Below are positions 1 through 64,000 of a DNA stretch of 64,000 nucleotides, piece by piece. The notes beneath the pieces are model-generated. The model was not told the origin of the DNA and made no database searches. It was given only the letters and a program-made list of their open reading frames with translations. The position numbers and the translations under genes were made by a program. The DNA is taken from positions 39,270 to 103,269 of the forward strand of contig NZ_CP119411.1 in the NCBI RefSeq assembly GCF_029223885.1, in the 5' to 3' direction. The number at the start of each line of letters is the position of its first letter. Positions within the stretch are counted from its first letter, which is position 1. This stretch comes from Pararhizobium gei (GTDB taxonomy: Bacteria > Pseudomonadota > Alphaproteobacteria > Rhizobiales > Rhizobiaceae).

Positions 1-797
1 AGGATCATGATGGCGATCAATACGAGGCCAAGCGCTGCACCGAACGGCCAGTCATTGGCGCTCAGGAACTGGTCGTAGACGACATTGCCGATCATCTGGA
101 AACGACCGCCGCCAAGCAGCGCAGGTGTCACGAAATTGCCGATCGACAGCACGAAGACGAAAACGCCGCCGGCGGCCACACCCGGCAGGGTGAGCGGCAG
201 CGTGACGCGCCAGAAGGTCCGGATCGGACCGCCGCCAAGATCGCGGGAGGCTTCCATCAGTTCCGGATTGAGCCGCGACAGGGATGAATAGATCGCCAGG
301 ATCACGAAGGGCAGATAGTTGTAGACAAGGCCGATGATCACCGCGCTTTCCGTGTAGAGCAGAGATAGCGGTTCGCCCTGGTAGCCGAACCAGCGCAGCA
401 GATTGTTGATCAGACCCTCGCGATTGAGCAGCACCATCCAGGCATAGGTGCGGATCAGGTAATTGCTCCAGAAGGGCAGCACCGCGAAGAACAGCAGCAT
501 GGGCTGGCGCAGGCGCGGCGCGCGACTGATTGCATAGGCTGCCGGATAGGCGATCAGGATGGCCAGCAGCGTGGCAAGGCCGGCTATGCGCGCCGATGTC
601 AGGAAAATCTTTGCGTAAAGCGGATCGACGACGCGGGCGAAGTTTTCAAGCGTGACCGTATACTCGATCCCTCCCCATACGCCGCGTTCGAAAAAGGCGT
701 AGGACAGAATCAGCAGGCACGGCGCCACCATGAACACAACGAGCCAGGCAATGGCCGGCGCGGCGAGCAGGTTCGATCGGGCGGATTGATAGGACAT
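1..797 (-). CDS. ABC transporter permease, spermidine/putrescine (PotB) type, 3' end cut by window
   Basis: Inner-membrane permease that would form the channel of a polyamine-type importer with the binding protein encoded just upstream. The translation from the ATG at 797 runs open to the window edge (about 265 residues seen). It starts with a short cytoplasmic arm (MSYQSARSN) and a first membrane helix. The segment SNYLIRTYAWMVLLNREG is typical of PotB/PotC-like permeases, and the EAA-loop region (LMEASRDLGGGPIRTFWRVTLP) is present. The gene lies 141 bases after the binding-protein gene on the same strand. The ATP-binding subunit and second permease are presumably beyond the left edge. The substrate cannot be read from the sequence. 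Confidence 0.9.
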   Translation of the reverse strand, partial: MSYQSARSNLLAAPAIAWLVVFMVAPCLLILSYAFFERGVWGGIEYTVTLENFARVVDPLYAKIFLTSARIAGLATLLAILIAYPAAYAISRAPRLRQPMLLFFAVLPFWSNYLIRTYAWMVLLNREGLINNLLRWFGYQGEPLSLLYTESAVIIGLVYNYLPFVILAIYSSLSRLNPELMEASRDLGGGPIRTFWRVTLPLTLPGVAAGGVFVFVLSIGNFVTPALLGGGRFQMIGNVVYDQFLSANDWPFGAALGLVLIAIMI

Positions 798-876
798 GCA
801 GGCGTTCCAGGAGATGGCATTGCCGTGACGGCCGGACCATGACGGCCGCGGATTGGCACGGCGGCCAAAGAGGTAC

Positions 877-906
877 CGATGAGGGAGACGCACGCCTCCC
901 TCATCG
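877..906 (-). terminator. Hairpin between binding-protein and permease genes
   Basis: An 11-bp perfect inverted repeat (CGATGAGGGAG and its complement, 8-base loop) sits in the 141-base gap after the binding-protein stop. No T tract follows, so it is more likely a partial terminator or mRNA-stabilising stem than a full stop signal. It would favour excess binding protein over permease. Confidence 0.5.
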
Positions 907-938
907 AACAGCGGTGTCGAAACCGATTGCTAGCCGGC

Positions 939-2009
939 TTAGTTGGAGGCCTTGATCTCGCTGACAGCGCGGGAATAGTCCTTCTGGGCAGCGCCCAAGT
1001 CACGCAAAAGCTCGTACTTGGTCAGTTCCGCAGGGGTCATGCCCATGTTCGGATATTGCTCGATCAGCGCCTTGTCGAGGCTCTCCATCGCTGCCTTGTT
1101 CGGCACCTTGTAGAGGATGTTCTGGGCAGCCCAGGCATGGTTTGTCGGATCGAGGATGAAGTTGATGAACTTCATCGCCGCGTCCTTCTTTTCCGAGCCC
1201 TTCATCACGACGATAGTATCGACCCACAGATCCGAACCTTCCTTCGGCACGACAAACTTGATGTCCTTGTTCTCGGTGATGCCGTAATTGCACCAGCCGT
1301 CCCAGGCATGCACCAGCGAGGCTTCGGCGGAGACGAGCTTGGAATAGAAGGTCGTATCGTCATAGGCGAGCAGCGTCTTCTTCGCCGCGATCAGCAGATC
1401 CTTGACCTCGGCGATCTTTGCCGGGTCCGTCTCGTTGACCGAGTAGCCCTTGGCCAGTTCGCCTGCCGCCATCAGCCAGCGGTCGGTCGCCAGCATCGTG
1501 GTCTTGCCCTTGATGTCATCGGACGGGGCCAGCAGGTTCATCCAGCTGTCCGGTACCGTCTTGACCAGATCCGAACGATAGCACAGCCCTGTCGTGCCCC
1601 AGGTATAGGGCACCGAATAGGCATTGCCGGGATCATAGGCAAGACTTGCCGCTTCCGGATAGAGGTTGGACAGGTTCGGAATGGCCGCCTTGTCGAGCGG
1701 CTCGACCAGGCTCTGGTGATTGAGGATTTCGGCAAAGGGCGACGACACAAAGACGATGTCGTAGCCCTTGCCCTGGCTCGCCATCAGCTTGCCCATGATT
1801 TCTTCGTTGGTGGCATGGTTGACCACTTCGATTTCAAGCCCGGTCGCGGCCTTGAACGTCTCGGCGATGTCCTTTGCCATATAGCCATCCCAGTTCGAGA
1901 TGACGAGATCGGCAGCATGGGCCGCACCAAGGCTGCCGGCCAGCATTGTCGCGGCGAGCAGGTGGACGGCATAGGCACGCGTTCTGGCGTATCCGTTTTT
2001 GGTTTGCAC
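939..2009 (-). CDS. ABC transporter substrate-binding protein, polyamine (PotD/PotF) type
   Basis: Periplasmic solute receptor of about 356 residues. A GTG start at 2009 is preferred because AGGGAGAG lies just upstream and the protein then opens with a basic stretch, a hydrophobic core and an AHA-AD signal-peptidase site. A longer frame to 2072 would put 21 unlikely residues before the signal peptide. The mature part begins DLVISNWDGYMAKDIAETF, the usual start of PotD/PotF-type receptors (SBP_bac family), and contains a WDGWCNYGI segment near the ligand hinge. It is divergent from the GntR gene at 2221, which may control it. The ligand may be a polyamine or another cationic or amino compound. 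Confidence 0.9.
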   Translation of the reverse strand: MQTKNGYARTRAYAVHLLAATMLAGSLGAAHAADLVISNWDGYMAKDIAETFKAATGLEIEVVNHATNEEIMGKLMASQGKGYDIVFVSSPFAEILNHQSLVEPLDKAAIPNLSNLYPEAASLAYDPGNAYSVPYTWGTTGLCYRSDLVKTVPDSWMNLLAPSDDIKGKTTMLATDRWLMAAGELAKGYSVNETDPAKIAEVKDLLIAAKKTLLAYDDTTFYSKLVSAEASLVHAWDGWCNYGITENKDIKFVVPKEGSDLWVDTIVVMKGSEKKDAAMKFINFILDPTNHAWAAQNILYKVPNKAAMESLDKALIEQYPNMGMTPAELTKYELLRDLGAAQKDYSRAVSEIKASN

Positions 2010-2089
2010 GGATCTCTCCCTTTTGTTGATTGTTCCAACCTCTTCGGCGAGGCGTCGGTAGCCCGATCTCATGTCGCCGTTGGACCGCA

Positions 2090-2111
2090 GTATTATTTTT
2101 AAAAAAAATAC
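2090..2111. promoter_or_regulatory. AT-rich 22-bp imperfect palindrome, candidate GntR operator
   Basis: In the 211-base divergent region between the binding-protein gene and the GntR gene there is a palindrome reading GTATTATTTTT followed by AAAAAAAATAC, with one mismatched pair. It is the only strong dyad in this promoter region and is placed where a GntR dimer could control both directions. Confidence 0.5.
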
Positions 2112-2220
2112 GTCAATAGGGAATCTGAATTTTTTCGACTGCTACCAAAAATCGCGGCTCAAGGCTTGCGAAACGATCTGGAAAAGGCCAGCATGCAGCC
2201 CTTACGACGACAGGTGGGAC

Positions 2221-3153
2221 ATGGCGATAGAGCCGGGGCGCATTCATCACCGCCATGTGGAATTGGCGCAAAAAATACTGGATTTTGCCAGTGAGCGCGG
2301 CATGTCGCCGGGCGAGCGACTTGCCGAACAGGCGCTCGCCTCGCACTGCAATGTCTCCAGAACGCCGGTGCGCAAGGCCCTGCAGGTGCTTTCGGAACGA
2401 GCGCTGATCACCGCCGATGCCGAAGGCGGCTTTCTGCTGGCCGTCGATCCGATCACGGTGGCGCGGCTTGATGATGGCGGCGAAAACGATGGGGAAACAG
2501 AGGTCTATAGCGCCATCCTGCGCGATCTGTCGGCGGGACGGATCACCGAGGCGCAGACGGTTGCGGGTCTGCAGCGACGTTATGACGTCTCCCGGCAGAC
2601 GGTACAAAACGCGCTGCAAAAACTTGCCGAGGATAATCTGGCCGAGCGCGGCGCCGGTCAGCAATGGTTGCTGAAGCAGTTCGCGCTGGGAACCGATGCG
2701 GTTGCCAAATCCTACGAATTCCGCTTGGCCACCGAACCGCTGACACTGACGTTGCCTGAGTTCCGCCGCGACCTGCCGGCGCTGGCGTCGCTTAGACAAT
2801 CCATGCTGATCCTGCGCAGCATGAGCGAGGCGGATTTCGACCGTAAACTGTTCGAGCGCACCGATTTCGACTTCCACATGCTGGTGGCGCGGGGCTGCGG
2901 CAATCCCTTCATGGCGGAGGCGCTGACAAACCACCACCGGCGCCGGCGTGCCAACGCCGCAGCAGGCCATGTCAACACCTACCGGCTGATGCAATCCAAT
3001 CTGGAGCACATCCAGATTCTCGAGCAGATCGAGCGTGGCCAGATGGAGCTTGCCGCCGATCTGATGCGTGTGCATATACAGCTGTCGCAATCGCTGAGAC
3101 CGCGCCTTGCGGGTCGCGGCGTGCCCCCTGCCTTCAAGCTCGTATCGCGATAA
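2221..3153 (+). CDS. GntR-family regulator with two winged-helix segments
   Basis: DNA-binding regulator of 310 residues. The ATG at 2221 is chosen because the first recognisable domain begins about 15 residues later, and the 50 codons upstream are low-quality sequence. Residues about 12-75 form a GntR winged helix (ALASHCNVSRTPVRKALQVL). A second helix-turn-helix-like stretch (LQRRYDVSRQTVQNALQKL) follows at about 110-150, so the protein seems to carry a duplicated HTH. The C-terminal part is helical and FCD-like (FERTDFDFHMLVARGCGNPF). It is the first gene of a rightward set with a glycosyltransferase and an aldehyde dehydrogenase, and faces the polyamine-type importer. It is likely an autoregulator and repressor of both directions. 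Confidence 0.85.
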   Translation: MAIEPGRIHHRHVELAQKILDFASERGMSPGERLAEQALASHCNVSRTPVRKALQVLSERALITADAEGGFLLAVDPITVARLDDGGENDGETEVYSAILRDLSAGRITEAQTVAGLQRRYDVSRQTVQNALQKLAEDNLAERGAGQQWLLKQFALGTDAVAKSYEFRLATEPLTLTLPEFRRDLPALASLRQSMLILRSMSEADFDRKLFERTDFDFHMLVARGCGNPFMAEALTNHHRRRRANAAAGHVNTYRLMQSNLEHIQILEQIERGQMELAADLMRVHIQLSQSLRPRLAGRGVPPAFKLVSR

Positions 3154-3172
3154 GACAACCAAATCCGAATAG

Positions 3173-4441
3173 ATGACAGATCAAAAGACCATTGCCCTCT
3201 TCCCCGAAGCAAGCTACGGCGCCGCCCTCAACTGTGTCGGCATCGCACAGGAACTGCGACGGCTCGGTGCTCGGCCCGTGTTCATCTGTCACCCAGGCTT
3301 TAGCGGCGTTTTTGCCGAATATGGCTTCGCCGAATATCAGCTGGGCGGCTGCGGACCGGTCCAGACGACCGATTGGAACGACTTCATCGGCCGCCATCAA
3401 GACGCCTTCCGGCAGACGCCCTTCGAGCAGCTAACCTCCTATGTCGGCCCTACCTGGGATGCGATCGTCGAGACGGCAATCAGCGTCGAGGAACCACTGC
3501 GGCAATTGCTGGCGCGCCTGAAGCCGGATGCCATCGTGCTGGACAATGTGGTGATGTTTCCGGCTGTGGCGACAGCCGGAGTGCCGTGGATCCGGGTGGT
3601 TTCCTGCGCCGAGACCGAGATTCCCGATGCCCTCGTCCCGCCCTATCTCTCCGGGCTTGCAGAAACACCGGGCTCCGATTGGAAGACCTTTTCCGGGACC
3701 TATGACAAAGTAACGGCCGCCGCCTACAAGAAGTTTTCCACCTTCGTGGCTGACTGCGGGCTGAAGCCGCCAGCCGCACCCTTGTTTCTCGACGCTTCGC
3801 CGGACCTCAATCTTCTTCTGGCGCCGGAGATCATTCGCCACCGCCGCGCCGAACCGCTTGATCCGCAGCGTTTCATCTTCCTGGATGGCTGCGTGCGCCG
3901 CGAGACGCCCTATCAGGCGCCGCGCTTTGCCAGCCGCAACGATGCCCCGCTGGTTCTGACCAGTTTCGGGTCGCTGGGCGCCATGGATGTCGACATGCTC
4001 CAGCGGATGATCGATGTCTTCGCCACCCTGCCCTATCGCTTCCTCATCAATGCCGGTCACTGGCGCGACGAATATGTTCAGGTCCCGGACAATGTCTTTC
4101 TCGACAACTGGTTCCCGCAACCGTCCGTCGTCGAGCAATCGAGCCTGTTCATCCACCACGGCGGCAATAACAGCTTCTGCGAAGCGCTTTACTACGGCGT
4201 TCCCTCGCTGGTGATGCCCTATTGCTGGGACGGGCATGACAACGCGCGCCGCGCCGAGGAGACCGGTGTCGGTCGTATGCTCGATCGCTACAACTGGTCG
4301 CCAGACCAACTGGCCGGCGTCATCGACAGGCTTCTATCCGACCGCGCCATGCAGGCGCGCTTGCAGGAGAACGCGTCGAAGATGCAGGCATTTGCCGGTG
4401 CTACCCGCGCCGCCGAGGCGATCCTCAAACTCATCGGTTGA
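3173..4441 (+). CDS. UGT/MGT-like glycosyltransferase (GT-B, family 1 type)
   Basis: Probable nucleotide-sugar-dependent glycosyltransferase of 422 residues. The N-terminal half opens IALFPEASYGAALNCVGIAQEL, the acceptor-side Rossmann domain of GT-B enzymes. The donor-binding half carries HHGGNNSFCEALYYGVPSLVMP beginning at about H328, the macrolide/UDP-glucuronosyl-transferase signature. The acceptor is unknown. It lies 19 bases after the regulator and 52 bases before the aldehyde dehydrogenase, so it is probably co-transcribed. A glycosyltransferase in a small catabolic/transport cluster is unusual; it may modify or detoxify the transported compound. Confidence 0.85.
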   Translation: MTDQKTIALFPEASYGAALNCVGIAQELRRLGARPVFICHPGFSGVFAEYGFAEYQLGGCGPVQTTDWNDFIGRHQDAFRQTPFEQLTSYVGPTWDAIVETAISVEEPLRQLLARLKPDAIVLDNVVMFPAVATAGVPWIRVVSCAETEIPDALVPPYLSGLAETPGSDWKTFSGTYDKVTAAAYKKFSTFVADCGLKPPAAPLFLDASPDLNLLLAPEIIRHRRAEPLDPQRFIFLDGCVRRETPYQAPRFASRNDAPLVLTSFGSLGAMDVDMLQRMIDVFATLPYRFLINAGHWRDEYVQVPDNVFLDNWFPQPSVVEQSSLFIHHGGNNSFCEALYYGVPSLVMPYCWDGHDNARRAEETGVGRMLDRYNWSPDQLAGVIDRLLSDRAMQARLQENASKMQAFAGATRAAEAILKLIG

Positions 4442-4460
4442 CCGGGCAACGCCCGGTCAA
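4438..4460 (+). terminator. Perfect hairpin after the glycosyltransferase gene
   Basis: TTGACCGGGC and its exact complement are separated by three bases (AAC), starting inside the last codons of the glycosyltransferase gene. There is no T run, so read-through into the dehydrogenase gene at 4494 is likely; it may act as an attenuator or processing site. Confidence 0.5.
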
Positions 4461-4493
4461 CCGCCGCGAAGACTAAGTCTGGAAAGGGACGAC

Positions 4494-5966
4494 ATGCGGC
4501 ATAAGCTTTTCATCGATGGTCAATGGTGTGCACCCGTCAACGGCGGCACGTTCCCGGTGGTCAATCCAGCAACGGAGGAGGTCATCCACCATGCCCCTGC
4601 CGGTACAGCCGAAGACATCGACCTTGCGGTTGCAGCAGCGCGGCGTGCCTTCGATACCGGCCCATGGCCAAGGATGAGCGGACGAGAGCGCGCCGGATAT
4701 CTGCGCGCCATGGCCGAGAAGATTTTGGAGCGCAAGCAGGAGCTTGGGCATCTCGAAGTAATCGACAATGGTAAGCCGCTTCCGGAAGCCGTGTGGGACA
4801 TCGAAGACACCGCTGGATGCTTTTCGTTTTATGCCGGGCTGGCGGAAGAACTGGACGACAACCCGGAAGAGACAATTGCGCTGTCCGAACCGCGTTTTTC
4901 GTCGAAGGTGGTGCGCGAGCCGATCGGTGTCGCAGGCGCCATCATTCCCTGGAACTATCCGCTGCTGATGGCCTCGTGGAAGGTCGCGCCGGCCCTTGCC
5001 GCCGGCTGCACCATGGTGCTGAAACCATCCGAACTCACACCGCTGACGGCACTGGAACTGGCCGCTATCGCGGAAGAGGTGGGGCTTCCGGCCGGCGTGC
5101 TGAACGTCGTGACCGGCCTTGGACCGGATGCCGGCCAGCCGCTTTCCGAGCACCCGGATGTCGACAAGCTGGCGTTCACCGGCTCGGTGCCAACAGGTGC
5201 GAAAATCATGGCGGCGGCAGCCCGCGACATTAAGAACGTCAGCCTCGAACTGGGTGGCAAGTCGCCCTTCGTCGTCTTCGCCGACAGCGATATCGACAAG
5301 GCCGTCGAGTGGATCATGTTCGGCATTTTCTGGAACCAGGGCCAGGTCTGCTCCGCAACTTCGCGCGTGCTGGTCGAGGAAAGCCTCTATCCGGCACTGT
5401 TGGAGCGGTTGGTGGCAGAGGCCACAAAAATCCAGATCGGCGATGGCCTTGAAGACGGCACGCTGCTCGGCCCGCTGGTCTCCAGGGGGCAACATGACAA
5501 GGTGCTGGCGATGATCGCCCGTGGGCGCCGTGAGGGCGCGACCATTGCTCATGGCGGCAAGCGCCCGCATGGTCTCGACACCGGTTATTTCCTCGAACCC
5601 ACCATTCTGACTGATATGGGAGAGGACAACACCGTCTGGCGCGAGGAGATTTTCGGACCGGTGGTGTGCGTAAAAACGTTCCGCGATGAGGCAGACGCGA
5701 TCCGCATGGCCAATGACAGCCGGTTCGGCCTTGCCGCCGCCGTCATGTCGAGGGACAAGACCCGCTGCGAGCGCGTCGCCCGCGCCTTTCGCGCCGGCAT
5801 CGTCTGGATCAACTGCTCGCAACCAACTTTCACCGAAGCGCCTTGGGGCGGCTACAAGCAGTCCGGCATTGGTCGCGAACTCGGCAGGTGGGGGCTCAAC
5901 AACTATCTGGAAGTCAAGCAGATCACCTCATTCGAGAGCGATGAGCCTTGGGGCTGGTATATGTAG
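4494..5966 (+). CDS. Aldehyde dehydrogenase, betaine-aldehyde (BetB) like
   Basis: NAD(P)-dependent oxidation of an aldehyde to an acid, 490 residues. The ATG at 4494 follows a GGAAAGGGA ribosome site, and the product starts MRHKLFIDGQW as in this family. The general base Glu lies in LELGGKSPF (about E252) and the nucleophile Cys in GQVCSATSR (about C286), the same numbering as classical betaine aldehyde dehydrogenases. The PWNYP segment is also present. With the facing polyamine-type importer it could oxidise an aminoaldehyde, but the substrate is inferred only from context. Confidence 0.9.
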   Translation: MRHKLFIDGQWCAPVNGGTFPVVNPATEEVIHHAPAGTAEDIDLAVAAARRAFDTGPWPRMSGRERAGYLRAMAEKILERKQELGHLEVIDNGKPLPEAVWDIEDTAGCFSFYAGLAEELDDNPEETIALSEPRFSSKVVREPIGVAGAIIPWNYPLLMASWKVAPALAAGCTMVLKPSELTPLTALELAAIAEEVGLPAGVLNVVTGLGPDAGQPLSEHPDVDKLAFTGSVPTGAKIMAAAARDIKNVSLELGGKSPFVVFADSDIDKAVEWIMFGIFWNQGQVCSATSRVLVEESLYPALLERLVAEATKIQIGDGLEDGTLLGPLVSRGQHDKVLAMIARGRREGATIAHGGKRPHGLDTGYFLEPTILTDMGEDNTVWREEIFGPVVCVKTFRDEADAIRMANDSRFGLAAAVMSRDKTRCERVARAFRAGIVWINCSQPTFTEAPWGGYKQSGIGRELGRWGLNNYLEVKQITSFESDEPWGWYM

Positions 5967-6199
5967 GCGTCACTCAGAGTGATGAATGCACGACTTCGAT
6001 TTATATGTATCATGCATATACATGCTTGGCGCACAAATCGATAAGGAACACAAAGAGAATTACGTCATCCGCCGATCGTTGTTCTCGGCCGCGCGCATCG
6101 TCCCCCGCTGCCACGATTACAAAAATCGGCCGCAGCTTTGCACTTGCCGAAGTGTCCTTCCTCTTCTGCTCATTGCGATTCGCAAGATCACGCAGATCG

Positions 6200-6390
6200 C
6201 CAGGAACTCGATCATGCCGCTACCGCCGAAGTCGCCGGGGCTCAACCCGGTTGAGAACCTCTGGCTCTTCATGCGCGAGAACTGGCTGTCAAACCGTATC
6301 TTCAAGTCCTACGACGACATCGTCGCTCATTGCTGCGATGCCTGGCGAAGGCTCGAAAGCCAGCCATGGCGCATCATGTCTATCGGACGC
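6200..6390 (+). pseudogene. IS630-family transposase remnant (C-terminal part)
   Basis: One frame reads PLPPKSPGLNPVENLWLFMREN, then LSNRIFKSYDDIVAHCCDAW and PWRIMSIG, the C-terminal end of IS630-family DDE transposases including the PxLNPxE box. The N-terminal two thirds are missing and the flanking sequence (5967-6200) has no recognisable coding content, so this is a dead fragment. Confidence 0.8.
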
Positions 6391-6619
6391 AACAATGGGC
6401 CAATGGGTTCTGATCAGCGAGAATCCGTATTACGCCGCGCGTCGACAATCTACTTATGCCCGGCAGTGAGAAAGCTAGACCAATGCATCCATGAATCTCT
6501 AGCTCCGATCTGATTGCAGACTCCCCGATCACCAATTTGCTCGTCCGCCGGCTATTGGGTATTCCCCCCAAAGCCTATGCCTCGAAAGCATCCTGGGAAG
6601 GAGAGTGATGAGATTGATC

Positions 6620-6806
6620 TCCGCAATTTTCTGAATTCACCGAGATATTCCTGGCGATGATGTTCAAGCCAGCGGCTGATGCGGCCATTGCCAAGAAGCT
6701 TGGCGACATATCCACGCGCGACGGTAAGGTGGAGTTTATCTATGCTGTAGGTTTCTTCAACGCTCTTAACTTGCGTTTGCAGTGCTGCCAGCTCCCGCTC
6801 CCATCC
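6620..6806 (-). pseudogene. RepB-type plasmid partition protein remnant (C-terminal domain)
   Basis: The minus frame reads WERELAALQTQVKSVEETY, then LHLTVARGYVAKLL and EYLGEFRKL, which matches the C-terminal domain of rhizobial RepB/ParB-like partition proteins (a helix, then the LxLARGYxxKLL stretch). The ParB nuclease-like N-terminal domain is absent and the frame degenerates on both sides. It marks past contact with a repABC-type plasmid. The identification rests on memory of the family, not on an alignment. Bases 6810-7200 hold no gene I can support. Confidence 0.6.
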
Positions 6807-7239
6807 GCGCGATCTGCTGACCGGACGGCGCGCCGGCGCTTCGACCTGAACCCTTCCTGGGAGGCAACAAGTTGGCTTTCGGATATGGCAGCGCGTATCG
6901 CTCTGGCAAACATAAAAGTTATGTTGCCCTATCATCAAGCCTGCGGCCTCACTGAGGCTTTGCCGCTATCGCAGCGCTCTGCGTTGAATAAAAGCGGGCC
7001 AAGTTTACAATCGTCTTCTTGAGATTAATCTAATTTAAGGAAATCACCCCTATATTTGGGGTGTCCTCTTGGACGTTGGACGCGCGATGGACGGCATGAT
7101 GTCGATCCGGCACAGCACGGCAAATATGCCGCTACCACGTTTGTGCCAGCAACTTTTGGCCTTTGAGCAATTTCCTAAAATATCGACGCTGAAGCCCGCG
7201 TGAAATCGCGTGCATTGCCGCGTACACATGGAGTTCATG

Positions 7240-7749
7240 ATGCATATTCGCGTGGTTCTTACATCTCTAGCGCTAACAGCTTTATGCTTCCCGACCTGGG
7301 CTTTCGCGCTCGATAAGCCAAAAGGGGAAGTGATTCTCACCGTATCTGCTCCCCACCTTGATCATCCCAATATAGCCGAGACGGCACAGTTCGACCTTCC
7401 TATGCTCGAAGCTCTTGCAAGCCACACAGGGGAGATGGAAACACCCTGGACCGAAGGCAAAGTAAAATTCTCCGGGCCCTTGCTTAGGTCCATTCTGGAG
7501 GCGGCCGGCGCTCACGGCACAAAATTGAAAATCATTGCCTTGAATGACTATTCGGCCGAGGTTCCGGTCGAAGATGCTGAAAAGCTGGACACCATTCTTG
7601 CCACACGTATGAACGGAGACACGATGTCGGTGCGTGACAAGGGGCCGCTGTTTCTCATTTACCCTTTCGACAAGGACGCTAGCCTCTTCAACGAGAAATA
7701 CTTCTCGCGCTCCGTCTGGCAAATCAAGACCATTGAGGTTTCCGAGTGA
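7240..7749 (+). CDS. Secreted protein resembling the molybdopterin-binding oxidoreductase domain
   Basis: About 169 residues with a signal peptide (MHIRVVLTSLALTALCFPTWAFA then LDKP). The ATG at 7240 has GGAG six bases upstream; starts at 7228 and 7237 are also possible. The mature part (FDLPMLEALASHTGEMETPW, KFSGPLLRSILEAAGA, KIIALNDYSAEVP, DKGPLFLIYPFD) resembles the small sulfite-oxidase-like Moco-binding domain proteins often encoded beside two-component sensors. No conserved Cys ligand is seen, so it may be a ligand-sensing relative rather than an enzyme. Its stop overlaps the start of the histidine kinase, which points to a shared sensory role. Confidence 0.75.
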   Translation: MHIRVVLTSLALTALCFPTWAFALDKPKGEVILTVSAPHLDHPNIAETAQFDLPMLEALASHTGEMETPWTEGKVKFSGPLLRSILEAAGAHGTKLKIIALNDYSAEVPVEDAEKLDTILATRMNGDTMSVRDKGPLFLIYPFDKDASLFNEKYFSRSVWQIKTIEVSE

Positions 7750-9944
7750 CGGTTTCCACCCGGAGCAGCGGCGACATCATCCGCAAAGCCAGTAAAGCGA
7801 CATTTGTTCTCCAAAGCTTCGCGGTGCTGCTGCTGATGGGCCTTGTCATCCTGTTTATGGATATTTCCCAAAAGTACGCGTCATTTCAGGACGGTGTGCG
7901 CGAAAATGCTCTGTGGTCCGTCTATCAGCTCGACCGCGAGGCGCGTCGCCTACACGAAACACTTCACGTGATGCTGGCTGAAAGGGACAAGTCCAGTGGC
8001 ACTGTTAAAGCGCTTGGCACCCGTTACGACATCCTCTACTCGCGAATGAATATTCTGGAAAAAACCTCGTTCGAAAGAAAATTCAAACTCGATTCTGCCG
8101 TTGAACGCCAGATCGCGGACATTCGTTCGATCGTCTTCGGCAAGGTCAGCGTTTTTGACGCTCTTGCTTCACATGGATCGTTCGAACCTGCGACGTGGGC
8201 CCCGATCGATGACGAGCTCGAGAAACTGGTGTCAGTAACCGAAAGCCTGTTGGTCTACACCAATAATAACGTCAGCACGGACAGAGCCGAAGCGCGTCAG
8301 GCAGTGCTCGCCTTACAACTAAAGTCCGCCTGGCTTGTGGTCCTTTTGGTATGCTGCGTGGTAGTGCTTATCTTCACTTTGCGCCGCCAGTTGAAATCCG
8401 TGCGTCTGGCAGGACTTAGCCTGGAGGCTATTTCCAACGAACTGAACGACGCCTATCTCGATGCTGAGGCTGGCAACCGTGCTAAGTCCCAGTTCATGGC
8501 AACGATGGGACATGAAGTCCGCACCCCTTTGAATGCCATTCTCGGTACCGCAGAATTGCTTGAGCTTTCGCCCCTGCCACCCTCGGTTGCAGCGGGGATG
8601 CACACCATAAGACGTTCAGGACAAGCCCTTCTTGAGGTCATCAACGAAATCCTGGATTTTGCTAAGATTGAGCACGGGAAGCTTGATATCGAGGTCAGGG
8701 TTGTCGACCTCCAATCAGTTCTAGCGACCACCATCGAGATGGTACGTGATCGTGCGACCGAACAGGGCAATCAGATCGTACTTCATTTGCCGGAGACCTT
8801 TAGGATCCCTGTTGTGGCTACGGATCCCACACGATTACGGCAGGTGCTTCTCAATCTCCTTAGCAACGCGATCAAATTCACCTCAAACGGGACAATCACT
8901 TTGAGCGTAACGGAAGCTGGAACGTCTCAGAATTCGATTCTCCGCTTCGAAATATCGGATACGGGCATCGGCATTGACGAAGCCGGGCTTTGCAGGCTCT
9001 TCCAGCCGTTCTCTCAAGTGGATGCCTCGATCAGTCGTAAATACGGCGGTACCGGGCTTGGCCTGACGATCTGCAAACAAATCATTGAAGCGATGATGGG
9101 CCGGATCGGTGTTGAAAGCAGGAAGGGGAAGGGAAGCACATTCTGGTTCGAAATACCTGTGGTTGCCGCTGTGTTGCCAGCTCCGTCAGCTGCCCTGGGT
9201 GATCATGGCCTGCCAGGAACGCTTCCAATTCTCAAGATACTTCTTGTTGAAGACAATCTCGTAAACCAGCAGGTCGCGGCTGGCTTACTCAACCACCTTG
9301 GCCAAAAAGTCACAGTTGTCGGCGACGGCTTCGAGGCAGTTGACGCGGCTGCTCATGAAGAATTCGATTTGATTTTGATGGACATGCAGATGCCGAGAAT
9401 GGACGGGATCGAAGCGACGCGATTGATCCGCGAAGCGGAAAATGACCGAGAAAGCACGCCGATTATTGCGATGACGGCAAATGCGTCCGAGGATGATCGC
9501 AGACTGTGCGAGGAAGCGGGAATGACTGGATTCCAGTCGAAGCCCATTTCACTGCAGCAGCTCCGCGCGCTAATCGAAACTCAGCGCCTGCTTATGTTCG
9601 AGGCACCGACCGGAGACGTTCAAGACGGCGATACCGAAAATTCATTCGCTACGCGAAAAGCCGAAATCGAAGCGGCGCTCGGAGAGGAAACCTTCGCGCA
9701 ACTTCTATCAAGCTTCTTCGATGATGCCGCAACACTTCTCGAAGGGCTGCATGAAGCGTTGGCTGCGAACGACTATCGCAGTGCTGACCGTCTTCTTCAC
9801 ACGATGAAGGGCGCGGCTAGCAGCGTCGGGCTTCAGCGGATCGCAGACACCTCACAGCAACTTCGCAGCGGGACCATGTCTGAAAACAGCATCGCACGAC
9901 TTGCAGAAACCATAGGCGAATTCAGGCAACGCCTCGCCGCATAG
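7746..9944 (+). CDS. Hybrid sensor histidine kinase with receiver and HPt domains
   Basis: Membrane-bound sensor of 732 residues starting at a GTG that overlaps the upstream stop (GTGA). Two membrane helices (about 20-40 and 195-215) bracket a helical periplasmic sensor. The phosphoacceptor box GHEVRTPLN holds H256. The HATPase follows with NLLSNAIKFT, DTGIGID and GGTGLGL. A receiver domain carries LMDMQMPRMDG with acceptor D546, and a C-terminal HPt domain carries LLHTMKGAASSVG with H685. The full His-Asp-His relay can pass phosphate to a separate regulator, most simply the HD-GYP protein 10 bases downstream. The upstream periplasmic protein may present the signal. Confidence 0.95.
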   Translation: MTVSTRSSGDIIRKASKATFVLQSFAVLLLMGLVILFMDISQKYASFQDGVRENALWSVYQLDREARRLHETLHVMLAERDKSSGTVKALGTRYDILYSRMNILEKTSFERKFKLDSAVERQIADIRSIVFGKVSVFDALASHGSFEPATWAPIDDELEKLVSVTESLLVYTNNNVSTDRAEARQAVLALQLKSAWLVVLLVCCVVVLIFTLRRQLKSVRLAGLSLEAISNELNDAYLDAEAGNRAKSQFMATMGHEVRTPLNAILGTAELLELSPLPPSVAAGMHTIRRSGQALLEVINEILDFAKIEHGKLDIEVRVVDLQSVLATTIEMVRDRATEQGNQIVLHLPETFRIPVVATDPTRLRQVLLNLLSNAIKFTSNGTITLSVTEAGTSQNSILRFEISDTGIGIDEAGLCRLFQPFSQVDASISRKYGGTGLGLTICKQIIEAMMGRIGVESRKGKGSTFWFEIPVVAAVLPAPSAALGDHGLPGTLPILKILLVEDNLVNQQVAAGLLNHLGQKVTVVGDGFEAVDAAAHEEFDLILMDMQMPRMDGIEATRLIREAENDRESTPIIAMTANASEDDRRLCEEAGMTGFQSKPISLQQLRALIETQRLLMFEAPTGDVQDGDTENSFATRKAEIEAALGEETFAQLLSSFFDDAATLLEGLHEALAANDYRSADRLLHTMKGAASSVGLQRIADTSQQLRSGTMSENSIARLAETIGEFRQRLAA

Positions 9945-9954
9945 GAACGGTTAA

Positions 9955-11115
9955 ATGCGCATTCTACTGGTAGACGACAACAAAACAAACCTCTCGCTGC
10001 TCACCAAATTGGTGGAAAAGCTTCCCAGCTGTGAAGCGATTGCCTATTCACAACCTGAAGACGTGCTGACGGTGGCCGAGCAGCTCGATTTCGACATCGC
10101 CATTGTCGATTTTCAGATGCCGGTCTACAACGGCATAGAGTTGGTGAACGAGTTGCTTCGTTTTGAGGGGCACCGCGACAAACCAATCGTGTTCGTGACG
10201 GCCGACACGGATACCGCCACTCGAATGGCGGCGCTCAATGCCGGCGCGATCGATTTTCTGACAAAACCTGTCAACCCACTTGAATTTCAGGCTCGCATTC
10301 GAAATCTGGTGGCGCTCGTGGATGCGCGCAAGAAGCTCGCCGACAAGGCTGAGTGGCTGCGAACTGAGGTCGACAAAGCGGTTGGTGAATTGCGCGCCCG
10401 CGAGGAAGAGATCATCGATCGGCTTACCATCGCGGCAAGCTACAAGGACTTCGAAACTGCCCGCCATACCCGCCGGGTGGGTTTGTATTCGGAGGCGATC
10501 GCAAAGTCCTACGGAATAGAGCCATGGCTCTGTTCGGATATCAGGCTTGCCTCGCCCATGCATGATATCGGTAAGGTGGCGATCCCGGACGCTGTCCTCC
10601 TGAAAAACGGCAAGCTGACAGACGATGAGTTTGCCATCATGCAGGGGCATACGGTCATCGGATGCGACATCCTTCGGGAGTCCAAATCCGCCCTGCTGCA
10701 ACTTGCCGCTGAGATCGCCAGCAGCCACCATGAGCGCTGGGACGGGCGAGGATATCCGTTTGGACTTTCGGGTGAGGACATTCCCATATCGGGACGCATC
10801 GTCGCGATTGCTGACAACTTCGACGCCTTGACAACCGCAAGGCCCTATAAGGAAGCTTGGTCATTGGAGCGCACCGTTGAGCACATTCGCGAGAAAGCTG
10901 GTAGCCAGTTCGACCCTCAATGCGTTAGCGCTTTCGATAATGCACTGCCGGCTTTGATTGCGATCATGGACAAGGACGGTGCATCCGCTGAAGATGGTGG
11001 CTGCAGGCGCTGCGATCCCGTTCACGCTGCATGTTCGCAGTCTGCCTCCGCTTACGGGGCTTGCCGATCGGCGATCGACCGCGCTCGCTTCCAGAAAACG
11101 GTTCAAGTCGCTTGA
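9955..11115 (+). CDS. Response regulator with HD-GYP phosphodiesterase domain (RpfG type)
   Basis: Predicted cyclic-di-GMP phosphodiesterase of 386 residues. Receiver residues 1-120 carry acidic D7/D8, acceptor D52 in IVDFQMP, and K in FLTKPVNP. A short coiled linker leads to the HD-GYP domain with [24 protein letters not shown] and [13 protein letters not shown], so the metal-binding HD pair and the GYP loop are intact. The last 50 residues are Ala/Ser/Arg-rich and divergent. It is probably the output of the kinase encoded immediately upstream, lowering c-di-GMP to alter motility or biofilm state. Confidence 0.93.
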
Positions 11116-11272
11116 TGCCTTAGGACAAATGCAGGAGCGATTCCACCCGCAGGTACAAAAATCGCAACAGATATCGCCGCAGGTCGGTATCAAATGTCAA
11201 ATTCATTCCATTCGCACGATAAGAGGCCGTGTGATGCCTCTTTTACAGTATCGCCAGAGGAGAGATCTGAAG

Positions 11273-13090
11273 ATGTTCGGCCGTTCTAAAGTTTCCAGTA
11301 TGCAGACAAAGTCGTTGAACTCGATTGCTGCCAATATCATGATCGCCGACGCCGATCTGAACATCCGATATATGAATGAGGCAGTTACTTCTCTGCTCAA
11401 GGAAGCCGCGTCGGACCTGAAGAAGGAACTGCCGCGGTTCGATTTCGACAAACTTGTGGGAAGCAACATCGACATCTTCCACAAGAACCCATCTCACCAG
11501 CGAACCATGCTCGCCGCGCTGAAGACCCAACACCGAGCCACAATCTGGGTCGGCCACTGTGCCTTCGACCTGATTGTCACACCGCTGCTTGAGGGAAACA
11601 GAACGACGGGGTTTGTCGTAGAGTGGGCAAACGCCAAAGAACGGTTGCAAAATATAGATTTCCAGGCCCAGATGGTGGCGATCAGCCGTGTGCAAGGGAT
11701 CATCGAGTTTACCACCGACGGCGAAATCGTGACGGCAAACGACAATTTCTTGAAGGCCATCGGCTATCGCCTGGACGAGATCAAGGGTCGCAGCCATAGC
11801 ATGCTGGTTGATCCGGAATACGCCAGAGCACCGGCTTACAAGGAATTCTGGGACGCGCTACGCAGGGGCGAGGTCCAGGCTGCCGAATTTACCCGCTATG
11901 GCAAGAACGGCAAACTTGTCGTCATCAACGCATCCTATAATCCAATCCTCGATTCCAAGGGCAAAATCACCAAGGTCGTGAAATTCGCGACCGACGTGAC
12001 CGAGCGTGTTCATGCGGTGACGACCATTGGCGCAGCACTCACCAGACTTGCACAGGGAGATCTCTCCTTCAGCATAGACCAGCCGTTCGCACCCGATTTC
12101 GAGGGGCTGCGGAACACGATGAACGAGGCGCTGAGCCAGATGCGGAATACTCTTGGGCATGTCGCGCATTCGACCGATCAGATTGATAACGGCACGCGCG
12201 AGATCAGTCAAAGTGCGGAGGACCTGTCCAAGCGCACCGAACAGCAGGCCGCCTCACTCGAGGAGACTGCGGCAGCCCTTGATCAGATCACAGTCAATGT
12301 CAGCAACGCCGCAAAGCGCGCCGAAGAGGCACGTCACGCCGCTGCAACCGCGAGTGAAAATGCGGAGCGCTCCGGCAAAGTCGTCGCCGACGCGGTTGGA
12401 GCGATGTCGCGGATCGAGAGTTCGTCCAACCAGATCTCCAACATCATCGGTGTCATCGACGAAATTGCCTTCCAGACGAACCTTCTCGCGCTCAACGCCG
12501 GGGTCGAGGCTGCTCGTGCCGGCGAGGCCGGAAAGGGGTTCGCTGTCGTGGCGCAGGAGGTACGCGAACTTGCTCAACGCTCCGCTCAGGCTGCGAAAGA
12601 AATAAAAGGTTTGATCCGGAATTCTTCGGAGGAGGTCAGCACCGGCGTCAAGCTCGTCAGCGAAACTGGAGAAGCTCTGCGTACGATCCAGCAGAACATC
12701 GTGGTGGTCAATGACCACATGCAAGCGATCACCAGTTCGGCAAAGGAGCAGGCGACTGGACTGTCAGAGGTCAATTCCGCCGTCAATCAAATGGATCAGG
12801 TCACGCAGCAGAATGCCGCGATGGTGGAAGAAACCAACGCCGCCAGCGCGACGCTTGCCCAGGAGACCGCACGTCTGCGCGAACTGATCGAGGGGTTCCA
12901 ACTGGGTGGGGTCGCGGGAAGGCCGTCACAATCGGGAAACAGACCCTTGGCGGGCAACACATCAAACCGGAAACTTGAGGTTGTTAAGCTTGGTCATCGA
13001 CCTGTCCCCTCGCCGGCACGACAGATGCTGTCGAAGATATCTGGGAAAGTAGGGAATGGAGCTGCGACCGAAAGCTGGGAAGAGTTCTGA
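11273..13090 (+). CDS. Soluble PAS-containing methyl-accepting chemotaxis protein
   Basis: Chemoreceptor of 605 residues without membrane helices. The ATG at 11273 follows GAGGAGAG at proper spacing; the longer open frame to 10958 overlaps the HD-GYP gene and is not used. Two PAS-like segments occupy about 10-115 and 130-245 ([35 protein letters not shown]), followed by a HAMP-like linker ([13 protein letters not shown]). The signalling hairpin is canonical ([37 protein letters not shown]). The last residues are SWEEF, matching the aromatic C-terminal pentapeptide that tethers CheR/CheB. It may sense redox or a cytoplasmic ligand, and lies in the same block as c-di-GMP signalling genes. Confidence 0.95.
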
Positions 13091-13145
13091 CGCCTGTTTG
13101 CGTGGGCAAGTCTGTTTTCCACCCTCAGATTCGGAGGCATACCCG

Positions 13146-13406
13146 ATGACAAACGTTTTGACGTTCCCAATCGAAGCAAGCCGCGGTGTTACACCTGCCG
13201 CCGCCTCACAGAAAACCAGCGAGCATAAGTACCGTGTTATGACCGACGCTCTGGGTTTCCTGCGCGATCAGTTGTTTGAGTTGACCATGGAACTGGAGTG
13301 CAGTTGTACGCAGCTGACTGTGGTGGCAGCCGCCAATTCCCTTGCTTCGGCGGTGGAGGAAGAATCCCGGCGCAATGCCTGTTCTCGCTCGCCGCTCAAT
13401 CCCTGA
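13146..13406 (+). CDS. Small hypothetical protein
   Basis: Eighty-six residues, not recognised. The start has a good ribosome site (GGAGG eight bases before ATG). The product begins MTNVLTFPIEASRG and contains a helical stretch LGFLRDQLFELTMELE. The C-terminal Arg/Ser-rich end (RRNACSRSPLNP) may reflect a late frameshift. It sits between the chemoreceptor and the hemA remnant. Confidence 0.45.
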   Translation: MTNVLTFPIEASRGVTPAAASQKTSEHKYRVMTDALGFLRDQLFELTMELECSCTQLTVVAAANSLASAVEEESRRNACSRSPLNP

Positions 13407-13507
13407 AAGGTCTGGCCGAGCGCAAGCTGCTTTTTTGTGGCCACGCGGCCGGCGGGACCAGACGGGGCAAGTAACGCGGCTGCCTGAAGACGATACTGGA
13501 GCATGAC

Positions 13508-13921
13508 ATGGATTTCGAAGCATTCTTCAAGAGCGAGCTGGAAGGCCTTCAAACCGAAGGCCGCTATCGTGTGTTCGCCGACCTCGATCGACACCGCGGC
13601 AATTTTCCGCGCGCCACGCGCCACACCCAGAATGGTCCGAAGGGTGTGACCGTCTGGTGTTCCAACGACTATCTCGGCATGGGCCAGAACCCCAAGGTGA
13701 TCGAGGCGATGAACAACGCCATCGATAACTGTGGCGCGGGTGCGGGAGGCACCCGGAATATTTCTGGCACCACCCACTGTCTATGTGCAGCCCATCAACT
13801 ATCCGACAGTGCCGAAGAAGACCGAGCGCCTGCGCATCACGCCGACGCCGATATCGAACTTCTGGTCGAGGCGCTGCACTCGCTATGGTCGCGCTGCGCG
13901 CTGGCGCAGCAAGTTGCATGA
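13508..13921 (+). pseudogene. hemA: hemA (5-aminolevulinate synthase) remnant with internal deletions
   Basis: ALAS condenses glycine and succinyl-CoA and is normally about 405 residues in rhizobia. Here the first 90 codons are well kept ([55 protein letters not shown]). The sequence then jumps at about 13778, in the +1 frame, to the C-terminal segment [20 protein letters not shown] second small loss near 13840 restores the original frame for [21 protein letters not shown] and the stop. Roughly 260 central codons, including the pyridoxal-lysine region, are gone. The functional copy must be elsewhere. Confidence 0.88.
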
Positions 13922-14023
13922 CGATCCAGTGACTAAGCCTTTGCTTGCTCATAACAGGCTGTTAACTTTACGTTAACCATTGAACTACATAAATAGGGTC
14001 CTGATTCAACAATTGAGTCGAAG

Positions 14024-14758
14024 ATGCCTGTTAGCGCTTTGTCTGTCCTCGCACCCGATGCATTGGACCCCTACGTGGACCTTCGCTCGGTGCCAAAATA
14101 TCGCTATTTTGGCAAGAATGATCTCATTGATAGATTTCGCCAAGGCGTACCGTTCGATTACATCTCCATCTCCGGGCTCGACGTTGATCACTACCGCTTT
14201 GGTGACGGGTTCTCCATAGACACCGACCTCCCGCCGGGATTTGTGGAAGCTTACATGGAAGACAAGCTTTCGAAGATCGATCCATTTATTGCAGCGACCA
14301 AGGCGTCGAAAACCGTAATGGTCGAAAGCGAGGTTTATCAGGACGCCGATGTCCCACAGCGATTGTTGTATCTACAGCGCACTTTTGGGGTTCACAACAG
14401 AACCATGGTTCCGATCTTGCGCGATGATACGGTTTACGGAGCGGTCGGTTTCGCCCGCATAACGGCATTCACCGAAAGCGAGCTTACCTTTCTAACCCTT
14501 ATCGCTGAACCCATCCATACCGCCGTAACCAAGCCGATGATGGACCGCTTCGCCGCTCAACATCTACGTCTGTCAAAAGGCGAGATCGCGTGTCTTTCCC
14601 AAGCGAGCCTTGGGCTGACGAGTGAAGGCATTGGCAGAGCTACCGGTTATCAGGTCGATACCGTTAACAGCTACATCAAATCAGCCGTGAAAAAGCTTGG
14701 GGCGTCGAACAGGACGCAAGCGATTGCTGAGGCGATACGCCGTCGGCTTATTTCGTGA
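14024..14758 (+). CDS. LuxR-family transcriptional regulator with autoinducer-binding-like domain
   Basis: Regulator of 244 residues. The N-terminal 165 residues have the layout of an acyl-homoserine-lactone-binding domain (FDYISISGLDVDHYRFG, FVEAYMEDKLSKIDPFI, RTMVPILRDDTVYGAVGFAR). A C-terminal LuxR HTH begins at about 180 (RLSKGEIACLSQASLGLTS, IGRATGYQVDTVNSYIKSAV, KKLGASNRTQAIAEAI). No luxI-type synthase is seen in the window, so it is either an orphan receptor or a relative with another ligand. The upstream 100 bases are AT-rich and hold two GTTAAC copies (13961, 13972). Confidence 0.88.
   Translation: MPVSALSVLAPDALDPYVDLRSVPKYRYFGKNDLIDRFRQGVPFDYISISGLDVDHYRFGDGFSIDTDLPPGFVEAYMEDKLSKIDPFIAATKASKTVMVESEVYQDADVPQRLLYLQRTFGVHNRTMVPILRDDTVYGAVGFARITAFTESELTFLTLIAEPIHTAVTKPMMDRFAAQHLRLSKGEIACLSQASLGLTSEGIGRATGYQVDTVNSYIKSAVKKLGASNRTQAIAEAIRRRLIS
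14091..14114. repeat. Perfect 10-bp inverted repeat inside the 5' end of the LuxR gene
   Basis: TGCCAAAATA and its exact complement flank a 4-base TCGC loop about 67 bases into the LuxR coding region. It may be an internal operator or an mRNA hairpin limiting translation; coding constraint alone does not explain a perfect 10-bp dyad. Confidence 0.5.
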
Positions 14759-14847
14759 CGCTCGTTTCGTTTCTTTGCGTTAATTGGGATGGTGGGCACA
14801 ATCACCAAAAGCCTGCGACGTCGTGTGATGGAAGCGACTTTGCGTCC

Positions 14848-15678
14848 CTAGCCGCTAAGATAACGCGAACGCAGGTCGGGTGAACTCACGCCGAATCGAC
14901 CGTCACCAAAATACCGGGCCGGACTTGCCCCCGCATGTCGGCGAAACATGGTTATAAAACTGCTAGCGCTCTCATAGCCAAGGTCCAGGGCGATGGTGGT
15001 GACGGCATCGCCGCTGGCCAACCGCTGCAGCGCGAGGCCCACATGCAGTTGTTGCCGCCATTGACCGTATGACATACCGGTCTCGCGCTGGAAAAGGCGC
15101 GTGAGGGTTCGCTTGCTTGCGCCAATACGCGCGCCCCATTCCTCAATAGTGAGGCGCGCAGACGGGTCTTCCAAGAGCGCGTCTGCGAGACGCCGCAGCC
15201 GCCGGTCTGCGGGCATTGGCAACCGTAGCGGCTCTAGCGGAGCATCGCGAAGCTCGTCCAGAAGAACCGCCGACAGCCGAGCACGCCTCCCCTCCTCTGC
15301 CACCAGGAAGGCAGGATCTGATGTGAAGCAGAGAATGACCTCTCGCAGCAGCGGGCGAATGAATAATATTCCACAATCTTCGCCCAGAAAGTCTGCAAGG
15401 TCAGGCTCGATATAGAGATTGGCCATGACAATCCTGCCACTGGCACGCGCCAGATGCAGCACACCGGCAGGCAGCCAGACGGCGCATTGTGGCGGAACGG
15501 TCCAAATTCCGCCAGCCGCTTCAACCGTCAGAGCACCGCAGATCACATAGAGCAGTTGCGCTTTGCGGTGACGATGGGGTTCGGTTTCGCCAACAGCCGT
15601 GAGTTCGATCGTCAGCCCCACAACAGAACTTGGAACGATGTCCGGATCGTCGATCTCAGGCGTGATAGTGATGCTCAT
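14848..15678 (-). CDS. AraC-family transcriptional regulator with cupin sensor domain
   Basis: About 276 residues from the ATG at 15678 (GGAG lies about 10 bases before it; an ATG at 15702 is also possible). The N-terminal half is a cupin-like sensor (HRHRKAQLLYVICGALTVEA, WLPAGVLHLARASG). The C-terminal double HTH reads LTIEEWGARIGASKRTLTRL, GMSYGQWRQQLHVGLALQRL and IALDLGYESASSFITMFRRHAG. It is convergent with the LuxR gene and 95 bases downstream of the RidA gene on the same strand, so it may control the RidA/flavin hydroxylase pair. Confidence 0.9.
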   Translation of the reverse strand: MSITITPEIDDPDIVPSSVVGLTIELTAVGETEPHRHRKAQLLYVICGALTVEAAGGIWTVPPQCAVWLPAGVLHLARASGRIVMANLYIEPDLADFLGEDCGILFIRPLLREVILCFTSDPAFLVAEEGRRARLSAVLLDELRDAPLEPLRLPMPADRRLRRLADALLEDPSARLTIEEWGARIGASKRTLTRLFQRETGMSYGQWRQQLHVGLALQRLASGDAVTTIALDLGYESASSFITMFRRHAGASPARYFGDGRFGVSSPDLRSRYLSG

Positions 15679-15773
15679 CGGCTCGTTTTCTCCGCGGTGC
15701 ATGCCGACTCTAGCCGGAGAGTCGCGCCTTGCAAGGACATTGGGCTGTTTCATCGCTTGGCCTGGTAGTCAAT

Positions 15774-16205
15774 CTAACAGCAGGCCAAGCGGTCAAAATC
15801 CGGGGGTAGGGAAACGATGGCATCGATCTCTACCAACCAGTCCGAATGGCCGAGCGCTTCAACGCCAAGGAAAAGACTGGCGCAGACCGGCCAGCCTTGC
15901 CCGAAGACGGCATGCCCGGCCTCGAAGATGGAGCCGACGAGCTCGTTGCTGTGGCGGACGACATGCAGCCCCATCCGCACCACATGCTCTGTCCCCACAC
16001 CAAGCGCATCAACCGCATCCCTCAGATTGCGGAAACATTGTTCCGCCTGCAGACGATGATCATCTTTACCGACAAGCCGCCCGTCAGCATCGATAGCGAC
16101 CTGCCCGGCGATGAACGCAAGAGCACCTGCCGGTGCGATGGAGATTTGAGCGTAGAGCGGCGCCACCGGTGCTGGCATTGAGACTGGATTGAGGTGCCTT
16201 ATCAT
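15774..16205 (-). CDS. RidA (YjgF/UK114) family protein
   Basis: One hundred and forty-three residues. RidA proteins hydrolyse reactive enamine/imine intermediates or act as small hydrolases in catabolic operons. Family features are the N-terminal NPVSMPAPVAPLYAQ, AFIAGQVAIDADG, EQCFRNLRDAVDALG and the C-terminal LVEIDAIVSLP. The usual Arg of the active site (GxVRxxVF) is not obvious in HVVRMGLHVVRHS, so the reaction may differ. It ends the FAD-hydroxylase operon (6-base gap) and probably clears an unstable product of that enzyme. Confidence 0.88.
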   Translation of the reverse strand: MIRHLNPVSMPAPVAPLYAQISIAPAGALAFIAGQVAIDADGRLVGKDDHRLQAEQCFRNLRDAVDALGVGTEHVVRMGLHVVRHSNELVGSIFEAGHAVFGQGWPVCASLFLGVEALGHSDWLVEIDAIVSLPPDFDRLACC

Positions 16206-16211
16206 GACTGA

Positions 16212-17684
16212 CTACCCTTCTCGCGTGGAGGTGCTGGCCGCAGTTTGCGCCACGTAACCGTCCGGCCTTACCAAGATCGCACCAATATCTCTGAGAGTGT
16301 CCCCATGCGCGGTGGGAACGCCTCTTGCTTCAACGACAGAGCGCGGATGTAACCAGTCAGGCCTCTCAACTTTGGCGCCTTCGGAAATGATCAAATCCAG
16401 CCATTGACCTTTCGAGAGGAGGCCGAAAAGGGTGGCATCTGTACCGTCAGAAAGCCTCAACGGCATGTCGCGGATACGGTTGCCGACCAAGCCCGAGCGT
16501 GGCGGCGCAGAGCCGGGCAGCGGTTCAGGATATTGCACGGCAAAACCCGAGACTTGATTAGCAAAATAAGCGTTGATCGCGGGCACTTTCAGCATGTCAT
16601 TGAATAAGCCCCGAAGCGCTCTCCCCCGCGCCGAGAAGGCGGTGATCAGGTGGCTCTGCGCCATCGTCGTGTCGCGAAGATAGATACCGACCGGCAGGCG
16701 TTCGGATTCATATGTGTCGAGCAACTCTGCGGGCGCGGTTCCCGTCGCCACCGCTGCCAGCTTCCAGCCAAGGTTCATCGCATCCTGAATGCCGACATTC
16801 ATCCCCTGCCCGCCAGCCGGCAGATGAATGTGGGCCGCATCGCCCGCCAGGAATATGTTTCCACGACGATAGGACTTTGCCAGCCGCGTTTCGTTGTCAA
16901 ACCGCGACAACCACAAAGGGGAATGGGCGCCGAAGTCAGAACCAACGACCCGCGCGGTTGCCCGGCACAACTCTTCCAGTGTAACCGCATCCTGCCTTCT
17001 GCGACCGCTGTCTTCAGCCTCGTTGACGACGATCCGGTAGTGCACCCCGTCGCCAAGTGGCGCTATCAGCACACAACCGTGCTCGTTGAAAGCCGATACC
17101 AGGGGCGCGTCCGGTGGAGACGCCAGAACAACGTCGCCCAAGAACCAAGTACCGCTCCCGGAATGACCCTCGAATTCGATCCCCGCCTGTAAGCGAACCA
17201 GGCTTCGCGCCCCGTCTGCGCCCACGACGTAACGTCCGTGAAGTTCAAACGGCCTCTCGTTGGCGCCGGAGACTGTGACGCCGCCATCGGCTCCGGAAAC
17301 GACTCTTTCCGCCACGGCGCCGCGATGAATCTCCACACCGAGTTCCAGAGCGAACTCTTCGATCAAAGCCTCCGTCGTCTCCTGCGGGATGTATAGGGTG
17401 TAAGGGAACCGGCTGTCGAAAATGTTGAAGTCCAACCGAGTGTCGAGGACCGCATAATGTCCTGATTTGATCGGCTTTCCGACGGCCAGAAACCGCTCCT
17501 CGATCCCTCGCAGTGACAGGACTTCCAGTGTCCGGCCATGAATGGTCAGTGCCCGGGATTGATTGATACGGTTCGTGCGCCGCTCGATGACAGCGACCCG
17601 CAACCCGGCAAGTCTGAGTTCGCAAGAGAGCCAAAGTCCGACAGGGCCTCCACCTACGATGATGCAATCGTAAATTTCCTTCAT
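16212..17684 (-). CDS. FAD-dependent aromatic hydroxylase (PheA/TfdB/MhpA-like)
   Basis: Single-component NAD(P)H-dependent flavin monooxygenase of 490 residues that would hydroxylate a phenolic or polyketide-like substrate in the cytoplasm. It has the dinucleotide motif IIVGGGPVGLWLSCEL with the acidic ERR end, the DG motif (YVVGADGARSLVR), and the FAD ribityl motif GDAAHIHLPAGGQGMN with IQDAMNLGWKLA. The C-terminal thioredoxin-like portion is short (about 100 residues). It is transcribed away from the secreted hydrolase at 17942, with a strong dyad between them. Tetracycline-hydroxylase-like members share this architecture, so detoxification of an aromatic antibiotic is an alternative. Confidence 0.9.
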   Translation of the reverse strand: MKEIYDCIIVGGGPVGLWLSCELRLAGLRVAVIERRTNRINQSRALTIHGRTLEVLSLRGIEERFLAVGKPIKSGHYAVLDTRLDFNIFDSRFPYTLYIPQETTEALIEEFALELGVEIHRGAVAERVVSGADGGVTVSGANERPFELHGRYVVGADGARSLVRLQAGIEFEGHSGSGTWFLGDVVLASPPDAPLVSAFNEHGCVLIAPLGDGVHYRIVVNEAEDSGRRRQDAVTLEELCRATARVVGSDFGAHSPLWLSRFDNETRLAKSYRRGNIFLAGDAAHIHLPAGGQGMNVGIQDAMNLGWKLAAVATGTAPAELLDTYESERLPVGIYLRDTTMAQSHLITAFSARGRALRGLFNDMLKVPAINAYFANQVSGFAVQYPEPLPGSAPPRSGLVGNRIRDMPLRLSDGTDATLFGLLSKGQWLDLIISEGAKVERPDWLHPRSVVEARGVPTAHGDTLRDIGAILVRPDGYVAQTAASTSTREG

Positions 17685-17831
17685 TTCCAGCCCCTTCTAT
17701 CCGTGAGCGGGGTGCTCCCGCCGTCACCAACAGTCATTAGCCGGTGAGCCGATGCTTCACTCTCCCCGTCCTGCCAACATGTTTCGCCAAACGGCCATTG
17801 TTCGCTGCCCCTTCGTCCATAGACCCAGACC

Positions 17832-17867
17832 GTTGAACGATCCTGCAGCGCCGCAGGATCGTTCAAC
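17832..17867. promoter_or_regulatory. 15-bp perfect inverted repeat in divergent promoter, candidate AraC operator
   Basis: GTTGAACGATCCTGC and its exact complement are spaced by six bases between the hydroxylase (minus) and the hydrolase (plus). A variant of the right arm (GCAGAATCGTTCAAT) recurs at 18764 in front of the second AraC gene. The shared half-site suggests binding by that regulator. Confidence 0.6.
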
Positions 17868-17941
17868 CGGCAAGCGCACAATCCGGATAGTCATCGTGTG
17901 TTGGCGGACAGTTCGCCAAGGACACATGAAGGAGTCATCCA

Positions 17942-18715
17942 ATGTCCAGTTTTTTCAACTTGCTCGCATCGGGCGTGATGCTTGCCGCAACCATGGGAGA
18001 ACCAGCAGCAATGGCAGCCGATAGCACACCGAAATCCATCGTTCTCGTCCATGGCGGCTTCGTCGATGGTTCGGGATGGGAAGGCGTCTACGACATCCTC
18101 AAGAGCGACGGTTACGATGTCACTATCGTCCAGAACCCGACGGTCACCCTGGAGGATGACATCAGGGTCACGAAACGCGCGATCGCTGCGGCGACCGGCG
18201 ACGTGGTTTTGGTTGGCCACTCCTACGGTGGCGTCGTCATCTCCGAGGCAGGAGCCGAATCCAAAGTAAAATCGCTCGTCTACATTGCCGCTTTTGCGCC
18301 CGACGCCGGTGAATCGGTCTCCAGCCTGATCGCAAATCCCGTCCCCGGCGCTGCTGCACCTCCGATCCTGCCGCCAGTCGATGGTTTTCTGTTCCTCGAT
18401 AAATCGAAGTTCGCGCAATCGTTTGCCGCCGATGTGCGCCCCGACCTCGCCGCCTTCATGGCAGCCTCACAGGTTCCGTGGGGCGTCGGCGCTCTCGATG
18501 GCAGGGTCACTGTTCCGGCATGGAAGGCCAAGCCTAGCTGGTATCTTGTCGCCACCGATGACAAGATGATTCCACCAGATGCCCAGCGGGGGATGGCCAA
18601 GCGGGCCGGCGCCAAGACCGTCGAGATCCCTGGCAGCCATGCGGTCTATGTCTCTAACCCAAAAGCAGTCGCCGAGATCATAGAAGACGCCGCCAACACC
18701 AAGAAGAGCGGCTAA
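17942..18715 (+). CDS. Secreted alpha/beta hydrolase
   Basis: Esterase-like enzyme of 257 residues with a signal peptide (positively charged end is weak, hydrophobic core LLASGVMLAATMG, cut after AMA). The fold is complete: oxyanion-hole strand IVLVHGGFVDGSGWEGVY, nucleophile elbow VGHSYGG with S94, acid in ATDDKMIPP, and His in PGSHAVYVSNPK. It belongs to the group typified by salicylate-esterase/hydroxynitrile-lyase-like hydrolases with AAFAPDAGES after the second strand. AGGAG lies upstream of the ATG. It is followed by an AraC regulator and is likely co-regulated with the divergent flavin hydroxylase. Confidence 0.9.
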   Translation: MSSFFNLLASGVMLAATMGEPAAMAADSTPKSIVLVHGGFVDGSGWEGVYDILKSDGYDVTIVQNPTVTLEDDIRVTKRAIAAATGDVVLVGHSYGGVVISEAGAESKVKSLVYIAAFAPDAGESVSSLIANPVPGAAAPPILPPVDGFLFLDKSKFAQSFAADVRPDLAAFMAASQVPWGVGALDGRVTVPAWKAKPSWYLVATDDKMIPPDAQRGMAKRAGAKTVEIPGSHAVYVSNPKAVAEIIEDAANTKKSG

Positions 18716-18725
18716 GTTATTTCTC

Positions 18726-18757
18726 GGGTCGCCGCCGCTCCTATGTTTCGGCGACCC
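18726..18757 (+). terminator. Hairpin after the hydrolase gene
   Basis: GGGTCGCCG and its exact complement are separated by 14 bases, starting 10 bases after the hydrolase stop. No T tract is present, so efficiency as an intrinsic terminator is uncertain. Confidence 0.5.
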
Positions 18758-18763
18758 ACCACT

Positions 18764-18787
18764 GCAGAATCGTTCAATTGACAATTG
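18764..18787. promoter_or_regulatory. Half-site repeat and CAATTG pair upstream of AraC gene
   Basis: GCAGAATCGTTCAAT (18764-18778) differs in two positions from the right arm of the dyad at 17853-17867 and overlaps two CAATTG copies separated by one base (18775-18787). It lies 54-77 bases before the AraC start, suited to autoregulation. Confidence 0.5.
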
Positions 18788-18840
18788 AGTGGCCATGATA
18801 TCTTGCGCTGTGCCATCTTGTTGGACGTGGGAACGCTACT

Positions 18841-19761
18841 ATGACCCTGAATGTGAAGCTTGTTGAAGTGGCGACCGTCCCCATTGGTCTGCCCCACAGG
18901 ACCGAGCTAAAGTTATCGGTCCGCGGCTTGTCATGTTCGAGACTGATCGCCGCTGACGTGAACTATGGTTTCAAGCCGACCGAAAGCAATCCCAGTTTTC
19001 CGACCTGGGAGGGCGCCTACAGTATTGGCGTGCACTTTAACGACGAGAGGAGCGAGGTATTCCTCGACGGACGCTATTACGCTCACCCCAATCGCAAGGG
19101 TCAGACGCATTTTCTCTATGTCTCGGAACTTGCACATATCGATTTTACGACGCCGCGGCATACACAGGAGGTGATCCTGCAGCGCAGCTTTATGCGCGAG
19201 ATTGCTGATGACCTTGAAGTGCCGCGTGTCACGCATCTGGGCAACAGTCTGTACCATATGACCGACGATCCCGTCCTTCGGCGCCTTGCCCTCAGGATCT
19301 ATCCGTTCTTCGATGCACCCGAGACGATCGATCCCTTGATGGCGGATCACTACATGTGGAGCCTTGGTATCTACCTTTGCGCCCACTATGGCGATCTTAC
19401 CGCTCGACGCCCGATCGTCGGGGGACTGAGCACCTGGCAGGAACGGCTAGCCAAGGACGTCATCGAAACCAGCTTGGTTGGCGGAATCGGACTTGCTGAG
19501 CTCGCTCAGCTTTGCGGTCTTCGCATCAGCCAATTCGCGCATGGTTTCAAGCGATCCACAGGGGTAGCACCCTATGAATGGCTCCTCAGAAGGCGAATCG
19601 AGCGCGCCAAGGAGAATCTCCTGTCGGGCAGTAAACTCTCGGAAGTTGCTGTTGCATGCGGCTTTGCCGATGAAAGCCACCTGACCCGGATGTTCCGGCG
19701 AGCGGTTGGGGTGACGCCAGGCACATGGCGAACAGACAGAGCAACTGCTCTCCGACATTAG
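18841..19761 (+). CDS. AraC-family transcriptional regulator
   Basis: Three hundred and six residues. The N-terminal 190 residues are not a clear cupin and match the AraC subgroup with a variable effector domain (FLDGRYYAHPNRKG, SLYHMTDDPVLRRLALRIYP). The C-terminal HTH pair reads IGLAELAQLCGLRISQFAHGF, GVAPYEWLLRRRIERAKENL and LSEVAVACGFADESHLTRMF. It probably controls the preceding hydrolase and the divergent hydroxylase through the shared repeats at 17832-17867 and 18764. Confidence 0.9.
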   Translation: MTLNVKLVEVATVPIGLPHRTELKLSVRGLSCSRLIAADVNYGFKPTESNPSFPTWEGAYSIGVHFNDERSEVFLDGRYYAHPNRKGQTHFLYVSELAHIDFTTPRHTQEVILQRSFMREIADDLEVPRVTHLGNSLYHMTDDPVLRRLALRIYPFFDAPETIDPLMADHYMWSLGIYLCAHYGDLTARRPIVGGLSTWQERLAKDVIETSLVGGIGLAELAQLCGLRISQFAHGFKRSTGVAPYEWLLRRRIERAKENLLSGSKLSEVAVACGFADESHLTRMFRRAVGVTPGTWRTDRATALRH

Positions 19762-20087
19762 CTATCAACTGGAACTTACTGTGCGTCTTGGCCCCGAAGC
19801 TTAACAGGAACCGGCGGAGTGGCTTGAAAGTCGCATGGCGGAACAGCCGTCCATCTTCGCTCTGTTAAAGATTGATGCAACGTCGAACCGAGCGTTTAGG
19901 TACATCCGATCCCACGGACACCGCCCTTTAGGAAAACAATCACTATCGATAATATTCAAGTATCGATAATGATGGATTATGACTCGGGGGGCTGTAAAGT
20001 CGGGACAACACGCGGCTGCAACGACCAAAAACGGGATGAAAAATAACGGTTGCCAGAGGGATTCACGATGACATGCCCACGCAACAG
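19762..20087. other. Gene-free gap with a 10-bp direct repeat
   Basis: No credible gene. TATCGATAAT occurs at 19944-19953 and again at 19961-19970 (17 bases apart), each with the palindromic core TATCGATA, in an AT-rich stretch that could be a protein-binding site or recombination scar at the edge of the mobile debris. Confidence 0.4.
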
Positions 20088-20519
20088 CTATTCGCTTCGG
20101 GCCGTCGCACGATGGCGTTGCGCCCTCGCCAGCTCGACAAACCGGCGCTTAACCTCTTCAAACAAGACCGGTGGCAGCGCGCCAAAATAGCCGGTTTCAC
20201 TGTCCATCGGCCTGACGTCGGGTCCGGGCCAGACGAAACGGTTACTCTCTGTCAGAACAATCCACGAGCGCTCGTCGTCAAGTCCCAGGCGCCGTTTGGT
20301 GGCAGCCGGGATTTCAACAGCGTCTTGCGGATCGGATGGCGGCGAATGCGTGACAGGCAAAACTCGCACGACCGGCGTTCCGTCTTCCAGTGTGGCAACA
20401 ATCGCCAGAACCAGCACAGGGCGGTCCTTGTCGCCCTCCTCCCGGCCTTCGAGATGCTGCCAATGCCAAAGATACGAATATCGGAACAGCCAGCCGACCT
20501 TCGGTTCAGTCGGCAGCAT
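20088..20519 (-). CDS. PemK/MazF-like toxin of a type II toxin-antitoxin pair
   Basis: One hundred and forty-three residues. The sequence GWLFRYSYLWHWQHLEGREEGDKDRPVLVLAIVA, with VLPVTHSPP, LGLDDERSWIVLTESNRFVWPGPDVRP and a helical tail, matches a family of longer PemK-like proteins common on alphaproteobacterial plasmids. Family members are taken to cleave mRNA. It overlaps the upstream antitoxin gene by 14 bases, the usual toxin-second order, and appears intact. Confidence 0.78.
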   Translation of the reverse strand: MLPTEPKVGWLFRYSYLWHWQHLEGREEGDKDRPVLVLAIVATLEDGTPVVRVLPVTHSPPSDPQDAVEIPAATKRRLGLDDERSWIVLTESNRFVWPGPDVRPMDSETGYFGALPPVLFEEVKRRFVELARAQRHRATARSE

Positions 20520-20784
20520 GCGTATCCGTCAACAGTTCGGCGTTGAGATGATCCAGGCCCGGCTCCATCCGCGATGCTTCAATGGCGCCGAGGTCATCGT
20601 CGCCGAGCATGCTCGAAAGTTCAACACGTCGATCGCGCTTTGCCAGGCGAACATAGTCCTCATAAGCAATGAGAACGGTGCGAGGACGACCGTTTTTAGT
20701 GATAATGACAGGCTCGCGGACTGCAGCGTCCTGATAGGCCCCAAAATTTTTCGAAACCGCCGCAGCGGTAACAGTTGACGTCAT
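20506..20784 (-). CDS. Phd/YefM-family antitoxin
   Basis: Ninety-two residues with the Phd/YefM N-terminal DNA-binding fold (VSKNFGAYQDAAVREPVIITKNGRPRTVLIAYEDYVRL) and an acidic flexible C-terminus that would wrap the toxin. AAAGGAG precedes the ATG at good spacing. It is expected to autoregulate through the 9-bp inverted repeat at 20799-20826. Confidence 0.88.
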   Translation of the reverse strand: MTSTVTAAAVSKNFGAYQDAAVREPVIITKNGRPRTVLIAYEDYVRLAKRDRRVELSSMLGDDDLGAIEASRMEPGLDHLNAELLTDTHAAD

Positions 20785-20798
20785 GATAGAACTCCTTT

Positions 20799-20826
20799 GT
20801 TCCGGAATATACGGGATTTCCGGAAC
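20799..20826. promoter_or_regulatory. Toxin-antitoxin operator
   Basis: GTTCCGGAA and its exact complement are separated by 10 bases, 15 bases upstream of the antitoxin start. The geometry (19 bases centre to centre) suits two Phd/YefM dimers repressing the pair. Confidence 0.65.
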
Positions 20827-20860
20827 TTTTGCAAATTCCCTATCCGGCGAGGCCTATAAG

Positions 20861-22030
20861 ATGAAGCATAAATCGCAGATCGGGCCTGCAGCTGACCAGA
20901 CGGTCCTGAAGCGCGCCGAGGAACTGGATGCACTCGATGCCATCCTGCCGTTCGATCACCGCGACCAGCTCGCCGAACTTCTGACCGATGAAGACGTCGC
21001 GACGCTCAAACACCTGGCCAGCTAGGCATGGGCGACAATACCATGCGGGCATTGGCGTCCGACCTTGCCTATCTTGAAGTTTGGTGTTCCGTCGCCACCG
21101 GCACTCTCCTCCCCTGGCCGGCTCCGGAAAGCCTGCTTCTGAAATTCGTCGCCCATCATCTTTGGGACCCAGTCGAGCGGGAAAGCAATGCCGATCATGG
21201 CATGCCCGAGGACGTCGCGATCGCCCTCCGCCTCAAGGGGTTGCTGAGAAGCACCGGACCGCATGCGCCGGCGACCGTTCGCCGCCGGTTGACGAGCTGG
21301 TCGATCCTGACGCGCTGGCGCGGGCAGACCGGATCGTTTTCGGCGCCGTCGCTGAAAAGCGCACTCCGGTTGGCGCTTCGCACCAGCAATCGCCCGCGGC
21401 AGAGAAAAAGCAAGAAGGCCGTCACCGGCGATATCCTCGCCAAACTGCTTGCGGCTTGCGCGGGCGATCGGCTGGTCGACCTGCGTGATCGGGCGCTGCT
21501 GCTGATGGCTTTCGCATCCGGCGGCAGACGCCGTTCCGAAGTGGCGGGACTGCGCGTCGAGGATCTGGTGGACGAGGAACCGGTTCGCGCCAATCCGGCT
21601 GACGAGCACTCTCCTCCCCTGCCTGACGATACATCTCGGCCGCACCAAGACGACTTCAGCGGATGACGACGAGCATGTGGTCCTGATCGGCAGGCCTGTG
21701 ACGGCACTCAGGTATTGGCTGACAGAGGCAAAGATCGAAGCAGGTCCAGCCTTTCGGCGTATCGACCAGTGGGGCAATCTTGACCGGCGAGCGATGACGC
21801 CGCAGTCCGTCAACCTTATCCTGAAATCCCGCATCAAGCAGGCCGGGCTGGACCCGGCGCAGTTTTCTGCCCACGGACTTCGATCCGGTTATCTCATAGA
21901 AGCTGCCAGCCGCAGCATTCCATTGCCTGAAGCCATGCAGCAGTCGCTGCATAAATCCGTCACACAAGCGTCGGGATACTACAACAACACCGAACGTAAA
22001 ATGGGGCGCGCTGCACGGTTGGTGCTCTGA
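20861..22030 (+). pseudogene. Tyrosine recombinase/integrase, broken by two frameshifts
   Basis: The gene lies in three frames. The 54-codon start (MKHKSQIGPAADQ to LKHLAS) ends at a TAG at 21023. The core-binding part follows from 21028 (MGDNTMRALASDLAYLE, LLKFVAHHLWDP, APATVRRRLTSWS). The catalytic part includes the first Arg region (ASGGRRRSEVAGLRVEDL). A second shift near 21615 leads to LTIHLGRTKTTSADDDEHVV and the C-terminal AHGLRSGYLIEAAS and MQQSLHKSVTQASGYY, so the HxxR and Tyr motifs survive. Rejoined, it is a normal integrase of about 390 residues. Both shifts look like single-base losses. Confidence 0.88.
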
Positions 22031-22173
22031 TGGCGTGCTGCCAGCGCCATCGTACGAGCGCCGGGGCCGGACTGCCATTGATGCGCGAGATACCCGATCG
22101 TGAAGAAATTGCCGGCAGGAGATATGGCCAGCAGCGCGAAAACGGCGGTTCGTAATATGCCAAAGCGTGTCAT
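22031..22173 (-). pseudogene. Truncated periplasmic metal-sensor-like (CpxP/CnrX type) protein
   Basis: The minus frame from the ATG at 22173 gives an N-terminal anchor (ILRTAVFALLAISPAGNFFTIGYLAHQW) like rhizobial periplasmic heavy-metal-sensor proteins, then loses similarity where the integrase gene ends. The metal-binding helical domain is missing, apparently cut by insertion of the integrase segment. It follows the anti-sigma-like gene in the expected operon order. Confidence 0.55.
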
Positions 22174-22197
22174 AGGCTGCTCTCCGGACGATCGAAT

Positions 22198-22590
22198 TCA
22201 TCGCCAAACAGGAATGTTTGTCGGCGCGCCGGCCGCAACCGCAAACAGGGACGATTCGACGGAACGTCCTTCTACTCTGGCGAACTGGTGTCCACCCACC
22301 AGCGCGGCTCCCGTCAGGATGAGCACCACAGCGGTGGCTAGGCGGGGCGATGCAAAGGAAGACCACAGCCATTTCGAACTCGGGTTCCGGCGCGCGCCGA
22401 GCCCGTCAAGCACCTTCCGGGCCAGAAGGCTGTCATAGACTTCATCGGTGGCAGCTTCGCGGACCAGGCGGTCGACCGGATTCTCATCCAGGCGGTCCTC
22501 CACCAGCCGGCGGTATGGCGCCGGCTAGGTCGATACGTCGTCGCCGAAACGGTGTTTCAGATTCTTGAATTTTACGTCACGCATTGTCAT
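22198..22590 (-). pseudogene. Small membrane protein (anti-sigma-like) interrupted by an in-frame TAG
   Basis: From the ATG at 22590 the frame reads MTMRDVKFKNLKHRFGDDVST, meets a TAG at 22525-22527, then continues in the same frame as PAPYRRLVEDRLDENPVDRL and LLARKVLDGLGARR, a membrane helix (LATAVVLILTGAALVGGHQF) and a short tail. The start overlaps the sigma-factor stop as ATGA, so this was a translationally coupled sigma/anti-sigma pair. A GTG at 22503 could still start a shortened 101-residue product. Confidence 0.6.
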
Positions 22591-22905
22591 ACCCTTGGGC
22601 CTCCGCCTGCTTTTTCCATATGCTCCCACAACGCGCGCCGCGCGCGGACCAGAAGCTGCTCCCATCACCTGTGCGATTTCCGCAACGTCGAGATCGGCGA
22701 CCGCGCGCAGGAGCAGCGCCATGCGCTGGCGCCGCGGCAAGTCGAGGATCCCTTTGCGGGCCAAGGCCAGCCCCGACCGTCCGGATAGTCTCGCCTCGAC
22801 GTCTGGTTCTTCAAAGGCAGGCTCGGCGTGCATCGCGTCCAGCCCGACGAGACGCAGCAGCGCGTTTCAGGGCTTGTCGCAAATATTTTCGTAGGCCGCG
22901 ATTGT
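22587..22905 (-). pseudogene. ECF sigma factor remnant (region 4)
   Basis: Region-4 sequence is clear in one frame (LDLPRRQRMALLLRAVADLDVAEIAQVMGA). It then shifts frame, with a few codons lost, to QLLVRARRALWEHMEKAGGG and a TGA that overlaps the next gene. Upstream the frame has a TGA at about 22868, and region 2 is missing next to the IS6 remnant. The sigma factor cannot be functional here. Confidence 0.7.
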
Positions 22906-22908
22906 CCC

Positions 22909-23440
22909 CTAAACGGTGTGCATTTCATACTTTGTTAACCTTTGCAGTCCGAAGAGGCGCGCAAGCAGATCGTTCTGGTCGTTGACGGTCCAACTGCCGG
23001 AAAAGCCAAAGCCCTTCCTCAAACACAGCATCGCCTCGAAACCCGAGATGGTTCGCCGCGCAGTGTTGAATGACTGGAACCCGCCGATCTTGGGCATGCT
23101 CTTCTTCAGCCGGAAGTGGTCGCTTTCGATGCCTTGTTGGAGATGCTTGGTGGCGTAAGCCACTTGCCGCGGATCCTGACGTAGGTCTCATCGACGCGAC
23201 CGAGCCGCAATGTGGCCGACGAAACTGACGCAACCGCTTCTCGATCATCGGCGCGTAGGCCAGAACCCAGCGGTTGATCGTGCTATGGTCGACCTCGAAA
23301 CCGCGTTCCCGGAACATCTCCTCCAAATCGCGATAGCTGAGCGGATAATGCAAATACCAGGCAACCGCCTGCACAATCAGCAACGCCTCAAAATGCCGTC
23401 CCTTGAAATCGTCTTTCGATTGGCTTTTCGGCTTCTCGGT
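22909..23440 (-). pseudogene. IS6-family transposase, frameshifted and internally deleted
   Basis: The N-terminal part reads KPKSQSKDDFKGRHFEALLI, LSYRDLEEMFRERGFEVDHS and RLRQFRRPHCGSV, typical of IS6-family (IS26-like) transposases. The DDE core is mostly deleted. The C-terminal part reappears in another frame (ATKHLQQGIESDHFRLKKSM, IGGFQSFNTARRTISGFEAM, GFGFSGSWTVNDQNDLLARL), and the last KVNKV is in the first frame again. Terminal repeats were not identified. Confidence 0.85.
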
Positions 23441-23449
23441 AAGACCAAA

Positions 23450-24184
23450 CTAAACTTTCTGGTCGAGGTCCTTTTCTAAGGCTAGCAGCGTTTGAGCAAT
23501 TCCGGCGGCTTCGGAAATATGGTCACGACATGCCACGCTTGCGGCGTCGGGGTCGTTGCGTAGAATGGCGTTGAAAATCTCGCGCATCTTTGCCGGGCCG
23601 GAAACCTTACGGTTTGTGGTGGAAAGCGTCATGACCCGCAGCCTTGAAATACGACCGTTCAGGCGCTTTACGATATCCCAGGCGATTTCGTGGCCGCCGG
23701 AGAGAAAGATCGTCTCGTAGAACTCCGTCGTTGCCGAAAGGATTGTCAGCGCGTCGTCCTTGGCGGAGTTTCGATCAAGGTCCTCCAGCACCTTTTTCAG
23801 CTTTTCCTTGGTGGCCGCGTCGGCATTGCGGGCACAATCGGCGACCGCCGTGGTTTCGAGCGCGGTGCGGATATCGTAGATCTGCCGGGCCAGGTTCCAG
23901 TCGAGCAGGGCAACAATCGGACCCTGCTTGGGGGCTGTCTCGACCAGTCCTTCCGCTTCCAGATGGCGCAGTACCTCCCGGATCACAGAGCGCGAGACGC
24001 CGAGTTGATCACACAAAGTACGCTCCACCAATCTCTGCCCTGGCGCAAAGGCGCCGGCGATGATGGCGTTGCGCAGCCTGTCGAGCGCCATTTCACGCAG
24101 GGTGATCGGCGGGTTTTCGATACGCAGCGAATCGATGTGGAGCGCGGTTTCAGCAGCGGTGGGGGCCAGTCGATTTTGAGTCAT
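23450..24184 (-). CDS. GntR-family regulator, FadR/FCD subgroup
   Basis: Two hundred and forty-four residues from the ATG at 24184. The winged helix at about 30-95 reads LREMALDRLRNAIIAGAFAP, GQRLVERTLCDQLGVSRSVI and REVLRHLEAEGLVE. The FCD effector domain follows with metal-ligand-type residues (DIRTALETTAVADCARN, ATTEFYETIFLSGGHEIAWD, ACRDHISEAAG). The frame ends just short of the IS6 remnant but looks complete. It faces the catabolic operon starting at 24281, with the palindrome ATGGTATACCAT between, and is most likely its repressor. Confidence 0.92.
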   Translation of the reverse strand: MTQNRLAPTAAETALHIDSLRIENPPITLREMALDRLRNAIIAGAFAPGQRLVERTLCDQLGVSRSVIREVLRHLEAEGLVETAPKQGPIVALLDWNLARQIYDIRTALETTAVADCARNADAATKEKLKKVLEDLDRNSAKDDALTILSATTEFYETIFLSGGHEIAWDIVKRLNGRISRLRVMTLSTTNRKVSGPAKMREIFNAILRNDPDAASVACRDHISEAAGIAQTLLALEKDLDQKV

Positions 24185-24235
24185 GTTTCCTCTTAGACGC
24201 AAGAAAGATTCGAAACAAGCTTGACACGTGATATT

Positions 24236-24247
24236 ATGGTATACCAT
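24236..24247. promoter_or_regulatory. ATGGTATACCAT palindrome, candidate FCD-type operator
   Basis: A perfect 12-bp dyad in the 96-base divergent region, 34 bases before the DUF1185 start and 52 before the regulator start. It matches the TNGTATACNA type of site known for FadR/FCD-class GntR proteins such as VanR. One copy only was seen in the window. Confidence 0.7.
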
Positions 24248-24280
24248 CCTACAGTCAGTTGACATAATACGAGAGAAACT

Positions 24281-24886
24281 ATGGCGCTCGAAATCCGCAA
24301 GACCCTGCTGCAGGTGGAAACCACACTGATCGAAGGCGGCAAGGCGGCTCCCGTTCCGTTGAAGCTGTATTCAGCTATCGCCGTGATCAAGAACCCTTGG
24401 GCGGGACACGGCTTCGTCGAGGATCTGAAACCGGAAATTCATGCCGCCGCGCCGGTACTCGGTGCGTTGTTGACAAAGATGATCATCGATGCTGTCGGTT
24501 CGGGCGACATGGTGGAGGCCTACGGCAAGTCGGCGGTTGTCGGCCTCGACGGCGAAATCGAGCATGCGTCAGCGCTCATCCATACGCTTCGCTTTGGCAA
24601 TCACTATCGGCAGGCGGTCGGAGCCAAGTCCTACCTGGCCTTCTGCAATACGCGCGGGCCGGCCAATGCGCCGGTGATGATCCCGCTGATGGACAAGAAC
24701 GACGAGGGACGCCGCTCGCATTACCTGACCATCCAGACATCGGTCCCCGATGCGCCGGCGGCCGGCGAAATCCTCATTGCGCTCGGCGCTTCGGTCGGTG
24801 GCCGCCCGCATCATCGCATCGGCGATCGCTACCAGGACCTGAAGGATCTCGGCAACGACGACGTCAACAATCCGGCAGCGGTCTGA
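24281..24886 (+). CDS. DUF1185 (amino acid synthesis family, PF06684) protein
   Basis: Two hundred and one residues. Family hallmarks are LYSAIAVIKNPWAGHGFVEDL, AAPVLGALLTKMIIDAVG, VEAYGKSAVVGLDGEIEHAS and GASVGGRPHHRIGDRYQDL. Known structures of family members show a chorismate-mutase-like trimer; the biochemical role is unproven. It is the first gene of the operon facing the FCD regulator and lies one base upstream of the hydrolase gene, so it probably handles an intermediate of the flavin-monooxygenase pathway. Confidence 0.88.
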   Translation: MALEIRKTLLQVETTLIEGGKAAPVPLKLYSAIAVIKNPWAGHGFVEDLKPEIHAAAPVLGALLTKMIIDAVGSGDMVEAYGKSAVVGLDGEIEHASALIHTLRFGNHYRQAVGAKSYLAFCNTRGPANAPVMIPLMDKNDEGRRSHYLTIQTSVPDAPAAGEILIALGASVGGRPHHRIGDRYQDLKDLGNDDVNNPAAV

Positions 24887-24887
24887 G

Positions 24888-25685
24888 ATGATGACGGTCC
24901 GGCGGTTGCAGACGCAACAGGGCGCGGCCTTTGCCGAAACCGGCAGCGGCGAACCGCTGGTGCTGATCCATGGGGTTGGCATGCGCCTCGAGGCCTGGGC
25001 GCCGCAGATGGCAGCATTGGGCAGGACGCATCGCGTGATCGCGGTCGACATGCCGGGACATGGTGAAAGCCAAAGCCTGCCGCAGGGCGCCGGACTGGAA
25101 GCCTTCGTCGGCTGGATTTCCACCGTGCTCGACGATCTCAAACTTGAGAATGTCAGCATCGCCGGTCATTCGATGGGAGCGCTGATCGCCGGTGGCGCGG
25201 CGGCGACCCTGGGTGACAGGATCGCCCGCGTCGCCCTGCTCAACGGCGTCTACCGTCGAGACTCCGCAGCACGCGCGGCAGTCCTGACCCGAGCCGCAGA
25301 GATCCGCGATGGCATGATCGACTTCGACGGCCCGTTGCTGCGCTGGTTCGGAGAGGACAGCAGGGACAGCGCCGTCTACCGGCTGACGCATGACTGGCTG
25401 TCGTCGGTAGACCAGAACGGATATGCGACGGCTTACCAGGCCTTTGCCGCCGGCGACGGCACCTATGCCGATTGCTGGCCGAGAATCCGCTGCCCGGCAT
25501 TGTTCCTGACGGGATCGGACGATCCGAATTCGACGCCGGCCATGGCGCAGGCGATGGCGCAGGCAGCACCCGCGGGCTACGCCGTGCTCATCGACGGTCA
25601 TCGGCATATGGTCAACCTGACGGCCCCCGACGAGGTCAATACGATCCTTGCTGACTGGCTGGCGCGCAAGGAGGAGCGGACATGA
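24888..25685 (+). CDS. Alpha/beta hydrolase (RutD/3-oxoadipate-enol-lactonase like)
   Basis: Cytoplasmic hydrolase of 265 residues. Motifs are PLVLIHGVGMRLEAWAPQM (oxyanion hole), DMPGHGES, nucleophile elbow AGHSMGA with S95, acid in LTGSDDPNSTP, and His in DGHRHMVNL. Its 3' end overlaps the flavin reductase start (ATGA). In a luciferase-like monooxygenase operon it could hydrolyse the ring-opened or carbamoyl product, as RutD assists uracil breakdown; that is inference. Confidence 0.9.
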   Translation: MMTVRRLQTQQGAAFAETGSGEPLVLIHGVGMRLEAWAPQMAALGRTHRVIAVDMPGHGESQSLPQGAGLEAFVGWISTVLDDLKLENVSIAGHSMGALIAGGAAATLGDRIARVALLNGVYRRDSAARAAVLTRAAEIRDGMIDFDGPLLRWFGEDSRDSAVYRLTHDWLSSVDQNGYATAYQAFAAGDGTYADCWPRIRCPALFLTGSDDPNSTPAMAQAMAQAAPAGYAVLIDGHRHMVNLTAPDEVNTILADWLARKEERT

Positions 25686-26608
25686 ACGAGACGATGATTG
25701 ACGCACGTGCTTTGCGCGATGCCTTCGGCGCGTTCCCAACCGGCGTGACGGTGGTCACCACCCATGACGAAGCAGGCCAGCCGATCGGCTTTACCGCCAA
25801 TTCCTTCACCTCGACATCGCTCGATCCGCCGCTCTTGCTTGTCTGTCTGGCCAAGACATCGCGCAATTTTGCGACGATGACCGAAGCGCCCGGCTTTGCC
25901 GTCAACATCCTGTCGGAAACCCAGAAGGATGTGTCGAATACCTTCGCCCGCCCGGCCGCCGATCGGTTCGCCAGCGTCGAATGGTCGAGTGTGCCGGGTG
26001 GAGCGCCGGTCTTTGCCGATGTTGCTGCCTGGTTCGACTGCGCGATGGAACAGGTGGTCGAGGCTGGCGACCATGTCATCCTGATCGGTCGTGTGAAACG
26101 CTTCGGAAACAGCGGTCTGAACGGCCTCGGCTATGTCCGGGGCAGCTACTTTTCCCCGGCGCTGGCGGGCAAGGCCGTCTCTGCCGCAGCGGAAGGCGAG
26201 GCGCAACTGAGTGCTGTTCTCGAACGCGACGGGCAGGTGCTGATGCTTGGCGATGATCGTCTCAGCCTGCCGACATGCGCCATGGAAGGCAGCGAACCGG
26301 CGCAGGCGCTGAGCAACTACCTGCAGGACCTGACCGGCCTGTCAGTGTCGATCGGCTTTCTCTATTCGGTCTATGAAAGCCGGATCGACAACCGGCAGCA
26401 TATCGTCTATCGCGCGTCCGCCGTCGCCGGAACACCGAAGGCCGGACGCTTTGTCTCACCGGCCGAGGTTCCGCCGGAGGCCTGCGCCAGCCCGGCGACA
26501 TCAGATATTCTCAGGCGCTTTGCCTTCGAAAGTTCGATCGGCAATTTCGGCGTCTATTTCGGCAATGAAATCGCCGGCAAGGTTCACCCGATATCCAGGA
26601 AGGCCTGA
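25682..26608 (+). CDS. Flavin reductase (HpaC/RutF-like) with C-terminal extension
   Basis: Three hundred and eight residues, about twice the usual flavin reductase length. Residues 1-165 form the FMN-binding split-barrel (RDAFGAFPTGVTVVTTHDEA, GFTANSFTSTSLDPPLLLVC, FAVNILSETQKDVSNTFARP, VILIGRVKRF). The remaining 140 residues (RDGQVLMLGDDRLSLPTCAM, VSIGFLYSVYESRIDN, FAFESSIGNFGVYFGNEIAG) look like a second, NUDIX-like or regulatory domain of unknown role. It would supply reduced flavin to the luciferase-like monooxygenase six bases downstream. Confidence 0.9.
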   Translation: MNETMIDARALRDAFGAFPTGVTVVTTHDEAGQPIGFTANSFTSTSLDPPLLLVCLAKTSRNFATMTEAPGFAVNILSETQKDVSNTFARPAADRFASVEWSSVPGGAPVFADVAAWFDCAMEQVVEAGDHVILIGRVKRFGNSGLNGLGYVRGSYFSPALAGKAVSAAAEGEAQLSAVLERDGQVLMLGDDRLSLPTCAMEGSEPAQALSNYLQDLTGLSVSIGFLYSVYESRIDNRQHIVYRASAVAGTPKAGRFVSPAEVPPEACASPATSDILRRFAFESSIGNFGVYFGNEIAGKVHPISRKA

Positions 26609-26613
26609 CCGTC

Positions 26614-27651
26614 ATGAAGTTTTCCCTCTTCGTCCATATGGAACGCCTCGATGCGGGCCAGGATCACAAGAGCCTCTACGAGGAGTTCGTGGCGCTGTGC
26701 GAAATCGCCGACAAAGGCGGCATGCATGCCATCTGGACCGGCGAACATCACGGCATGGACTTCACCATCGCGCCCAATCCGTTCATCACCATCGCCGATC
26801 TCGCCCGCCGCACCAAGCATGCAAGGCTCGGCACCGGCACGGTGATCGCGCCCTTCTGGCATCCGATCAAATTGGCGGGTGAGGCTGCAATGACCGATCT
26901 CATCTGCGACGGCCGGCTGGATATCGGCATCGCGCGCGGCGCCTATTCCTTCGAATATGAACGCCTTCTGCCGGGTCTCGACGCCTGGGGCGCGGGCCAG
27001 CGCATGCGCGAGTTGATCCCCGCGGTCCAGAAACTCTGGGAGGGTGACTACGCCCATGACGGCGAATTCTACAAGTTTCCCTCGACCACCTCGGCGCCGA
27101 AGCCGATCCAGCAGCATCCGCCGATCTGGGTCGCTGCCCGCGATCCGAACAGCCACGAATTCGCGGTGGCCAATGGTTGCAACGTCCAGGTGACGCCGCT
27201 CTGGCAGGGGGACGACGAGGTCGAGACGCTGATGGGCCGTTTCAATGCTGCCTGTGCCCAGAACCCGGCGATCGAACGGCCGAAGATCATGCTTCTGCGC
27301 CACACCTATGTCGGCTCCGACGAGGCCGATATCAAGCAGGCCGCGCATGAGATGAGCGTCTACTACAATTACTTTTTCGCGTGGTTCAAGAACGAGAAGC
27401 CGATCCACCAGGGCCTGATCGAACGGATCTCCGCCGAGGACATCGCCGCCAATGCCATGTTGTCGGGCGATATCATGCGTCGAAACAACGTCGTCGGCGA
27501 CGCCGACACCGTCATCGGCCGACTGAAGGCTTACGAGGCCATGGGCTATGACGAATATTCCTTCTGGATCGACACCGGCATGAGTTTCGAGCGCAAGAAG
27601 GCTTCGCTCGAACGCTTCATCGCCGACGTCATGCCGGCCTTTGCGGAGTAG
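26614..27651 (+). CDS. Luciferase-like (LLM) flavin-dependent monooxygenase
   Basis: Two-component monooxygenase subunit of 345 residues with the bacterial-luciferase TIM-barrel features MKFSLFVHMERLD, HAIWTGEHHGMDFTIAPNPF, ARLGTGTVIAPFWHPIKLA, GRLDIGIARGAYSFEYERL and PPIWVAARDPNSHEFAVANG. It depends on reduced FMN from the upstream reductase. The pairing with a RutF-like reductase, a hydrolase and an aldehyde dehydrogenase suggests oxidative ring opening or C-N cleavage. The substrate is presumably imported by the polyamine-type transporter downstream. Confidence 0.92.
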   Translation: MKFSLFVHMERLDAGQDHKSLYEEFVALCEIADKGGMHAIWTGEHHGMDFTIAPNPFITIADLARRTKHARLGTGTVIAPFWHPIKLAGEAAMTDLICDGRLDIGIARGAYSFEYERLLPGLDAWGAGQRMRELIPAVQKLWEGDYAHDGEFYKFPSTTSAPKPIQQHPPIWVAARDPNSHEFAVANGCNVQVTPLWQGDDEVETLMGRFNAACAQNPAIERPKIMLLRHTYVGSDEADIKQAAHEMSVYYNYFFAWFKNEKPIHQGLIERISAEDIAANAMLSGDIMRRNNVVGDADTVIGRLKAYEAMGYDEYSFWIDTGMSFERKKASLERFIADVMPAFAE

Positions 27652-27655
27652 ACCG

Positions 27656-29122
27656 ATGCAGCAATTCCAGTGTTACATCGATGGCCGTTTCGAGGAGGGG
27701 CAAGCCCGCTTTGAAAGCGTCGATCCGGCAACCGGGCTTTCCTGGGCGGAAATGCCGGAAAGCCGGGTCGCAGATGTGGACCGCGCGGTCACTGCCGCGC
27801 ATGACGCGCTGTACGGCGATGGCCCATGGCCGAAAATGACGGCGACGCAGCGCGGCAAGCTGCTCTACAAGCTGGCCGACCTCGTGGCCGCCAACGCGCC
27901 GCGACTGGCCGAGATCGAAACGCGCGACACCGGCAAGATCATCCGCGAGACCTCGTCGCAGATCGCCTATGTCGCCGACTACTATCGCTACTATGCCGGG
28001 CTTGCCGACAAGATCGAGGGCGCGCACTTGCCGATCGACAAGCCGGATATGGAGGTCTGGCTGCGCCGCGAACCGGTGGGCGTGGTGGCAGCCATCGTGC
28101 CGTGGAACAGCCAGTTGTTCCTGGCGGCGGTCAAGATCGGCCCGGCGCTGGCTGCCGGTTGCACGCTGGTTGTCAAGGCTTCGGAAGATGGCCCCGGTCC
28201 GCTGCTCGAATTTGCCCGGCTGGTCGATGAAGCCGGATTTCCGGCAGGCGTCGTCAATATCCTGACGGGCTTCGGCGCCACCTGCGGCACGGCGCTGACC
28301 GCGCATCCGAAGGTCGCCCATATCGCCTTTACCGGGGGAGCAGAAACTGCGCGCCATATCGTGCGCAGTTCGGCGGAAAACCTTGCCTCCACGTCGCTGG
28401 AGCTTGGCGGGAAATCACCACTGCTGGTCTTTGCCGATGCGGATCTGGAAAGTGCTGCTAATGCCCAGATCGCCGGCATCTTCGCGGCCACCGGCCAGAG
28501 CTGTGTTGCCGCGTCCCGGCTGATCGTCGAGCGCAGCGTCAAGGACCGGTTTCTCGATATCCTGAAGACCAAGGCCGAGGCGATCCGTATCGGGTCGCCG
28601 CTGGACATTGGCACTGAAGTCGGCCCGCTTGCTACCAGACGGCAGCGCCAGCATATCGAAACGCTGGTTGCCGCCTCGCTCGATGCCGGGGCTCGCCTTG
28701 TCACCGGCGGCAGCGCTCCGGACGGCGATGGCTATTTCTACCGCCCAACCATTCTCGACTGCGACGATACAAGCTCGCCATCGCTGCAGAAGGAATTCTT
28801 CGGGCCCGTTCTGTCCGTCGTTTCGTTCACCACCGAGGCCGAGGCGCTGGCGCTGGCCAACGACACGCTCTACGGTCTTGCCTCCGGCATTTTCACCCAG
28901 AACCTAACGCGCGCGCATCGGCTGATGAAGTCGCTGCATGCGGGTGTCGTCTGGGTGAACACCTATCGGGCGGTTTCGCCGATCGCTGCATTTGGCGGCT
29001 CGGGCCTTTCCGGCGACGGGCGGGAAGGCGGGCTTGCCGCGGCACTTGGCTATACAAGGACGAAGACGGTCTGGCTGCGCACGTCCGACGATCCGATCCC
29101 TGATCCCTTCGTGATGCGGTGA
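27656..29122 (+). CDS. Aldehyde dehydrogenase
   Basis: NAD(P)-dependent dehydrogenase of 488 residues starting at the ATG at 27656, four bases after the monooxygenase stop. Catalytic Glu is in LELGGKSPLLVFAD (about E249) and Cys in GQSCVAASR (about C283). The PWNSQLFLAAVKIGPALAAG segment replaces the usual PWNxP proline by serine, and the closest groups in memory are the semialdehyde dehydrogenases of aromatic and amine breakdown. It likely oxidises the aldehyde released by the monooxygenase/hydrolase pair. Confidence 0.92.
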   Translation: MQQFQCYIDGRFEEGQARFESVDPATGLSWAEMPESRVADVDRAVTAAHDALYGDGPWPKMTATQRGKLLYKLADLVAANAPRLAEIETRDTGKIIRETSSQIAYVADYYRYYAGLADKIEGAHLPIDKPDMEVWLRREPVGVVAAIVPWNSQLFLAAVKIGPALAAGCTLVVKASEDGPGPLLEFARLVDEAGFPAGVVNILTGFGATCGTALTAHPKVAHIAFTGGAETARHIVRSSAENLASTSLELGGKSPLLVFADADLESAANAQIAGIFAATGQSCVAASRLIVERSVKDRFLDILKTKAEAIRIGSPLDIGTEVGPLATRRQRQHIETLVAASLDAGARLVTGGSAPDGDGYFYRPTILDCDDTSSPSLQKEFFGPVLSVVSFTTEAEALALANDTLYGLASGIFTQNLTRAHRLMKSLHAGVVWVNTYRAVSPIAAFGGSGLSGDGREGGLAAALGYTRTKTVWLRTSDDPIPDPFVMR

Positions 29123-29457
29123 TGGCCATGGTCTACGAGATGCGCACCTACCGGCTGAAGAACGGAGCGATCCCTGCCTATCTCAAGGTGGTGGAAGACG
29201 AGGGCATCGCCATCCAGAAGAGGCATCTGGGCGAACTCTTCGGCTATTTCTTCTCGGAAATCGGCGTGATCAACGAGATCGTCCATATCTGGGCCTTCGC
29301 CAGCCTGGACGACCGGGAAGCGCGCCGCGCCCAGCTACTGGCAGACCCGGCCTGGCAGGCATTCCTGCCGAAAATCCGCGACCTGATCGAGGTCGCCGAA
29401 AACAAGATTTTGAAACCGGCACCCTTTTCACCGGCGGGAGGAACGCGGCCGGTCTGA
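29122..29457 (+). CDS. NIPSNAP-family protein
   Basis: About 111 residues; the ATG overlaps the dehydrogenase stop (TGATG). NIPSNAP features are VYEMRTYRLKNGAIPAYLKV, the IGVINEIVHIWAFASLDDRE strand, and the C-terminal hydrophobic ENKILKPAPFSP. These small alpha-beta-barrel proteins accompany catabolic operons and may bind or isomerise an intermediate; no reaction is established. Confidence 0.9.
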   Translation: MAMVYEMRTYRLKNGAIPAYLKVVEDEGIAIQKRHLGELFGYFFSEIGVINEIVHIWAFASLDDREARRAQLLADPAWQAFLPKIRDLIEVAENKILKPAPFSPAGGTRPV

Positions 29458-29592
29458 ACCGGCGCAGAGCTACAAGCTCGATGAACACGAGATTTCGGGA
29501 TTTTGCCACCTTCCAGGGAGAACCCGGGACGGACAGCGAACGGCTGTCCCGCAAGCCAAGAAAAACAGTCCAAACAAACGGAGCAAGGGAAC

Positions 29593-30603
29593 ATGAAAAA
29601 CAGACTGATCATCGCGGCTATCGCCGCAACACTGGCTCTCTCCACGCAGGTCCGTGCCGAAGACATGGTCTTCACAAGCTGGGGCGGCACCACACAGGAC
29701 GTGCAGAAGGCGGCCTGGGCCGACAAATTCACGGAAAAGGCCGGCATCAACGTGCTGCAGGACGGCCCGACCGACTACGGCAAGATCAAGGCCATGGTCG
29801 AAGCATCAGGCGTCACTTGGGACGTCGTCGATGTCGAGGGCGACTATGCGGTGCAGGCCGGCAAGGCCGGACTTCTGGAGAAGCTCGATTTTGCTGTTAT
29901 CGACAAGAGCAAGCTCGATCCGCGTTTCGTCACCGACTATTCGGTCGGCAGCTTCTACTATTCCTTCGTGATCGGCTGCAACAAGGATGCTGTCTCGGCC
30001 TGCCCGAAAAGCTGGGCCGATCTGTTCGACACAGCGAAATTTCCCGGCAAGCGTGCGTTCTACAAATGGTCGGCGCCGGGTGTCGTCGAGGCCGCACTTC
30101 TGGCTGATGGCGTTGCGCCGGACAAAGTCTATCCGCTGGATCTCGACCGTGCCTTCAAGAAGCTCGACACGATCAAGGCCGACATCATCTGGTGGACCGG
30201 CGGTGCGCAATCCCAGCAACTCCTGGCATCCGCCGAGGCACCATTCGGCTCGTTCTGGAACGGGCGCCTGACGGCGCTTGCGGCGACCGGCGTGACGGTC
30301 GAGACCTCATGGGATCAGAACATCACGGCAGCGGACGCCCTGGTCGTGCCGAAGGGTGCGAAGAACAAGGACGCAGCGATGAAGTTCATCGCGCTGGCGA
30401 CCTCGCCCGAAGCGCAGGCTGAAATGGCGAAGGGCACCGGCTACGCGCCGATCAATCTCGACTCACCGAAACTGATGGATGCCGAGGTCGCCAAGACCCT
30501 GCCGGATCAACAAACGGCAAGCCAGGTCAATGCCGACATGGGTTACTGGGCCGAAAATCGCGATGCGATCGGCGAGCGCTGGTACGCCTGGCAGGCAAAA
30601 TGA
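29593..30603 (+). CDS. ABC transporter substrate-binding protein, polyamine type
   Basis: Periplasmic receptor of 336 residues with a signal peptide (KNRLIIAAIAATLALSTQVRA then ED). The mature start MVFTSWGGTTQDVQKAAWAD and the cleft segments DVVDVEGDYAVQAGKAGLLE and WTGGAQSQQLLASAEAPFGS are typical of PotD-like/Fbp-like receptors. GGGAACATG gives the start. It lies 135 bases after NIPSNAP and heads the importer that likely feeds the catabolic enzymes; a stem after its stop may keep it in molar excess. Confidence 0.92.
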   Translation: MKNRLIIAAIAATLALSTQVRAEDMVFTSWGGTTQDVQKAAWADKFTEKAGINVLQDGPTDYGKIKAMVEASGVTWDVVDVEGDYAVQAGKAGLLEKLDFAVIDKSKLDPRFVTDYSVGSFYYSFVIGCNKDAVSACPKSWADLFDTAKFPGKRAFYKWSAPGVVEAALLADGVAPDKVYPLDLDRAFKKLDTIKADIIWWTGGAQSQQLLASAEAPFGSFWNGRLTALAATGVTVETSWDQNITAADALVVPKGAKNKDAAMKFIALATSPEAQAEMAKGTGYAPINLDSPKLMDAEVAKTLPDQQTASQVNADMGYWAENRDAIGERWYAWQAK

Positions 30604-30609
30604 CGATCA

Positions 30610-30638
30610 ATGCGGGCATGGCACGGTCGTGCCCGCAT
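30610..30638 (+). terminator. Hairpin after the binding-protein gene
   Basis: ATGCGGGCA and its complement flank an 11-base loop, followed by TTTC only. It is a partial terminator or stabilising stem between the receptor gene and the permease genes. Confidence 0.5.
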
Positions 30639-30676
30639 TTTCAGTTGACCGGCATTTCTTCGGAAGGGTTTTCGGC

Positions 30677-31552
30677 ATGGCCTTGCTGAGTGCGCAAGAC
30701 AATCCACCAGTGACGACAAAGCCCCGGGGGCTGCGGCCGATGAATTTCGCCCTGACGCTGCCGGCGCTGCTCCTGCTGGTGGTGTTTTTCATTCTTCCGG
30801 TGCTGTCGCTGCTGTTGCGCAGCGTGCTCGAGCCGGAGCCGGGGCTTGGTAACTACGCGGCCCTGCTCGGGTCGACGACCTATCTGAAGATCTTTCTCAA
30901 CACTTTCGTCGTATCCGCACTTGTCACAGTGGTGACGCTGGCGATCGGGTTTCCCGTCGCCTGGGCGCTGGCGATCATGCCATCGCGACTGTCGTCGGTC
31001 GTCTTTTCCATCCTGCTCCTGTCGATGTGGACCAATCTCCTGACCCGCACCTATGCCTGGATGGTGCTGCTGCAGCGTACCGGCGTCATCAACAAGACTC
31101 TGATGGGCCTCGGCCTGATCAGCGAGCCGTTGCCGCTGGTAAACAACCTGACCGGCGTGACGATCGGCATGACCTATATCATGCTGCCTTTCATCATCCT
31201 GCCGCTCTACGGCGTCATCCGCAAGATCGACCCGGCTATCCTGCAGGCTGCGGCTCTCTGCGGTGCGACCCGCTGGCAGGCGCTGACCCGCATCCTCATT
31301 CCGCTGGCAGCACCCGGCATGGTGTCCGGAGCGCTGATGGTCTTCGTCATGTCGCTCGGCTATTTCGTCACGCCGTCGCTGCTCGGCGGGACGGCCAACA
31401 TGATGCTCGCCGAACTGATCGCGCAGTTCGTGCAGTCTCTGGTCAATTGGGGCATGGGCGGTGCGGCGGCGTTGGTGCTGCTGGTCGTGACGCTCACGCT
31501 ATACGCGGTCCAGCTTCGGCTGTTCGGCACAGCACGGATGGAGGGACGCTGA
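30677..31552 (+). CDS. ABC transporter permease, PotB type
   Basis: Inner-membrane permease of 291 residues. About six helices are visible, starting at FALTLPALLLLVVFFILPVL. The family stretch MWTNLLTRTYAWMVLLQRTG and the EAA loop (ILQAAALCGATRWQALTRIL) are present. The ATG at 30677 is the first in-frame start past the stem; residues 1-20 are cytoplasmic. It pairs with the PotC-type permease one base downstream. Confidence 0.92.
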   Translation: MALLSAQDNPPVTTKPRGLRPMNFALTLPALLLLVVFFILPVLSLLLRSVLEPEPGLGNYAALLGSTTYLKIFLNTFVVSALVTVVTLAIGFPVAWALAIMPSRLSSVVFSILLLSMWTNLLTRTYAWMVLLQRTGVINKTLMGLGLISEPLPLVNNLTGVTIGMTYIMLPFIILPLYGVIRKIDPAILQAAALCGATRWQALTRILIPLAAPGMVSGALMVFVMSLGYFVTPSLLGGTANMMLAELIAQFVQSLVNWGMGGAAALVLLVVTLTLYAVQLRLFGTARMEGR

Positions 31553-31553
31553 G

Positions 31554-32354
31554 ATGCTGCTGAACTTCGATCGTCTCGGCGGATGGAAATGGGCGCTCAT
31601 CGCAATCACCGGCCTGACCTCAGCCTTCCTCATCCTGCCGATCATCTTTATCGCAGCGCTCTCTTTCGGCTCGTCGCAATGGCTGATCTTTCCGCCGCCC
31701 GGCTGGACGCTGAAATGGTACGCCATGTTCTTTGCCGATCCGCGTTGGCTGGAAGCTGCCGGCACGAGCTTTTATATCGCAGCCATCGTAACGGTGTTGT
31801 CCGTCCTGATCGGTATGGTCGCCTCGTTCGGACTGGTTCGGGGGCGGTTCATCGGCAAGGAGGGGCTTCGGGCCTTGTTCCTGACGCCGATGATCCTGCC
31901 GGTGGTTGTGCTTGCGGTTGCGCTCTACGCCTTCTTCCTGCGGGTGGGGCTGAACGGGACCGTCACGGGCTTCGTCATCGCCCATCTGGTCGTGGCGCTG
32001 CCATTTTCGATCCTTTCGATCACCAATGCGCTTGAGGGGTTCGACAGGTCGATCGAGGATGCGGCGGTGCTGTGCGGCGCCAGCCCGCTGGAAGCCAAGA
32101 TCCGCGTCACCCTGCCGTCGATCAGACACGGCCCGTTTTCGGCCGCCGTCTTCTCGTTCCTGACCTCTTGGGACGAGGTGGTGCTGGCGATTTTCATGGC
32201 GAGCCCGACGCTACAGACGTTGCCGGTCAAGATCTGGGCGACGCTGCGCCAGGACCTGACGCCGGTGATCGCTGCCGCCTCAACCCTTCTCATCGTCGTC
32301 ACCATCGCCCTGATGCTGCTGGTCGCGTTGTTGCGCAAAGGACTGAAATCATGA
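31554..32354 (+). CDS. ABC transporter permease, PotC type
   Basis: Second channel subunit, 266 residues, one base after the first permease stop. The features LTSAFLILPIIFIAALSFGS, LIFPPPGWTLKWYAMFFADP and the EAA loop (DRSIEDAAVLCGASPLEAKI) are characteristic of PotC. Six helices are visible. Its last codons overlap the ATPase start (ATGA), showing translational coupling. Confidence 0.93.
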   Translation: MLLNFDRLGGWKWALIAITGLTSAFLILPIIFIAALSFGSSQWLIFPPPGWTLKWYAMFFADPRWLEAAGTSFYIAAIVTVLSVLIGMVASFGLVRGRFIGKEGLRALFLTPMILPVVVLAVALYAFFLRVGLNGTVTGFVIAHLVVALPFSILSITNALEGFDRSIEDAAVLCGASPLEAKIRVTLPSIRHGPFSAAVFSFLTSWDEVVLAIFMASPTLQTLPVKIWATLRQDLTPVIAAASTLLIVVTIALMLLVALLRKGLKS

Positions 32355-33436
32355 GCCAACCCTTCCTGCAGATCCGCGCCTTGCGAAAGGACTATGGCAT
32401 CGTCACCGCCGTTCAGGAGGTCAATCTCACGGTCGAGCGCGGCGAGTTCATGACGTTCCTTGGGCCGTCTGGCTCCGGCAAGAGCACGACGCTTTATATT
32501 CTTGCCGGCTTCGAGAACCCAACGGCAGGCGACATCCTGCTCGAAGGCCAAAGCCTGATCTCGACGCCGTCGCACAAGCGCAATATTGGCATGGTCTTCC
32601 AGCGCTATACCCTGTTCCCGCATCTGTCCGTCGGCGAGAACATCGCCTTTCCGCTGAAGGTCCGCAGGCTGCCGAAGGCGGAGATAGACGCCAAGGTCAA
32701 GAAGATGCTGAAGCTTGTGCGGCTGGAAGGGTTCGAGGATCGTAAGCCCGCCCAGATGTCCGGCGGCCAGCAGCAGCGCGTGGCGCTCGCCCGGGCGCTG
32801 TCCTATGATCCACCTGTGCTGTTGATGGACGAGCCGCTGTCGGCGCTCGACAAGAAGCTGCGCGAGGAGATCCAGCACGAAATCCGCCGTATCCACCAGG
32901 AGACCGAGGTTACCATCCTCTACGTCACGCACGACCAGGAAGAGGCGCTGCGGCTGTCCGATCGGATCGCCGTGTTCTCCAGGGGCGTGATCGACCAGAT
33001 CGGCACCGGTCCGGAGCTTTACGCAAATCCCACCACCCGTTTCGTCGCGGAGTTTGTCGGCGACAGTGATTTTATCGATTGCCGGATCATTGCAGCGCAG
33101 GATGGACGCGCCGATGTTACCATCGGATCCAGCGCTATCCGTGGCGTGCCGTTGCACGGGCTGGGTGCTATCGGTGAAACGGCGGCGCTGATGCTGCGGC
33201 CGGAGCGCCTTTCCCTGACGTGCGGATCCGCCGCGGAAGGCGGCGCCAATCTTGCGGCCACCGTAACCGACATCACCTTTCTCGGTAGCAATATCCACGT
33301 CGCCGCTACGGCAGAGAGCGGCGAAGCGCTGTCCGTGCGCCTGCCGTTCGGCCATGAAGCGGCATCACGGCTCGCGCGCGGCGATGCCATCACGCTCGGT
33401 TTCGATCCTTCCAGCGCGCACGTTTTCAGTGCCTAG
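32351..33436 (+). CDS. ABC transporter ATP-binding protein, PotA type
   Basis: ATPase of 361 residues. It has Walker [11 protein letters not shown], a Q-loop in [13 protein letters not shown], the signature [15 protein letters not shown], Walker [13 protein letters not shown] and switch His in [10 protein letters not shown]. The last 120 residues form a TOBE/OB domain ([26 protein letters not shown]) that regulates import complexes of the polyamine/iron class. It completes the transporter (receptor, two permeases, ATPase) of the catabolic operon. Confidence 0.95.
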
Positions 33437-33554
33437 CACCACTTTGGCAGAATTGAATTTTTCGCTTTCGGTATAGTAAGTGCGTTGATGACGGCTCTTC
33501 GCACTGCTGGCAAGGTCGGCTCAGGTGGCCCACGACAAACTCGTTGCTTGTTTT

Positions 33555-34030
33555 TCCCACTTTGCGGTCTGCAATCTCTGGTGCTAGAGGACGGCATAGG
33601 CGCTCACTGTCATCAGTGCGTGCCGATGGAGTCCCTGCCATGATCGGTCTTCGAAGTGATCGAGGCCAAGTTCCCCTTTCATCTGCTGATGTGATTGTTG
33701 GCAGACCCATCGTGCCTTGATGGCGGCAGCCAACATTTTCGACGTCGCATCGGCCGGCAGGTTGGACAGACATTATTTGCGCTCGCCGCTCGAGCGCCCC
33801 TCGCCTACCAACCAAGCTTCCTCGCCCGGCATGTATTGTTGTCCCTTGTCTTGAATGCTTTGCGGCGTGCGGTCCGCGATGCGGCAAAGCGTGCGGTCAG
33901 TCGGCCTTTCGTGCCACGACGCCAACTGACCGTCTTCCAGCGTGCAGGCGTCAGGATCGTCTCGGCTGCAAGCGAAAGCGTGTCGGGGATTGGATGCTTG
34001 CGCGGGCGGCCATGACCGGAGATCGGAAAG
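33555..34030 (-). pseudogene. IS701-family transposase remnant (C-terminal part)
   Basis: Reading leftward, frames give HGRPRKHPIPDTLSLAAETI, WKTVSWRRGTKGRLTARFAA, then after a frameshift MPGEEAWLVGEGRSSGERK followed by a stop, then CLSNLPADATSKMLAAAIKA and LDHFEDRSWQGLHRHALMTV. This order matches the C-terminal half of IS701-type transposases. Multiple shifts and stops make it dead. Bases 33437-33555 hold nothing recognised. Confidence 0.75.
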
Positions 34031-34160
34031 ATCAGTTTGACATCATGGGATACACCTTCTGATGCTTAATGAGAGCTGCAACGCGCTCATTCTACCCGAA
34101 AACTCTGCGACGAGCCCGCCAACGGTCAGGACGATCTGTTTCAGCCTCCTGTCTCCGTGT

Positions 34161-34316
34161 TTACGTCAATGAGGCCAGCAGTGCTACGAGATGGCCTTGG
34201 CGATGCGTTTCGGTCTTCTCGAAGATGGCCTTGATCCTGCTTCGGGCGGTTTCCCTTGTGATGCCGAGGGCATCTCCGGCGTATTCGAGAGAATTGCCGC
34301 TCGCAAGAAGTCCTGC
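34161..34316 (-). pseudogene. LuxR-type HTH C-terminal fragment
   Basis: The minus frame ending at the TAA at 34161-34163 reads LLASGNSLEYAGDALGITRE, then TARSRIKAIFEKTETHRQGHL and VALLASLT. This is the C-terminal half of a LuxR/GerE helix-turn-helix (recognition helix around RSRIKAIFEKT). Upstream sequence is out of frame (FLRAAILSN in the neighbouring frame), so only the tail of a regulator gene remains. Bases 34330-34600 hold no gene, only a short ACCCCC/GGGGGT stem at 34487-34502. Confidence 0.6.
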
Positions 34317-34601
34317 CGATCAACGTCAATCGCCACCGCCTTACCCCCTGCAGTGCTGGTATGCGCAAACAGATAAGAGACATGAAACGACTGGCTGATC
34401 AATGATTAGCCAACAACCTAAGCTGGAAATTCAGGCCTGTCCATGGCGTGGCGCCTATACATCGACAGCTGTTATTTCTCCCCGCAACCCCCATAAGGGG
34501 GTCTCACGCAATCGCTTCCTCGACAAGGGTCCGGTCGTAAAGGCGACGATGCAGGGCCAACAGCCGCAATCGTCCCGCGCGGAAACCGGCAGGAGGGGTT
34601 C

Positions 34602-34806
34602 ATGGGCATTTGGTCATTGGCGGAACAGGCGATGGCGATTGTTGCCATGTCCGCAACGGGATTTGAGGCACGTCCCTCCGGAACAGATCAGGCACAAGGG
34701 CTGGACGTCGAGGTCGCCGTGGTCTTCGCTGTCGATTTCTCGTCTTCGATCGATCCCGCCACTGCCGACCTGCAGCGGAATGGTAATACCGCCGCCCTGA
34801 CGTCGG
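34602..34806 (+). pseudogene. DUF1194 (VWA-like) secreted protein, N-terminal fragment
   Basis: AGGAGGGG precedes the ATG at 34602. The frame gives a hydrophobic leader (LAEQAMAIVAMSATG) and then LDVEVAVVFAVDFSSSIDPA with DLQRNGNTAALTS, the first MIDAS-type strand (DxSxS) of DUF1194 proteins. Similarity stops at about 34800, next to the convergent cupin gene, so at least two thirds of the gene are lost. Confidence 0.6.
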
Positions 34807-34816
34807 GACGAAATGT

Positions 34817-35341
34817 TTATTTCCGACCGTCTGGATGGTCATGTATGGGATCGACCCAATAGACCTCTTGTGGATCCTCGACCGGATCGACATCCGTGAT
34901 GTTGACGACGACGGCCTCATTGTCGGAGCGGACGAGGACACATTCGAGAACATTGTCGGGGTCGGCGTTGATTTCCTGATGCGGCACATAGGGCGGCACA
35001 AAGATAAAATCACCGGGACCGGCTTCCGCGACGAATTGCAAGCGATCTCCCCAGCGCATGCGTGCCTTGCCGCGTATGACGAAGATCACGCTTTCGAGCG
35101 CGCCGTGATGATGCACGCCGGTCTTGGCGTTCGGCTCGATCGCCACGGTTCCGGCCCAGATTTTCTGCGCGCCGACACGGGCATGATTGATCGCCGCCTG
35201 CCGAAACATGCCAGGGGTCTGGGCTGTGTTGGAATCCAGCTGGTCACCCTTGATGACGCGGACGCCGTCATGCTTCCAGCGTTCCTCGTGCGGGTGCGAA
35301 TGGTTGTGGGCGTCATCGCCTTGGTGATGATGGTCGGTCAA
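34817..35341 (-). CDS. Cupin-domain protein
   Basis: One hundred and seventy-four residues if a TTG at 35341 is used. This is preferred because the product then starts with a His-rich leader (TDHHHQGDDAHNHSHPHEER) as in relatives, and the frame farther upstream overlaps the peroxiredoxin gene. The cupin fold shows metal ligands in KTGVHHHGALESVIFVIRGK and GDFIFVPPYVPHQEINAD. The His-rich tail suggests metal binding. It lies 29 bases after the peroxiredoxin-like gene in the same operon. Its reaction is unknown; sulfur or metabolite dioxygenase or binding roles are possible. Confidence 0.82.
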   Translation of the reverse strand: MTDHHHQGDDAHNHSHPHEERWKHDGVRVIKGDQLDSNTAQTPGMFRQAAINHARVGAQKIWAGTVAIEPNAKTGVHHHGALESVIFVIRGKARMRWGDRLQFVAEAGPGDFIFVPPYVPHQEINADPDNVLECVLVRSDNEAVVVNITDVDPVEDPQEVYWVDPIHDHPDGRK

Positions 35342-35370
35342 GATACAAATTCCGATTCTGGCGTTGAAGG

Positions 35371-36045
35371 TCAGGCGGCAGCGCGCAGGTTGATATCGCG
35401 CACGGCATCGATGATAGCGCCGGGTTCGGTGCGCACAAGCCAGTCCGGACTGACATCGGCAAATTGGACGATGCCCTTCTGATCGATCACCACGACCGTC
35501 GGCATGGGCAGTTCCCATGTTCCCGTGCCGGTCACGTCGCCGATTGGCGTACCGGTCTTCAGCGAAAGTCTGCGGGACGGCGCGTCGAATTCATAGGTGA
35601 CGCCGAAACGGCGGGCGAGCGCATTGCCTTTGTCCGTGGCGACCCGGAAGCTGAGCGCATGGCGCTCCTTGATAGCGCGGAGCTTCTCGGGGACCTGCGG
35701 ACTGACGCCGACCAGGGTGGCGCCGAGCCCGGCCAGTTGCGGGGCCAAATGCTCATTGTAGTAGGGGAGGGCGATGTTGCAGGCCGGGCATCCGGCAAAA
35801 CGGAAGAAGACCAGCACCAGCGGGCCGGACGGAAGCAGTCCCTGAGGCGTCAGCAGTCCCTCATCGACTTCGGTGAGCGCGAAGGTCCCCACGGCGTCGC
35901 CGCGCTTGACGAAGGCCGAGCGATCGGCGGTATCGACCAGCAGGCGCCGCTGGTCGACGTTGATCTTGAGTTTGTCGGCGGGCATCGTGAGCGCCCGGTT
36001 TGCCTGAAAATCGGCAAGCGTCTGATTGAGCGATGTGCTGGTCAT
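35371..36045 (-). CDS. AhpC/TSA-family thiol peroxidase-like protein
   Basis: Two hundred and twenty-four residues with a thioredoxin fold. FFRFAGCPACNIALPYYNEH carries a CPAC pair (C86, C89) in place of the usual single peroxidatic Cys in TxxC, resembling the AhpC-TSA_2/peroxiredoxin-like group. GVSPQVPEKLRAIKERHAL, ARRFGVTYEFDAPSR and MPTVVVIDQKGIVQFADVSP complete the fold. It diverges from the sulfur-type operon at 36288 and may guard the flavin monooxygenases against peroxide. Confidence 0.88.
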   Translation of the reverse strand: MTSTSLNQTLADFQANRALTMPADKLKINVDQRRLLVDTADRSAFVKRGDAVGTFALTEVDEGLLTPQGLLPSGPLVLVFFRFAGCPACNIALPYYNEHLAPQLAGLGATLVGVSPQVPEKLRAIKERHALSFRVATDKGNALARRFGVTYEFDAPSRRLSLKTGTPIGDVTGTGTWELPMPTVVVIDQKGIVQFADVSPDWLVRTEPGAIIDAVRDINLRAAA

Positions 36046-36287
36046 GGTCTCTCCTTAACATGCGGCAGGCCCCTCCGGACCGGCATTGACCTACATCCTA
36101 AGACGAGAGACGCCTTCCTCGCGAGGGACAGGTTTTCGAAATGCCTGCCACCGACCGCCCAATTTTTTTAAATTCGCTCACGATCGGCAACATCAATTCC
36201 TTTAATCTATTAAATTTGTAGATATTGTAAACAACGCTGATGACCATTACCAGCTGCCGCTTTCTCAGAACTTCGGAGGCTTTCGAG
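36046..36287. promoter_or_regulatory. Divergent AT-rich promoter region of the first sulfur-type unit
   Basis: The region between the peroxiredoxin-like and DszC-like genes is strongly AT-rich at 36160-36235. It contains CTTTAATCT at 36200-36208, which recurs at 43762-43770 in front of the second unit, and an AAATTTGTAGATATTGTAAAC stretch suited to LysR-type binding. No regulator gene lies nearby. Confidence 0.4.
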
Positions 36288-37457
36288 ATGAACGTCACAC
36301 CGCTTCGCAGCAACGTGCCGCCCTTGGCGCAGACCGCGATCGCTGCTGCTGCAGACCTCTCGGCCGTCTTTGCCGGAACGGCGCATCTCTATGATGCCAG
36401 CACCGAATTTCCGAGTGAAAATATTCGACTGCTGCAACAGGCGGGGCTGACCGCCCTGACGGCACCGGTCGAACTGGGCGGGAGCGGTGCCGGGCTTGCG
36501 GAGGCTGCAGAGGTCATTCGGTCAATCGCCCGTGGCGAACCTTCGACCGCGTTAATAATGATCATGCAATATATCAATCTTGCGACGCTCCCTGCCAGCC
36601 GCTGGCCTGTCCATCTCGTTTCCCGCGTCATCGACGACGCGGTGAAGAAGGGTGCTCTGATCAACGCCCTGCGGGTCGAGCCGGAACTCGGCACGCCGAT
36701 CCGCGGCGGGTTGCCGGCGGCGACGGCGAGATGCACGGCCGATGGCTGGGCGATCAGCGGGCGAAAGATTTACTCCACCGGCGTCGAAGGTCTGACATGG
36801 GCGATCGTCTGGGCACGAACCGACGAAGACGCCCCACGCGTCGGCGGCTTCCTCGTTCCGGTCGACAGCCCCGGTTTTCGTGTCGAGAAGACCTGGAACC
36901 CGCTCGGCATGCGCGCCACCGGCAGCCATGATGCGGTGCTGGAAGATGTCCACATTCCGCTCGACCACGCCGTCGATATCCGCCTGCCATCCGAATGGGA
37001 TGCGCGCGGCGAGGGGCAGGCGGGCTGGTTTGGCATCCTACCCGGCGCGCTCTATACCGGCGTTGCGGAGGCAGCCCGCGACTGGCTGGTGCAGTTCCTG
37101 CAAAACCGTGTCCCAACCAACCTTGGCCAGCCGCTCTCCACCGTTCCGCGCATCCAGCAGGCGGTCGGCGAGATCGAGGAACTCCTCGCCGTCAACCGCC
37201 GCCTGATTGCATCCGCCGCCCGCGATATCGACGAAGGTCTGGGCGTCTCGCCGTCTGAAGCCGGTCTCATCAAGGTCGTCACCACTGAAAACGCCATTCT
37301 TGCCGTCGAGAAGGCGCTGAAGCTCACCGGCAATCACGGCGTCTCGCGCAACAACCCGCTGGAGCGTCACCATCGCGACGTGCTGTGCGGCCGTATTCAC
37401 AGTCCCCAGGAAGACACCGTTCGCACCGGCGCGGGGAAGCTCGCGCTCGGTCTCTGA
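36288..37457 (+). CDS. Acyl-CoA-dehydrogenase-fold flavin monooxygenase (DszC/SfnC-like)
   Basis: Three hundred and eighty-nine residues from the ATG at 36288, with GGAGG upstream. The fold is that of acyl-CoA dehydrogenases (LTALTAPVELGGSGAGLAEA, ALIMIMQYINLATLPAS, GWAISGRKIYSTGVEGLTWA, NPLGMRATGSHDAVLEDVHI, LKLTGNHGVSRNNPLERHHR). The catalytic Glu of true dehydrogenases is not evident, and the neighbours are sulfonate-uptake genes. This points to the DszC/SfnC oxygenase group acting on organosulfur compounds rather than to fatty-acid oxidation. It heads a six- to seven-gene operon. Confidence 0.85.
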   Translation: MNVTPLRSNVPPLAQTAIAAAADLSAVFAGTAHLYDASTEFPSENIRLLQQAGLTALTAPVELGGSGAGLAEAAEVIRSIARGEPSTALIMIMQYINLATLPASRWPVHLVSRVIDDAVKKGALINALRVEPELGTPIRGGLPAATARCTADGWAISGRKIYSTGVEGLTWAIVWARTDEDAPRVGGFLVPVDSPGFRVEKTWNPLGMRATGSHDAVLEDVHIPLDHAVDIRLPSEWDARGEGQAGWFGILPGALYTGVAEAARDWLVQFLQNRVPTNLGQPLSTVPRIQQAVGEIEELLAVNRRLIASAARDIDEGLGVSPSEAGLIKVVTTENAILAVEKALKLTGNHGVSRNNPLERHHRDVLCGRIHSPQEDTVRTGAGKLALGL

Positions 37458-37477
37458 TCCATGAAAGGATGATATCC

Positions 37478-38602
37478 ATGCCTGTCGAAATCATCGGGTA
37501 TATCGGAAATCACAATGCCTCCGAGACGATCCCGGCCTCCGGCCCGGTCATCAATCTGCAGCATATCGCGGCGGCCGCGGCGATCCATGAAAACGGAGGC
37601 TTCGACCGTGTCCTCTTCGCCTTCCACTCGACCTCGCCCGAAAGCATTCTGATCGCCCAGCATGTCGCCGCCATCACCACAAAACTGAAGCTGATGATCG
37701 CGCACCGGCCGGGCTTCACCGCTCCGACATTGGCGGCACGGCAACTGGCGACGCTCGATCACCTGACGAATGGCCGGGTGTCCGTCCATATCATCACCGG
37801 CGGCAACGATCAGGAACTGGCTCAGGATGGCGATCATCTGACGAAGGACGAGCGTTACGCTCGTACCAGCGAGTATCTCGATGTCGTCCGCAGCGAATGG
37901 ACCAGCGAAACGCCGTTCGACTATGCCGGCAGATATTACACCGTCGATCGCGGCCACTCGAATGTCCGGCCGCAAGGTCCCGAAGGCATTCCGATCTATT
38001 TCGGCGGCTCGTCCGATGCGGCTTTCACGGTTGCCGGCAAGCATGCCGATATCTACGCGCTCTGGGGAGAAACCCATGCGCAGGTTGCAGAGACGATCAA
38101 GCGCGTTCGCGAGGCGGCAGCACCCCATGGCCGCAGCCCCCGTTTCAGCCTGTCGCTGCGACCCATCCTCGCCGAAACGGAGGACGCGGCCTGGGCGAAG
38201 GCTGCGCAACTCCTTGAAGGGGCAAAGGCGCTTCGGGCCAGTGCATCAGGAGAACGGCTGGTCAATGTAAACGCCAAGGTTGCAGGACATGAACCGCCAA
38301 ACGAGGGGTCTCGACGCCTCCTTGCCGCCGCCGCGCAAGGCGCGCGCCTTGACAAGCGGCTGTGGACCGAGATGGCGGCGCTGACCGGCGCCAGCGGCAA
38401 CTCGACGTCCTTGGTTGGAACGCCGGATCAGGTCGCCGATGCGCTGCTCGACTACTACGATCTTGGCGTCACGACATTCCTCATCCGCGGCTTCGACCCG
38501 CTTGAGGATGCCTTCCATTATGGCCGTGATCTCATTCCGCGTCTGCGCAAGCTGGTCGCCGAGCGAGACGGCGAACTTAGCCGCGCCGAGGCCGCTGAAT
38601 AA
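37478..38602 (+). CDS. FMN-dependent alkanesulfonate monooxygenase-like (SsuD) LLM protein
   Basis: Three hundred and seventy-four residues. SsuD-family segments are present: KLKLMIAHRPGFTAPTLAAR, QLATLDHLTNGRVSVHIITG, DQELAQDGDHLTKDERYART, IPIYFGGSSDAAFTVAGKHA, YALWGETHAQVAETIKRVRE. It would desulfonate alkanesulfonates to aldehyde and sulfite with reduced FMN. No dedicated flavin reductase lies in this operon; the one at 25682 or a genomic SsuE could serve. AAAGGAT precedes the ATG at 37478. Confidence 0.92.
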   Translation: MPVEIIGYIGNHNASETIPASGPVINLQHIAAAAAIHENGGFDRVLFAFHSTSPESILIAQHVAAITTKLKLMIAHRPGFTAPTLAARQLATLDHLTNGRVSVHIITGGNDQELAQDGDHLTKDERYARTSEYLDVVRSEWTSETPFDYAGRYYTVDRGHSNVRPQGPEGIPIYFGGSSDAAFTVAGKHADIYALWGETHAQVAETIKRVREAAAPHGRSPRFSLSLRPILAETEDAAWAKAAQLLEGAKALRASASGERLVNVNAKVAGHEPPNEGSRRLLAAAAQGARLDKRLWTEMAALTGASGNSTSLVGTPDQVADALLDYYDLGVTTFLIRGFDPLEDAFHYGRDLIPRLRKLVAERDGELSRAEAAE

Positions 38603-38654
38603 TCGATCAATCGACTTTCACTTCAACGGATGCCCAAGGGGCAGAGAGACAATC

Positions 38655-39707
38655 ATGACCTTGAATCTGAAGACGTCCATATCCAGAAAAAACGGCGTTG
38701 ATCGCCGCGCCTTCCTGAAGACGGCTGGTGCGCTTAGCCTGGCAGTACCGCTCGCCGGCTTTTCGACGAGCAGCCTTTTTGCCCAATCGGCGGTGCCGGC
38801 AGGCGAGCTGAAGAAGATCAAGTTCGCCACCAACGCCTCGGCAATCTGCCTTGCCCCGGTCTTCGTGGCGCAGGAGCACGGCATCTTCAAGAAATACGGG
38901 CTCGATGTCGAACTCGTCAATTTCGGTGCCTCGACCGAGGCGCTGCTGGAAGCCATCGCCACCGGCAAGGCCGATGGCGGCGTCGGCATGGCTTTGCGCT
39001 GGCTGAAAGCGCTGGAACAGGGCTTCGACGTCAAGATCACCGCCGGCACGCATGGTGGATGCTCGCGGCTCGTCGCGCTGAAGTCGCAGGGGATCACCAC
39101 CCTGTCGCAACTGAAGGGCAAGACGATCGGCATTTCCGACCTTGCCAGCCCCGGCAAGAATTTCTTCTCGATTCTTCTGCACAAGGAAGGTATCGATCCA
39201 GTCGCCGACGTCGAATGGCGGCAATATCCGGGCGAACTGCTGCAGCTTGCTGCCGACAAAGGCGAAATTCACGCGATCGCCGACGGCGACCCGAAAGCCT
39301 ATTTCTGGCTGCAGGACCCGAAATACATTCAGGTCGCCTCCAACCTCGATCACGGTTTCGAAAACCGCGTCTGCTGCATCGTCGGCCTGCGTGGCAGCCT
39401 GATCCGCGATGACCTGCCGACGGCAACGGCGCTGACGCGTGCTTTGCTCGAGGCACAGGACTGGACGGTTGCCAAGCCGGAAGATGCAGCCAGGGCCTTC
39501 CTGCCGAATGCACCGAAGGACAAATCGATTGACGAACTGGTCGGCGTGCTTCTCGCCCAGACACACAATCATAATCCGACGGGTGCCGACCTTCGCCAGG
39601 AAATCGCGCTCTATGCGCAGGAGCTGCGCGACGTTCAGGTGTTCAAGAACTCGACCGATCCGAACGAATTCGCCGATCGGGTCTATGCCGACGTGCTTTC
39701 GGCTTGA
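38655..39707 (+). CDS. Sulfonate/nitrate/taurine-type ABC substrate-binding protein
   Basis: Three hundred and fifty residues with a Tat-like leader (DRRAFLKTAGALSLAVPLAG). The mature domain is NMT1/SsuA-like (KIKFATNASAICLAPVFVAQ, YGLDVELVNFGASTEALLEA, KGKTIGISDLASPGKNFFSI, GEIHAIADGDPKAYFWLQDP). It delivers an organosulfur or other oxyanionic compound to the permease 12 bases downstream. Confidence 0.92.
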   Translation: MTLNLKTSISRKNGVDRRAFLKTAGALSLAVPLAGFSTSSLFAQSAVPAGELKKIKFATNASAICLAPVFVAQEHGIFKKYGLDVELVNFGASTEALLEAIATGKADGGVGMALRWLKALEQGFDVKITAGTHGGCSRLVALKSQGITTLSQLKGKTIGISDLASPGKNFFSILLHKEGIDPVADVEWRQYPGELLQLAADKGEIHAIADGDPKAYFWLQDPKYIQVASNLDHGFENRVCCIVGLRGSLIRDDLPTATALTRALLEAQDWTVAKPEDAARAFLPNAPKDKSIDELVGVLLAQTHNHNPTGADLRQEIALYAQELRDVQVFKNSTDPNEFADRVYADVLSA

Positions 39708-39719
39708 GGGGGACAGGGC

Positions 39720-40730
39720 ATGGCTTCGATCGATCCCCCTTTTTCCGACAGTGCCGTTCAGGAGATGGTCTCTGTTCGTCCCGCCGCGTCCGTCTGGTGG
39801 ACCGGCCTTGTCGCTGCGGCGGCCTGGGTCGGGACGGCTGCGCTCATCGAGCTGTGGCCGGAAATCATTCCGCAGCCCTATGGACGTGAGCTGGCGGCAG
39901 GGGCGCTGATGATCGCGCTGCTGCTGGCCGTCGTTGCGGCGACCGGCAAGCTCGGCGGCAAGGCCGCCGTCACCATCCGCTATTACGGGCCGTGGTTCCT
40001 TGTCTCGGCTCTGGTCGTCTCCGGTTGGGAAATCGTCACTGCGAAAACCGGCCTGCTGCCGGTGCCGTTCTTCTCCTCGCCGCAGAGCATCCTTGAAGTC
40101 TTTTTCGATGACTGGGAACGGCTTGGGATCAGCGTGTTCTATTCCGTTCTTCTTCTGGCCAAGGGATATTTCTTCGGTGCACTTGCCGGCTTCCTGACCG
40201 GCGTCACCATCGGCTGGTCGCGGGCTGCGAGCTATTGGGTCCATCCCGTGCTGCGGCTGATAGGCCCCCTACCGGCGACCGCCTGGCTACCGCTCGCCTT
40301 CTTCATCTTCCCGACCAGCGGCTCTGCCAGCGTTTTCCTCATCGCTCTTGCGACAGCCTTTCCGGTCACCATCCTCACATGGTCGGGCATCGCCAGCGTC
40401 AACCGCGACTATTATGACATCGCCCGGACGCTCGGCGCCAAGCCGCTCTTCCTGATCGTCAAGGTGGCAATCCCAGCGGCCCTGCCGCATGTTTTCGTCG
40501 GCTTGTTCATGGGGCTCGGTACATCCTTCGCCGTGCTGGTCGTTGCTGAAATGCTGGGCGTCAAGGCCGGTCTCGGCTGGTACCTGCAATGGGCTCAAGG
40601 GTGGGCGGCGTACGCCAACATGTATGCGGCGCTGCTTGTCATGGCACTGATGTGCTCGACGCTGATCACTATTCTCTTCCGTGTTCGGGACTGGTCTCTG
40701 TCCTGGCAGAAAGGCCTTGTCCGATGGTAG
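39720..40730 (+). CDS. ABC transporter permease (SsuC/TauC type)
   Basis: Three hundred and thirty-six residues. Two extra N-terminal helices (WWTGLVAAAAWVGTAALIEL, GALMIALLLAVVAATGKL) precede the usual six-helix core with AGFLTGVTIGWSRAASYWVH and the EAA loop (YDIARTLGAKPLFLIVKVAI). It is longer than the standard 260-270 residues of SsuC. The last codons overlap the ATPase start. Confidence 0.9.
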   Translation: MASIDPPFSDSAVQEMVSVRPAASVWWTGLVAAAAWVGTAALIELWPEIIPQPYGRELAAGALMIALLLAVVAATGKLGGKAAVTIRYYGPWFLVSALVVSGWEIVTAKTGLLPVPFFSSPQSILEVFFDDWERLGISVFYSVLLLAKGYFFGALAGFLTGVTIGWSRAASYWVHPVLRLIGPLPATAWLPLAFFIFPTSGSASVFLIALATAFPVTILTWSGIASVNRDYYDIARTLGAKPLFLIVKVAIPAALPHVFVGLFMGLGTSFAVLVVAEMLGVKAGLGWYLQWAQGWAAYANMYAALLVMALMCSTLITILFRVRDWSLSWQKGLVRW

Positions 40731-41518
40731 CCCTTGCAACGAAAAAGGCGGAGCTTCCGGCGGTCGGTCAGCAGATCGACATCCGCAACGTCTCGCACCA
40801 GTTCGAGCTGGAGGGCGAACCGCTGCCAGTCCTCGACAATGTCGATTTTTCGGTGGAGCCGGGGTCCTTCGTGGCGCTGCTCGGACCCTCCGGATGCGGG
40901 AAATCGACGCTGCTCAGGCTTCTGGCCGGCCTCGATCACCCGACAAGCGGCGAACTCAACGTGGATGGCGAGATCGTCGGCGAGCCGGATCCGTCGCGTA
41001 TTCTGGTATTTCAGGATCCGACGTTGTTTCCCTGGCGCACAGTCTGGGACAATGTCGCGCTCGGGCTGGAAGCGCAGGGCGTTCTCAAGCGCTCCCGGCA
41101 CCGGATCGATAATGCCATCGAACTGGTAGGGCTGAAGGGCTTCGACAAAGCCTATCCGCATCAGCTCTCCGGCGGCATGTCGCAGCGTGTGGCGCTTGCT
41201 CGTGCGCTGGTCAACGAACCGCGCCTTCTCCTGCTCGACGAACCGCTCGGCAAACTCGATTCGCTGACCCGGCTGACCATGCAGACCGAGCTCGTCAGCC
41301 TCTGGCAGCGCGCGGGACTGACGGCGGTGCTCGTCACCCATGATGTCGAGGAAGCCCTGTTCCTGTCGCAGCGCGTACTGATCTTCGGACCGCGGCCGGC
41401 ACGCATCGTCGCTGATATCAGCGTCGATCTTCCCTATCCCCGTCACCGAGGCGATCGGCGTCTGGCCGAACTGCGCCGCGAGGCGCTTGGGCATCTCGGC
41501 CTTGCGGCCACTTGGTAA
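40724..41518 (+). CDS. ABC transporter ATP-binding protein (SsuB/TauB type)
   Basis: Two hundred and sixty-four residues with Walker A GPSGCGKSTLL, Q-loop FQDPTLFPWRTVWDN, signature [15 protein letters not shown], Walker B LLLLDEPLGKLD and VTHDVEEAL. The FPWRT motif after the Q-loop is typical of SsuB/TauB/NrtD ATPases. It completes the sulfonate-type importer. Confidence 0.94.
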   Translation: MVALATKKAELPAVGQQIDIRNVSHQFELEGEPLPVLDNVDFSVEPGSFVALLGPSGCGKSTLLRLLAGLDHPTSGELNVDGEIVGEPDPSRILVFQDPTLFPWRTVWDNVALGLEAQGVLKRSRHRIDNAIELVGLKGFDKAYPHQLSGGMSQRVALARALVNEPRLLLLDEPLGKLDSLTRLTMQTELVSLWQRAGLTAVLVTHDVEEALFLSQRVLIFGPRPARIVADISVDLPYPRHRGDRRLAELRREALGHLGLAATW

Positions 41519-41535
41519 GAAAGCTGGTAAGAACA

Positions 41536-42063
41536 ATGAAAACCCTGAAAACAGTGACCGGCGCAATGCTGGCGACAATGGCGATCGGTCTCGCGTTGCC
41601 TGCGAGCGCCCATATCACCTTTGAAAACAAGGAGGTCGCGCCCGGCGCAACCGTGAAATTCGTGCTGCGCCTGCCGCATGGTTGCTCGGGTAAGACAACG
41701 ACAGGTGTGCGCATCGCCATTCCGGCCGAGCTGACATCGGCCAAGCCGCAGCCGAAACCGGGCTGGACGCTGGCGATCATGACCGACGATGTGCACAAGG
41801 CGTCGGCTGAAACGACGCACGCCCACAGAGCTGGCGCGACGATCAAGGAAATATCCTGGACGGGCGGCACGCTTGAAGATGCCTATTATGATGAGTTCGT
41901 GTTTCGCGCGACAGTCAGCAAGACAGCGGCAAACGCGATCTTCGTGCCCGTCGTGCAGGAATGCGAAGGCGGCAGCGTCGATCGCTGGATCGAGATTCCT
42001 GCAGCTGGCGGCGTGTCCGAGGATCTGAAATATCCGGCCCCTTCCGTTCGGGTTCAGCCCTGA
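41536..42063 (+). CDS. YcnI-family (DUF1775) copper-associated periplasmic protein
   Basis: One hundred and seventy-five residues with a signal peptide (GAMLATMAIGLALPASA) and the mature start HITFENKEVAPGATVKFVLR; the N-terminal His is the copper ligand of YcnI proteins. LPHGCSGKTTTGVRIAIP and PKPGWTLAIMTDDV follow. The ATG at 41536 is used since it directly begins the leader. It is 17 bases after the sulfonate ATPase and 2 bases before the CopC-CopD gene, so copper handling is transcribed with sulfur uptake here. Confidence 0.9.
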   Translation: MKTLKTVTGAMLATMAIGLALPASAHITFENKEVAPGATVKFVLRLPHGCSGKTTTGVRIAIPAELTSAKPQPKPGWTLAIMTDDVHKASAETTHAHRAGATIKEISWTGGTLEDAYYDEFVFRATVSKTAANAIFVPVVQECEGGSVDRWIEIPAAGGVSEDLKYPAPSVRVQP

Positions 42064-42065
42064 CC

Positions 42066-43676
42066 GTGCAGTACAGCGCAAAATGGGCGGTGATGATCTG
42101 CATCGCCGTCTTCCTATCGGTTTTCTACTCGGGCGCTGCTTTTGCCCATGCCAGCCTGATCAAATCCGATCCGGCCGATAGCTCCGTGTCGGACGCTGCT
42201 CCGAAGTCGGTCACGCTGCGGTTTTCGGAGGCGGTCAGGCCGCTGGTGGCGCGGCTTATCCATCCGGGCGGCCATACCGAAGTTCTGAAAGACATCGGCG
42301 AGAAGGGCGACACCATCGTGTTCACCCTGCCGGACACGCTCGAAAACGGCACTCACATTCTGTCCTGGCGCGTGACCTCGTCCGATGGTCACCCGATCGG
42401 CGGTGGACTGGTCTTTTCGATCGGTGCCCCCAGCACGATCGCGCCATCGGTCGAACCGCAAACCGATTTGGCCGTCAGATCGGGATTGTGGGCCGCACGG
42501 CTTGTTCTGATGCTCGGCCTGGTCTTCGGTGTCGGCGGCACTGCCTTCTCGATTCTGATCGCCGGCCAGCCCGTTGCGCGTGAAGAGTGGCCGGTGGGAG
42601 GACTGCTGCTGGCCGGCCTGTTGGCGACACCATTGCTGATCGGCTTCCAGGGACTGGATGCGCTAGGCGAGCCTGTGCGGGCTTTGCTGCGATGGGATGC
42701 CTGGAGCGCCGGCCTTTTCGCCACCGGGTTCGGTCGTGCCGTCGTTCTTGGGGCGACTGCGCTTGTCCTTGCCTACGCAGCCCGCCAGACCGGCCGCCGC
42801 ATCGGCATCGTGCTTGCCTCTCTCTCCCTTCTCAACGTCGGTCTTGCGATTGCAAGCGCCGGTCATGCCGCGACTGCATCACCAACGCTGCTCACCCGGC
42901 CGGCCCTTTTTCTTCATGCCATAACCGCCACACTCTGGATCGGTGCTCTGCTGCCCTTGGCGATCCTGTTCAAACAGCAATCATTCGGCGCGATGCTGCC
43001 GCTGAAGCGCTTCTCAGCGGCAATCCCCCTGATCGTCGGCGTCCTGATCCTCTCCGGACTGGCTCTGGCGGTCGTGCAATTGCGCACCGTCACCGCGCTT
43101 TGGACGACCGATTATGGACAAGTGCTGCTGGCTAAGCTGGCCCTCGTTGCTGCGCTCCTGCTCCTCGCCGCGTTCAATCGCTATCGACTGACGGAACCCG
43201 TCCTCGCCGGCAGCAAGACCGCAGTTCGGCAATTGCGGCGCAGCATTCTGGCGGAAGTGGTCTTGGGCAGTTTGATCATCGCCGCGCTCGGCCTGTGGCG
43301 TTTCACGCCACCGCCGCGCACCTTGGCGGCGGCTCCGGTCGCGTCGCAGGAAATCACGGCGAACAAGGACGGTTTGAGCGCAATCCTGTCCATTCATCCT
43401 CCCGTCACTGGGGCGGTCTTCGTCGAGGTCCGCGATATCGTTCTCGATGGCAAACCGCTGGAGCCGCTCTCGGTCAGCATTGACCTCGATAAGCCGTCCT
43501 ATGGCATTGGCCCGTTCACCCGTCCTGCACGGAAAACCTCTGCACAGCGATATCGCGCCGATGGGTTCGTGCTGCCGCTCGATGGCTTCTGGGTCGTTCG
43601 CGTGACGGTGCTCGTTTCGGAGTTCAGGTCCGTAACCCTTACCGATGTGTTCGATATTGCGAAGGCAACGCGATAA
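42066..43676 (+). CDS. CopC-CopD fusion copper-resistance membrane protein (YcnJ-like)
   Basis: About 536 residues from a GTG at 42066. After a leader (VFLSVFYSGAAFA) the CopC domain starts HASLIKSDPADSSVSDAAPK and holds WRVTSSDGHPIGGGLVFSIG. About eight membrane helices form the CopD part (ARLVLMLGLVFGVGGTAFSI, LFLHAITATLWIGALLPLAI). A periplasmic tail of about 120 residues ends the protein. Such fusions import or hand over copper; with YcnI they likely supply copper to a periplasmic or membrane enzyme. Confidence 0.9.
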   Translation: MQYSAKWAVMICIAVFLSVFYSGAAFAHASLIKSDPADSSVSDAAPKSVTLRFSEAVRPLVARLIHPGGHTEVLKDIGEKGDTIVFTLPDTLENGTHILSWRVTSSDGHPIGGGLVFSIGAPSTIAPSVEPQTDLAVRSGLWAARLVLMLGLVFGVGGTAFSILIAGQPVAREEWPVGGLLLAGLLATPLLIGFQGLDALGEPVRALLRWDAWSAGLFATGFGRAVVLGATALVLAYAARQTGRRIGIVLASLSLLNVGLAIASAGHAATASPTLLTRPALFLHAITATLWIGALLPLAILFKQQSFGAMLPLKRFSAAIPLIVGVLILSGLALAVVQLRTVTALWTTDYGQVLLAKLALVAALLLLAAFNRYRLTEPVLAGSKTAVRQLRRSILAEVVLGSLIIAALGLWRFTPPPRTLAAAPVASQEITANKDGLSAILSIHPPVTGAVFVEVRDIVLDGKPLEPLSVSIDLDKPSYGIGPFTRPARKTSAQRYRADGFVLPLDGFWVVRVTVLVSEFRSVTLTDVFDIAKATR

Positions 43677-43814
43677 CCGGCCACTGTGCCCCGGTACAGA
43701 ATTCCTTTCTCCCAACAGGCCGCAAATGGCAATAGAATACCTATTACATGGATTTTATATTCTTTAATCTGATGTCTCGAGCGATGCTTTCACCCATCGT
43801 ACAGGAGAGATCAG
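43677..43814 (+). promoter_or_regulatory. Promoter region of the second sulfur-type unit
   Basis: It contains the dyad AATAG-AATAC-CTATT at 43731-43745 and CTTTAATCT at 43762-43770, the latter shared with the promoter at 36200. ACAGGAGAG precedes the ATG at 43815. No terminator was seen after the CopC-CopD gene, so read-through is possible. Confidence 0.4.
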
Positions 43815-45152
43815 ATGTTGGCAAAACGTCAGTTGAAGTTAGGGTTCATGCTGCATGGCGTGGGCATGGGATGGGGCGACTGGCGGCATCCGGATGCCGA
43901 CCCGACCGCCAGCACGAATTTCGCCTATTACAAAAAGCAGGCGCAACTGGCCGAGGCGGCAAAGTTCGATTTTCTATTCGTCGCAGACAGCGTCTTCATC
44001 ACGGAGAAATCGAGCCCTCACTACCTCAACCGCTTCGAACCGCTGACCATCCTGTCGGCGCTGGCCGGCGCCACATCCCATATCGGTCTGGTCGCGACCT
44101 TGACCGCCAGCTACAGCGAGCCCTTCAACGTCGCCCGCCAGTTCGCTTCGCTCGATCACATCAGCGGCGGCCGGGCCGGCTGGAATGTCGTGACGTCCTG
44201 GCTTGAGGGAAGTGCGGAGAACTACAGCAAGTCCAAACATCTGGCCCACGATACGCGCTACAGGCTTGCCGCGGAATATCTCGATGTCGTTCAGGGGCTC
44301 TGGGACTCCTGGGAAGACGATGCGCTTGTTCATGATAAGCAGAGCGGCGTCTTCTTTGACCCCGTCAAGCTGCATAAGCTGAACCATAAAGGCGAATTTT
44401 TCCAGGTCAGGGGACCGCTTAACATCGCGCGTTCCGCGCAGGGCCAGCCGGTCATCTTCCAGGCGGGGGCTTCCGAAGACGGCAAGAATTTTGCCGCACG
44501 GCGCTCGGACGCGATCTTCGTGCATCATGAGAATATCGAAGACGGCAGGGCCTATTATCAGGACATCAAGACACGGGCCGCCGCCTTCGGGCGCGATCCG
44601 GACGAAGTGTTCATCCTGCCGGGCATCCGACCGGTCATCGGATCGACGGAGGAAGAGGTCGAGCGCAAGTATCAAGAATTCGCCGGCCTGACGTCGATCG
44701 AGAATGCCCTGTCGATGCTGGGCCGTCCGTTCAACGACTATGACTTTTTGCCGCACGATCTGGATGCGCCCTTTCCGGATATCGGCGCCCATGGTGCAAA
44801 CAGCAACCAGAGCACGTCCGGCAAGATCCTCGCCGTCGCCCAGGCGGAAAATCTTACTCTTCGGCAGACGGCTCTACGCTTTGCAACGCCACGGACCGAA
44901 TTCGTCGGCACACCGGTCCAGGTGGCCGATGCCTTCCAGCGCTGGCTGGAGACGCGTGGCTCGGATGGCTTCGTGGTCAATGTTTCGCTGCCGCGCGAGC
45001 TTGAGGTCTTCGTCGAGACCGTCGTGCCAATCCTTCAGGAGCGCGGCATCTATCGCACCGAATACGAGGCCGAAACCTTCCGCGGCAACCTCGGCATACC
45101 CGTTCCCGTCAATCGTTATTCCAATCCGCAAATCGCCGATGCCGCCGAGTGA
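43815..45152 (+). CDS. NtaA/SnaA/DmoA-family FMN-dependent monooxygenase
   Basis: Four hundred and forty-five residues, the length of the NtaA/DszA group. Segments are [100 protein letters not shown] and [20 protein letters not shown]. Members oxidise nitrilotriacetate, dibenzothiophene sulfone, dimethyl sulfide or similar compounds with reduced FMN. The downstream sulfonate-type importer favours an organosulfur substrate. Confidence 0.92.
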
Positions 45153-45205
45153 ACCCGGCCCGCAGGCTTTGTCACGTAACCCGGACCTTTGAAAGTTGAA
45201 ACTCC

Positions 45206-46183
45206 ATGACCCATGTTTCACGACGTCTCTTCAGTACCGTTCTCGGTGGCCTGGCCGCCGCCCTTTCCTTCGGCGCGTTCTTTCCGGCTCTGGCTGCGGA
45301 GGATCTCAGCAAAGTCGTACTGCGTGTCGGCGACCAGACAGGCGCGACCCGGGCGAAACTGGAAGCGGCCGGCCTTTTGAAGGACGTACCCTACCGGATC
45401 GAATGGTCGGTCTTTCCGGCTGCGGTCAACTTGCATGAAGCCCTGAAGGCCGATGCCGTCGATATCGGTCAAGCGGCGGATTCTCCCACGGTCAGTGCAA
45501 TAGCCGGCGGTTCGAAGATCAAGGTCGTCGCCAACTTCTCCAATGATGGTCTCGGCAGCAGCATTCTCGTGCCGACGGATAGCCCGATCAAAACGCTCGC
45601 CGATCTCAAGGGCAAGACGATCTCGCCCACCACGCGCGGCAGCGTCGCCCACTACCTCACATTGGGTGCGCTGAAAAAGGCCGGGCTGACGGCGGACGAT
45701 GTCAAACTCGCTTTCCTGACGCCGGCAGACGCCAGTGCCGCCTTCCAGGCCGGGTCTATCGATGCCTGGGGTACTTGGGGCGTCTACAAGGCCCGCACGA
45801 TCGGCACGTTGAAGGCGACGGTACTTCTCGACGGACCGGGTATCAACACCGGCAACTACGTGTTGAGCGCGACCGAAACGGCATTGTCCGATCCGGGCAA
45901 GGTGGCGGCGATCGCCGACTACGTCAATCGCCTCGAAAAGGGCTACGAATGGTCGCTAAACCACAAGGACGCCTATGTCACTTTCTATGCGGGCTTTGCC
46001 AAGCAGGACAAGGCGACCATCGAGAAGATCTATCAGGACGAGGCCGCCTACAAGCGCCAGCCGATCGACGATACCTTCGTCGCATCGCTCCAGAACGTCT
46101 TCGAGACGTGGAAAGAGGCGGGCGTGCTGAAGGGCTCGCTCAACCTCGGCGACTATGTCTATCGCGACATTCCGACCAACTGA
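45206..46183 (+). CDS. Aliphatic sulfonate-type ABC substrate-binding protein
   Basis: Three hundred and twenty-five residues. A leader with Arg pair (HVSRRLFSTVLGGLAAALSF, cut after LAA) precedes an SsuA-like receptor: VVLRVGDQTGATRAKLEAAG, YRIEWSVFPAAVNLHEALKA, DIGQAADSPTVSAIAGGSKI, TLADLKGKTISPTTRGSVAH, AGSIDAWGTWGVYKARTIG. It is distinct from the receptor at 38655, so the two units probably take up different ligands. Confidence 0.93.
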   Translation: MTHVSRRLFSTVLGGLAAALSFGAFFPALAAEDLSKVVLRVGDQTGATRAKLEAAGLLKDVPYRIEWSVFPAAVNLHEALKADAVDIGQAADSPTVSAIAGGSKIKVVANFSNDGLGSSILVPTDSPIKTLADLKGKTISPTTRGSVAHYLTLGALKKAGLTADDVKLAFLTPADASAAFQAGSIDAWGTWGVYKARTIGTLKATVLLDGPGINTGNYVLSATETALSDPGKVAAIADYVNRLEKGYEWSLNHKDAYVTFYAGFAKQDKATIEKIYQDEAAYKRQPIDDTFVASLQNVFETWKEAGVLKGSLNLGDYVYRDIPTN

Positions 46184-46202
46184 GTTCAAAACGGATTTCA
46201 CC

Positions 46203-47093
46203 ATGACCATTGCGGAACTAAGTCCGGTTGCGACGGACAGGGCAAGGGGGCGGAAACGCCTTCGGCCCGAGCGCTCAGGGGCAGACCGGGTGCAACTCCA
46301 ACGGATCGAACCTGTTTCAGTCAAGGGGCAGGGCTTGCCTCGCTGGCTGCGGCGGGCGTCTGGTCCCGTCGCGCTGGTTCTGCTCTGGCATACTCTTTCG
46401 GTGACGGGCGTGCTGCCGGGCGAAGTCCTTGCCGGTCCTTCGACTGTGCTTTCCAGCGCGACAACGCTGATCGAGACCGGCGAGTTGCAGGAGGCCATGT
46501 GGGTTTCCCTCAGCCGGGCGCTTACAGGACTTGCGATCGGCGGCACGATCGGCTTGACGCTGGCCGTAATCTCAGGGCTGTTTCGCCTCGGTGAGGACAT
46601 GGTCGATGCCACCATGCAGATGATGCGCACGGTGCCGAATGTGGCGCTCATCCCGCTTTTGATCATCTGGTTTGGCATCGGGGAAGCGCCGAAGATTGCG
46701 CTTATCGCACTGGCCACCGCCTTTCCGCTCTATCTCAACGTTTATGCCGGCATCCGCAACGTCGACCAGTCGCTGATCGAGGTCGGTCGAACGCTCGGGC
46801 TTTCGCGCTTGGCGATGATCGTCAACGTCGTGCTGCCCGGCGCCCTGCCGAGCGCCTTGGTCGGTTTGCGCTATTCACTGGGCATCGCCTGGCTGGCGCT
46901 GGTCTTCGGCGAGCAGATCAATGCCACCGCCGGCATCGGCTACCTGATGGCGAATGCCCGCGAATTCTTTCAAACCGATGTCATCGTCGTCTGCCTGGTC
47001 GTCTACGCGCTTCTCGGCCTCGCCGTCGATTTCACCGTCCGCACTCTCGAAAAGGTGTTCTTGTCATGGCGACCAGCGTTCAATGGAACTTGA
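46203..47093 (+). CDS. ABC transporter permease (SsuC type)
   Basis: Two hundred and ninety-six residues: a 50-residue charged N-terminal arm, then a six-helix core with PVALVLLWHTLSVTGVLPGE, EAMWVSLSRALTGLAIGGTI, MRTVPNVALIPLLIIWFGIG and the EAA loop (LIEVGRTLGLSRLAMIVNVV). The stop lies 28 bases inside the ATPase frame, indicating coupled translation. Confidence 0.93.
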   Translation: MTIAELSPVATDRARGRKRLRPERSGADRVQLQRIEPVSVKGQGLPRWLRRASGPVALVLLWHTLSVTGVLPGEVLAGPSTVLSSATTLIETGELQEAMWVSLSRALTGLAIGGTIGLTLAVISGLFRLGEDMVDATMQMMRTVPNVALIPLLIIWFGIGEAPKIALIALATAFPLYLNVYAGIRNVDQSLIEVGRTLGLSRLAMIVNVVLPGALPSALVGLRYSLGIAWLALVFGEQINATAGIGYLMANAREFFQTDVIVVCLVVYALLGLAVDFTVRTLEKVFLSWRPAFNGT

Positions 47094-47881
47094 CCAATTC
47101 GCGCCGGCACGCATCTTCGGCGACGCTGATGCCCGGGCCGCAGATCGTGCCGTCACCCGCAGCGGAAACTGCGAACGCGGTGCGGGTTCGAGGGCTGTCG
47201 CGCCGCTTCGGCTCGCGCGATGTTCTGCAGAACCTCAACGTCGATATCGCAGCCGGCGAATTCGTCGCACTGCTCGGGGCAAGCGGCTGCGGCAAGAGCA
47301 CGCTGCTGCGCATCCTTGCCGATCTCGACCGCGAATTCACGGGTGACGTGGAGGTGCCCCATCGCCGCGCCGTCGCCTTCCAGGCGCCGCGCCTGCTGCC
47401 GTGGAAAACTGTCTGGCGCAATGTCGTGCTCGGGCTTCCGGGCGGTGTCGATCGCGCCCGAGCGCTGGAAGCGCTGGAAGAAGTCGGCATCGGCCATCGC
47501 GCCGACCAGTGGCCGAAGGTTCTTTCTGGGGGCGAGGCGCAGCGGGCGTCGCTGGCGCGGGCGCTGGTTCGCGAGCCTGATCTGTTGCTGCTCGACGAGC
47601 CCTTCGCTGCACTCGATGCGCTGACGCGGATCAAGGCTCAGGAACTCGTCGGCGAACTCTGGCAGCGCCACAGATGCGCCGTGCTTCTTGTCACCCACGA
47701 TGTCGAGGAGGCAATATTGTTGTCCGATCGTGTGCTTGTGATGAAGGACGGCGTTATCGCCCACGAGGAGGTCATCGATTTGCCACGCCAGCGCGATGTC
47801 GCCGATCCCGCTTTTGCGAAAATCCGTGGCAATCTGCTGGATTGGCTCGGGGTACGCCACGGAATGCATGGGAATTCCTGA
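47066..47881 (+). CDS. ABC transporter ATP-binding protein (SsuB type)
   Basis: Two hundred and seventy-one residues from the ATG at 47066; an ATG at 47129 would give 250 residues and avoid the overlap. Features are Walker A GASGCGKSTLL, Q-loop FQAPRLLPWKTVWRN, signature LSGGEAQRASLARAL, Walker B LLLLDEPFAALDALT and VTHDVEEAI. The N-terminal 40 residues are unstructured. The stop is one base before the flavoprotein gene, so importer and redox pair are one operon. Confidence 0.93.
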   Translation: MATSVQWNLTNSRRHASSATLMPGPQIVPSPAAETANAVRVRGLSRRFGSRDVLQNLNVDIAAGEFVALLGASGCGKSTLLRILADLDREFTGDVEVPHRRAVAFQAPRLLPWKTVWRNVVLGLPGGVDRARALEALEEVGIGHRADQWPKVLSGGEAQRASLARALVREPDLLLLDEPFAALDALTRIKAQELVGELWQRHRCAVLLVTHDVEEAILLSDRVLVMKDGVIAHEEVIDLPRQRDVADPAFAKIRGNLLDWLGVRHGMHGNS

Positions 47882-47882
47882 G

Positions 47883-49472
47883 ATGAGCGTTTCAAGCAGC
47901 GCGGATACCCTTCATCTTGAAGCCGATGTCCTGATCATCGGCGGCGGCCTCGCCGGAACATGGGCGGCAGCCGCGGCACGCCGGGCCGGGGCTGCCGTCA
48001 TTCTCGCCGACAAGGGCTATTGCGGAACGAGCGGCGTCACTGCAACTGCCGGACCCGGCCATTGGTGGATCCCGCCCGATCCGCCGGAACTGCGGGAAAA
48101 CGCCATCCGCAACCGCCAGAAGACCGGGTTCGGGATCAACGACCCGACATGGATGGCGCGCGTTCTGGCGAAGACCTGGGAAAGCCTGCCGACACTGCAC
48201 GGCTTCTACGATTTTTCCAAGGACGAGACAGGCGCGACCCGTTACCGCGAACTGCGCGGGCCGGAATATATGCGGGCGCTGCGCAAGATGATCGACAGCC
48301 TTGGCGTCACGGTTCTCGATCACTGTCCAGCGCTCGAGCTCCTTCAGCGTCCGGATGGTTCGGTCAGCGGTGCGCGTGGCATCCGGCGCCAGAAGGGCGG
48401 CGCGTGGCAGGTCAATGCCGGCGCGGTGGTGCTGGCCACGGGCGGCACCTCGTTTCTCTCGCACCTGCTCGGCTCCCACACCAATACCGGCGATGGCTAC
48501 CTGATGGCGGCGGAAGCAGGGGCCGAACTCTCCGGCATGGAGTTCACCAATTACTATACGGTCGCCCTTGCCGGCAGCAACATGACACGCTCGATGTCCT
48601 ATGCTTTCGCCACCTATTACGACGAGGACGGCAACAGGTTGCCGATCCCGCCGGGACCCGACATCATCCGGCCGCTGGCCGCGGCCATGCTCAAGGGCAA
48701 GGTGTTCTGCGATCTTAGCCGCACGCCGGAAGACATCCGCGCCAAGGTGCCGATCATCTCGCCCAATTTCATGCTGCCCTTCCGCCGCTGGGGTATCGAT
48801 CCCTACCGCGACAAGTTCGAAGTGACGATGCATGGCGAAGGCACGGTGCGTGGTATCGGCGGTTTGCGCATCGTCTCCGAGGAATGTGGTACCTCCGTTC
48901 CCGGCCTTTATGCGGCAGGTGACGCGGCGACACGCGAGCTTGTCGCCGGCGCGATCTCCGGCGGCGGCAACGTCAATTCCGCCTGGGCGGTATCGTCAGG
49001 ACAATGGGCCGCCGAGGGCGCCACGCGCTTTGCCGCCCGCCAGCGCGGTCGGGATGCGGGACGTCCAATCGGGCAGGCCGGCTTACGTCCGGTCTCGCAG
49101 CATGCGGTGGACCTGCGGGCAACGTTGTCGGTCGTCCAGAATGAAATGCTCTCCTACGACAAGAACATTTTTCGTACCGGTGAAAAGCTGAAACGGTCTG
49201 GAGAGATGCTGGACGATATCTGGAACATCTTCCAGGCCCATGCGCTCGGCAGCGGCGCCGACGTGTTACGCACGCGCGAGACCGCCGCGATGCTGGCCAC
49301 CGCGCGCTGGTCGGCGGCTTCTGCCCTCGCCCGCGACGAAAGCCGCGGCATGCACCAGCGCGACGACCGGCCACAGACGGATGCGCGTCTGGAGCATCGC
49401 ATTCTCGTCGGTGGACTGGGCAAGGTCTGGACCTCCAGGGACCGCGGCAAGCTGCTGGAGCTTGCATCATGA
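47883..49472 (+). CDS. FAD-dependent oxidoreductase, fumarate/APS-reductase alpha-subunit like
   Basis: Five hundred and twenty-nine residues. FAD motif DVLIIGGGLAGTWAAAAARR, then YCGTSGVTATAGPGHWW in the position of the Ser/Thr-Gly-rich loop, LATGGTSFLSHLLGSHTNTG, a GDGYLMAAEAGAELSGMEFT stretch (AGAEL motif of succinate/fumarate/APS-type flavoproteins), and C-terminal GLYAAGDAATRELVAGAISG with GNVNSAWAVSSGQWAAEGA. The helical C-terminal domain is present. Its gene overlaps that of a two-cluster ferredoxin, exactly the AprA/AprB arrangement, but it is shorter than dissimilatory AprA (about 620). It probably transfers electrons to or from a sulfur or organic substrate imported by the same operon; the true reaction is unknown. 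Confidence 0.85.
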   Translation: MSVSSSADTLHLEADVLIIGGGLAGTWAAAAARRAGAAVILADKGYCGTSGVTATAGPGHWWIPPDPPELRENAIRNRQKTGFGINDPTWMARVLAKTWESLPTLHGFYDFSKDETGATRYRELRGPEYMRALRKMIDSLGVTVLDHCPALELLQRPDGSVSGARGIRRQKGGAWQVNAGAVVLATGGTSFLSHLLGSHTNTGDGYLMAAEAGAELSGMEFTNYYTVALAGSNMTRSMSYAFATYYDEDGNRLPIPPGPDIIRPLAAAMLKGKVFCDLSRTPEDIRAKVPIISPNFMLPFRRWGIDPYRDKFEVTMHGEGTVRGIGGLRIVSEECGTSVPGLYAAGDAATRELVAGAISGGGNVNSAWAVSSGQWAAEGATRFAARQRGRDAGRPIGQAGLRPVSQHAVDLRATLSVVQNEMLSYDKNIFRTGEKLKRSGEMLDDIWNIFQAHALGSGADVLRTRETAAMLATARWSAASALARDESRGMHQRDDRPQTDARLEHRILVGGLGKVWTSRDRGKLLELAS

Positions 49473-49831
49473 TCGAACTCCTCCTCGAAGACCGATGCAC
49501 CGCCTGCAACAAGTGCGTCGAAATCTGCCCGACCAACGTGCTTGCGATCGTTCCCAATCAGATTCCTGAGATCGCCCGGCAGGAGGATTGCGAGACCTGC
49601 TTCATGTGCGAGCTCTACTGCCCACACGACGCCATCTATGTCGGGCCGGATTGCGAGAAGCCGCAGCCGGTTGACAAGGCGGCGATCCGCGCCTCCGGTC
49701 TGCTCGGCGAGTTCCGCCGCAACCATGGCTGGGACGAGTGGGCCGGCGATCCGCGCTTTACCAACGAGCACTGGCAGATGGAAAACGTGTTTCTGCGGGC
49801 GCGCGATCTGGCCACCCATACAACGACCTAA
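49469..49831 (+). CDS. Ferredoxin with two [4Fe-4S] motifs (AprB-like partner)
   Basis: One hundred and twenty residues. CTACNKCVEICP (C10, C13, C16, C20) and CETCFMCELYCP (C41, C44, C47, C51) are two complete cluster motifs. The remaining 65 residues (VDKAAIRASGLLGEFRRNHG, WDEWAGDPRFTNEHWQMENV) form a tail like that wrapping the flavoprotein in AprB-type subunits. The start overlaps the flavoprotein stop by four bases, so the two form a stable complex by inference. Confidence 0.92.
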   Translation: MIELLLEDRCTACNKCVEICPTNVLAIVPNQIPEIARQEDCETCFMCELYCPHDAIYVGPDCEKPQPVDKAAIRASGLLGEFRRNHGWDEWAGDPRFTNEHWQMENVFLRARDLATHTTT

Positions 49832-49838
49832 CTCCGAT

Positions 49839-50330
49839 CTAGCTGTGGAGCCTCAACAGGTTGTCCCGGTTGAGACCGAGGCGACTGATGGGTGTTTTTG
49901 AGTTTAGGCTGCTGTGCGGGCGATGCCAATTGTACATATGGGTCCAGTTCGGCAGATGCGATTTTCGGTGCCCTGACGATTGGTATGCGCATGCATAGGC
50001 CCATTCCCGCAGTGCCGTCTGAATGAAGCGCTCGGACTTGCCGTTGGTTTTGGGTGTGTAGGGCTTGGTGCGGATGTGCTTAAGGCCGAGCGTCTGTCAG
50101 GCTTTTGCGAACTGCCCCGACTTTGTAGCAGGAGCCGTTGTCGGTCATCACCCGCGTCACGGTGATGCCGAGGCTGTTGTAATAGGCGACGGCCGCCTTG
50201 AGGAAGGCAACCGCACTGACGGCCTTTTCGTCCGGAAAGATGTCGGTGAAGGCGATGCGGGAGACGTCATCGATTGAGACATGGAGAATGGCGCGAGATG
50301 CTTGCGGGGCAGTAGACATGGGAGGCTCCG
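49839..50330 (-). pseudogene. IS481-family transposase remnant
   Basis: The C-terminal end in one frame is LGLNRDNLLRLHS with a TAG at 49839-49841. Another frame (from about 50330) reads ILHVSIDDVSRIAFTDIFPD, SAVAFLKAAVAYYNSLGITV and TRVMTDNGSCYK. These are the integrase-core D and DNGSC motifs of IS481 transposases. The N-terminal HTH is missing, and the core is frameshifted around 50110. Bases 50331-50410 hold nothing recognised. Confidence 0.85.
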
Positions 50331-50410
50331 ACGAATCAAAGCCTTCCATGAATCATAGCAACACCGTCACGTGCTACAGCTCGCCCAGAAGCTGAAGCGC
50401 GTGCCCTGCC

Positions 50411-51841
50411 CTACGCCAGTGTGTAAGCCGTCTTCACCACGGTGAAGAATTCGGCTGCATATTTGCCCTGCTCGCGTGAGCCGAAGGAGGAGGCCTTGCG
50501 GCCGCCGAACGGCACGTGGAAATCGACACCGGCCGTCGGCAGGTTGACCATCACCATGCCGGCTTCCGAATTGCGCTTGAAATGCGTCGCATGCTTCAGG
50601 CTGGTCGTGGCGATGCCGGCCGACAGACCGAACGGCGTGTCGTTGGCAACGCTGAGCGCCTCGTCGTAATCCTTGACGCGGATCACGGATGCGACCGGGC
50701 CGAAGATTTCCTCGCGCGAAATCCGCATCTGGTTGGTGGCCTCCGTGAACAGGGTCGGCTGGAGGAAGAAGCCCGGATTGTCGCGGGTGATCGTTTCGCC
50801 GCCGAAGGCAAGCTTGGCGCCCTCCTGCTTGCCGATCGCGATATAGTCCGTATCGGTTGCCAGCTGGCGCTCATCAACGACGGGACCGATATGGGTGCCG
50901 GCCTTCAGCGCGTCATCGACGACAAGGGTCTTCAGCTTTTCGGTCAAGGCCGCAACGAACTTGTCGTGGATGCCTTCGGTGACGATCAGGCGCGAGGACG
51001 CCGTGCAGCGCTGGCCGGTCGAGAAGAAGCCCGAATTTGCAGCGGCTTCAACGGCGACGGTGAGATCGGCATCATCGAGCACGACCATCGGGTTCTTGCC
51101 GCCCATTTCCAGCTGGAACTTGCGGTTATGCTCGATGGAGGCCGCAGCGACCCGCTTGCCCGTACCGGTCGAGCCGGTGAAGGTGATACCGGCGAGATCG
51201 GCGCTGTCGAGCATGGCCTGGCCGACGACCGAACCCTTGCCCATGACGAGGTTCAGCACACCCTTCGGCAGGCCGGCGCGGTGGAGGATATCGACGATGG
51301 CCCAGGAGCAGCCGGGCACGAGTTCGGCCGGCTTGAAGACGACGGTGTTGCCGTAGCAGAGCGCCGGGGCGATCTTCCAGGCCGGGATGGCGATCGGGAA
51401 GTTCCATGGGGTGATGATGCCGATAACGCCGATCGGCTCGCGGGTGATCTCGACGCCGATGTTCGGACGAACCGACGGCAGGACTTCACCGGCCAGACGC
51501 AAGGCTTCCCCTGCAAAGAAATCGAAGATCTGGGCGGCACGGATCGTCTCGCCAATCGCCTCGGGAAGCGTCTTGCCTTCCTCGCGGGCGAGCAGCTTGC
51601 CGAGTTCGTCCTTGCGGGCGAGAATTTCATCCGCCGTCTTCTTCAGGATCGCATGGCGTTCGAGAATGCCCGAACGCGACCAGGCGGGAAATGCCGCCTT
51701 GGCGGCGGCGATTGCCGTCTTGGTGTCGTCGAGGCTTGCCCGCGCGTAGAGTCCCACCACCTCATTCGTGTTCGAGGGATTGATGTTTTCGATGGCGTCC
51801 GCGCCCGCAATCCATTCGCCGGCGATAAGATTGTTGAACAT
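50411..51841 (-). CDS. Aldehyde dehydrogenase, alpha-ketoglutaric-semialdehyde/succinic-semialdehyde type
   Basis: Four hundred and seventy-six residues from the ATG at 51841 (a longer frame to 51916 overlaps the upstream gene). Features are NNLIAGEWIAGADAIENINP, PWNFPIAIPAWKIAPALCYG, catalytic Glu in LEMGGKNPMVVLDDADL and Cys in GQRCTASSR (about C279). The PSNTNEVVG and FKPAELVPG segments recall the KGSA/2,5-dioxovalerate dehydrogenases of sugar-acid pathways. It is the last gene of the dehydratase operon and would deliver the pathway product to central metabolism. Confidence 0.88.
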   Translation of the reverse strand: MFNNLIAGEWIAGADAIENINPSNTNEVVGLYARASLDDTKTAIAAAKAAFPAWSRSGILERHAILKKTADEILARKDELGKLLAREEGKTLPEAIGETIRAAQIFDFFAGEALRLAGEVLPSVRPNIGVEITREPIGVIGIITPWNFPIAIPAWKIAPALCYGNTVVFKPAELVPGCSWAIVDILHRAGLPKGVLNLVMGKGSVVGQAMLDSADLAGITFTGSTGTGKRVAAASIEHNRKFQLEMGGKNPMVVLDDADLTVAVEAAANSGFFSTGQRCTASSRLIVTEGIHDKFVAALTEKLKTLVVDDALKAGTHIGPVVDERQLATDTDYIAIGKQEGAKLAFGGETITRDNPGFFLQPTLFTEATNQMRISREEIFGPVASVIRVKDYDEALSVANDTPFGLSAGIATTSLKHATHFKRNSEAGMVMVNLPTAGVDFHVPFGGRKASSFGSREQGKYAAEFFTVVKTAYTLA

Positions 51842-51902
51842 GCGAAGTCTCCCATGAAGAGGATCGGTTCCGACGGTGGGACGTTTGATGAGGCCCGCGA
51901 AT

Positions 51903-52826
51903 TTATTGACTGGCAAAATGTTCGATTAAAGCTTCAACCAACCGGTCGCCCATCTGCTGTCGCGTTTCCCGCGTGCCGCTTCCCATATGCGGCGAGAGCA
52001 CGATACGAGGATCGTTTCTCAGTGCTTCGGGCACGTGCGGCTCCTTCTCGAAGACATCAAGGCCCGCGCCGGCAATGCCATTGCGTGCCAATGTCGCAAT
52101 CAACGCCGCCTCGTTGACAATGGTGCCACGGGAAATGTTGACGAGAAACCCATCCGGGCCGAGCGCGTCCAGAACCTGCTGGTCTATCAGACCGATTGTT
52201 TCCGGCATGGCCGGACAGGTCACGATAAGCAGGTCGGCCCATTGGGCGAGCTCTACGGCGGTGACGAAATAGGCAAGATCCACCGGCTTCTTCCGCGGGC
52301 CTTGATAGGCGATGGTCACTCCCATGGCCTGTAGCCGTTTGGCGACGGCGGAGCCAATATGACCAAGACCGATGATGCCGGTTTTGAGGGATCGCAGCGA
52401 ACGACCGATCGGAAATGTACCGCCATTCTCCCAATTGCCGTCCCGCACGAAATCATGGCCGCGAACAGTGCCGCGCGTCACGGAGATCGCAAGCGCAACG
52501 GCAAGATCGGCCACGTCTTCTGCAAGGATTTTCGAGGTATTGTGAACCGCGATTCCCCTCGCCTGAGCCGCCTCGACGTCGATGCCGTCAAGCCCGGCAC
52601 TGTAGCTGGAAATGATTTCCAGCGCAGGCATCATGTCGAGCATCTCCTTATCGATATGGGCGTGGCGCACGGCGATGCCGCGGATTTTCGGCCCATGCTC
52701 AGCAAGCAACCGTGCGCCTTCGTCATGGTCATTTGGAAAATGCAGGATATCGAAGGCCTCGCTCAGTTCCCGCTCGGTCTTCTCCGGGAGATGCGCGGCC
52801 TGAAGAATTGTGATGTCTTTGTGCAT
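51903..52826 (-). CDS. D-isomer-specific 2-hydroxyacid dehydrogenase
   Basis: Three hundred and seven residues from the ATG at 52826. The NAD motif is GIIGLGHIGSAVAKRLQAMG; the catalytic trio is in VNISRGTIVNE (Arg), LDVFEKEPHVP (Glu) and LSPHMGSGTRETR (His). It belongs to the glyoxylate/hydroxypyruvate-reductase-like group (IISSYSAGLDGIDVEAAQAR). Its position between the RraA-like and KGSA-type genes suggests reduction of a short 2-keto acid (for example pyruvate-level or hydroxypyruvate-level fragment) produced by cleavage of a sugar acid. Confidence 0.92.
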   Translation of the reverse strand: MHKDITILQAAHLPEKTERELSEAFDILHFPNDHDEGARLLAEHGPKIRGIAVRHAHIDKEMLDMMPALEIISSYSAGLDGIDVEAAQARGIAVHNTSKILAEDVADLAVALAISVTRGTVRGHDFVRDGNWENGGTFPIGRSLRSLKTGIIGLGHIGSAVAKRLQAMGVTIAYQGPRKKPVDLAYFVTAVELAQWADLLIVTCPAMPETIGLIDQQVLDALGPDGFLVNISRGTIVNEAALIATLARNGIAGAGLDVFEKEPHVPEALRNDPRIVLSPHMGSGTRETRQQMGDRLVEALIEHFASQ

Positions 52827-52866
52827 GCAACTGCCCTCGCTCGGTGAAAGATGTTCGGTACGGTGG

Positions 52867-53592
52867 TTACCGTCCTGTTGTCTCGCGCCAGGCGGCAAAA
52901 TCGACCTTCGTCTGGTCCTTCGTCGGAGGATAGAGACCGATGATCGAGCGGCCCTTCAGCACTTCCTCTATGACGAAATCCTCGAACGCCGTCATCTCCA
53001 CGGCCTCGTCGGCAATCTCGTCGGCGATACCTGATGGAACGATGATCACGCCTTCGCGGTCACCGACGACGACGTCGCCCGGCCAGACGGCGACATCACC
53101 ACAGCCGATCGGCTTGTTGATGTCGAGTGCTTGATGGAGCGTCAGGTTGGTGGGCGCGGACGGCCGGCTGTGATAGGCGGCAATGTCGAGTTCGCCAATT
53201 TCGGGACTATCGCGAAAACCGCCGTCGGTGACGACGCCGACAACACCACGAACCATCAGGCGCGAAACCAGGATGGACCCGGCAGAGGCGGCACGTGCAT
53301 CCTTGCGGCTGTCCATCACCAGCACGGAGCCAGGCGGGCATTGTTCGACGGCCGCGCGCTGCGGATGATCCGGGTTCTGGAATACGGAAAGCTGGTTTAG
53401 ATCCTCGCGGGCCGGGATGTAGCGCAGGGTGAAAGCCTGTCCGACCATGTTCTTCGTTTTCTGGGAGAGCGGGCGCACATCCTGGATGAATTGGTTGCGC
53501 AAACCGCGCTTGAAGAGCGCCGTGCAGAGCGTAGCGGTGCTGACGCCTTCATATTTCTTGCGCGTCGCGTCCGAGAGAATGTAATCGGTCAT
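52867..53592 (-). CDS. RraA-family protein (HMG-aldolase/oxaloacetate-decarboxylase like)
   Basis: Two hundred and forty-one residues. Family motifs are GVSTATLCTALFKRGLRNQF, GSILVSRLMVRGVVGVVTDG directly followed by GFRDSPEI (the R-D pair of aldolase-active members), PIGCGDVAVWPGDVVVGDRE and GVIIVPSGIADEI. Members of this group cleave 4-hydroxy-2-keto acids or decarboxylate. Next to an IlvD-type dehydratase it may perform the aldol or decarboxylation step on the 2-keto-3-deoxy acid, replacing the usual DHDPS-like enzyme. RNase-E regulation is not expected for this subgroup. Confidence 0.9.
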   Translation of the reverse strand: MTDYILSDATRKKYEGVSTATLCTALFKRGLRNQFIQDVRPLSQKTKNMVGQAFTLRYIPAREDLNQLSVFQNPDHPQRAAVEQCPPGSVLVMDSRKDARAASAGSILVSRLMVRGVVGVVTDGGFRDSPEIGELDIAAYHSRPSAPTNLTLHQALDINKPIGCGDVAVWPGDVVVGDREGVIIVPSGIADEIADEAVEMTAFEDFVIEEVLKGRSIIGLYPPTKDQTKVDFAAWRETTGR

Positions 53593-53630
53593 GGTTCCTC
53601 CAATCAGTAATGGTTGGCCGCAATCGGCAC

Positions 53631-55361
53631 TCAGAAAATGTCAGGCTCGCCGGCGGATTTGCCGAATTCCGTTTTTAGGAAGTCAAAATCGCAACCGTCA
53701 TTGGCCTGCATGATATGTTTCGAAAACATCCAGCCGTAGCCGCGTTCGAATTTGTCGGCGGGCGCCACCCATTCGGCGCGACGCCGTGCCAGCGTCTCCT
53801 CGTCCACCAACATGTCGATCGAGCGGTTCGGTACATCGACGCGGATGATGTCGCCCGTGCGCACCAAGGCCAGCGGCCCGCCGATATGGGCTTCCGGCGC
53901 CACATGAAGAATGCAGGCGCCGTAGCTGGTGCCGCTCATGCGGGAATCGGAAATCCGCAGCATGTCGCGGATGCCCTGCTTGATCAGTTTCTTGGGGATC
54001 GGCAGCATGCCCCACTCCGGCATGCCTGGACCCCCTTTCGGGCCTGCATTGCGCAGCACCATGATATGGTCTGCGGTAACGTCGAGATTCTCGTCCTCGA
54101 CCGCCTTCTTCATCTCCGGATAGCTGTCGAACACGAGGGCCGGGCCTTCATGGACGCGCAGGCGCTCTTCGCAGGCCGATGGCTTGATGACGCAGCCATC
54201 GGGCGCGAGATTGCCGCGCAGGACCGCCAGCGAGCCTTCGTGATAGATCGGGTTGGAAAGCGGGCGGATGACGTCGTCGTTGTAGACTTCCGCCCCCTCC
54301 AGCGTCTCGCCAAGCTTGAAACCGCTCACCGTCATGACGTCGAGATTGAGCCTGTCCTTCATCTCGTTCATCAGTGCACGCAGGCCGCCGGCGTAATAGA
54401 AATCCTCCATCAGGTATTGCTTGCCCGAGGGGCGGATGTTGGCGATCACCGGCGTGGTGCGGCCGGCCTTGTCGAGATCATCGAGTGTCAACGGCACCCC
54501 GGCGCGGCGCGCCATGGCGATCAGATGCACGACTGCATTGGTGGAACATCCTGTCGCCATGGCGATAGTGACGGAATTGTCTACGGATTCGCGGGTAATG
54601 ATCTTGTCCGGCGTTAGGTCCTCGAACACCATCTCGACGGCCCGGCGACCGCAACGCGTTGACATGCGGATATGGTTGGCATCGGCGGCGGGGATCGAGC
54701 TTGCCCCCGGCAACGTCAAACCCATGGATTCGGCGATTGCCGTCATCGTGCTGGCCGTGCCGAAAGTCATGCAATGGCCGAAGGAGCGGGCAATGCCCTC
54801 CTCGACGCCGGTCCACTGCTCGTCGGAGATTGTGCCGGCGCGGCGTTCATCCCAGTATTTCCAGGAATCCGAGCCAGACCCCAGATACTCGCCCTTGTAG
54901 TTGCCACGAAGCATCGGCCCCGCCGGTAGGAAAATCATCGGATATCCGGCGCTGACGGCGCCCATGACAAGAGCGGGTGTGGTTTTGTCGCAGCCGCCCA
55001 TTAGTACGACGCCATCGATCGGTTGCGAGCGTAGCAGTTCCTCAGCCTCCATCGCCAGGAAGTTGCGATAGAGCATACTTGTCGGCTTCAGCGCGCTTTC
55101 GGAGAGCGATTGGACCGGCAACTCGACCGGGAATCCGCCCGCCTGCAGCACGCCACGTTTCACATCTTCGACACGGTGCTTGAAATGCGCGTGACAGGCA
55201 TTGAGATCGGACCATGTGTTGAGGATGGCGATGATTGGCTTCTTCCCCCAATCCTTCTCGTCATACCCCATCTGCATCAAGCGCGAGCGATGGCCTGAAG
55301 ACCGAAGGTCGTCGGGAGCAAACCATCGTGCACTGCGCAGTGCGCTCACTGTCTTGGACAT
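53631..55361 (-). CDS. IlvD/Edd-family sugar-acid dehydratase
   Basis: Fe-S dehydratase of 576 residues. Three Cys at 56 (WSDLNACHAHF), 124 (LMGGCDKTTP) and 197 (RSFGHCMTFGTAST) match the cluster ligands of L-arabonate-type dehydratases. STNAVVHLIAMARRAGV, PSGKQYLMEDFYYAGGLRAL, VLRGNLAPDGCVIKPSACEE and RISDSRMSGTSYGACILHVA complete the family. It would convert an aldonate to a 2-keto-3-deoxy acid. It is the first gene of the leftward operon and is preceded by the palindrome at 55429, so the regulator at 55582 likely controls it. Confidence 0.92.
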   Translation of the reverse strand: MSKTVSALRSARWFAPDDLRSSGHRSRLMQMGYDEKDWGKKPIIAILNTWSDLNACHAHFKHRVEDVKRGVLQAGGFPVELPVQSLSESALKPTSMLYRNFLAMEAEELLRSQPIDGVVLMGGCDKTTPALVMGAVSAGYPMIFLPAGPMLRGNYKGEYLGSGSDSWKYWDERRAGTISDEQWTGVEEGIARSFGHCMTFGTASTMTAIAESMGLTLPGASSIPAADANHIRMSTRCGRRAVEMVFEDLTPDKIITRESVDNSVTIAMATGCSTNAVVHLIAMARRAGVPLTLDDLDKAGRTTPVIANIRPSGKQYLMEDFYYAGGLRALMNEMKDRLNLDVMTVSGFKLGETLEGAEVYNDDVIRPLSNPIYHEGSLAVLRGNLAPDGCVIKPSACEERLRVHEGPALVFDSYPEMKKAVEDENLDVTADHIMVLRNAGPKGGPGMPEWGMLPIPKKLIKQGIRDMLRISDSRMSGTSYGACILHVAPEAHIGGPLALVRTGDIIRVDVPNRSIDMLVDEETLARRRAEWVAPADKFERGYGWMFSKHIMQANDGCDFDFLKTEFGKSAGEPDIF

Positions 55362-55428
55362 CGGTGTTTCCTAGATCGTGTTTTTCTCGAGTTCCGGATT
55401 AGCATAGGCAGCAGACAACGGCAATACA

Positions 55429-55440
55429 CTAATGCATTAG
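55429..55440. promoter_or_regulatory. CTAATGCATTAG palindrome, candidate GntR operator 1
   Basis: A perfect 12-bp dyad 68 bases upstream of the dehydratase start. On the complementary strand it continues as ATTAGTGTT, the same extension found at the other two sites (56320 and 56798), supporting recognition by the regulator at 55582. Confidence 0.75.
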
Positions 55441-55581
55441 AATTTATGCGACGATCAAACGTTGCGCCAGCGGTCGAAAATCAGCAGGTTAGAACGGATT
55501 GGAGATGAGCGCCTGACCTGTGCGTCAGGATGCGGTGTTCACGGACACGAGCAGCAGAAGGCAGAATTCACCCTGCGGCTG

Positions 55582-56289
55582 TCAACGTTCGACGAAATCC
55601 GGATAGCGCTCGACGATGCTATCGACCATCGACAGCGTTCCCGAGAGATGAATCTTCATCGCTTCTTCGGCCTTGTCGGGATTGCCCGCAGCAATGCCTT
55701 CGATGATGGCATCGTGATTGTCGACGACGCGCGCCTTGCCGACATTCGGCAGGTTGAGCCGGCGAAGCCGGTCGATGTGGCCGCTGTGACGCCGAACCAC
55801 AGGCCAGATATCTTCCAGTCCTGCTTCTTCATAAAGAATATAGTGGAAGTCACGGTCGCGGCGCAGGAAATCCCCGTACTCGTTGGAAGAGACGAGGGCC
55901 TTGAGTTTTTCGTTTGCAGCAGTCAGGCGATCGATAAATCGACGATCCGGCTTGGATGCCAGTTCATGGACGATTTCCTGCTCAACGGCACGCCGCATGA
56001 AATGCGACTGCCTCGCGAGCTTGATATCGATCTTCGACACCAACGTGGCATACTGAGGATAAACCGTGACAAGCCCCTCCTCTTCCAGGCGCATCAATGC
56101 GTCGCGGACGGGGGTCTGGCTCAGACCGAACTGCTTTTGCAATTCGATGCGTGACAAGGACGTGCCGGGTGCAAGTTCCAGTTCGAGAATTTTCTCGCGA
56201 AGATATTCGACGATCTGCGGAGCAATCTGGCGCGTACGATCCAGGCCGCTGCGATGCTTGGCAAAGGGCAAATCGGAGGTCAAAGACAT
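55582..56289 (-). CDS. GntR-family regulator, FCD subgroup
   Basis: Two hundred and thirty-five residues. The winged helix at about 20-85 reads APQIVEYLREKILELELAPG, SLSRIELQKQFGLSQTPVRD and ALMRLEEEGLVTVYPQYAT. The FCD domain (ARQSHFMRRAVEQEIVHELA, RDRDFHYILYEEAGLEDIWP, DNHDAIIEGIAAGNPDKAEE) carries the usual Asp/His metal-ligand positions. It lies between the dehydratase operon and the importer operon, and palindromes of one type sit in front of all three. It is probably a repressor released by a sugar acid. Confidence 0.92.
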   Translation of the reverse strand: MSLTSDLPFAKHRSGLDRTRQIAPQIVEYLREKILELELAPGTSLSRIELQKQFGLSQTPVRDALMRLEEEGLVTVYPQYATLVSKIDIKLARQSHFMRRAVEQEIVHELASKPDRRFIDRLTAANEKLKALVSSNEYGDFLRRDRDFHYILYEEAGLEDIWPVVRRHSGHIDRLRRLNLPNVGKARVVDNHDAIIEGIAAGNPDKAEEAMKIHLSGTLSMVDSIVERYPDFVER

Positions 56290-56319
56290 CTTCCTTTTTT
56301 CAAATCGTCTTTGACTGTC

Positions 56320-56343
56320 TTAATGCATTAATGCTTTAGTGTG
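56320..56343. promoter_or_regulatory. TTAATGCATTAA palindrome with TTTAGTGTG extension, operator 2
   Basis: The dyad lies 31 bases upstream of the regulator start and is followed by ATGCTTTAGTGTG. The combined block (56323-56343) matches the block at 56803-56822 at nearly every base, so it is probably the autoregulatory site. Confidence 0.75.
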
Positions 56344-56359
56344 AAGCACTCCGCCCGTT

Positions 56360-56758
56360 GTGGCATTGCGCGTAAAAAGCACCGTAATCTTGACGGATGA
56401 CATCGTTCCTATTGCAGCCATACCTGAGCATGCGGACATTGTCGACGCCATCCGCAACAAGGATCCCTATCTTGATGCCGTCCTTTCGGCGATCGGAACC
56501 GACCATCTTGCAAGGTCGCCCGGCCGAGGCTTTCGAATGAGTCAGGCTTTCCTGGAATTCGAAAAAAATCGCCTCGAACTCGGTGGTCTTCAGGTTTTGC
56601 TTGATGGTCTGCGGCTTTCGGGAATTGCCGATACCGGCCCGCTGATGCCAATGGTTTCGAGCCTCCCTGTGGACAGATTGCAGCCGGTCCAGGCAGCGGT
56701 TGACGCTTTGAGATCGCCGAAAAGAAAGCGATTTCTCCGACCTTCACACCTAAGATAA
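56360..56758 (+). other. Open frame of doubtful coding value in the 0.6-kb gap
   Basis: A 132-codon frame without a ribosome site. Only IPEHADIVDAIRNKDPYLDA looks protein-like, resembling the C-terminal helix of an FCD domain (EHxxIVDAIRxxDP). The rest is not recognised, and no better frame exists on the other strand. It may be a small remnant of a duplicated FCD regulator. Confidence 0.3.
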
Positions 56759-56797
56759 GGACGGTTGGCCTCCAGTTGACAGCTATTTGTATCTGGA

Positions 56798-56822
56798 CTA
56801 ATACATTAGTGCTCTAGTGTGT
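56798..56822. promoter_or_regulatory. CTAATACATTAG palindrome with CTAGTGTG extension, operator 3
   Basis: The third copy of the motif lies 92-116 bases before the importer receptor gene. ACATTAGTGCTCTAGTGTG here parallels GCATTAATGCTTTAGTGTG in front of the regulator gene. Confidence 0.75.
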
Positions 56823-56913
56823 TTTAAGCAGTGTGGAGGCGCTGCAGTCGGGCCGCGCACCAAATGCGGGGGCCCGGCATATTCGACATCAAGGTCTTTG
56901 ACCAGGAGGAGAA

Positions 56914-58428
56914 ATGACAATGACTATCAAGTTTTCACGGGGTGTATCGGCTGCGCTGATGTCAATCCTGTTATCGGGCGCTGCCCATGCGGCCGAGGGA
57001 GAAGTCAAGATTGTGCTGCCGGAACAGCCCGCCAATCTTGAGCCCTGTCGGTCGATCCGCTCCGATATCGGACGCGTGATCAACTCCAACATCACCGAGA
57101 CGCTGACCAATATCGAACCCGAAAAGGGCACGGTCGCGCCATGGCTGGCCGAAAGCTGGGAACAGGTCAACGACCTCACCTGGCGCATCCATTTGAAATC
57201 AGGCGTCAAGTTCCAGGACGGCGCTGACTTCAATGCCGAGGCTGCTGCCAAGTCGATCAACCGGCTAATGAACCCGAAGCTGACATGCGATAGCCGCTCG
57301 AAGTTCGGCGACGTCAAACTGACGCCGAAGGCGATCGATGCGAAGACGCTTGAAATCACCACGGACACGCCGCTTCCGATCATGCCGACATTGCTCGGCA
57401 CTGTTCAGATCGTCTCCCCCAACATGCCGTTCGATGGCGAAACCAACGCGCCCGTCGGCACGGGTCCCTATACGCTTGAAAGCGCCACCAACGAGCAGAT
57501 CGTTCTCGCCCGCAGCGACAGCTACTGGGGTGCAAAGCCGGAAGTTGCCAAGGCAACCTATGTCTGGCGCGGTGAATCCGCCATCCGGGCTGCCATGGTT
57601 GAATCCGGCGAAGCGGATATGACGCCGTCGCTTGCCGTGCAGGACGCCACCAACACGGCGACCGATTTTGCGTATCTGAATTCTGAGACCACCCGCATGC
57701 GCATCGACGCGGAAATTCCGCCGCTCAATGACGTGCGCGTGCGCAAGGCCCTCAATCTTGCCATCGACTGGGATGGCATGGGCGAAGCGCTGTTCGGCAA
57801 GGACGTGCTGCGTGCCTCGCAGATGGTTGTTCCGGGCGTGCTGGGCCATAACCCGGACATCAAGCCATGGCCTTACGATCCCGATCAGGCAAAGAAGCTG
57901 ATCGAGGAAGCCAAGGCGGACGGCGTTCCGGTTGATACCGAAATCGTCATCATCGGCCGCAACGGCTTCTTCCCGAATTCCGCCGAATCGCTCGAAGCGA
58001 TGATGGCGATGTGGCAGGAGATCGGCCTGAAGGTTTTGCTGCGACAGCTTGAGGCGGCGGACTGGGTTCGCTACCTCGACAAGCCCTTCCCCCAGGGCCG
58101 CGGGCCGACCATGTTCCAACAGCAGCATGACAACAACACCGGCGACGCGGGCTTCACCGCCCCAGTCATGTTCCTGAGCGACGGACAGTATTCGACCATC
58201 GCCGATCCGGCGCTCGACGTTGTCTTGAAAAAAGCGATGGCAGCCACCGGCAGCGAGCGCGAAAAACTCTTCCAGGAAGCCTTCCTCAAGGTTCACGACG
58301 AGATTGTCGCCGACGTACCAATGTACCACATGATCGGTTACGTCCGGGTCGGCAATCGTCTCGACTGGAAACCGGACCTGAAGACAAACAGCGAAATCGC
58401 GCTGTCGCAGATCAAGCTCAAGGACTGA
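56914..58428 (+). CDS. Family-5 (dipeptide/oligopeptide-type) ABC substrate-binding protein
   Basis: Five hundred and four residues with a signal peptide (AALMSILLSGAAHA then AEGE) and a strong AGGAGG site before the first ATG. Family features are EKGTVAPWLAESWEQVNDLT, WRIHLKSGVKFQDGADFNAE, NAPVGTGPYTLESATNEQIV, PPLNDVRVRKALNLAIDWDG and FRxNN-like ends. Despite the name, many family-5 receptors bind sugars, plant glycosides or opines. The shared operator with a sugar-acid dehydratase suggests a sugar acid or its conjugate. Confidence 0.92.
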   Translation: MTMTIKFSRGVSAALMSILLSGAAHAAEGEVKIVLPEQPANLEPCRSIRSDIGRVINSNITETLTNIEPEKGTVAPWLAESWEQVNDLTWRIHLKSGVKFQDGADFNAEAAAKSINRLMNPKLTCDSRSKFGDVKLTPKAIDAKTLEITTDTPLPIMPTLLGTVQIVSPNMPFDGETNAPVGTGPYTLESATNEQIVLARSDSYWGAKPEVAKATYVWRGESAIRAAMVESGEADMTPSLAVQDATNTATDFAYLNSETTRMRIDAEIPPLNDVRVRKALNLAIDWDGMGEALFGKDVLRASQMVVPGVLGHNPDIKPWPYDPDQAKKLIEEAKADGVPVDTEIVIIGRNGFFPNSAESLEAMMAMWQEIGLKVLLRQLEAADWVRYLDKPFPQGRGPTMFQQQHDNNTGDAGFTAPVMFLSDGQYSTIADPALDVVLKKAMAATGSEREKLFQEAFLKVHDEIVADVPMYHMIGYVRVGNRLDWKPDLKTNSEIALSQIKLKD

Positions 58429-58438
58429 CCTTGCCCAG

Positions 58439-58467
58439 GCACGGCGGTCGATCCGCCGTGCTTTTTT
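58439..58467 (+). terminator. Rho-independent terminator after receptor gene
   Basis: GCACGGCGG and its complement flank a 5-base loop, and six T bases follow, then CTTTTTT. It begins 10 bases after the receptor stop and 50 before the permease start. It likely reduces permease and ATPase expression relative to the receptor. Confidence 0.85.
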
Positions 58468-58488
58468 CTTTTTTCGTTCTGGAAGGAA

Positions 58489-59418
58489 ATGGCAGTGTTC
58501 GGCTTTATCCTGAGACGCTCCGCACAGAGCCTGATCGCTGTGATCGGCCTGCTCGTTCTCGTCTTCTTCTTGTCCCGCCTGACGGGTGATCCGGCCTATC
58601 TCTATCTGCCGCTGGATTCCTCCGAAGCGCAGCGCCAGGCTTTCTTGGATGCCAACGGCTTCAACGACCCGGTCTATGTCCAGTTCGGGCGGTATCTGCT
58701 CGGTGTCGCCAATCTCGATTTCGGTACGGCGCTCAGCCGCAACCGGCCAGCCATGGAAGTGGCGCTTGAAGCCTTTCCGCAGACGCTGAAGCTTGCCGTC
58801 ATCGCCATGTCGCTGGCGTGCATCCTGGCCGTCGTGGTCGGCTCGCTGGCCGCGGCAAAACCGGACAGCCTCTTCGATCGGATCGCCAGTACCGCATCCC
58901 TGGCTGGTGCCAGCGCGCCGGATTTCTGGGTGGCGATCGTTGCAATTCTCGTCTTTTCCGTCGGCCTCGGCCTGCTGCCAACTTCGGGCACCGGCACGCC
59001 CCTACACTGGATCATGCCGATTTTCGTGCTTACATTGCGCCCCTTTGGCCTGCTGGTGCAGGTGGTGCGCGGTACGATGATCAGCGCGCTCGCTTCACCC
59101 TATGTGAAGACCGCTCGCGCCAAGGGCGTTCAGCGGACGCAGATCATCTTTCGCCACGCGCTTAGAAACTCGCTGCTTCCCGTCATCACTGTTGCCGGCG
59201 ATCTCGCTGCGAGCCTCGTCAATGGCGCAGTAGTCGTTGAATCCATCTTCGGATGGCCGGGCATTGGCAAGTTGATGATCGACGCCATCGTCCGGCGTGA
59301 TTTCGCCCTGATCCAGGCTACCGTGCTGATTACCGCCATTGCGATCTTCGTTCTCAACATCCTGATCGACCTTCTCTATGCAAGACTCGACCCGCGCATC
59401 AGGTTTCAAGCGAAATGA
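58489..59418 (+). CDS. Oligopeptide-type ABC permease (DppB/OppB)
   Basis: Three hundred and nine residues. N-terminal helix FILRRSAQSLIAVIGLLVLV, then RLTGDPAYLYLPLDSSEAQR, and the permease core with ASAPDFWVAIVAILVFSVGL, LPTSGTGTPLHWIMPIFVLT, YVKTARAKGVQRTQIIFRHA and FGWPGIGKLMIDAIVRRDF, typical of DppB. It lies just past the terminator and shares ATGA with the next permease. Confidence 0.94.
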   Translation: MAVFGFILRRSAQSLIAVIGLLVLVFFLSRLTGDPAYLYLPLDSSEAQRQAFLDANGFNDPVYVQFGRYLLGVANLDFGTALSRNRPAMEVALEAFPQTLKLAVIAMSLACILAVVVGSLAAAKPDSLFDRIASTASLAGASAPDFWVAIVAILVFSVGLGLLPTSGTGTPLHWIMPIFVLTLRPFGLLVQVVRGTMISALASPYVKTARAKGVQRTQIIFRHALRNSLLPVITVAGDLAASLVNGAVVVESIFGWPGIGKLMIDAIVRRDFALIQATVLITAIAIFVLNILIDLLYARLDPRIRFQAK

Positions 59419-60362
59419 GTATGCCAGCGATGACCATTCCTGCAGACACCAAACATAAGACGACCGGGCGTTTCCAGGTCCTTCGTCTGATTGCCCGCAA
59501 CAAGCTGGCTCTGGCCGCCGTGATCTTCCTGACACTTGTGGTGCTCTGTGCCGTCGTCGGTCCGTGGCTGATGGGCAATCTGATCGACAAGCCGAATTTC
59601 CGTGCCCGCAACATGGCCCCCTTCAGTCTTGCTCAAGGCTGGGCCTACGTGCTCGGCGCCGACACGCTCGGCCGTAGCCTTCTAGCCCGCCTGATCGTCG
59701 GCGCTCAGAACACGCTCGGCATCGCGCTTTTTGCGGTGTTCTTCTCCATGCTCATTGGCGGTTCTCTGGGTTTGATTGCCGGCTATTCCCGCGGGCTGCT
59801 CAGCAATGTCATCCTGCGCGTTGCCGATATCGTCATGAGCTTTCCATCACTGCTTCTAGCGCTGATCGTGCTGTTCAGTCTTGGGCCTTCGGTTACCAAT
59901 CTGGTTATCGTGCTTGCCGTGACCCGCATTCCTATCTATCTGCGAACCACCCGTGCCGAGGTGCTCGAGGTCCGCGAACGCATGTTCGTCAGCGCTGCCA
60001 TGGCACTGGGCGCCGGGCATATGCGGATCGTCTTCCGCCATATCGCTCCGATCGTTCTTCCGACCCTTGTCACTATCGGCGCCATCGATTTCGCAACCGT
60101 TGTCCTGGCTGAGTCCTCGCTGAGCTTTCTCGGTCTTGGTATCCAGGCGCCGGAATTTACCTGGGGCGCAATGGTGGCGACAGGTCGTGGTTATCTGGCC
60201 AATGCCTGGTGGATTGCCTTCTGGCCGGGCTTTGCCATCCTCCTCACCACACTCTCGCTCAATATTCTCTCCAACTGGTGGCGCACCTATGCCGATCCGC
60301 AGCAGCGCTGGCGCATCGAACTTGCCCGCTCGAAAAAGGGAATTCCGGAGAAACGCACATGA
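59415..60362 (+). CDS. Oligopeptide-type ABC permease (DppC/OppC)
   Basis: Three hundred and fifteen residues starting with an ATG that overlaps the DppB stop. A charged N-terminal arm precedes the first helix (KLALAAVIFLTLVVLCAVVG); ADTLGRSLLARLIVGAQNTL, GGSLGLIAGYSRGLLSNVIL, YLRTTRAEVLEVRERMFVSA and EFTWGAMVATGRGYLANAWW are the DppC hallmarks. The stop overlaps the ATPase start (ATGA). Confidence 0.94.
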   Translation: MSMPAMTIPADTKHKTTGRFQVLRLIARNKLALAAVIFLTLVVLCAVVGPWLMGNLIDKPNFRARNMAPFSLAQGWAYVLGADTLGRSLLARLIVGAQNTLGIALFAVFFSMLIGGSLGLIAGYSRGLLSNVILRVADIVMSFPSLLLALIVLFSLGPSVTNLVIVLAVTRIPIYLRTTRAEVLEVRERMFVSAAMALGAGHMRIVFRHIAPIVLPTLVTIGAIDFATVVLAESSLSFLGLGIQAPEFTWGAMVATGRGYLANAWWIAFWPGFAILLTTLSLNILSNWWRTYADPQQRWRIELARSKKGIPEKRT

Positions 60363-62026
60363 CCGCCCCCCATCTGCCATCAGCGCATCTGCTTGAGGTC
60401 AAGGACCTGACCGTGGACTTCCTATCGCTTGGCGGTGCGTTCCGCGCCACCAACGGCGTGAGCTTCCACGTCGATGCCGGCGAGACGCTGGTGATCCTCG
60501 GCGAGTCCGGTTCCGGAAAATCGGTGAGCGCCAGCGCCATCATGGGCCTGATCGACACGCCACCGGGCGAGATCTGTTCGGGCACCATTACCTATCGCGG
60601 CAAGAAGCTCGACGATTGCGGCGTGGAGGAACGGCGCGATCTCAACGGCAAGAAGATCGCGATGATCTTCCAGGATCCGCTGTCGCACCTCAACCCGGTC
60701 TACACGATCGGCTGGCAGTTGGCTGAAGTGTTTTCCGCCCACGCCGTGGCGACAGGTGCGGAGGCCCGCGCCAAGGCGATCGACATTCTCGCTCGCGTCG
60801 GCATTCCAGAGCCGGAAAACCGCATCGATCAATATCCGCACCAGTTTTCCGGCGGCCAGCGCCAGCGCATCATGATCGGCATGGCGATTGCCCTGCGTCC
60901 CGAAATCCTGATCGCCGACGAGCCGACGACGGCGCTCGATGTCAGCGTCCAGGCGCAGATCCTCGACCTCCTGAAAAAGCTTCAGACGGAGGATGGGCTG
61001 GCCATCATCATGATCACCCACGATCTGGAAGTCGCAGCTTCCATGGCCGACCGGGTGATCGTCATGAACTCGGGCCGTATCGTCGAAGAGGGCCAGGCGC
61101 GCGCGGTTTTTGAGAACCCCCAGCACAGCTATACCAAGACCCTGATCAACGCCCTGCCCCATGCCAATGACACCGGCGGAACCGGTCGCCGTTCGACGAG
61201 CGATGCGGGCAAACCGATCCTGGAGGTGAAGAGCCTCAACAAATATTACGGCGTTTCCTCCGGCTTCTTCTCAAAGAATACCCAGTTGCATGCCGTCAAG
61301 GATCTAAGCTTCACGGTGGCTAAGGGCGAGACCGTCGGCATCGTCGGCGAAAGCGGCTCGGGCAAGTCGACGGTGGCGCGTGTTCTCCTGCGTCTCAACG
61401 ACGTCTCCAGTGGCGAAGCGCTGTTCCACGGTCGCGATATCTTCAAGATGGATCCGAGGGAGTTGCTCGCCTTCCGCCGCAAGGTGCAGATGGTTTTCCA
61501 GGATCCCTACAGCTCCATGAATCCACGCATGACGATTTTCGACATCGTTTCCGAACCGTGGCGTATTCATACGGACATTCTCGACAAGCCGCGCTGGCGC
61601 GACCGCGTCGTCGAACTGCTCGGCCTTGTCGGCCTGAAACTGGAACATGCCGACCGCTATCCGCACCAGTTTTCTGGTGGCCAGAGACAGCGCATCGCGA
61701 TTGCACGTGCCCTAGCCTGTGATCCGGAACTGATCGTCTGCGACGAGGCAGTATCTGCACTCGACGTTTCCGTTCAGGTGCAGGTGATCGATCTTCTGGC
61801 CCAGCTACGCGACCGGCTCGGTCTTGCCTATATCTTCATAACCCATGACTTGCCGATTGTACGGCATTTTGCGGATCGTATCATCGTCATGAAGAACGGC
61901 GCCATCGTCGAGCATGCGAAAACTGACGATATCTTCCGCAATCCGGAGCATGCCTATACACGACAACTTATGAACGCGACGCCGCGGCCAAAATGGGAGG
62001 CCGCTCCCGTGCCGCTGCCCGCATGA
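60359..62026 (+). CDS. Dual ABC ATP-binding protein (DppD-DppF/GsiA type)
   Basis: Five hundred and fifty-five residues with two full ATPase domains. The first holds [43 protein letters not shown] and [15 protein letters not shown]; the second holds [43 protein letters not shown] and [15 protein letters not shown]. In the second Walker B the usual DEP is DEA, often seen in such fusions. Each domain ends with an oligopeptide-type C-terminal motif ([20 protein letters not shown]). The stop overlaps the DMT gene. Confidence 0.94.
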
Positions 62027-62892
62027 GATCCTACGCAATGCCTGCAATCATTGCGGGCGCCCTGTTCATGGCCGGAAATTCTTTCGTCGCCGCCATGGAC
62101 GGCGTCATCGTGCGGCTGATCGCAGGCGAAGTGCATCCGCTCGGCATCGTCTTCTTTCGAAATCTTTTCAGCCTGATTGCGATCTATGCGATCTTCCCGC
62201 GCAGCAAACTCTACAGCGACACCAATACCTTTTTCTGGGTGCACGCGGTTCGCGCTCTGATCAAGCTTCTGGCATTGGTGGCGGGCTTCATGGCGGTCAT
62301 GCAGATGCCACTCGCCTCCGCGACTGCCATTGCCTTCACCATGCCGCTTTTCGTGATGCTGGGATCAGTATTCTTACTTGGCGAGAAATTCTATGCCGCC
62401 CGTGTCGCAGCCTTGATACTCGGTTTCGCCGGCGTGATGATCGTGCTGCAGCCGGGCGCGGCCACATTGAACGCCGGCGCTACCTGGGCTCTTGCCGGCG
62501 CGATCGGGTTGGCGGCAGTAGCGCTTTTGATGAAGGTCTCGGCAGGCCGCGAGGATCCTCTCCGGATCGCCTGGCTCAATCTCATCATCACCGTTCCGGT
62601 CGCCCTGCTGATGACACTCCCGGTCTGGCAGACACCGTCGCTTTACGCCCTGTCTCTCATGGCCTTTCAGGGTGTCGGCGGCCTGATGGCGCAGCTTGCC
62701 TTTGCCCGCGCGATGAAACTCGCCGACGCCTCACTTCTCGTCGTGGTCGATTTCATCCGTTTGCCGCTGGCGCTGGTCTTCGGTCTGGCCCTGTTCGGCG
62801 AACCTATCCGCCTTTCAGTCGTCATCGGCGGCATCGTGATTCTCCTCGCCATCCTGATGCTCTTTCATAGAGAGCAGCGACGGGATGCCTAA
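62023..62892 (+). CDS. DMT-superfamily (EamA) transporter
   Basis: Two hundred and eighty-nine residues with ten predicted helices in two EamA repeats (IIAGALFMAGNSFVAAMDGV, LASATAIAFTMPLFVMLGSV, ALAGAIGLAAVALLMKVSAG, RLPLALVFGLALFGEPIRLS). The start overlaps the ATPase stop as ATGA; an ATG at 62038 is an alternative. It probably exports a metabolite or byproduct of the imported compound; the direction and substrate are not shown by sequence. Confidence 0.9.
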   Translation: MRSYAMPAIIAGALFMAGNSFVAAMDGVIVRLIAGEVHPLGIVFFRNLFSLIAIYAIFPRSKLYSDTNTFFWVHAVRALIKLLALVAGFMAVMQMPLASATAIAFTMPLFVMLGSVFLLGEKFYAARVAALILGFAGVMIVLQPGAATLNAGATWALAGAIGLAAVALLMKVSAGREDPLRIAWLNLIITVPVALLMTLPVWQTPSLYALSLMAFQGVGGLMAQLAFARAMKLADASLLVVVDFIRLPLALVFGLALFGEPIRLSVVIGGIVILLAILMLFHREQRRDA

Positions 62893-62993
62893 ATGGTAAT
62901 TTCGTTAATTCGTCTTTGCGGACGAGCCAACATCTCTGGCCTTGAACCAGCGCGAACCACCGACGCGTTGATTCTCAGCATCGAGAACAAAGC

Positions 62994-63286
62994 CTAGCTC
63001 GTTGGCAAATTGTCTGGCCATTCCTGCGCGCCATGGAGAACGCGAAGAATACGAACCGCTGTTTCGGTAATTGCTTACACCGCGACGTACGGCGTGCCAT
63101 CAATTACCAGTTCGCAGGTGCCAGCATTCTGCCAACACGACCGCTCGCTGGAAAATCTACCAACCGACGGACGGCAGCAACGATCCGTTCGTCGACCAGA
63201 ATGGCGGCTGACGAATTTTCTGCTTCTATATATGTGAAGATGGCGTCGCGATCCGATAACGCGAACGCGGACCAGGTAGGCATCAC
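62994..63286 (-). pseudogene. ParE/RelE-type toxin, frameshifted with a nonsense codon
   Basis: The first frame reads WSAFALSDRDAIFTYIEAEN, LVDERIVAAVRRLVDF and PASGRVGR. A single missing base near 63140 then sends it to a TAA. The other frame continues AGTCELVIDGTPYVAV, meets TAA, and reads on as AITETAVRILRVLHGAQEWP to a TAG at 62994. Rejoined, it is a normal ParE-length toxin. Two lesions make it inactive while the upstream antitoxin is open. Bases 62893-62993 hold no gene. Confidence 0.8.
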
Positions 63287-63591
63287 GATTTGGGAGCACC
63301 TGCGTTAAGGCGGGCTGCCGCTCTGCGTTCAGCAAAATGTGCCTCGACTTCATCATCCGAGACGTCCGGTCTAGTATCGTTCAGCGCTTCAAGCACCTTG
63401 GTGCGAAACCAAGCGTCATGGGCCTCGTTGCCTGAAAAAAGCTCCAGCGGAAGCGCGCCCTCGTTGGCCGTGCGGGTTAGTAAGATACGAACCGCGTCCG
63501 ATACCGTAAGCCCCATATTTCCAAGCACTGCGGAGGCACGATCCCGAACCTCGGCGTCAATACGAGTTTGTATCAGTGCATTTGCAGCCAT
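63283..63591 (-). CDS. RelB/DinJ-type antitoxin
   Basis: One hundred and two residues: ribbon-helix-helix start (ALIQTRIDAEVRDRASAVLG, MGLTVSDAVRILLTRTANEG, ALPLELF) followed by a toxin-binding tail (WFRTKVLEALNDTRPDVSDD, EVEAHFAERRAA). It overlaps the toxin start by ATGA. With the toxin broken it may persist as a stand-alone regulator or as an anti-addiction protein. Confidence 0.88.
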   Translation of the reverse strand: MAANALIQTRIDAEVRDRASAVLGNMGLTVSDAVRILLTRTANEGALPLELFSGNEAHDAWFRTKVLEALNDTRPDVSDDEVEAHFAERRAAARLNAGAPKS

Positions 63592-63805
63592 AGCGATCTC
63601 TACGTTTCGGTGAGATGGTAATGCAAATGAATGACCGCCTTCGCCCGTTCTCCCGTCCTCCAGTTGCTCTTAAATATATCTGAACCGACGAGCGCAATCT
63701 CAATCGTGCGGGATAACGCCTATTTATGGAACTCTCCGAAATATAGCGGCTATGGACGCGGTAGTTGCGGACAACTATTCACCTCGCACACTTTGAGCAT
63801 AGCCC
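63592..63805. other. Gap without recognisable gene
   Basis: Bases 63592-63805 are of lower GC than the genes around them; I see no coding frame, repeat or terminator worth naming. Confidence 0.5.
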
Positions 63806-64000
63806 CTAGAATTTGTAGATCAGCAATGACGCTATCCCGCCCACGGCTATGATGACAAGTGTCGGAATGCGAGGGAGGAAATTGAGGACGGCGGCTGCGG
63901 CGATGGCGATTGTCGCAGCTTGCCATTTTCCCATCAAGCCGAAAATGGACATCACTCCTGCGATGATCAGGCCGGTCCCGACAGGAGCGAGACCCTCGCG
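63806..64000 (-). CDS. Chromate transporter-like (ChrA) protein, C-terminal end, cut by window
   Basis: Sixty-four codons in one frame from the right edge to the TAG at 63806-63808. They read REGLAPVGTGLIIAGVMSIF, then AATIAIAAAAVLNFLPRIPT and LVIIAVGGIASLLIYKF. The RxGLAPVxxGL start and the pair of terminal helices match the C-terminal end of a CHR domain, which effluxes chromate. The rest lies outside the window, so intactness is not known. Confidence 0.65.
   Translation of the reverse strand, partial: REGLAPVGTGLIIAGVMSIFGLMGKWQAATIAIAAAAVLNFLPRIPTLVIIAVGGIASLLIYKF

Follow-up and report, generated by a model that had tools for sequence, protein, structure and literature searches.

Gene content and the candidate operator

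The window (i.e., the whole 64,000-nucleotide stretch of Pararhizobium gei DNA that was analysed) was a plasmid stretch from a replicon of 103 kb in which a RepA partition gene was present. Ten open reading frames, all rightward, spanned positions 24281-33436, and every gene named in a preliminary description of this DNA (i.e., those for DUF1185, an alpha/beta hydrolase, a long flavin reductase, an LLM monooxygenase, an aldehyde dehydrogenase, NIPSNAP and an ABC importer) was found as an open frame, with the Pfam matches given below. The DUF1185 (AA_synth), TgnF-like gene at 24281-24886 (PF06684, 1.4e-65) was followed on the plus strand by genes for a TgnD-like alpha/beta hydrolase with a GHSMG motif (24888-25685; Abhydrolase_6, 5.3e-24), a long TgnA-like flavin reductase of the HPA-hydroxylase reductase type (25682-26608; Flavin_Reduct, 7.3e-39), a TgnB-like LLM flavin monooxygenase (26614-27651; Bac_luciferase, 5e-53), a TgnC-like aldehyde dehydrogenase (ALDH) that was not a succinate-semialdehyde dehydrogenase (SSADH) (27656-29122; Aldedh, 8.2e-156) and a NIPSNAP-family accessory protein (29128-29457; NIPSNAP, 6.5e-34), with the LLM and ALDH assignments also resting on trees. 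The reductase matched PDB 3rh7 with 449 bits and scored below the cut-off of NF045919.

The remaining four genes, likewise on the plus strand, encoded the importer. These were a periplasmic solute-binding protein (SBP) of the Atu4243 (GABA-binding) clade (29593-30603; SBP_bac_8, 4.4e-42; 600 bits against PDB 4eq7/4euo), two permeases (30740-31552 and 31554-32354; BPD_transp_1, 6.3e-11 and 6.9e-12), of which the second also matched a PotC-type model below cut-off, and an ATPase (32351-33436) that matched PotA/PhnT2-type models below their curated cut-offs. Identities to the S. meliloti counterparts were 83% and 81% for the permeases and 77% for the ATPase. From comparison with relatives, translation probably starts at ATG 27656 for the ALDH, ATG 29128 for NIPSNAP (the open frame of which begins at GTG 29119), ATG 29593 for the SBP and ATG 30740 for the first permease.

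A TgnR-like regulator gene with GntR (5e-18) and FCD (1e-21) domains was noted on the minus strand at 23450-24184, divergent from these genes and outside the range 24236-33436 that the preliminary description covered, in agreement with its claim of a facing FCD regulator. The open frame extended from 23450 to 24265, with 24184 as the likely start by comparison with a 732-nt gene of P. qamdonense; the protein was 76% identical to that of P. qamdonense and 51% identical to the divergent FCD regulator of A. baylyi.

The perfect palindromic site described beforehand, ATGGTATACCAT, was present as an exact match at 24236-24247, once in the window, and this was the sole place in the 4.75 Mb genome at one mismatch or fewer. 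Conservation of this candidate operator was evident from the regions 5' of DUF1185 in other loci. Thus, the palindrome was matched at 10 or more of 12 positions (i.e., with two mismatches at most) in 105 of 110 distinct 150-bp regions, as opposed to 12 of 2200 dinucleotide shuffles and none of 226 regions 5' of LLM or ALDH genes, which were mostly coding. The site was kept across loci from Alpha-, Beta- and Gammaproteobacteria, and ATTGTATACCAT was located about 64 bp upstream of DUF1185 in A. baylyi. The window thus contained an FCD regulator together with a conserved candidate operator, as in the tgn cluster; the FCD protein would repress from ATGGTATACCAT until released by trigonelline or an intermediate.

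Correspondence with trigonelline genes

The genes for the regulator, DUF1185, hydrolase, flavin reductase, LLM oxygenase and ALDH matched those of the A. baylyi locus (type strain DSM 14961, not ADP1) gene for gene and in the same order, the FCD regulator being divergent from the other five in both. Identities to A. baylyi were 71% for the DUF1185 protein (86% to S. meliloti), 73% for the LLM oxygenase (87% to S. meliloti) and 69% for the ALDH when compared with A. baylyi ALDH1 (35% when compared with ALDH2). The hydrolase and the flavin reductase, the latter adjoining the LLM gene, occupied the same positions as their A. baylyi counterparts; their identities, only 49% and 44%, were counted against the tgn assignment. 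In a tree of 41 picked rows, the window and A. baylyi LLMs shared one group (support 100/99) apart from more divergent LLMs and, in a tree of 40 picked rows, the window ALDH joined other cluster ALDHs (100/100) and not SSADHs. The loci differed in that A. baylyi carried a cytosine/purine-type permease gene, a linked SSADH gene and a Pfam-less gene taken for a porin, which were absent from the window cluster, whereas the NIPSNAP gene and the four-gene ABC importer were found only in the latter. Opening of the trigonelline ring is attributed to TgnA and TgnB as an oxygenase system (PMC8269262), and TgnB is listed as a trigonelline monooxygenase in a network of LLM enzymes (PMC11354265).

The window therefore contained a TgnB-type LLM, a neighbouring TgnA-type reductase, a TgnC-type ALDH, a TgnD-type hydrolase and a DUF1185 TgnF, and it is highly likely, judged from the sequence, that it carries a tgn-type trigonelline (N-methylnicotinate) catabolic operon on the 103-kb replicon of a species that its relatives place in the Rhizobiaceae. 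The enzymes very probably represent the known pathway, as a rhizobial version of the trigonelline gene set, so that the locus as first described is largely explained. The preliminary description had left the substrate open; since the gene set matches the trigonelline set of A. baylyi in content and order, the substrate is not a blank. Homologous clusters with the same genes that degrade an already named compound, the outcome which that description gave as contrary to its proposal, were thus found in the tgn loci, while its view of the genes as a single operon for oxidative catabolism, served by a dedicated importer, was supported.

The five-gene order was conserved in 107 of 112 loci, a count that includes one pair (L122/L178) of identical DNA, and the arrangement is therefore more than chance. 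In S. meliloti 1021, all eleven window genes, including those for NIPSNAP and the importer, were present on pSymA at 48-87% identity in a cluster adjoining nifA/nifHDK that probably corresponds to the trigonelline genes on pSym (Boivin 1990; Goldmann 1991). The regulator gene was co-oriented with the operon on pSymA as opposed to divergent in the window, and an SSADH gene was located 3' of the pSymA ATPase gene. A strain that lacks pSymA is reported not to grow on trigonelline (PMC4207669), a phenotype that covers all pSymA genes and not this cluster singly.

With gene content, order, orthology, the conserved operator and importer linkage established, the predicted enzyme activities suggest the following pathway. 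The ABC system would import the trigonelline zwitterion, and the flavin reductase and LLM oxygenase would open the pyridinium ring with no prior hydroxylation. The aldehyde dehydrogenase would oxidise the ring-opening product to N-methylformamido-methylene succinate, which the hydrolase would cleave to succinate semialdehyde, methylamine, formate and CO2, and conversion to succinate by an SSADH, aided by DUF1185/TgnF, would complete the route. These chemical steps are those that Perchat 2018 (PNAS) is said to have reported for trigonelline degradation in A. baylyi ADP1.

No linked SSADH (TgnE) gene was found in the window cluster, a point counted against the tgn assignment. The closest homologue (60%) was on contig C1, an SSADH on the main contig scored above the NF008415 equivalog cut-off, and the chromosomal SSADH at C1:81032-82474 probably supplies the last step. 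Within the stretches fetched, a linked SSADH was seen in no more than 26 of 80 named loci and, for the window's family, in 8 of 30, and linkage was therefore not treated as a strict requirement. The term self-contained, applied to this cluster at the outset, holds for its own importer and regulator but goes slightly too far, as the final enzyme has to be supplied from outside the cluster. The same source had credited DUF1185 with no proven role; the protein is homologous to TgnF, which is reported to stimulate the SSADH TgnE in A. baylyi ADP1 (PMC7913881).

The importer and the GABA-binding protein family

The window SBP was 83.4% identical to Atu4243 (the 4eq7 chain) over 313 residues and 62% identical to the printed Pf622 segment over 275 residues, and it was also related to the GABA sensor precursor 6dgv. 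It retained W200, R203 and D226 (4eq7 numbering), the latter two of which are reported to be GABA contacts in Atu4243 (Planamente 2012) and were conserved in 49 of 49 aligned loci. Both the clade and the residues of an Atu4243-type GABA-binding SBP were thus found in the window. Although proteins of the Atu4243/Pf622 family are described as GABA proteins, the window and its relatives encode them inside trigonelline-type clusters: for the window's family, the Atu4243-clade SBP lay within a tgn-type cluster in each of the 30 neighbourhoods fetched, and a protein matching the GABA-sensor domain Pf622 at 96% was encoded in a tgn-like cluster. As a stand-in for the locus of atu4243 itself, L220/L167 (genome G1258) was used, the SBP of which was 94.6% identical to the 4eq7 chain. 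A link of Atu4243 or Pf622 to trigonelline was not found in the open-access papers that were searched.

These associations leave evenly balanced the proposal that the Atu4243/Pf622 family is in essence the importer by which tgn operons take up trigonelline, with GABA binding by Atu4243 and Pf622-based sensors as cross-recognition of a similar zwitterion, and that Atu4232 is TgnR, released by trigonelline or an intermediate and not by GABA. Atu4232 is reported to repress atu4243, with the derepression left unexplained (PMC3907764); if Atu4232 is TgnR, this derepression would fit.

A somewhat less likely explanation is that the importer carries GABA rather than trigonelline and belongs to the operon since both routes converge at succinate semialdehyde. 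Such a role would agree with the sequence and residue identities above, with the solved structure of Atu4243 as a GABA-binding protein, and with 2 of 20 fetched Pseudomonas-type neighbourhoods whose stretch included the SBP system but no gene of tgn type (the label Pseudomonas-type, for the family of G118, being inferred from named relatives and matches). Atu4243, the closest characterised relative of the importer, is moreover said to be highly specific for GABA (PMC3907764), which was also counted against the tgn assignment. However, the SBP clade adjoined ring-opening genes in 30 of 30 window-family neighbourhoods, the annotations of the P. qamdonense and R. johnstonii stretches listed no GABA aminotransferase, and in Acinetobacter a cytosine/purine-type permease replaced the Atu4243-type system in 8 of 8 loci.

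Trigonelline is a plant compound, and the importer link matters more than the enzyme set. Through this link, a family investigated as a plant-microbe GABA receptor gains a candidate physiological ligand, and trigonelline becomes a concrete candidate inducer for the repressor Atu4232. GABA sensors for use in neuroscience have been built from the same protein family; if trigonelline is indeed bound, interference would be a practical matter for such sensors where the compound occurs. In R. leguminosarum, pRL100248 is reported as a rhizosphere-induced POPT gene (PMC3333776) and, by tag order, may be the SBP gene of this cluster.

Alternative substrates and accessory genes

The enzymes could perform the same chemistry on a different N-methylpyridinium or pyridine carboxylate (e.g., homarine), with trigonelline as a secondary substrate. 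Divergent LLM groups (60-63% and about 48-51% identical to the window LLM) were noted inside similar clusters, including two such operons back to back in Caballeronia (L090), and a split by substrate somewhere in the LLM family is therefore probable. For the window itself this is improbable: its LLM fell in the group of the A. baylyi enzyme, with the divergent copies outside, and activity of TgnAB on homarine has been argued to be unlikely for steric reasons (PMC8269262).

A new Rut-like or pyridine-type pathway with a substrate yet to be named, as first proposed, is very unlikely indeed and was dropped in view of the gene-for-gene correspondence with the A. baylyi locus. RutA is an LLM oxygenase, and the make-up of Rut includes a flavin reductase and an alpha/beta hydrolase, so that the likeness held for these families; it did not extend to the RutD and RutF models, against which scores (64 and 93 bits) were far below cut-off (238.5 and 254.75 bits), and an amidohydrolase of the Rut type was absent among the ten window genes.

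The Pfam name of DUF1185, amino acid synthesis, traces to fold similarity and genome context (PMC2954203); a role of this kind was rejected, as it agrees neither with the window cluster nor with what is reported for TgnF. The trigonelline pathway has no known place for NIPSNAP, and the presence of this gene was counted against the tgn assignment. A NIPSNAP gene was noted in 3 of 80 named loci, with none in the 8 Acinetobacter loci, and, for the window's family, in 17 of the 30 clusters fetched.

Gene layout and the trigonelline locus of Acinetobacter baylyi

Ten open frames, all rightward, lie between 24281 and 33436 in the window in the order DUF1185, alpha/beta hydrolase, long flavin reductase, LLM monooxygenase, aldehyde dehydrogenase (ALDH), NIPSNAP, solute-binding protein (SBP), two permeases and ATPase, and are faced by a GntR/FCD regulator on the minus strand. 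Given the 4-base overlaps in two gene pairs (hydrolase/reductase and permease 2/ATPase), the ten genes are likely an operon. The genes recognized in the preliminary description were correctly observed. A perfect palindrome and operator candidate, ATGGTATACCAT, occurs at 24236-24247, between the divergent starts of the regulator and DUF1185; at up to one mismatch, it was found at a single place in the whole genome, as was a control pattern made of its letters reversed. The window is the end portion of a 103,269-base contig that also encodes a RepA above its family cut-off and, thus, the operon is probably plasmid-borne.

In A. baylyi DSM 14961 (locus L070), an FCD regulator likewise points away from a row of DUF1185, hydrolase, flavin reductase, LLM and ALDH genes. 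Identities between window and A. baylyi proteins were 51% for the regulator, 71% for DUF1185, 49% for the hydrolase, 44% for the reductase, 73% for the LLM and 69% for the ALDH. Beyond the ALDH, the A. baylyi locus differs, continuing with a Transp_cyt_pur permease, a putative porin gene without Pfam match and another ALDH, which scored above the succinate-semialdehyde dehydrogenase (SSADH) subfamily cut-off. Window and A. baylyi LLMs fell in one group (support 100/99) of a tree of 41 picked rows, with divergent LLMs outside, and the window ALDH was placed among cluster ALDHs, apart from SSADHs, in a tree of 40 picked rows. Given this agreement in gene order, identity and both trees, the window cluster is very probably a rhizobial version of the trigonelline (tgn) cluster that differs in its transport module; the pathway would then be one already known, rather than one of unknown substrate as previously described. 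The further claim that DUF1185 has no proven role is not supported either, since the protein is homologous to TgnF, which, according to a passage of PMC7913881 citing the 2018 trigonelline paper of Perchat, stimulates succinate-semialdehyde oxidation dependent on TgnE (the SSADH) in A. baylyi ADP1. Annotation of tgn-cluster DUF1185 as "amino acid synthesis family protein" is misled by the PF06684 name "Amino acid synthesis", which a section of PMC2954203 traces to two structures, through their similarity in fold and their genomic surroundings.

In the proposed pathway, the substrate would be imported, its ring opened through reduced-flavin oxygenation, the aldehyde oxidized and the product hydrolyzed to succinate semialdehyde, methylamine, formate and CO2, with succinate semialdehyde then oxidized to succinate. 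This chemistry of ring opening, aldehyde oxidation, hydrolysis and oxidation to succinate reportedly comes from the same 2018 work. Ring opening is assigned to the TgnA/TgnB oxygenase system in a passage of PMC8269262, and TgnB is listed as trigonelline monooxygenase in the portion of PMC11354265 that presents an LLM network. An SSADH is absent from the window cluster and, judged by sequence, would most simply be supplied by the gene at C1:81032-82474 on the main contig, the product of which is 60% identical to the A. baylyi SSADH, scores above the NF008415 cut-off and groups with linked SSADHs of relatives. A NIPSNAP gene was found in 17 of the 30 clusters from the window's family, in 3 of the 80 named loci that ranked best among 573, and in none of eight from Acinetobacter, which marks it as an optional addition to the tgn cluster.

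All eleven genes, 48-87% identical to those of the window, were found on pSymA of S. meliloti 1021, followed by an SSADH above its subfamily cut-off, with nifA located some 5 kb and nifHDK some 12 kb beyond. Wild-type S. meliloti grows on trigonelline as sole carbon source and a strain without pSymA does not (a passage of PMC4207669), which fits a trigonelline role of the cluster without singling it out. Plasmid pRL10 of R. johnstonii 3841 has the gene order of the window plus a gene annotated as SSADH.

Spread of the gene order and operator

Of the 80 named LLM-anchored loci that ranked best among 573 confirmed matches, 77 contained all five partners; the exceptions were L080 (no reductase), L107 (a 3.3-kb contig) and L133 (no DUF1185, on a stretch starting near the match). 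The order DUF1185-hydrolase-reductase-LLM-ALDH was exact in 107 of 112 loci; besides these 80, the set comprised two loci on plasmids and 30 from the window's family, with L122 and L178 being the same DNA. At least 10 of the 12 letters of ATGGTATACCAT were matched in the 150 bp preceding DUF1185 for 105 of 110 distinct regions (the 112 entries less one below 60% identity and one more), compared with 12 of 2200 dinucleotide shuffles and none of 226 regions, mostly coding, upstream of LLM or ALDH. The low scorers were L077, L090 (one strand), L140, L181 and L182. Both counts are inflated by kin strains, and the loci span Alpha-, Beta- and Gammaproteobacteria. The LLM oxygenase is uncommon, with matches at E<=1e-40 in 23 of 398 genomes sampled across the phylum.

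Two trigonelline-type operons stand back to back in Caballeronia pedi (L090), the LLMs of which share 60% and 72% identity with that of the window, and a second hydrolase/reductase pair adjoins an Atu4243-type importer in L076, L085 and similar Burkholderiaceae. Either arrangement possibly serves a second substrate.

The importer and the GABA-binding protein family

The window SBP was 83.4% identical (261/313) over its mature length to PDB chain 4eq7/4euo; a passage of PMC6829864 names 4EUO as the A. fabrum GABA-binding protein Atu4243. For 6dgv, a GABA sensor precursor, identity with the printed Pf622 portion was 62% across 275 residues. W200, R203 and D226 (4eq7 numbering), the latter two of which reportedly contact GABA, were present in the window SBP and in 49 of 49 loci with an aligned protein.

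Of 247 genomes sampled from the window's family, 31 encode an Atu4243-type SBP at E<=1e-100; all 30 neighbourhoods other than the window's own contained the five-gene set and a complete adjacent ABC system. In the family of genome G118, taken for Pseudomonadaceae, 56 of 248 genomes gave an SBP match; of 20 neighbourhoods fetched, ten contained five partners, seven three or four and one the LLM alone, while no tgn partner was seen within the fetched stretch in two. Conversely, no more than 17 of the 80 named LLM-anchored loci (the best of 573) showed an ABC system within the fetched stretch. Thus, the importer depends on tgn genes more than tgn genes depend on the importer. A possible reassignment of this GABA-binding protein family is the most interesting matter remaining. 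In L217, a tgn-type cluster includes an SBP that shares 96% identity with the printed Pf622 segment; the LLM of this cluster is only about 49% identical to that of the window, so that the substrate of this version is less certain. Paired adjacent Pf622-type SBPs, 81-85% and 63-66% identical to the Pf622 segment, were noted in clusters L202 and L210 of the Pseudomonas-type family.

According to a passage of PMC3907764, the Atu4232 protein totally represses atu4243, with mechanisms of derepression that are not known. In genome G1258, the closest relative covered, the SBP is 94.6% identical to the 4eq7 chain and an FCD regulator is the eleventh gene ahead of it (smaller genes may have been missed); the numbers of Atu4232 and Atu4243 are likewise eleven apart. 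The order at this locus (L220) is FCD, SBP_bac_3-type binding protein, ORF in permease position, ATPase, iron-containing alcohol dehydrogenase, DUF1185, hydrolase, reductase, LLM, ALDH, NIPSNAP and SBP, with a second one-mismatch operator before the genes that separate FCD from DUF1185. Loci L221-L224 resemble L220 by spacing, ATPase match and two operators, and one-mismatch copies beside the regulator and before DUF1185 were present in 5/5 such loci. From the gene spacing, number difference and paired operators, we infer that Atu4232 is TgnR, the tgn FCD regulator, with trigonelline or an intermediate as inducer.

Other features of the window

Near-identical ALDH genes at 50417-51832 and, on the main contig, at G000:C1:3145193-3146623 are separated by a tree distance of about 0.02, which suggests recent copying between the plasmid-like contig and C1. 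Two ORFs in series at 21028-22030 resemble one split tyrosine recombinase, with a Phage_integrase match, below cut-off, in the second only. A Phd/YefM antitoxin ORF and an overlapping partner without Pfam match (20088-20784, minus strand) are a possible toxin-antitoxin pair. At 36240-38602, an acyl-CoA dehydrogenase-like gene is followed by a second LLM monooxygenase.
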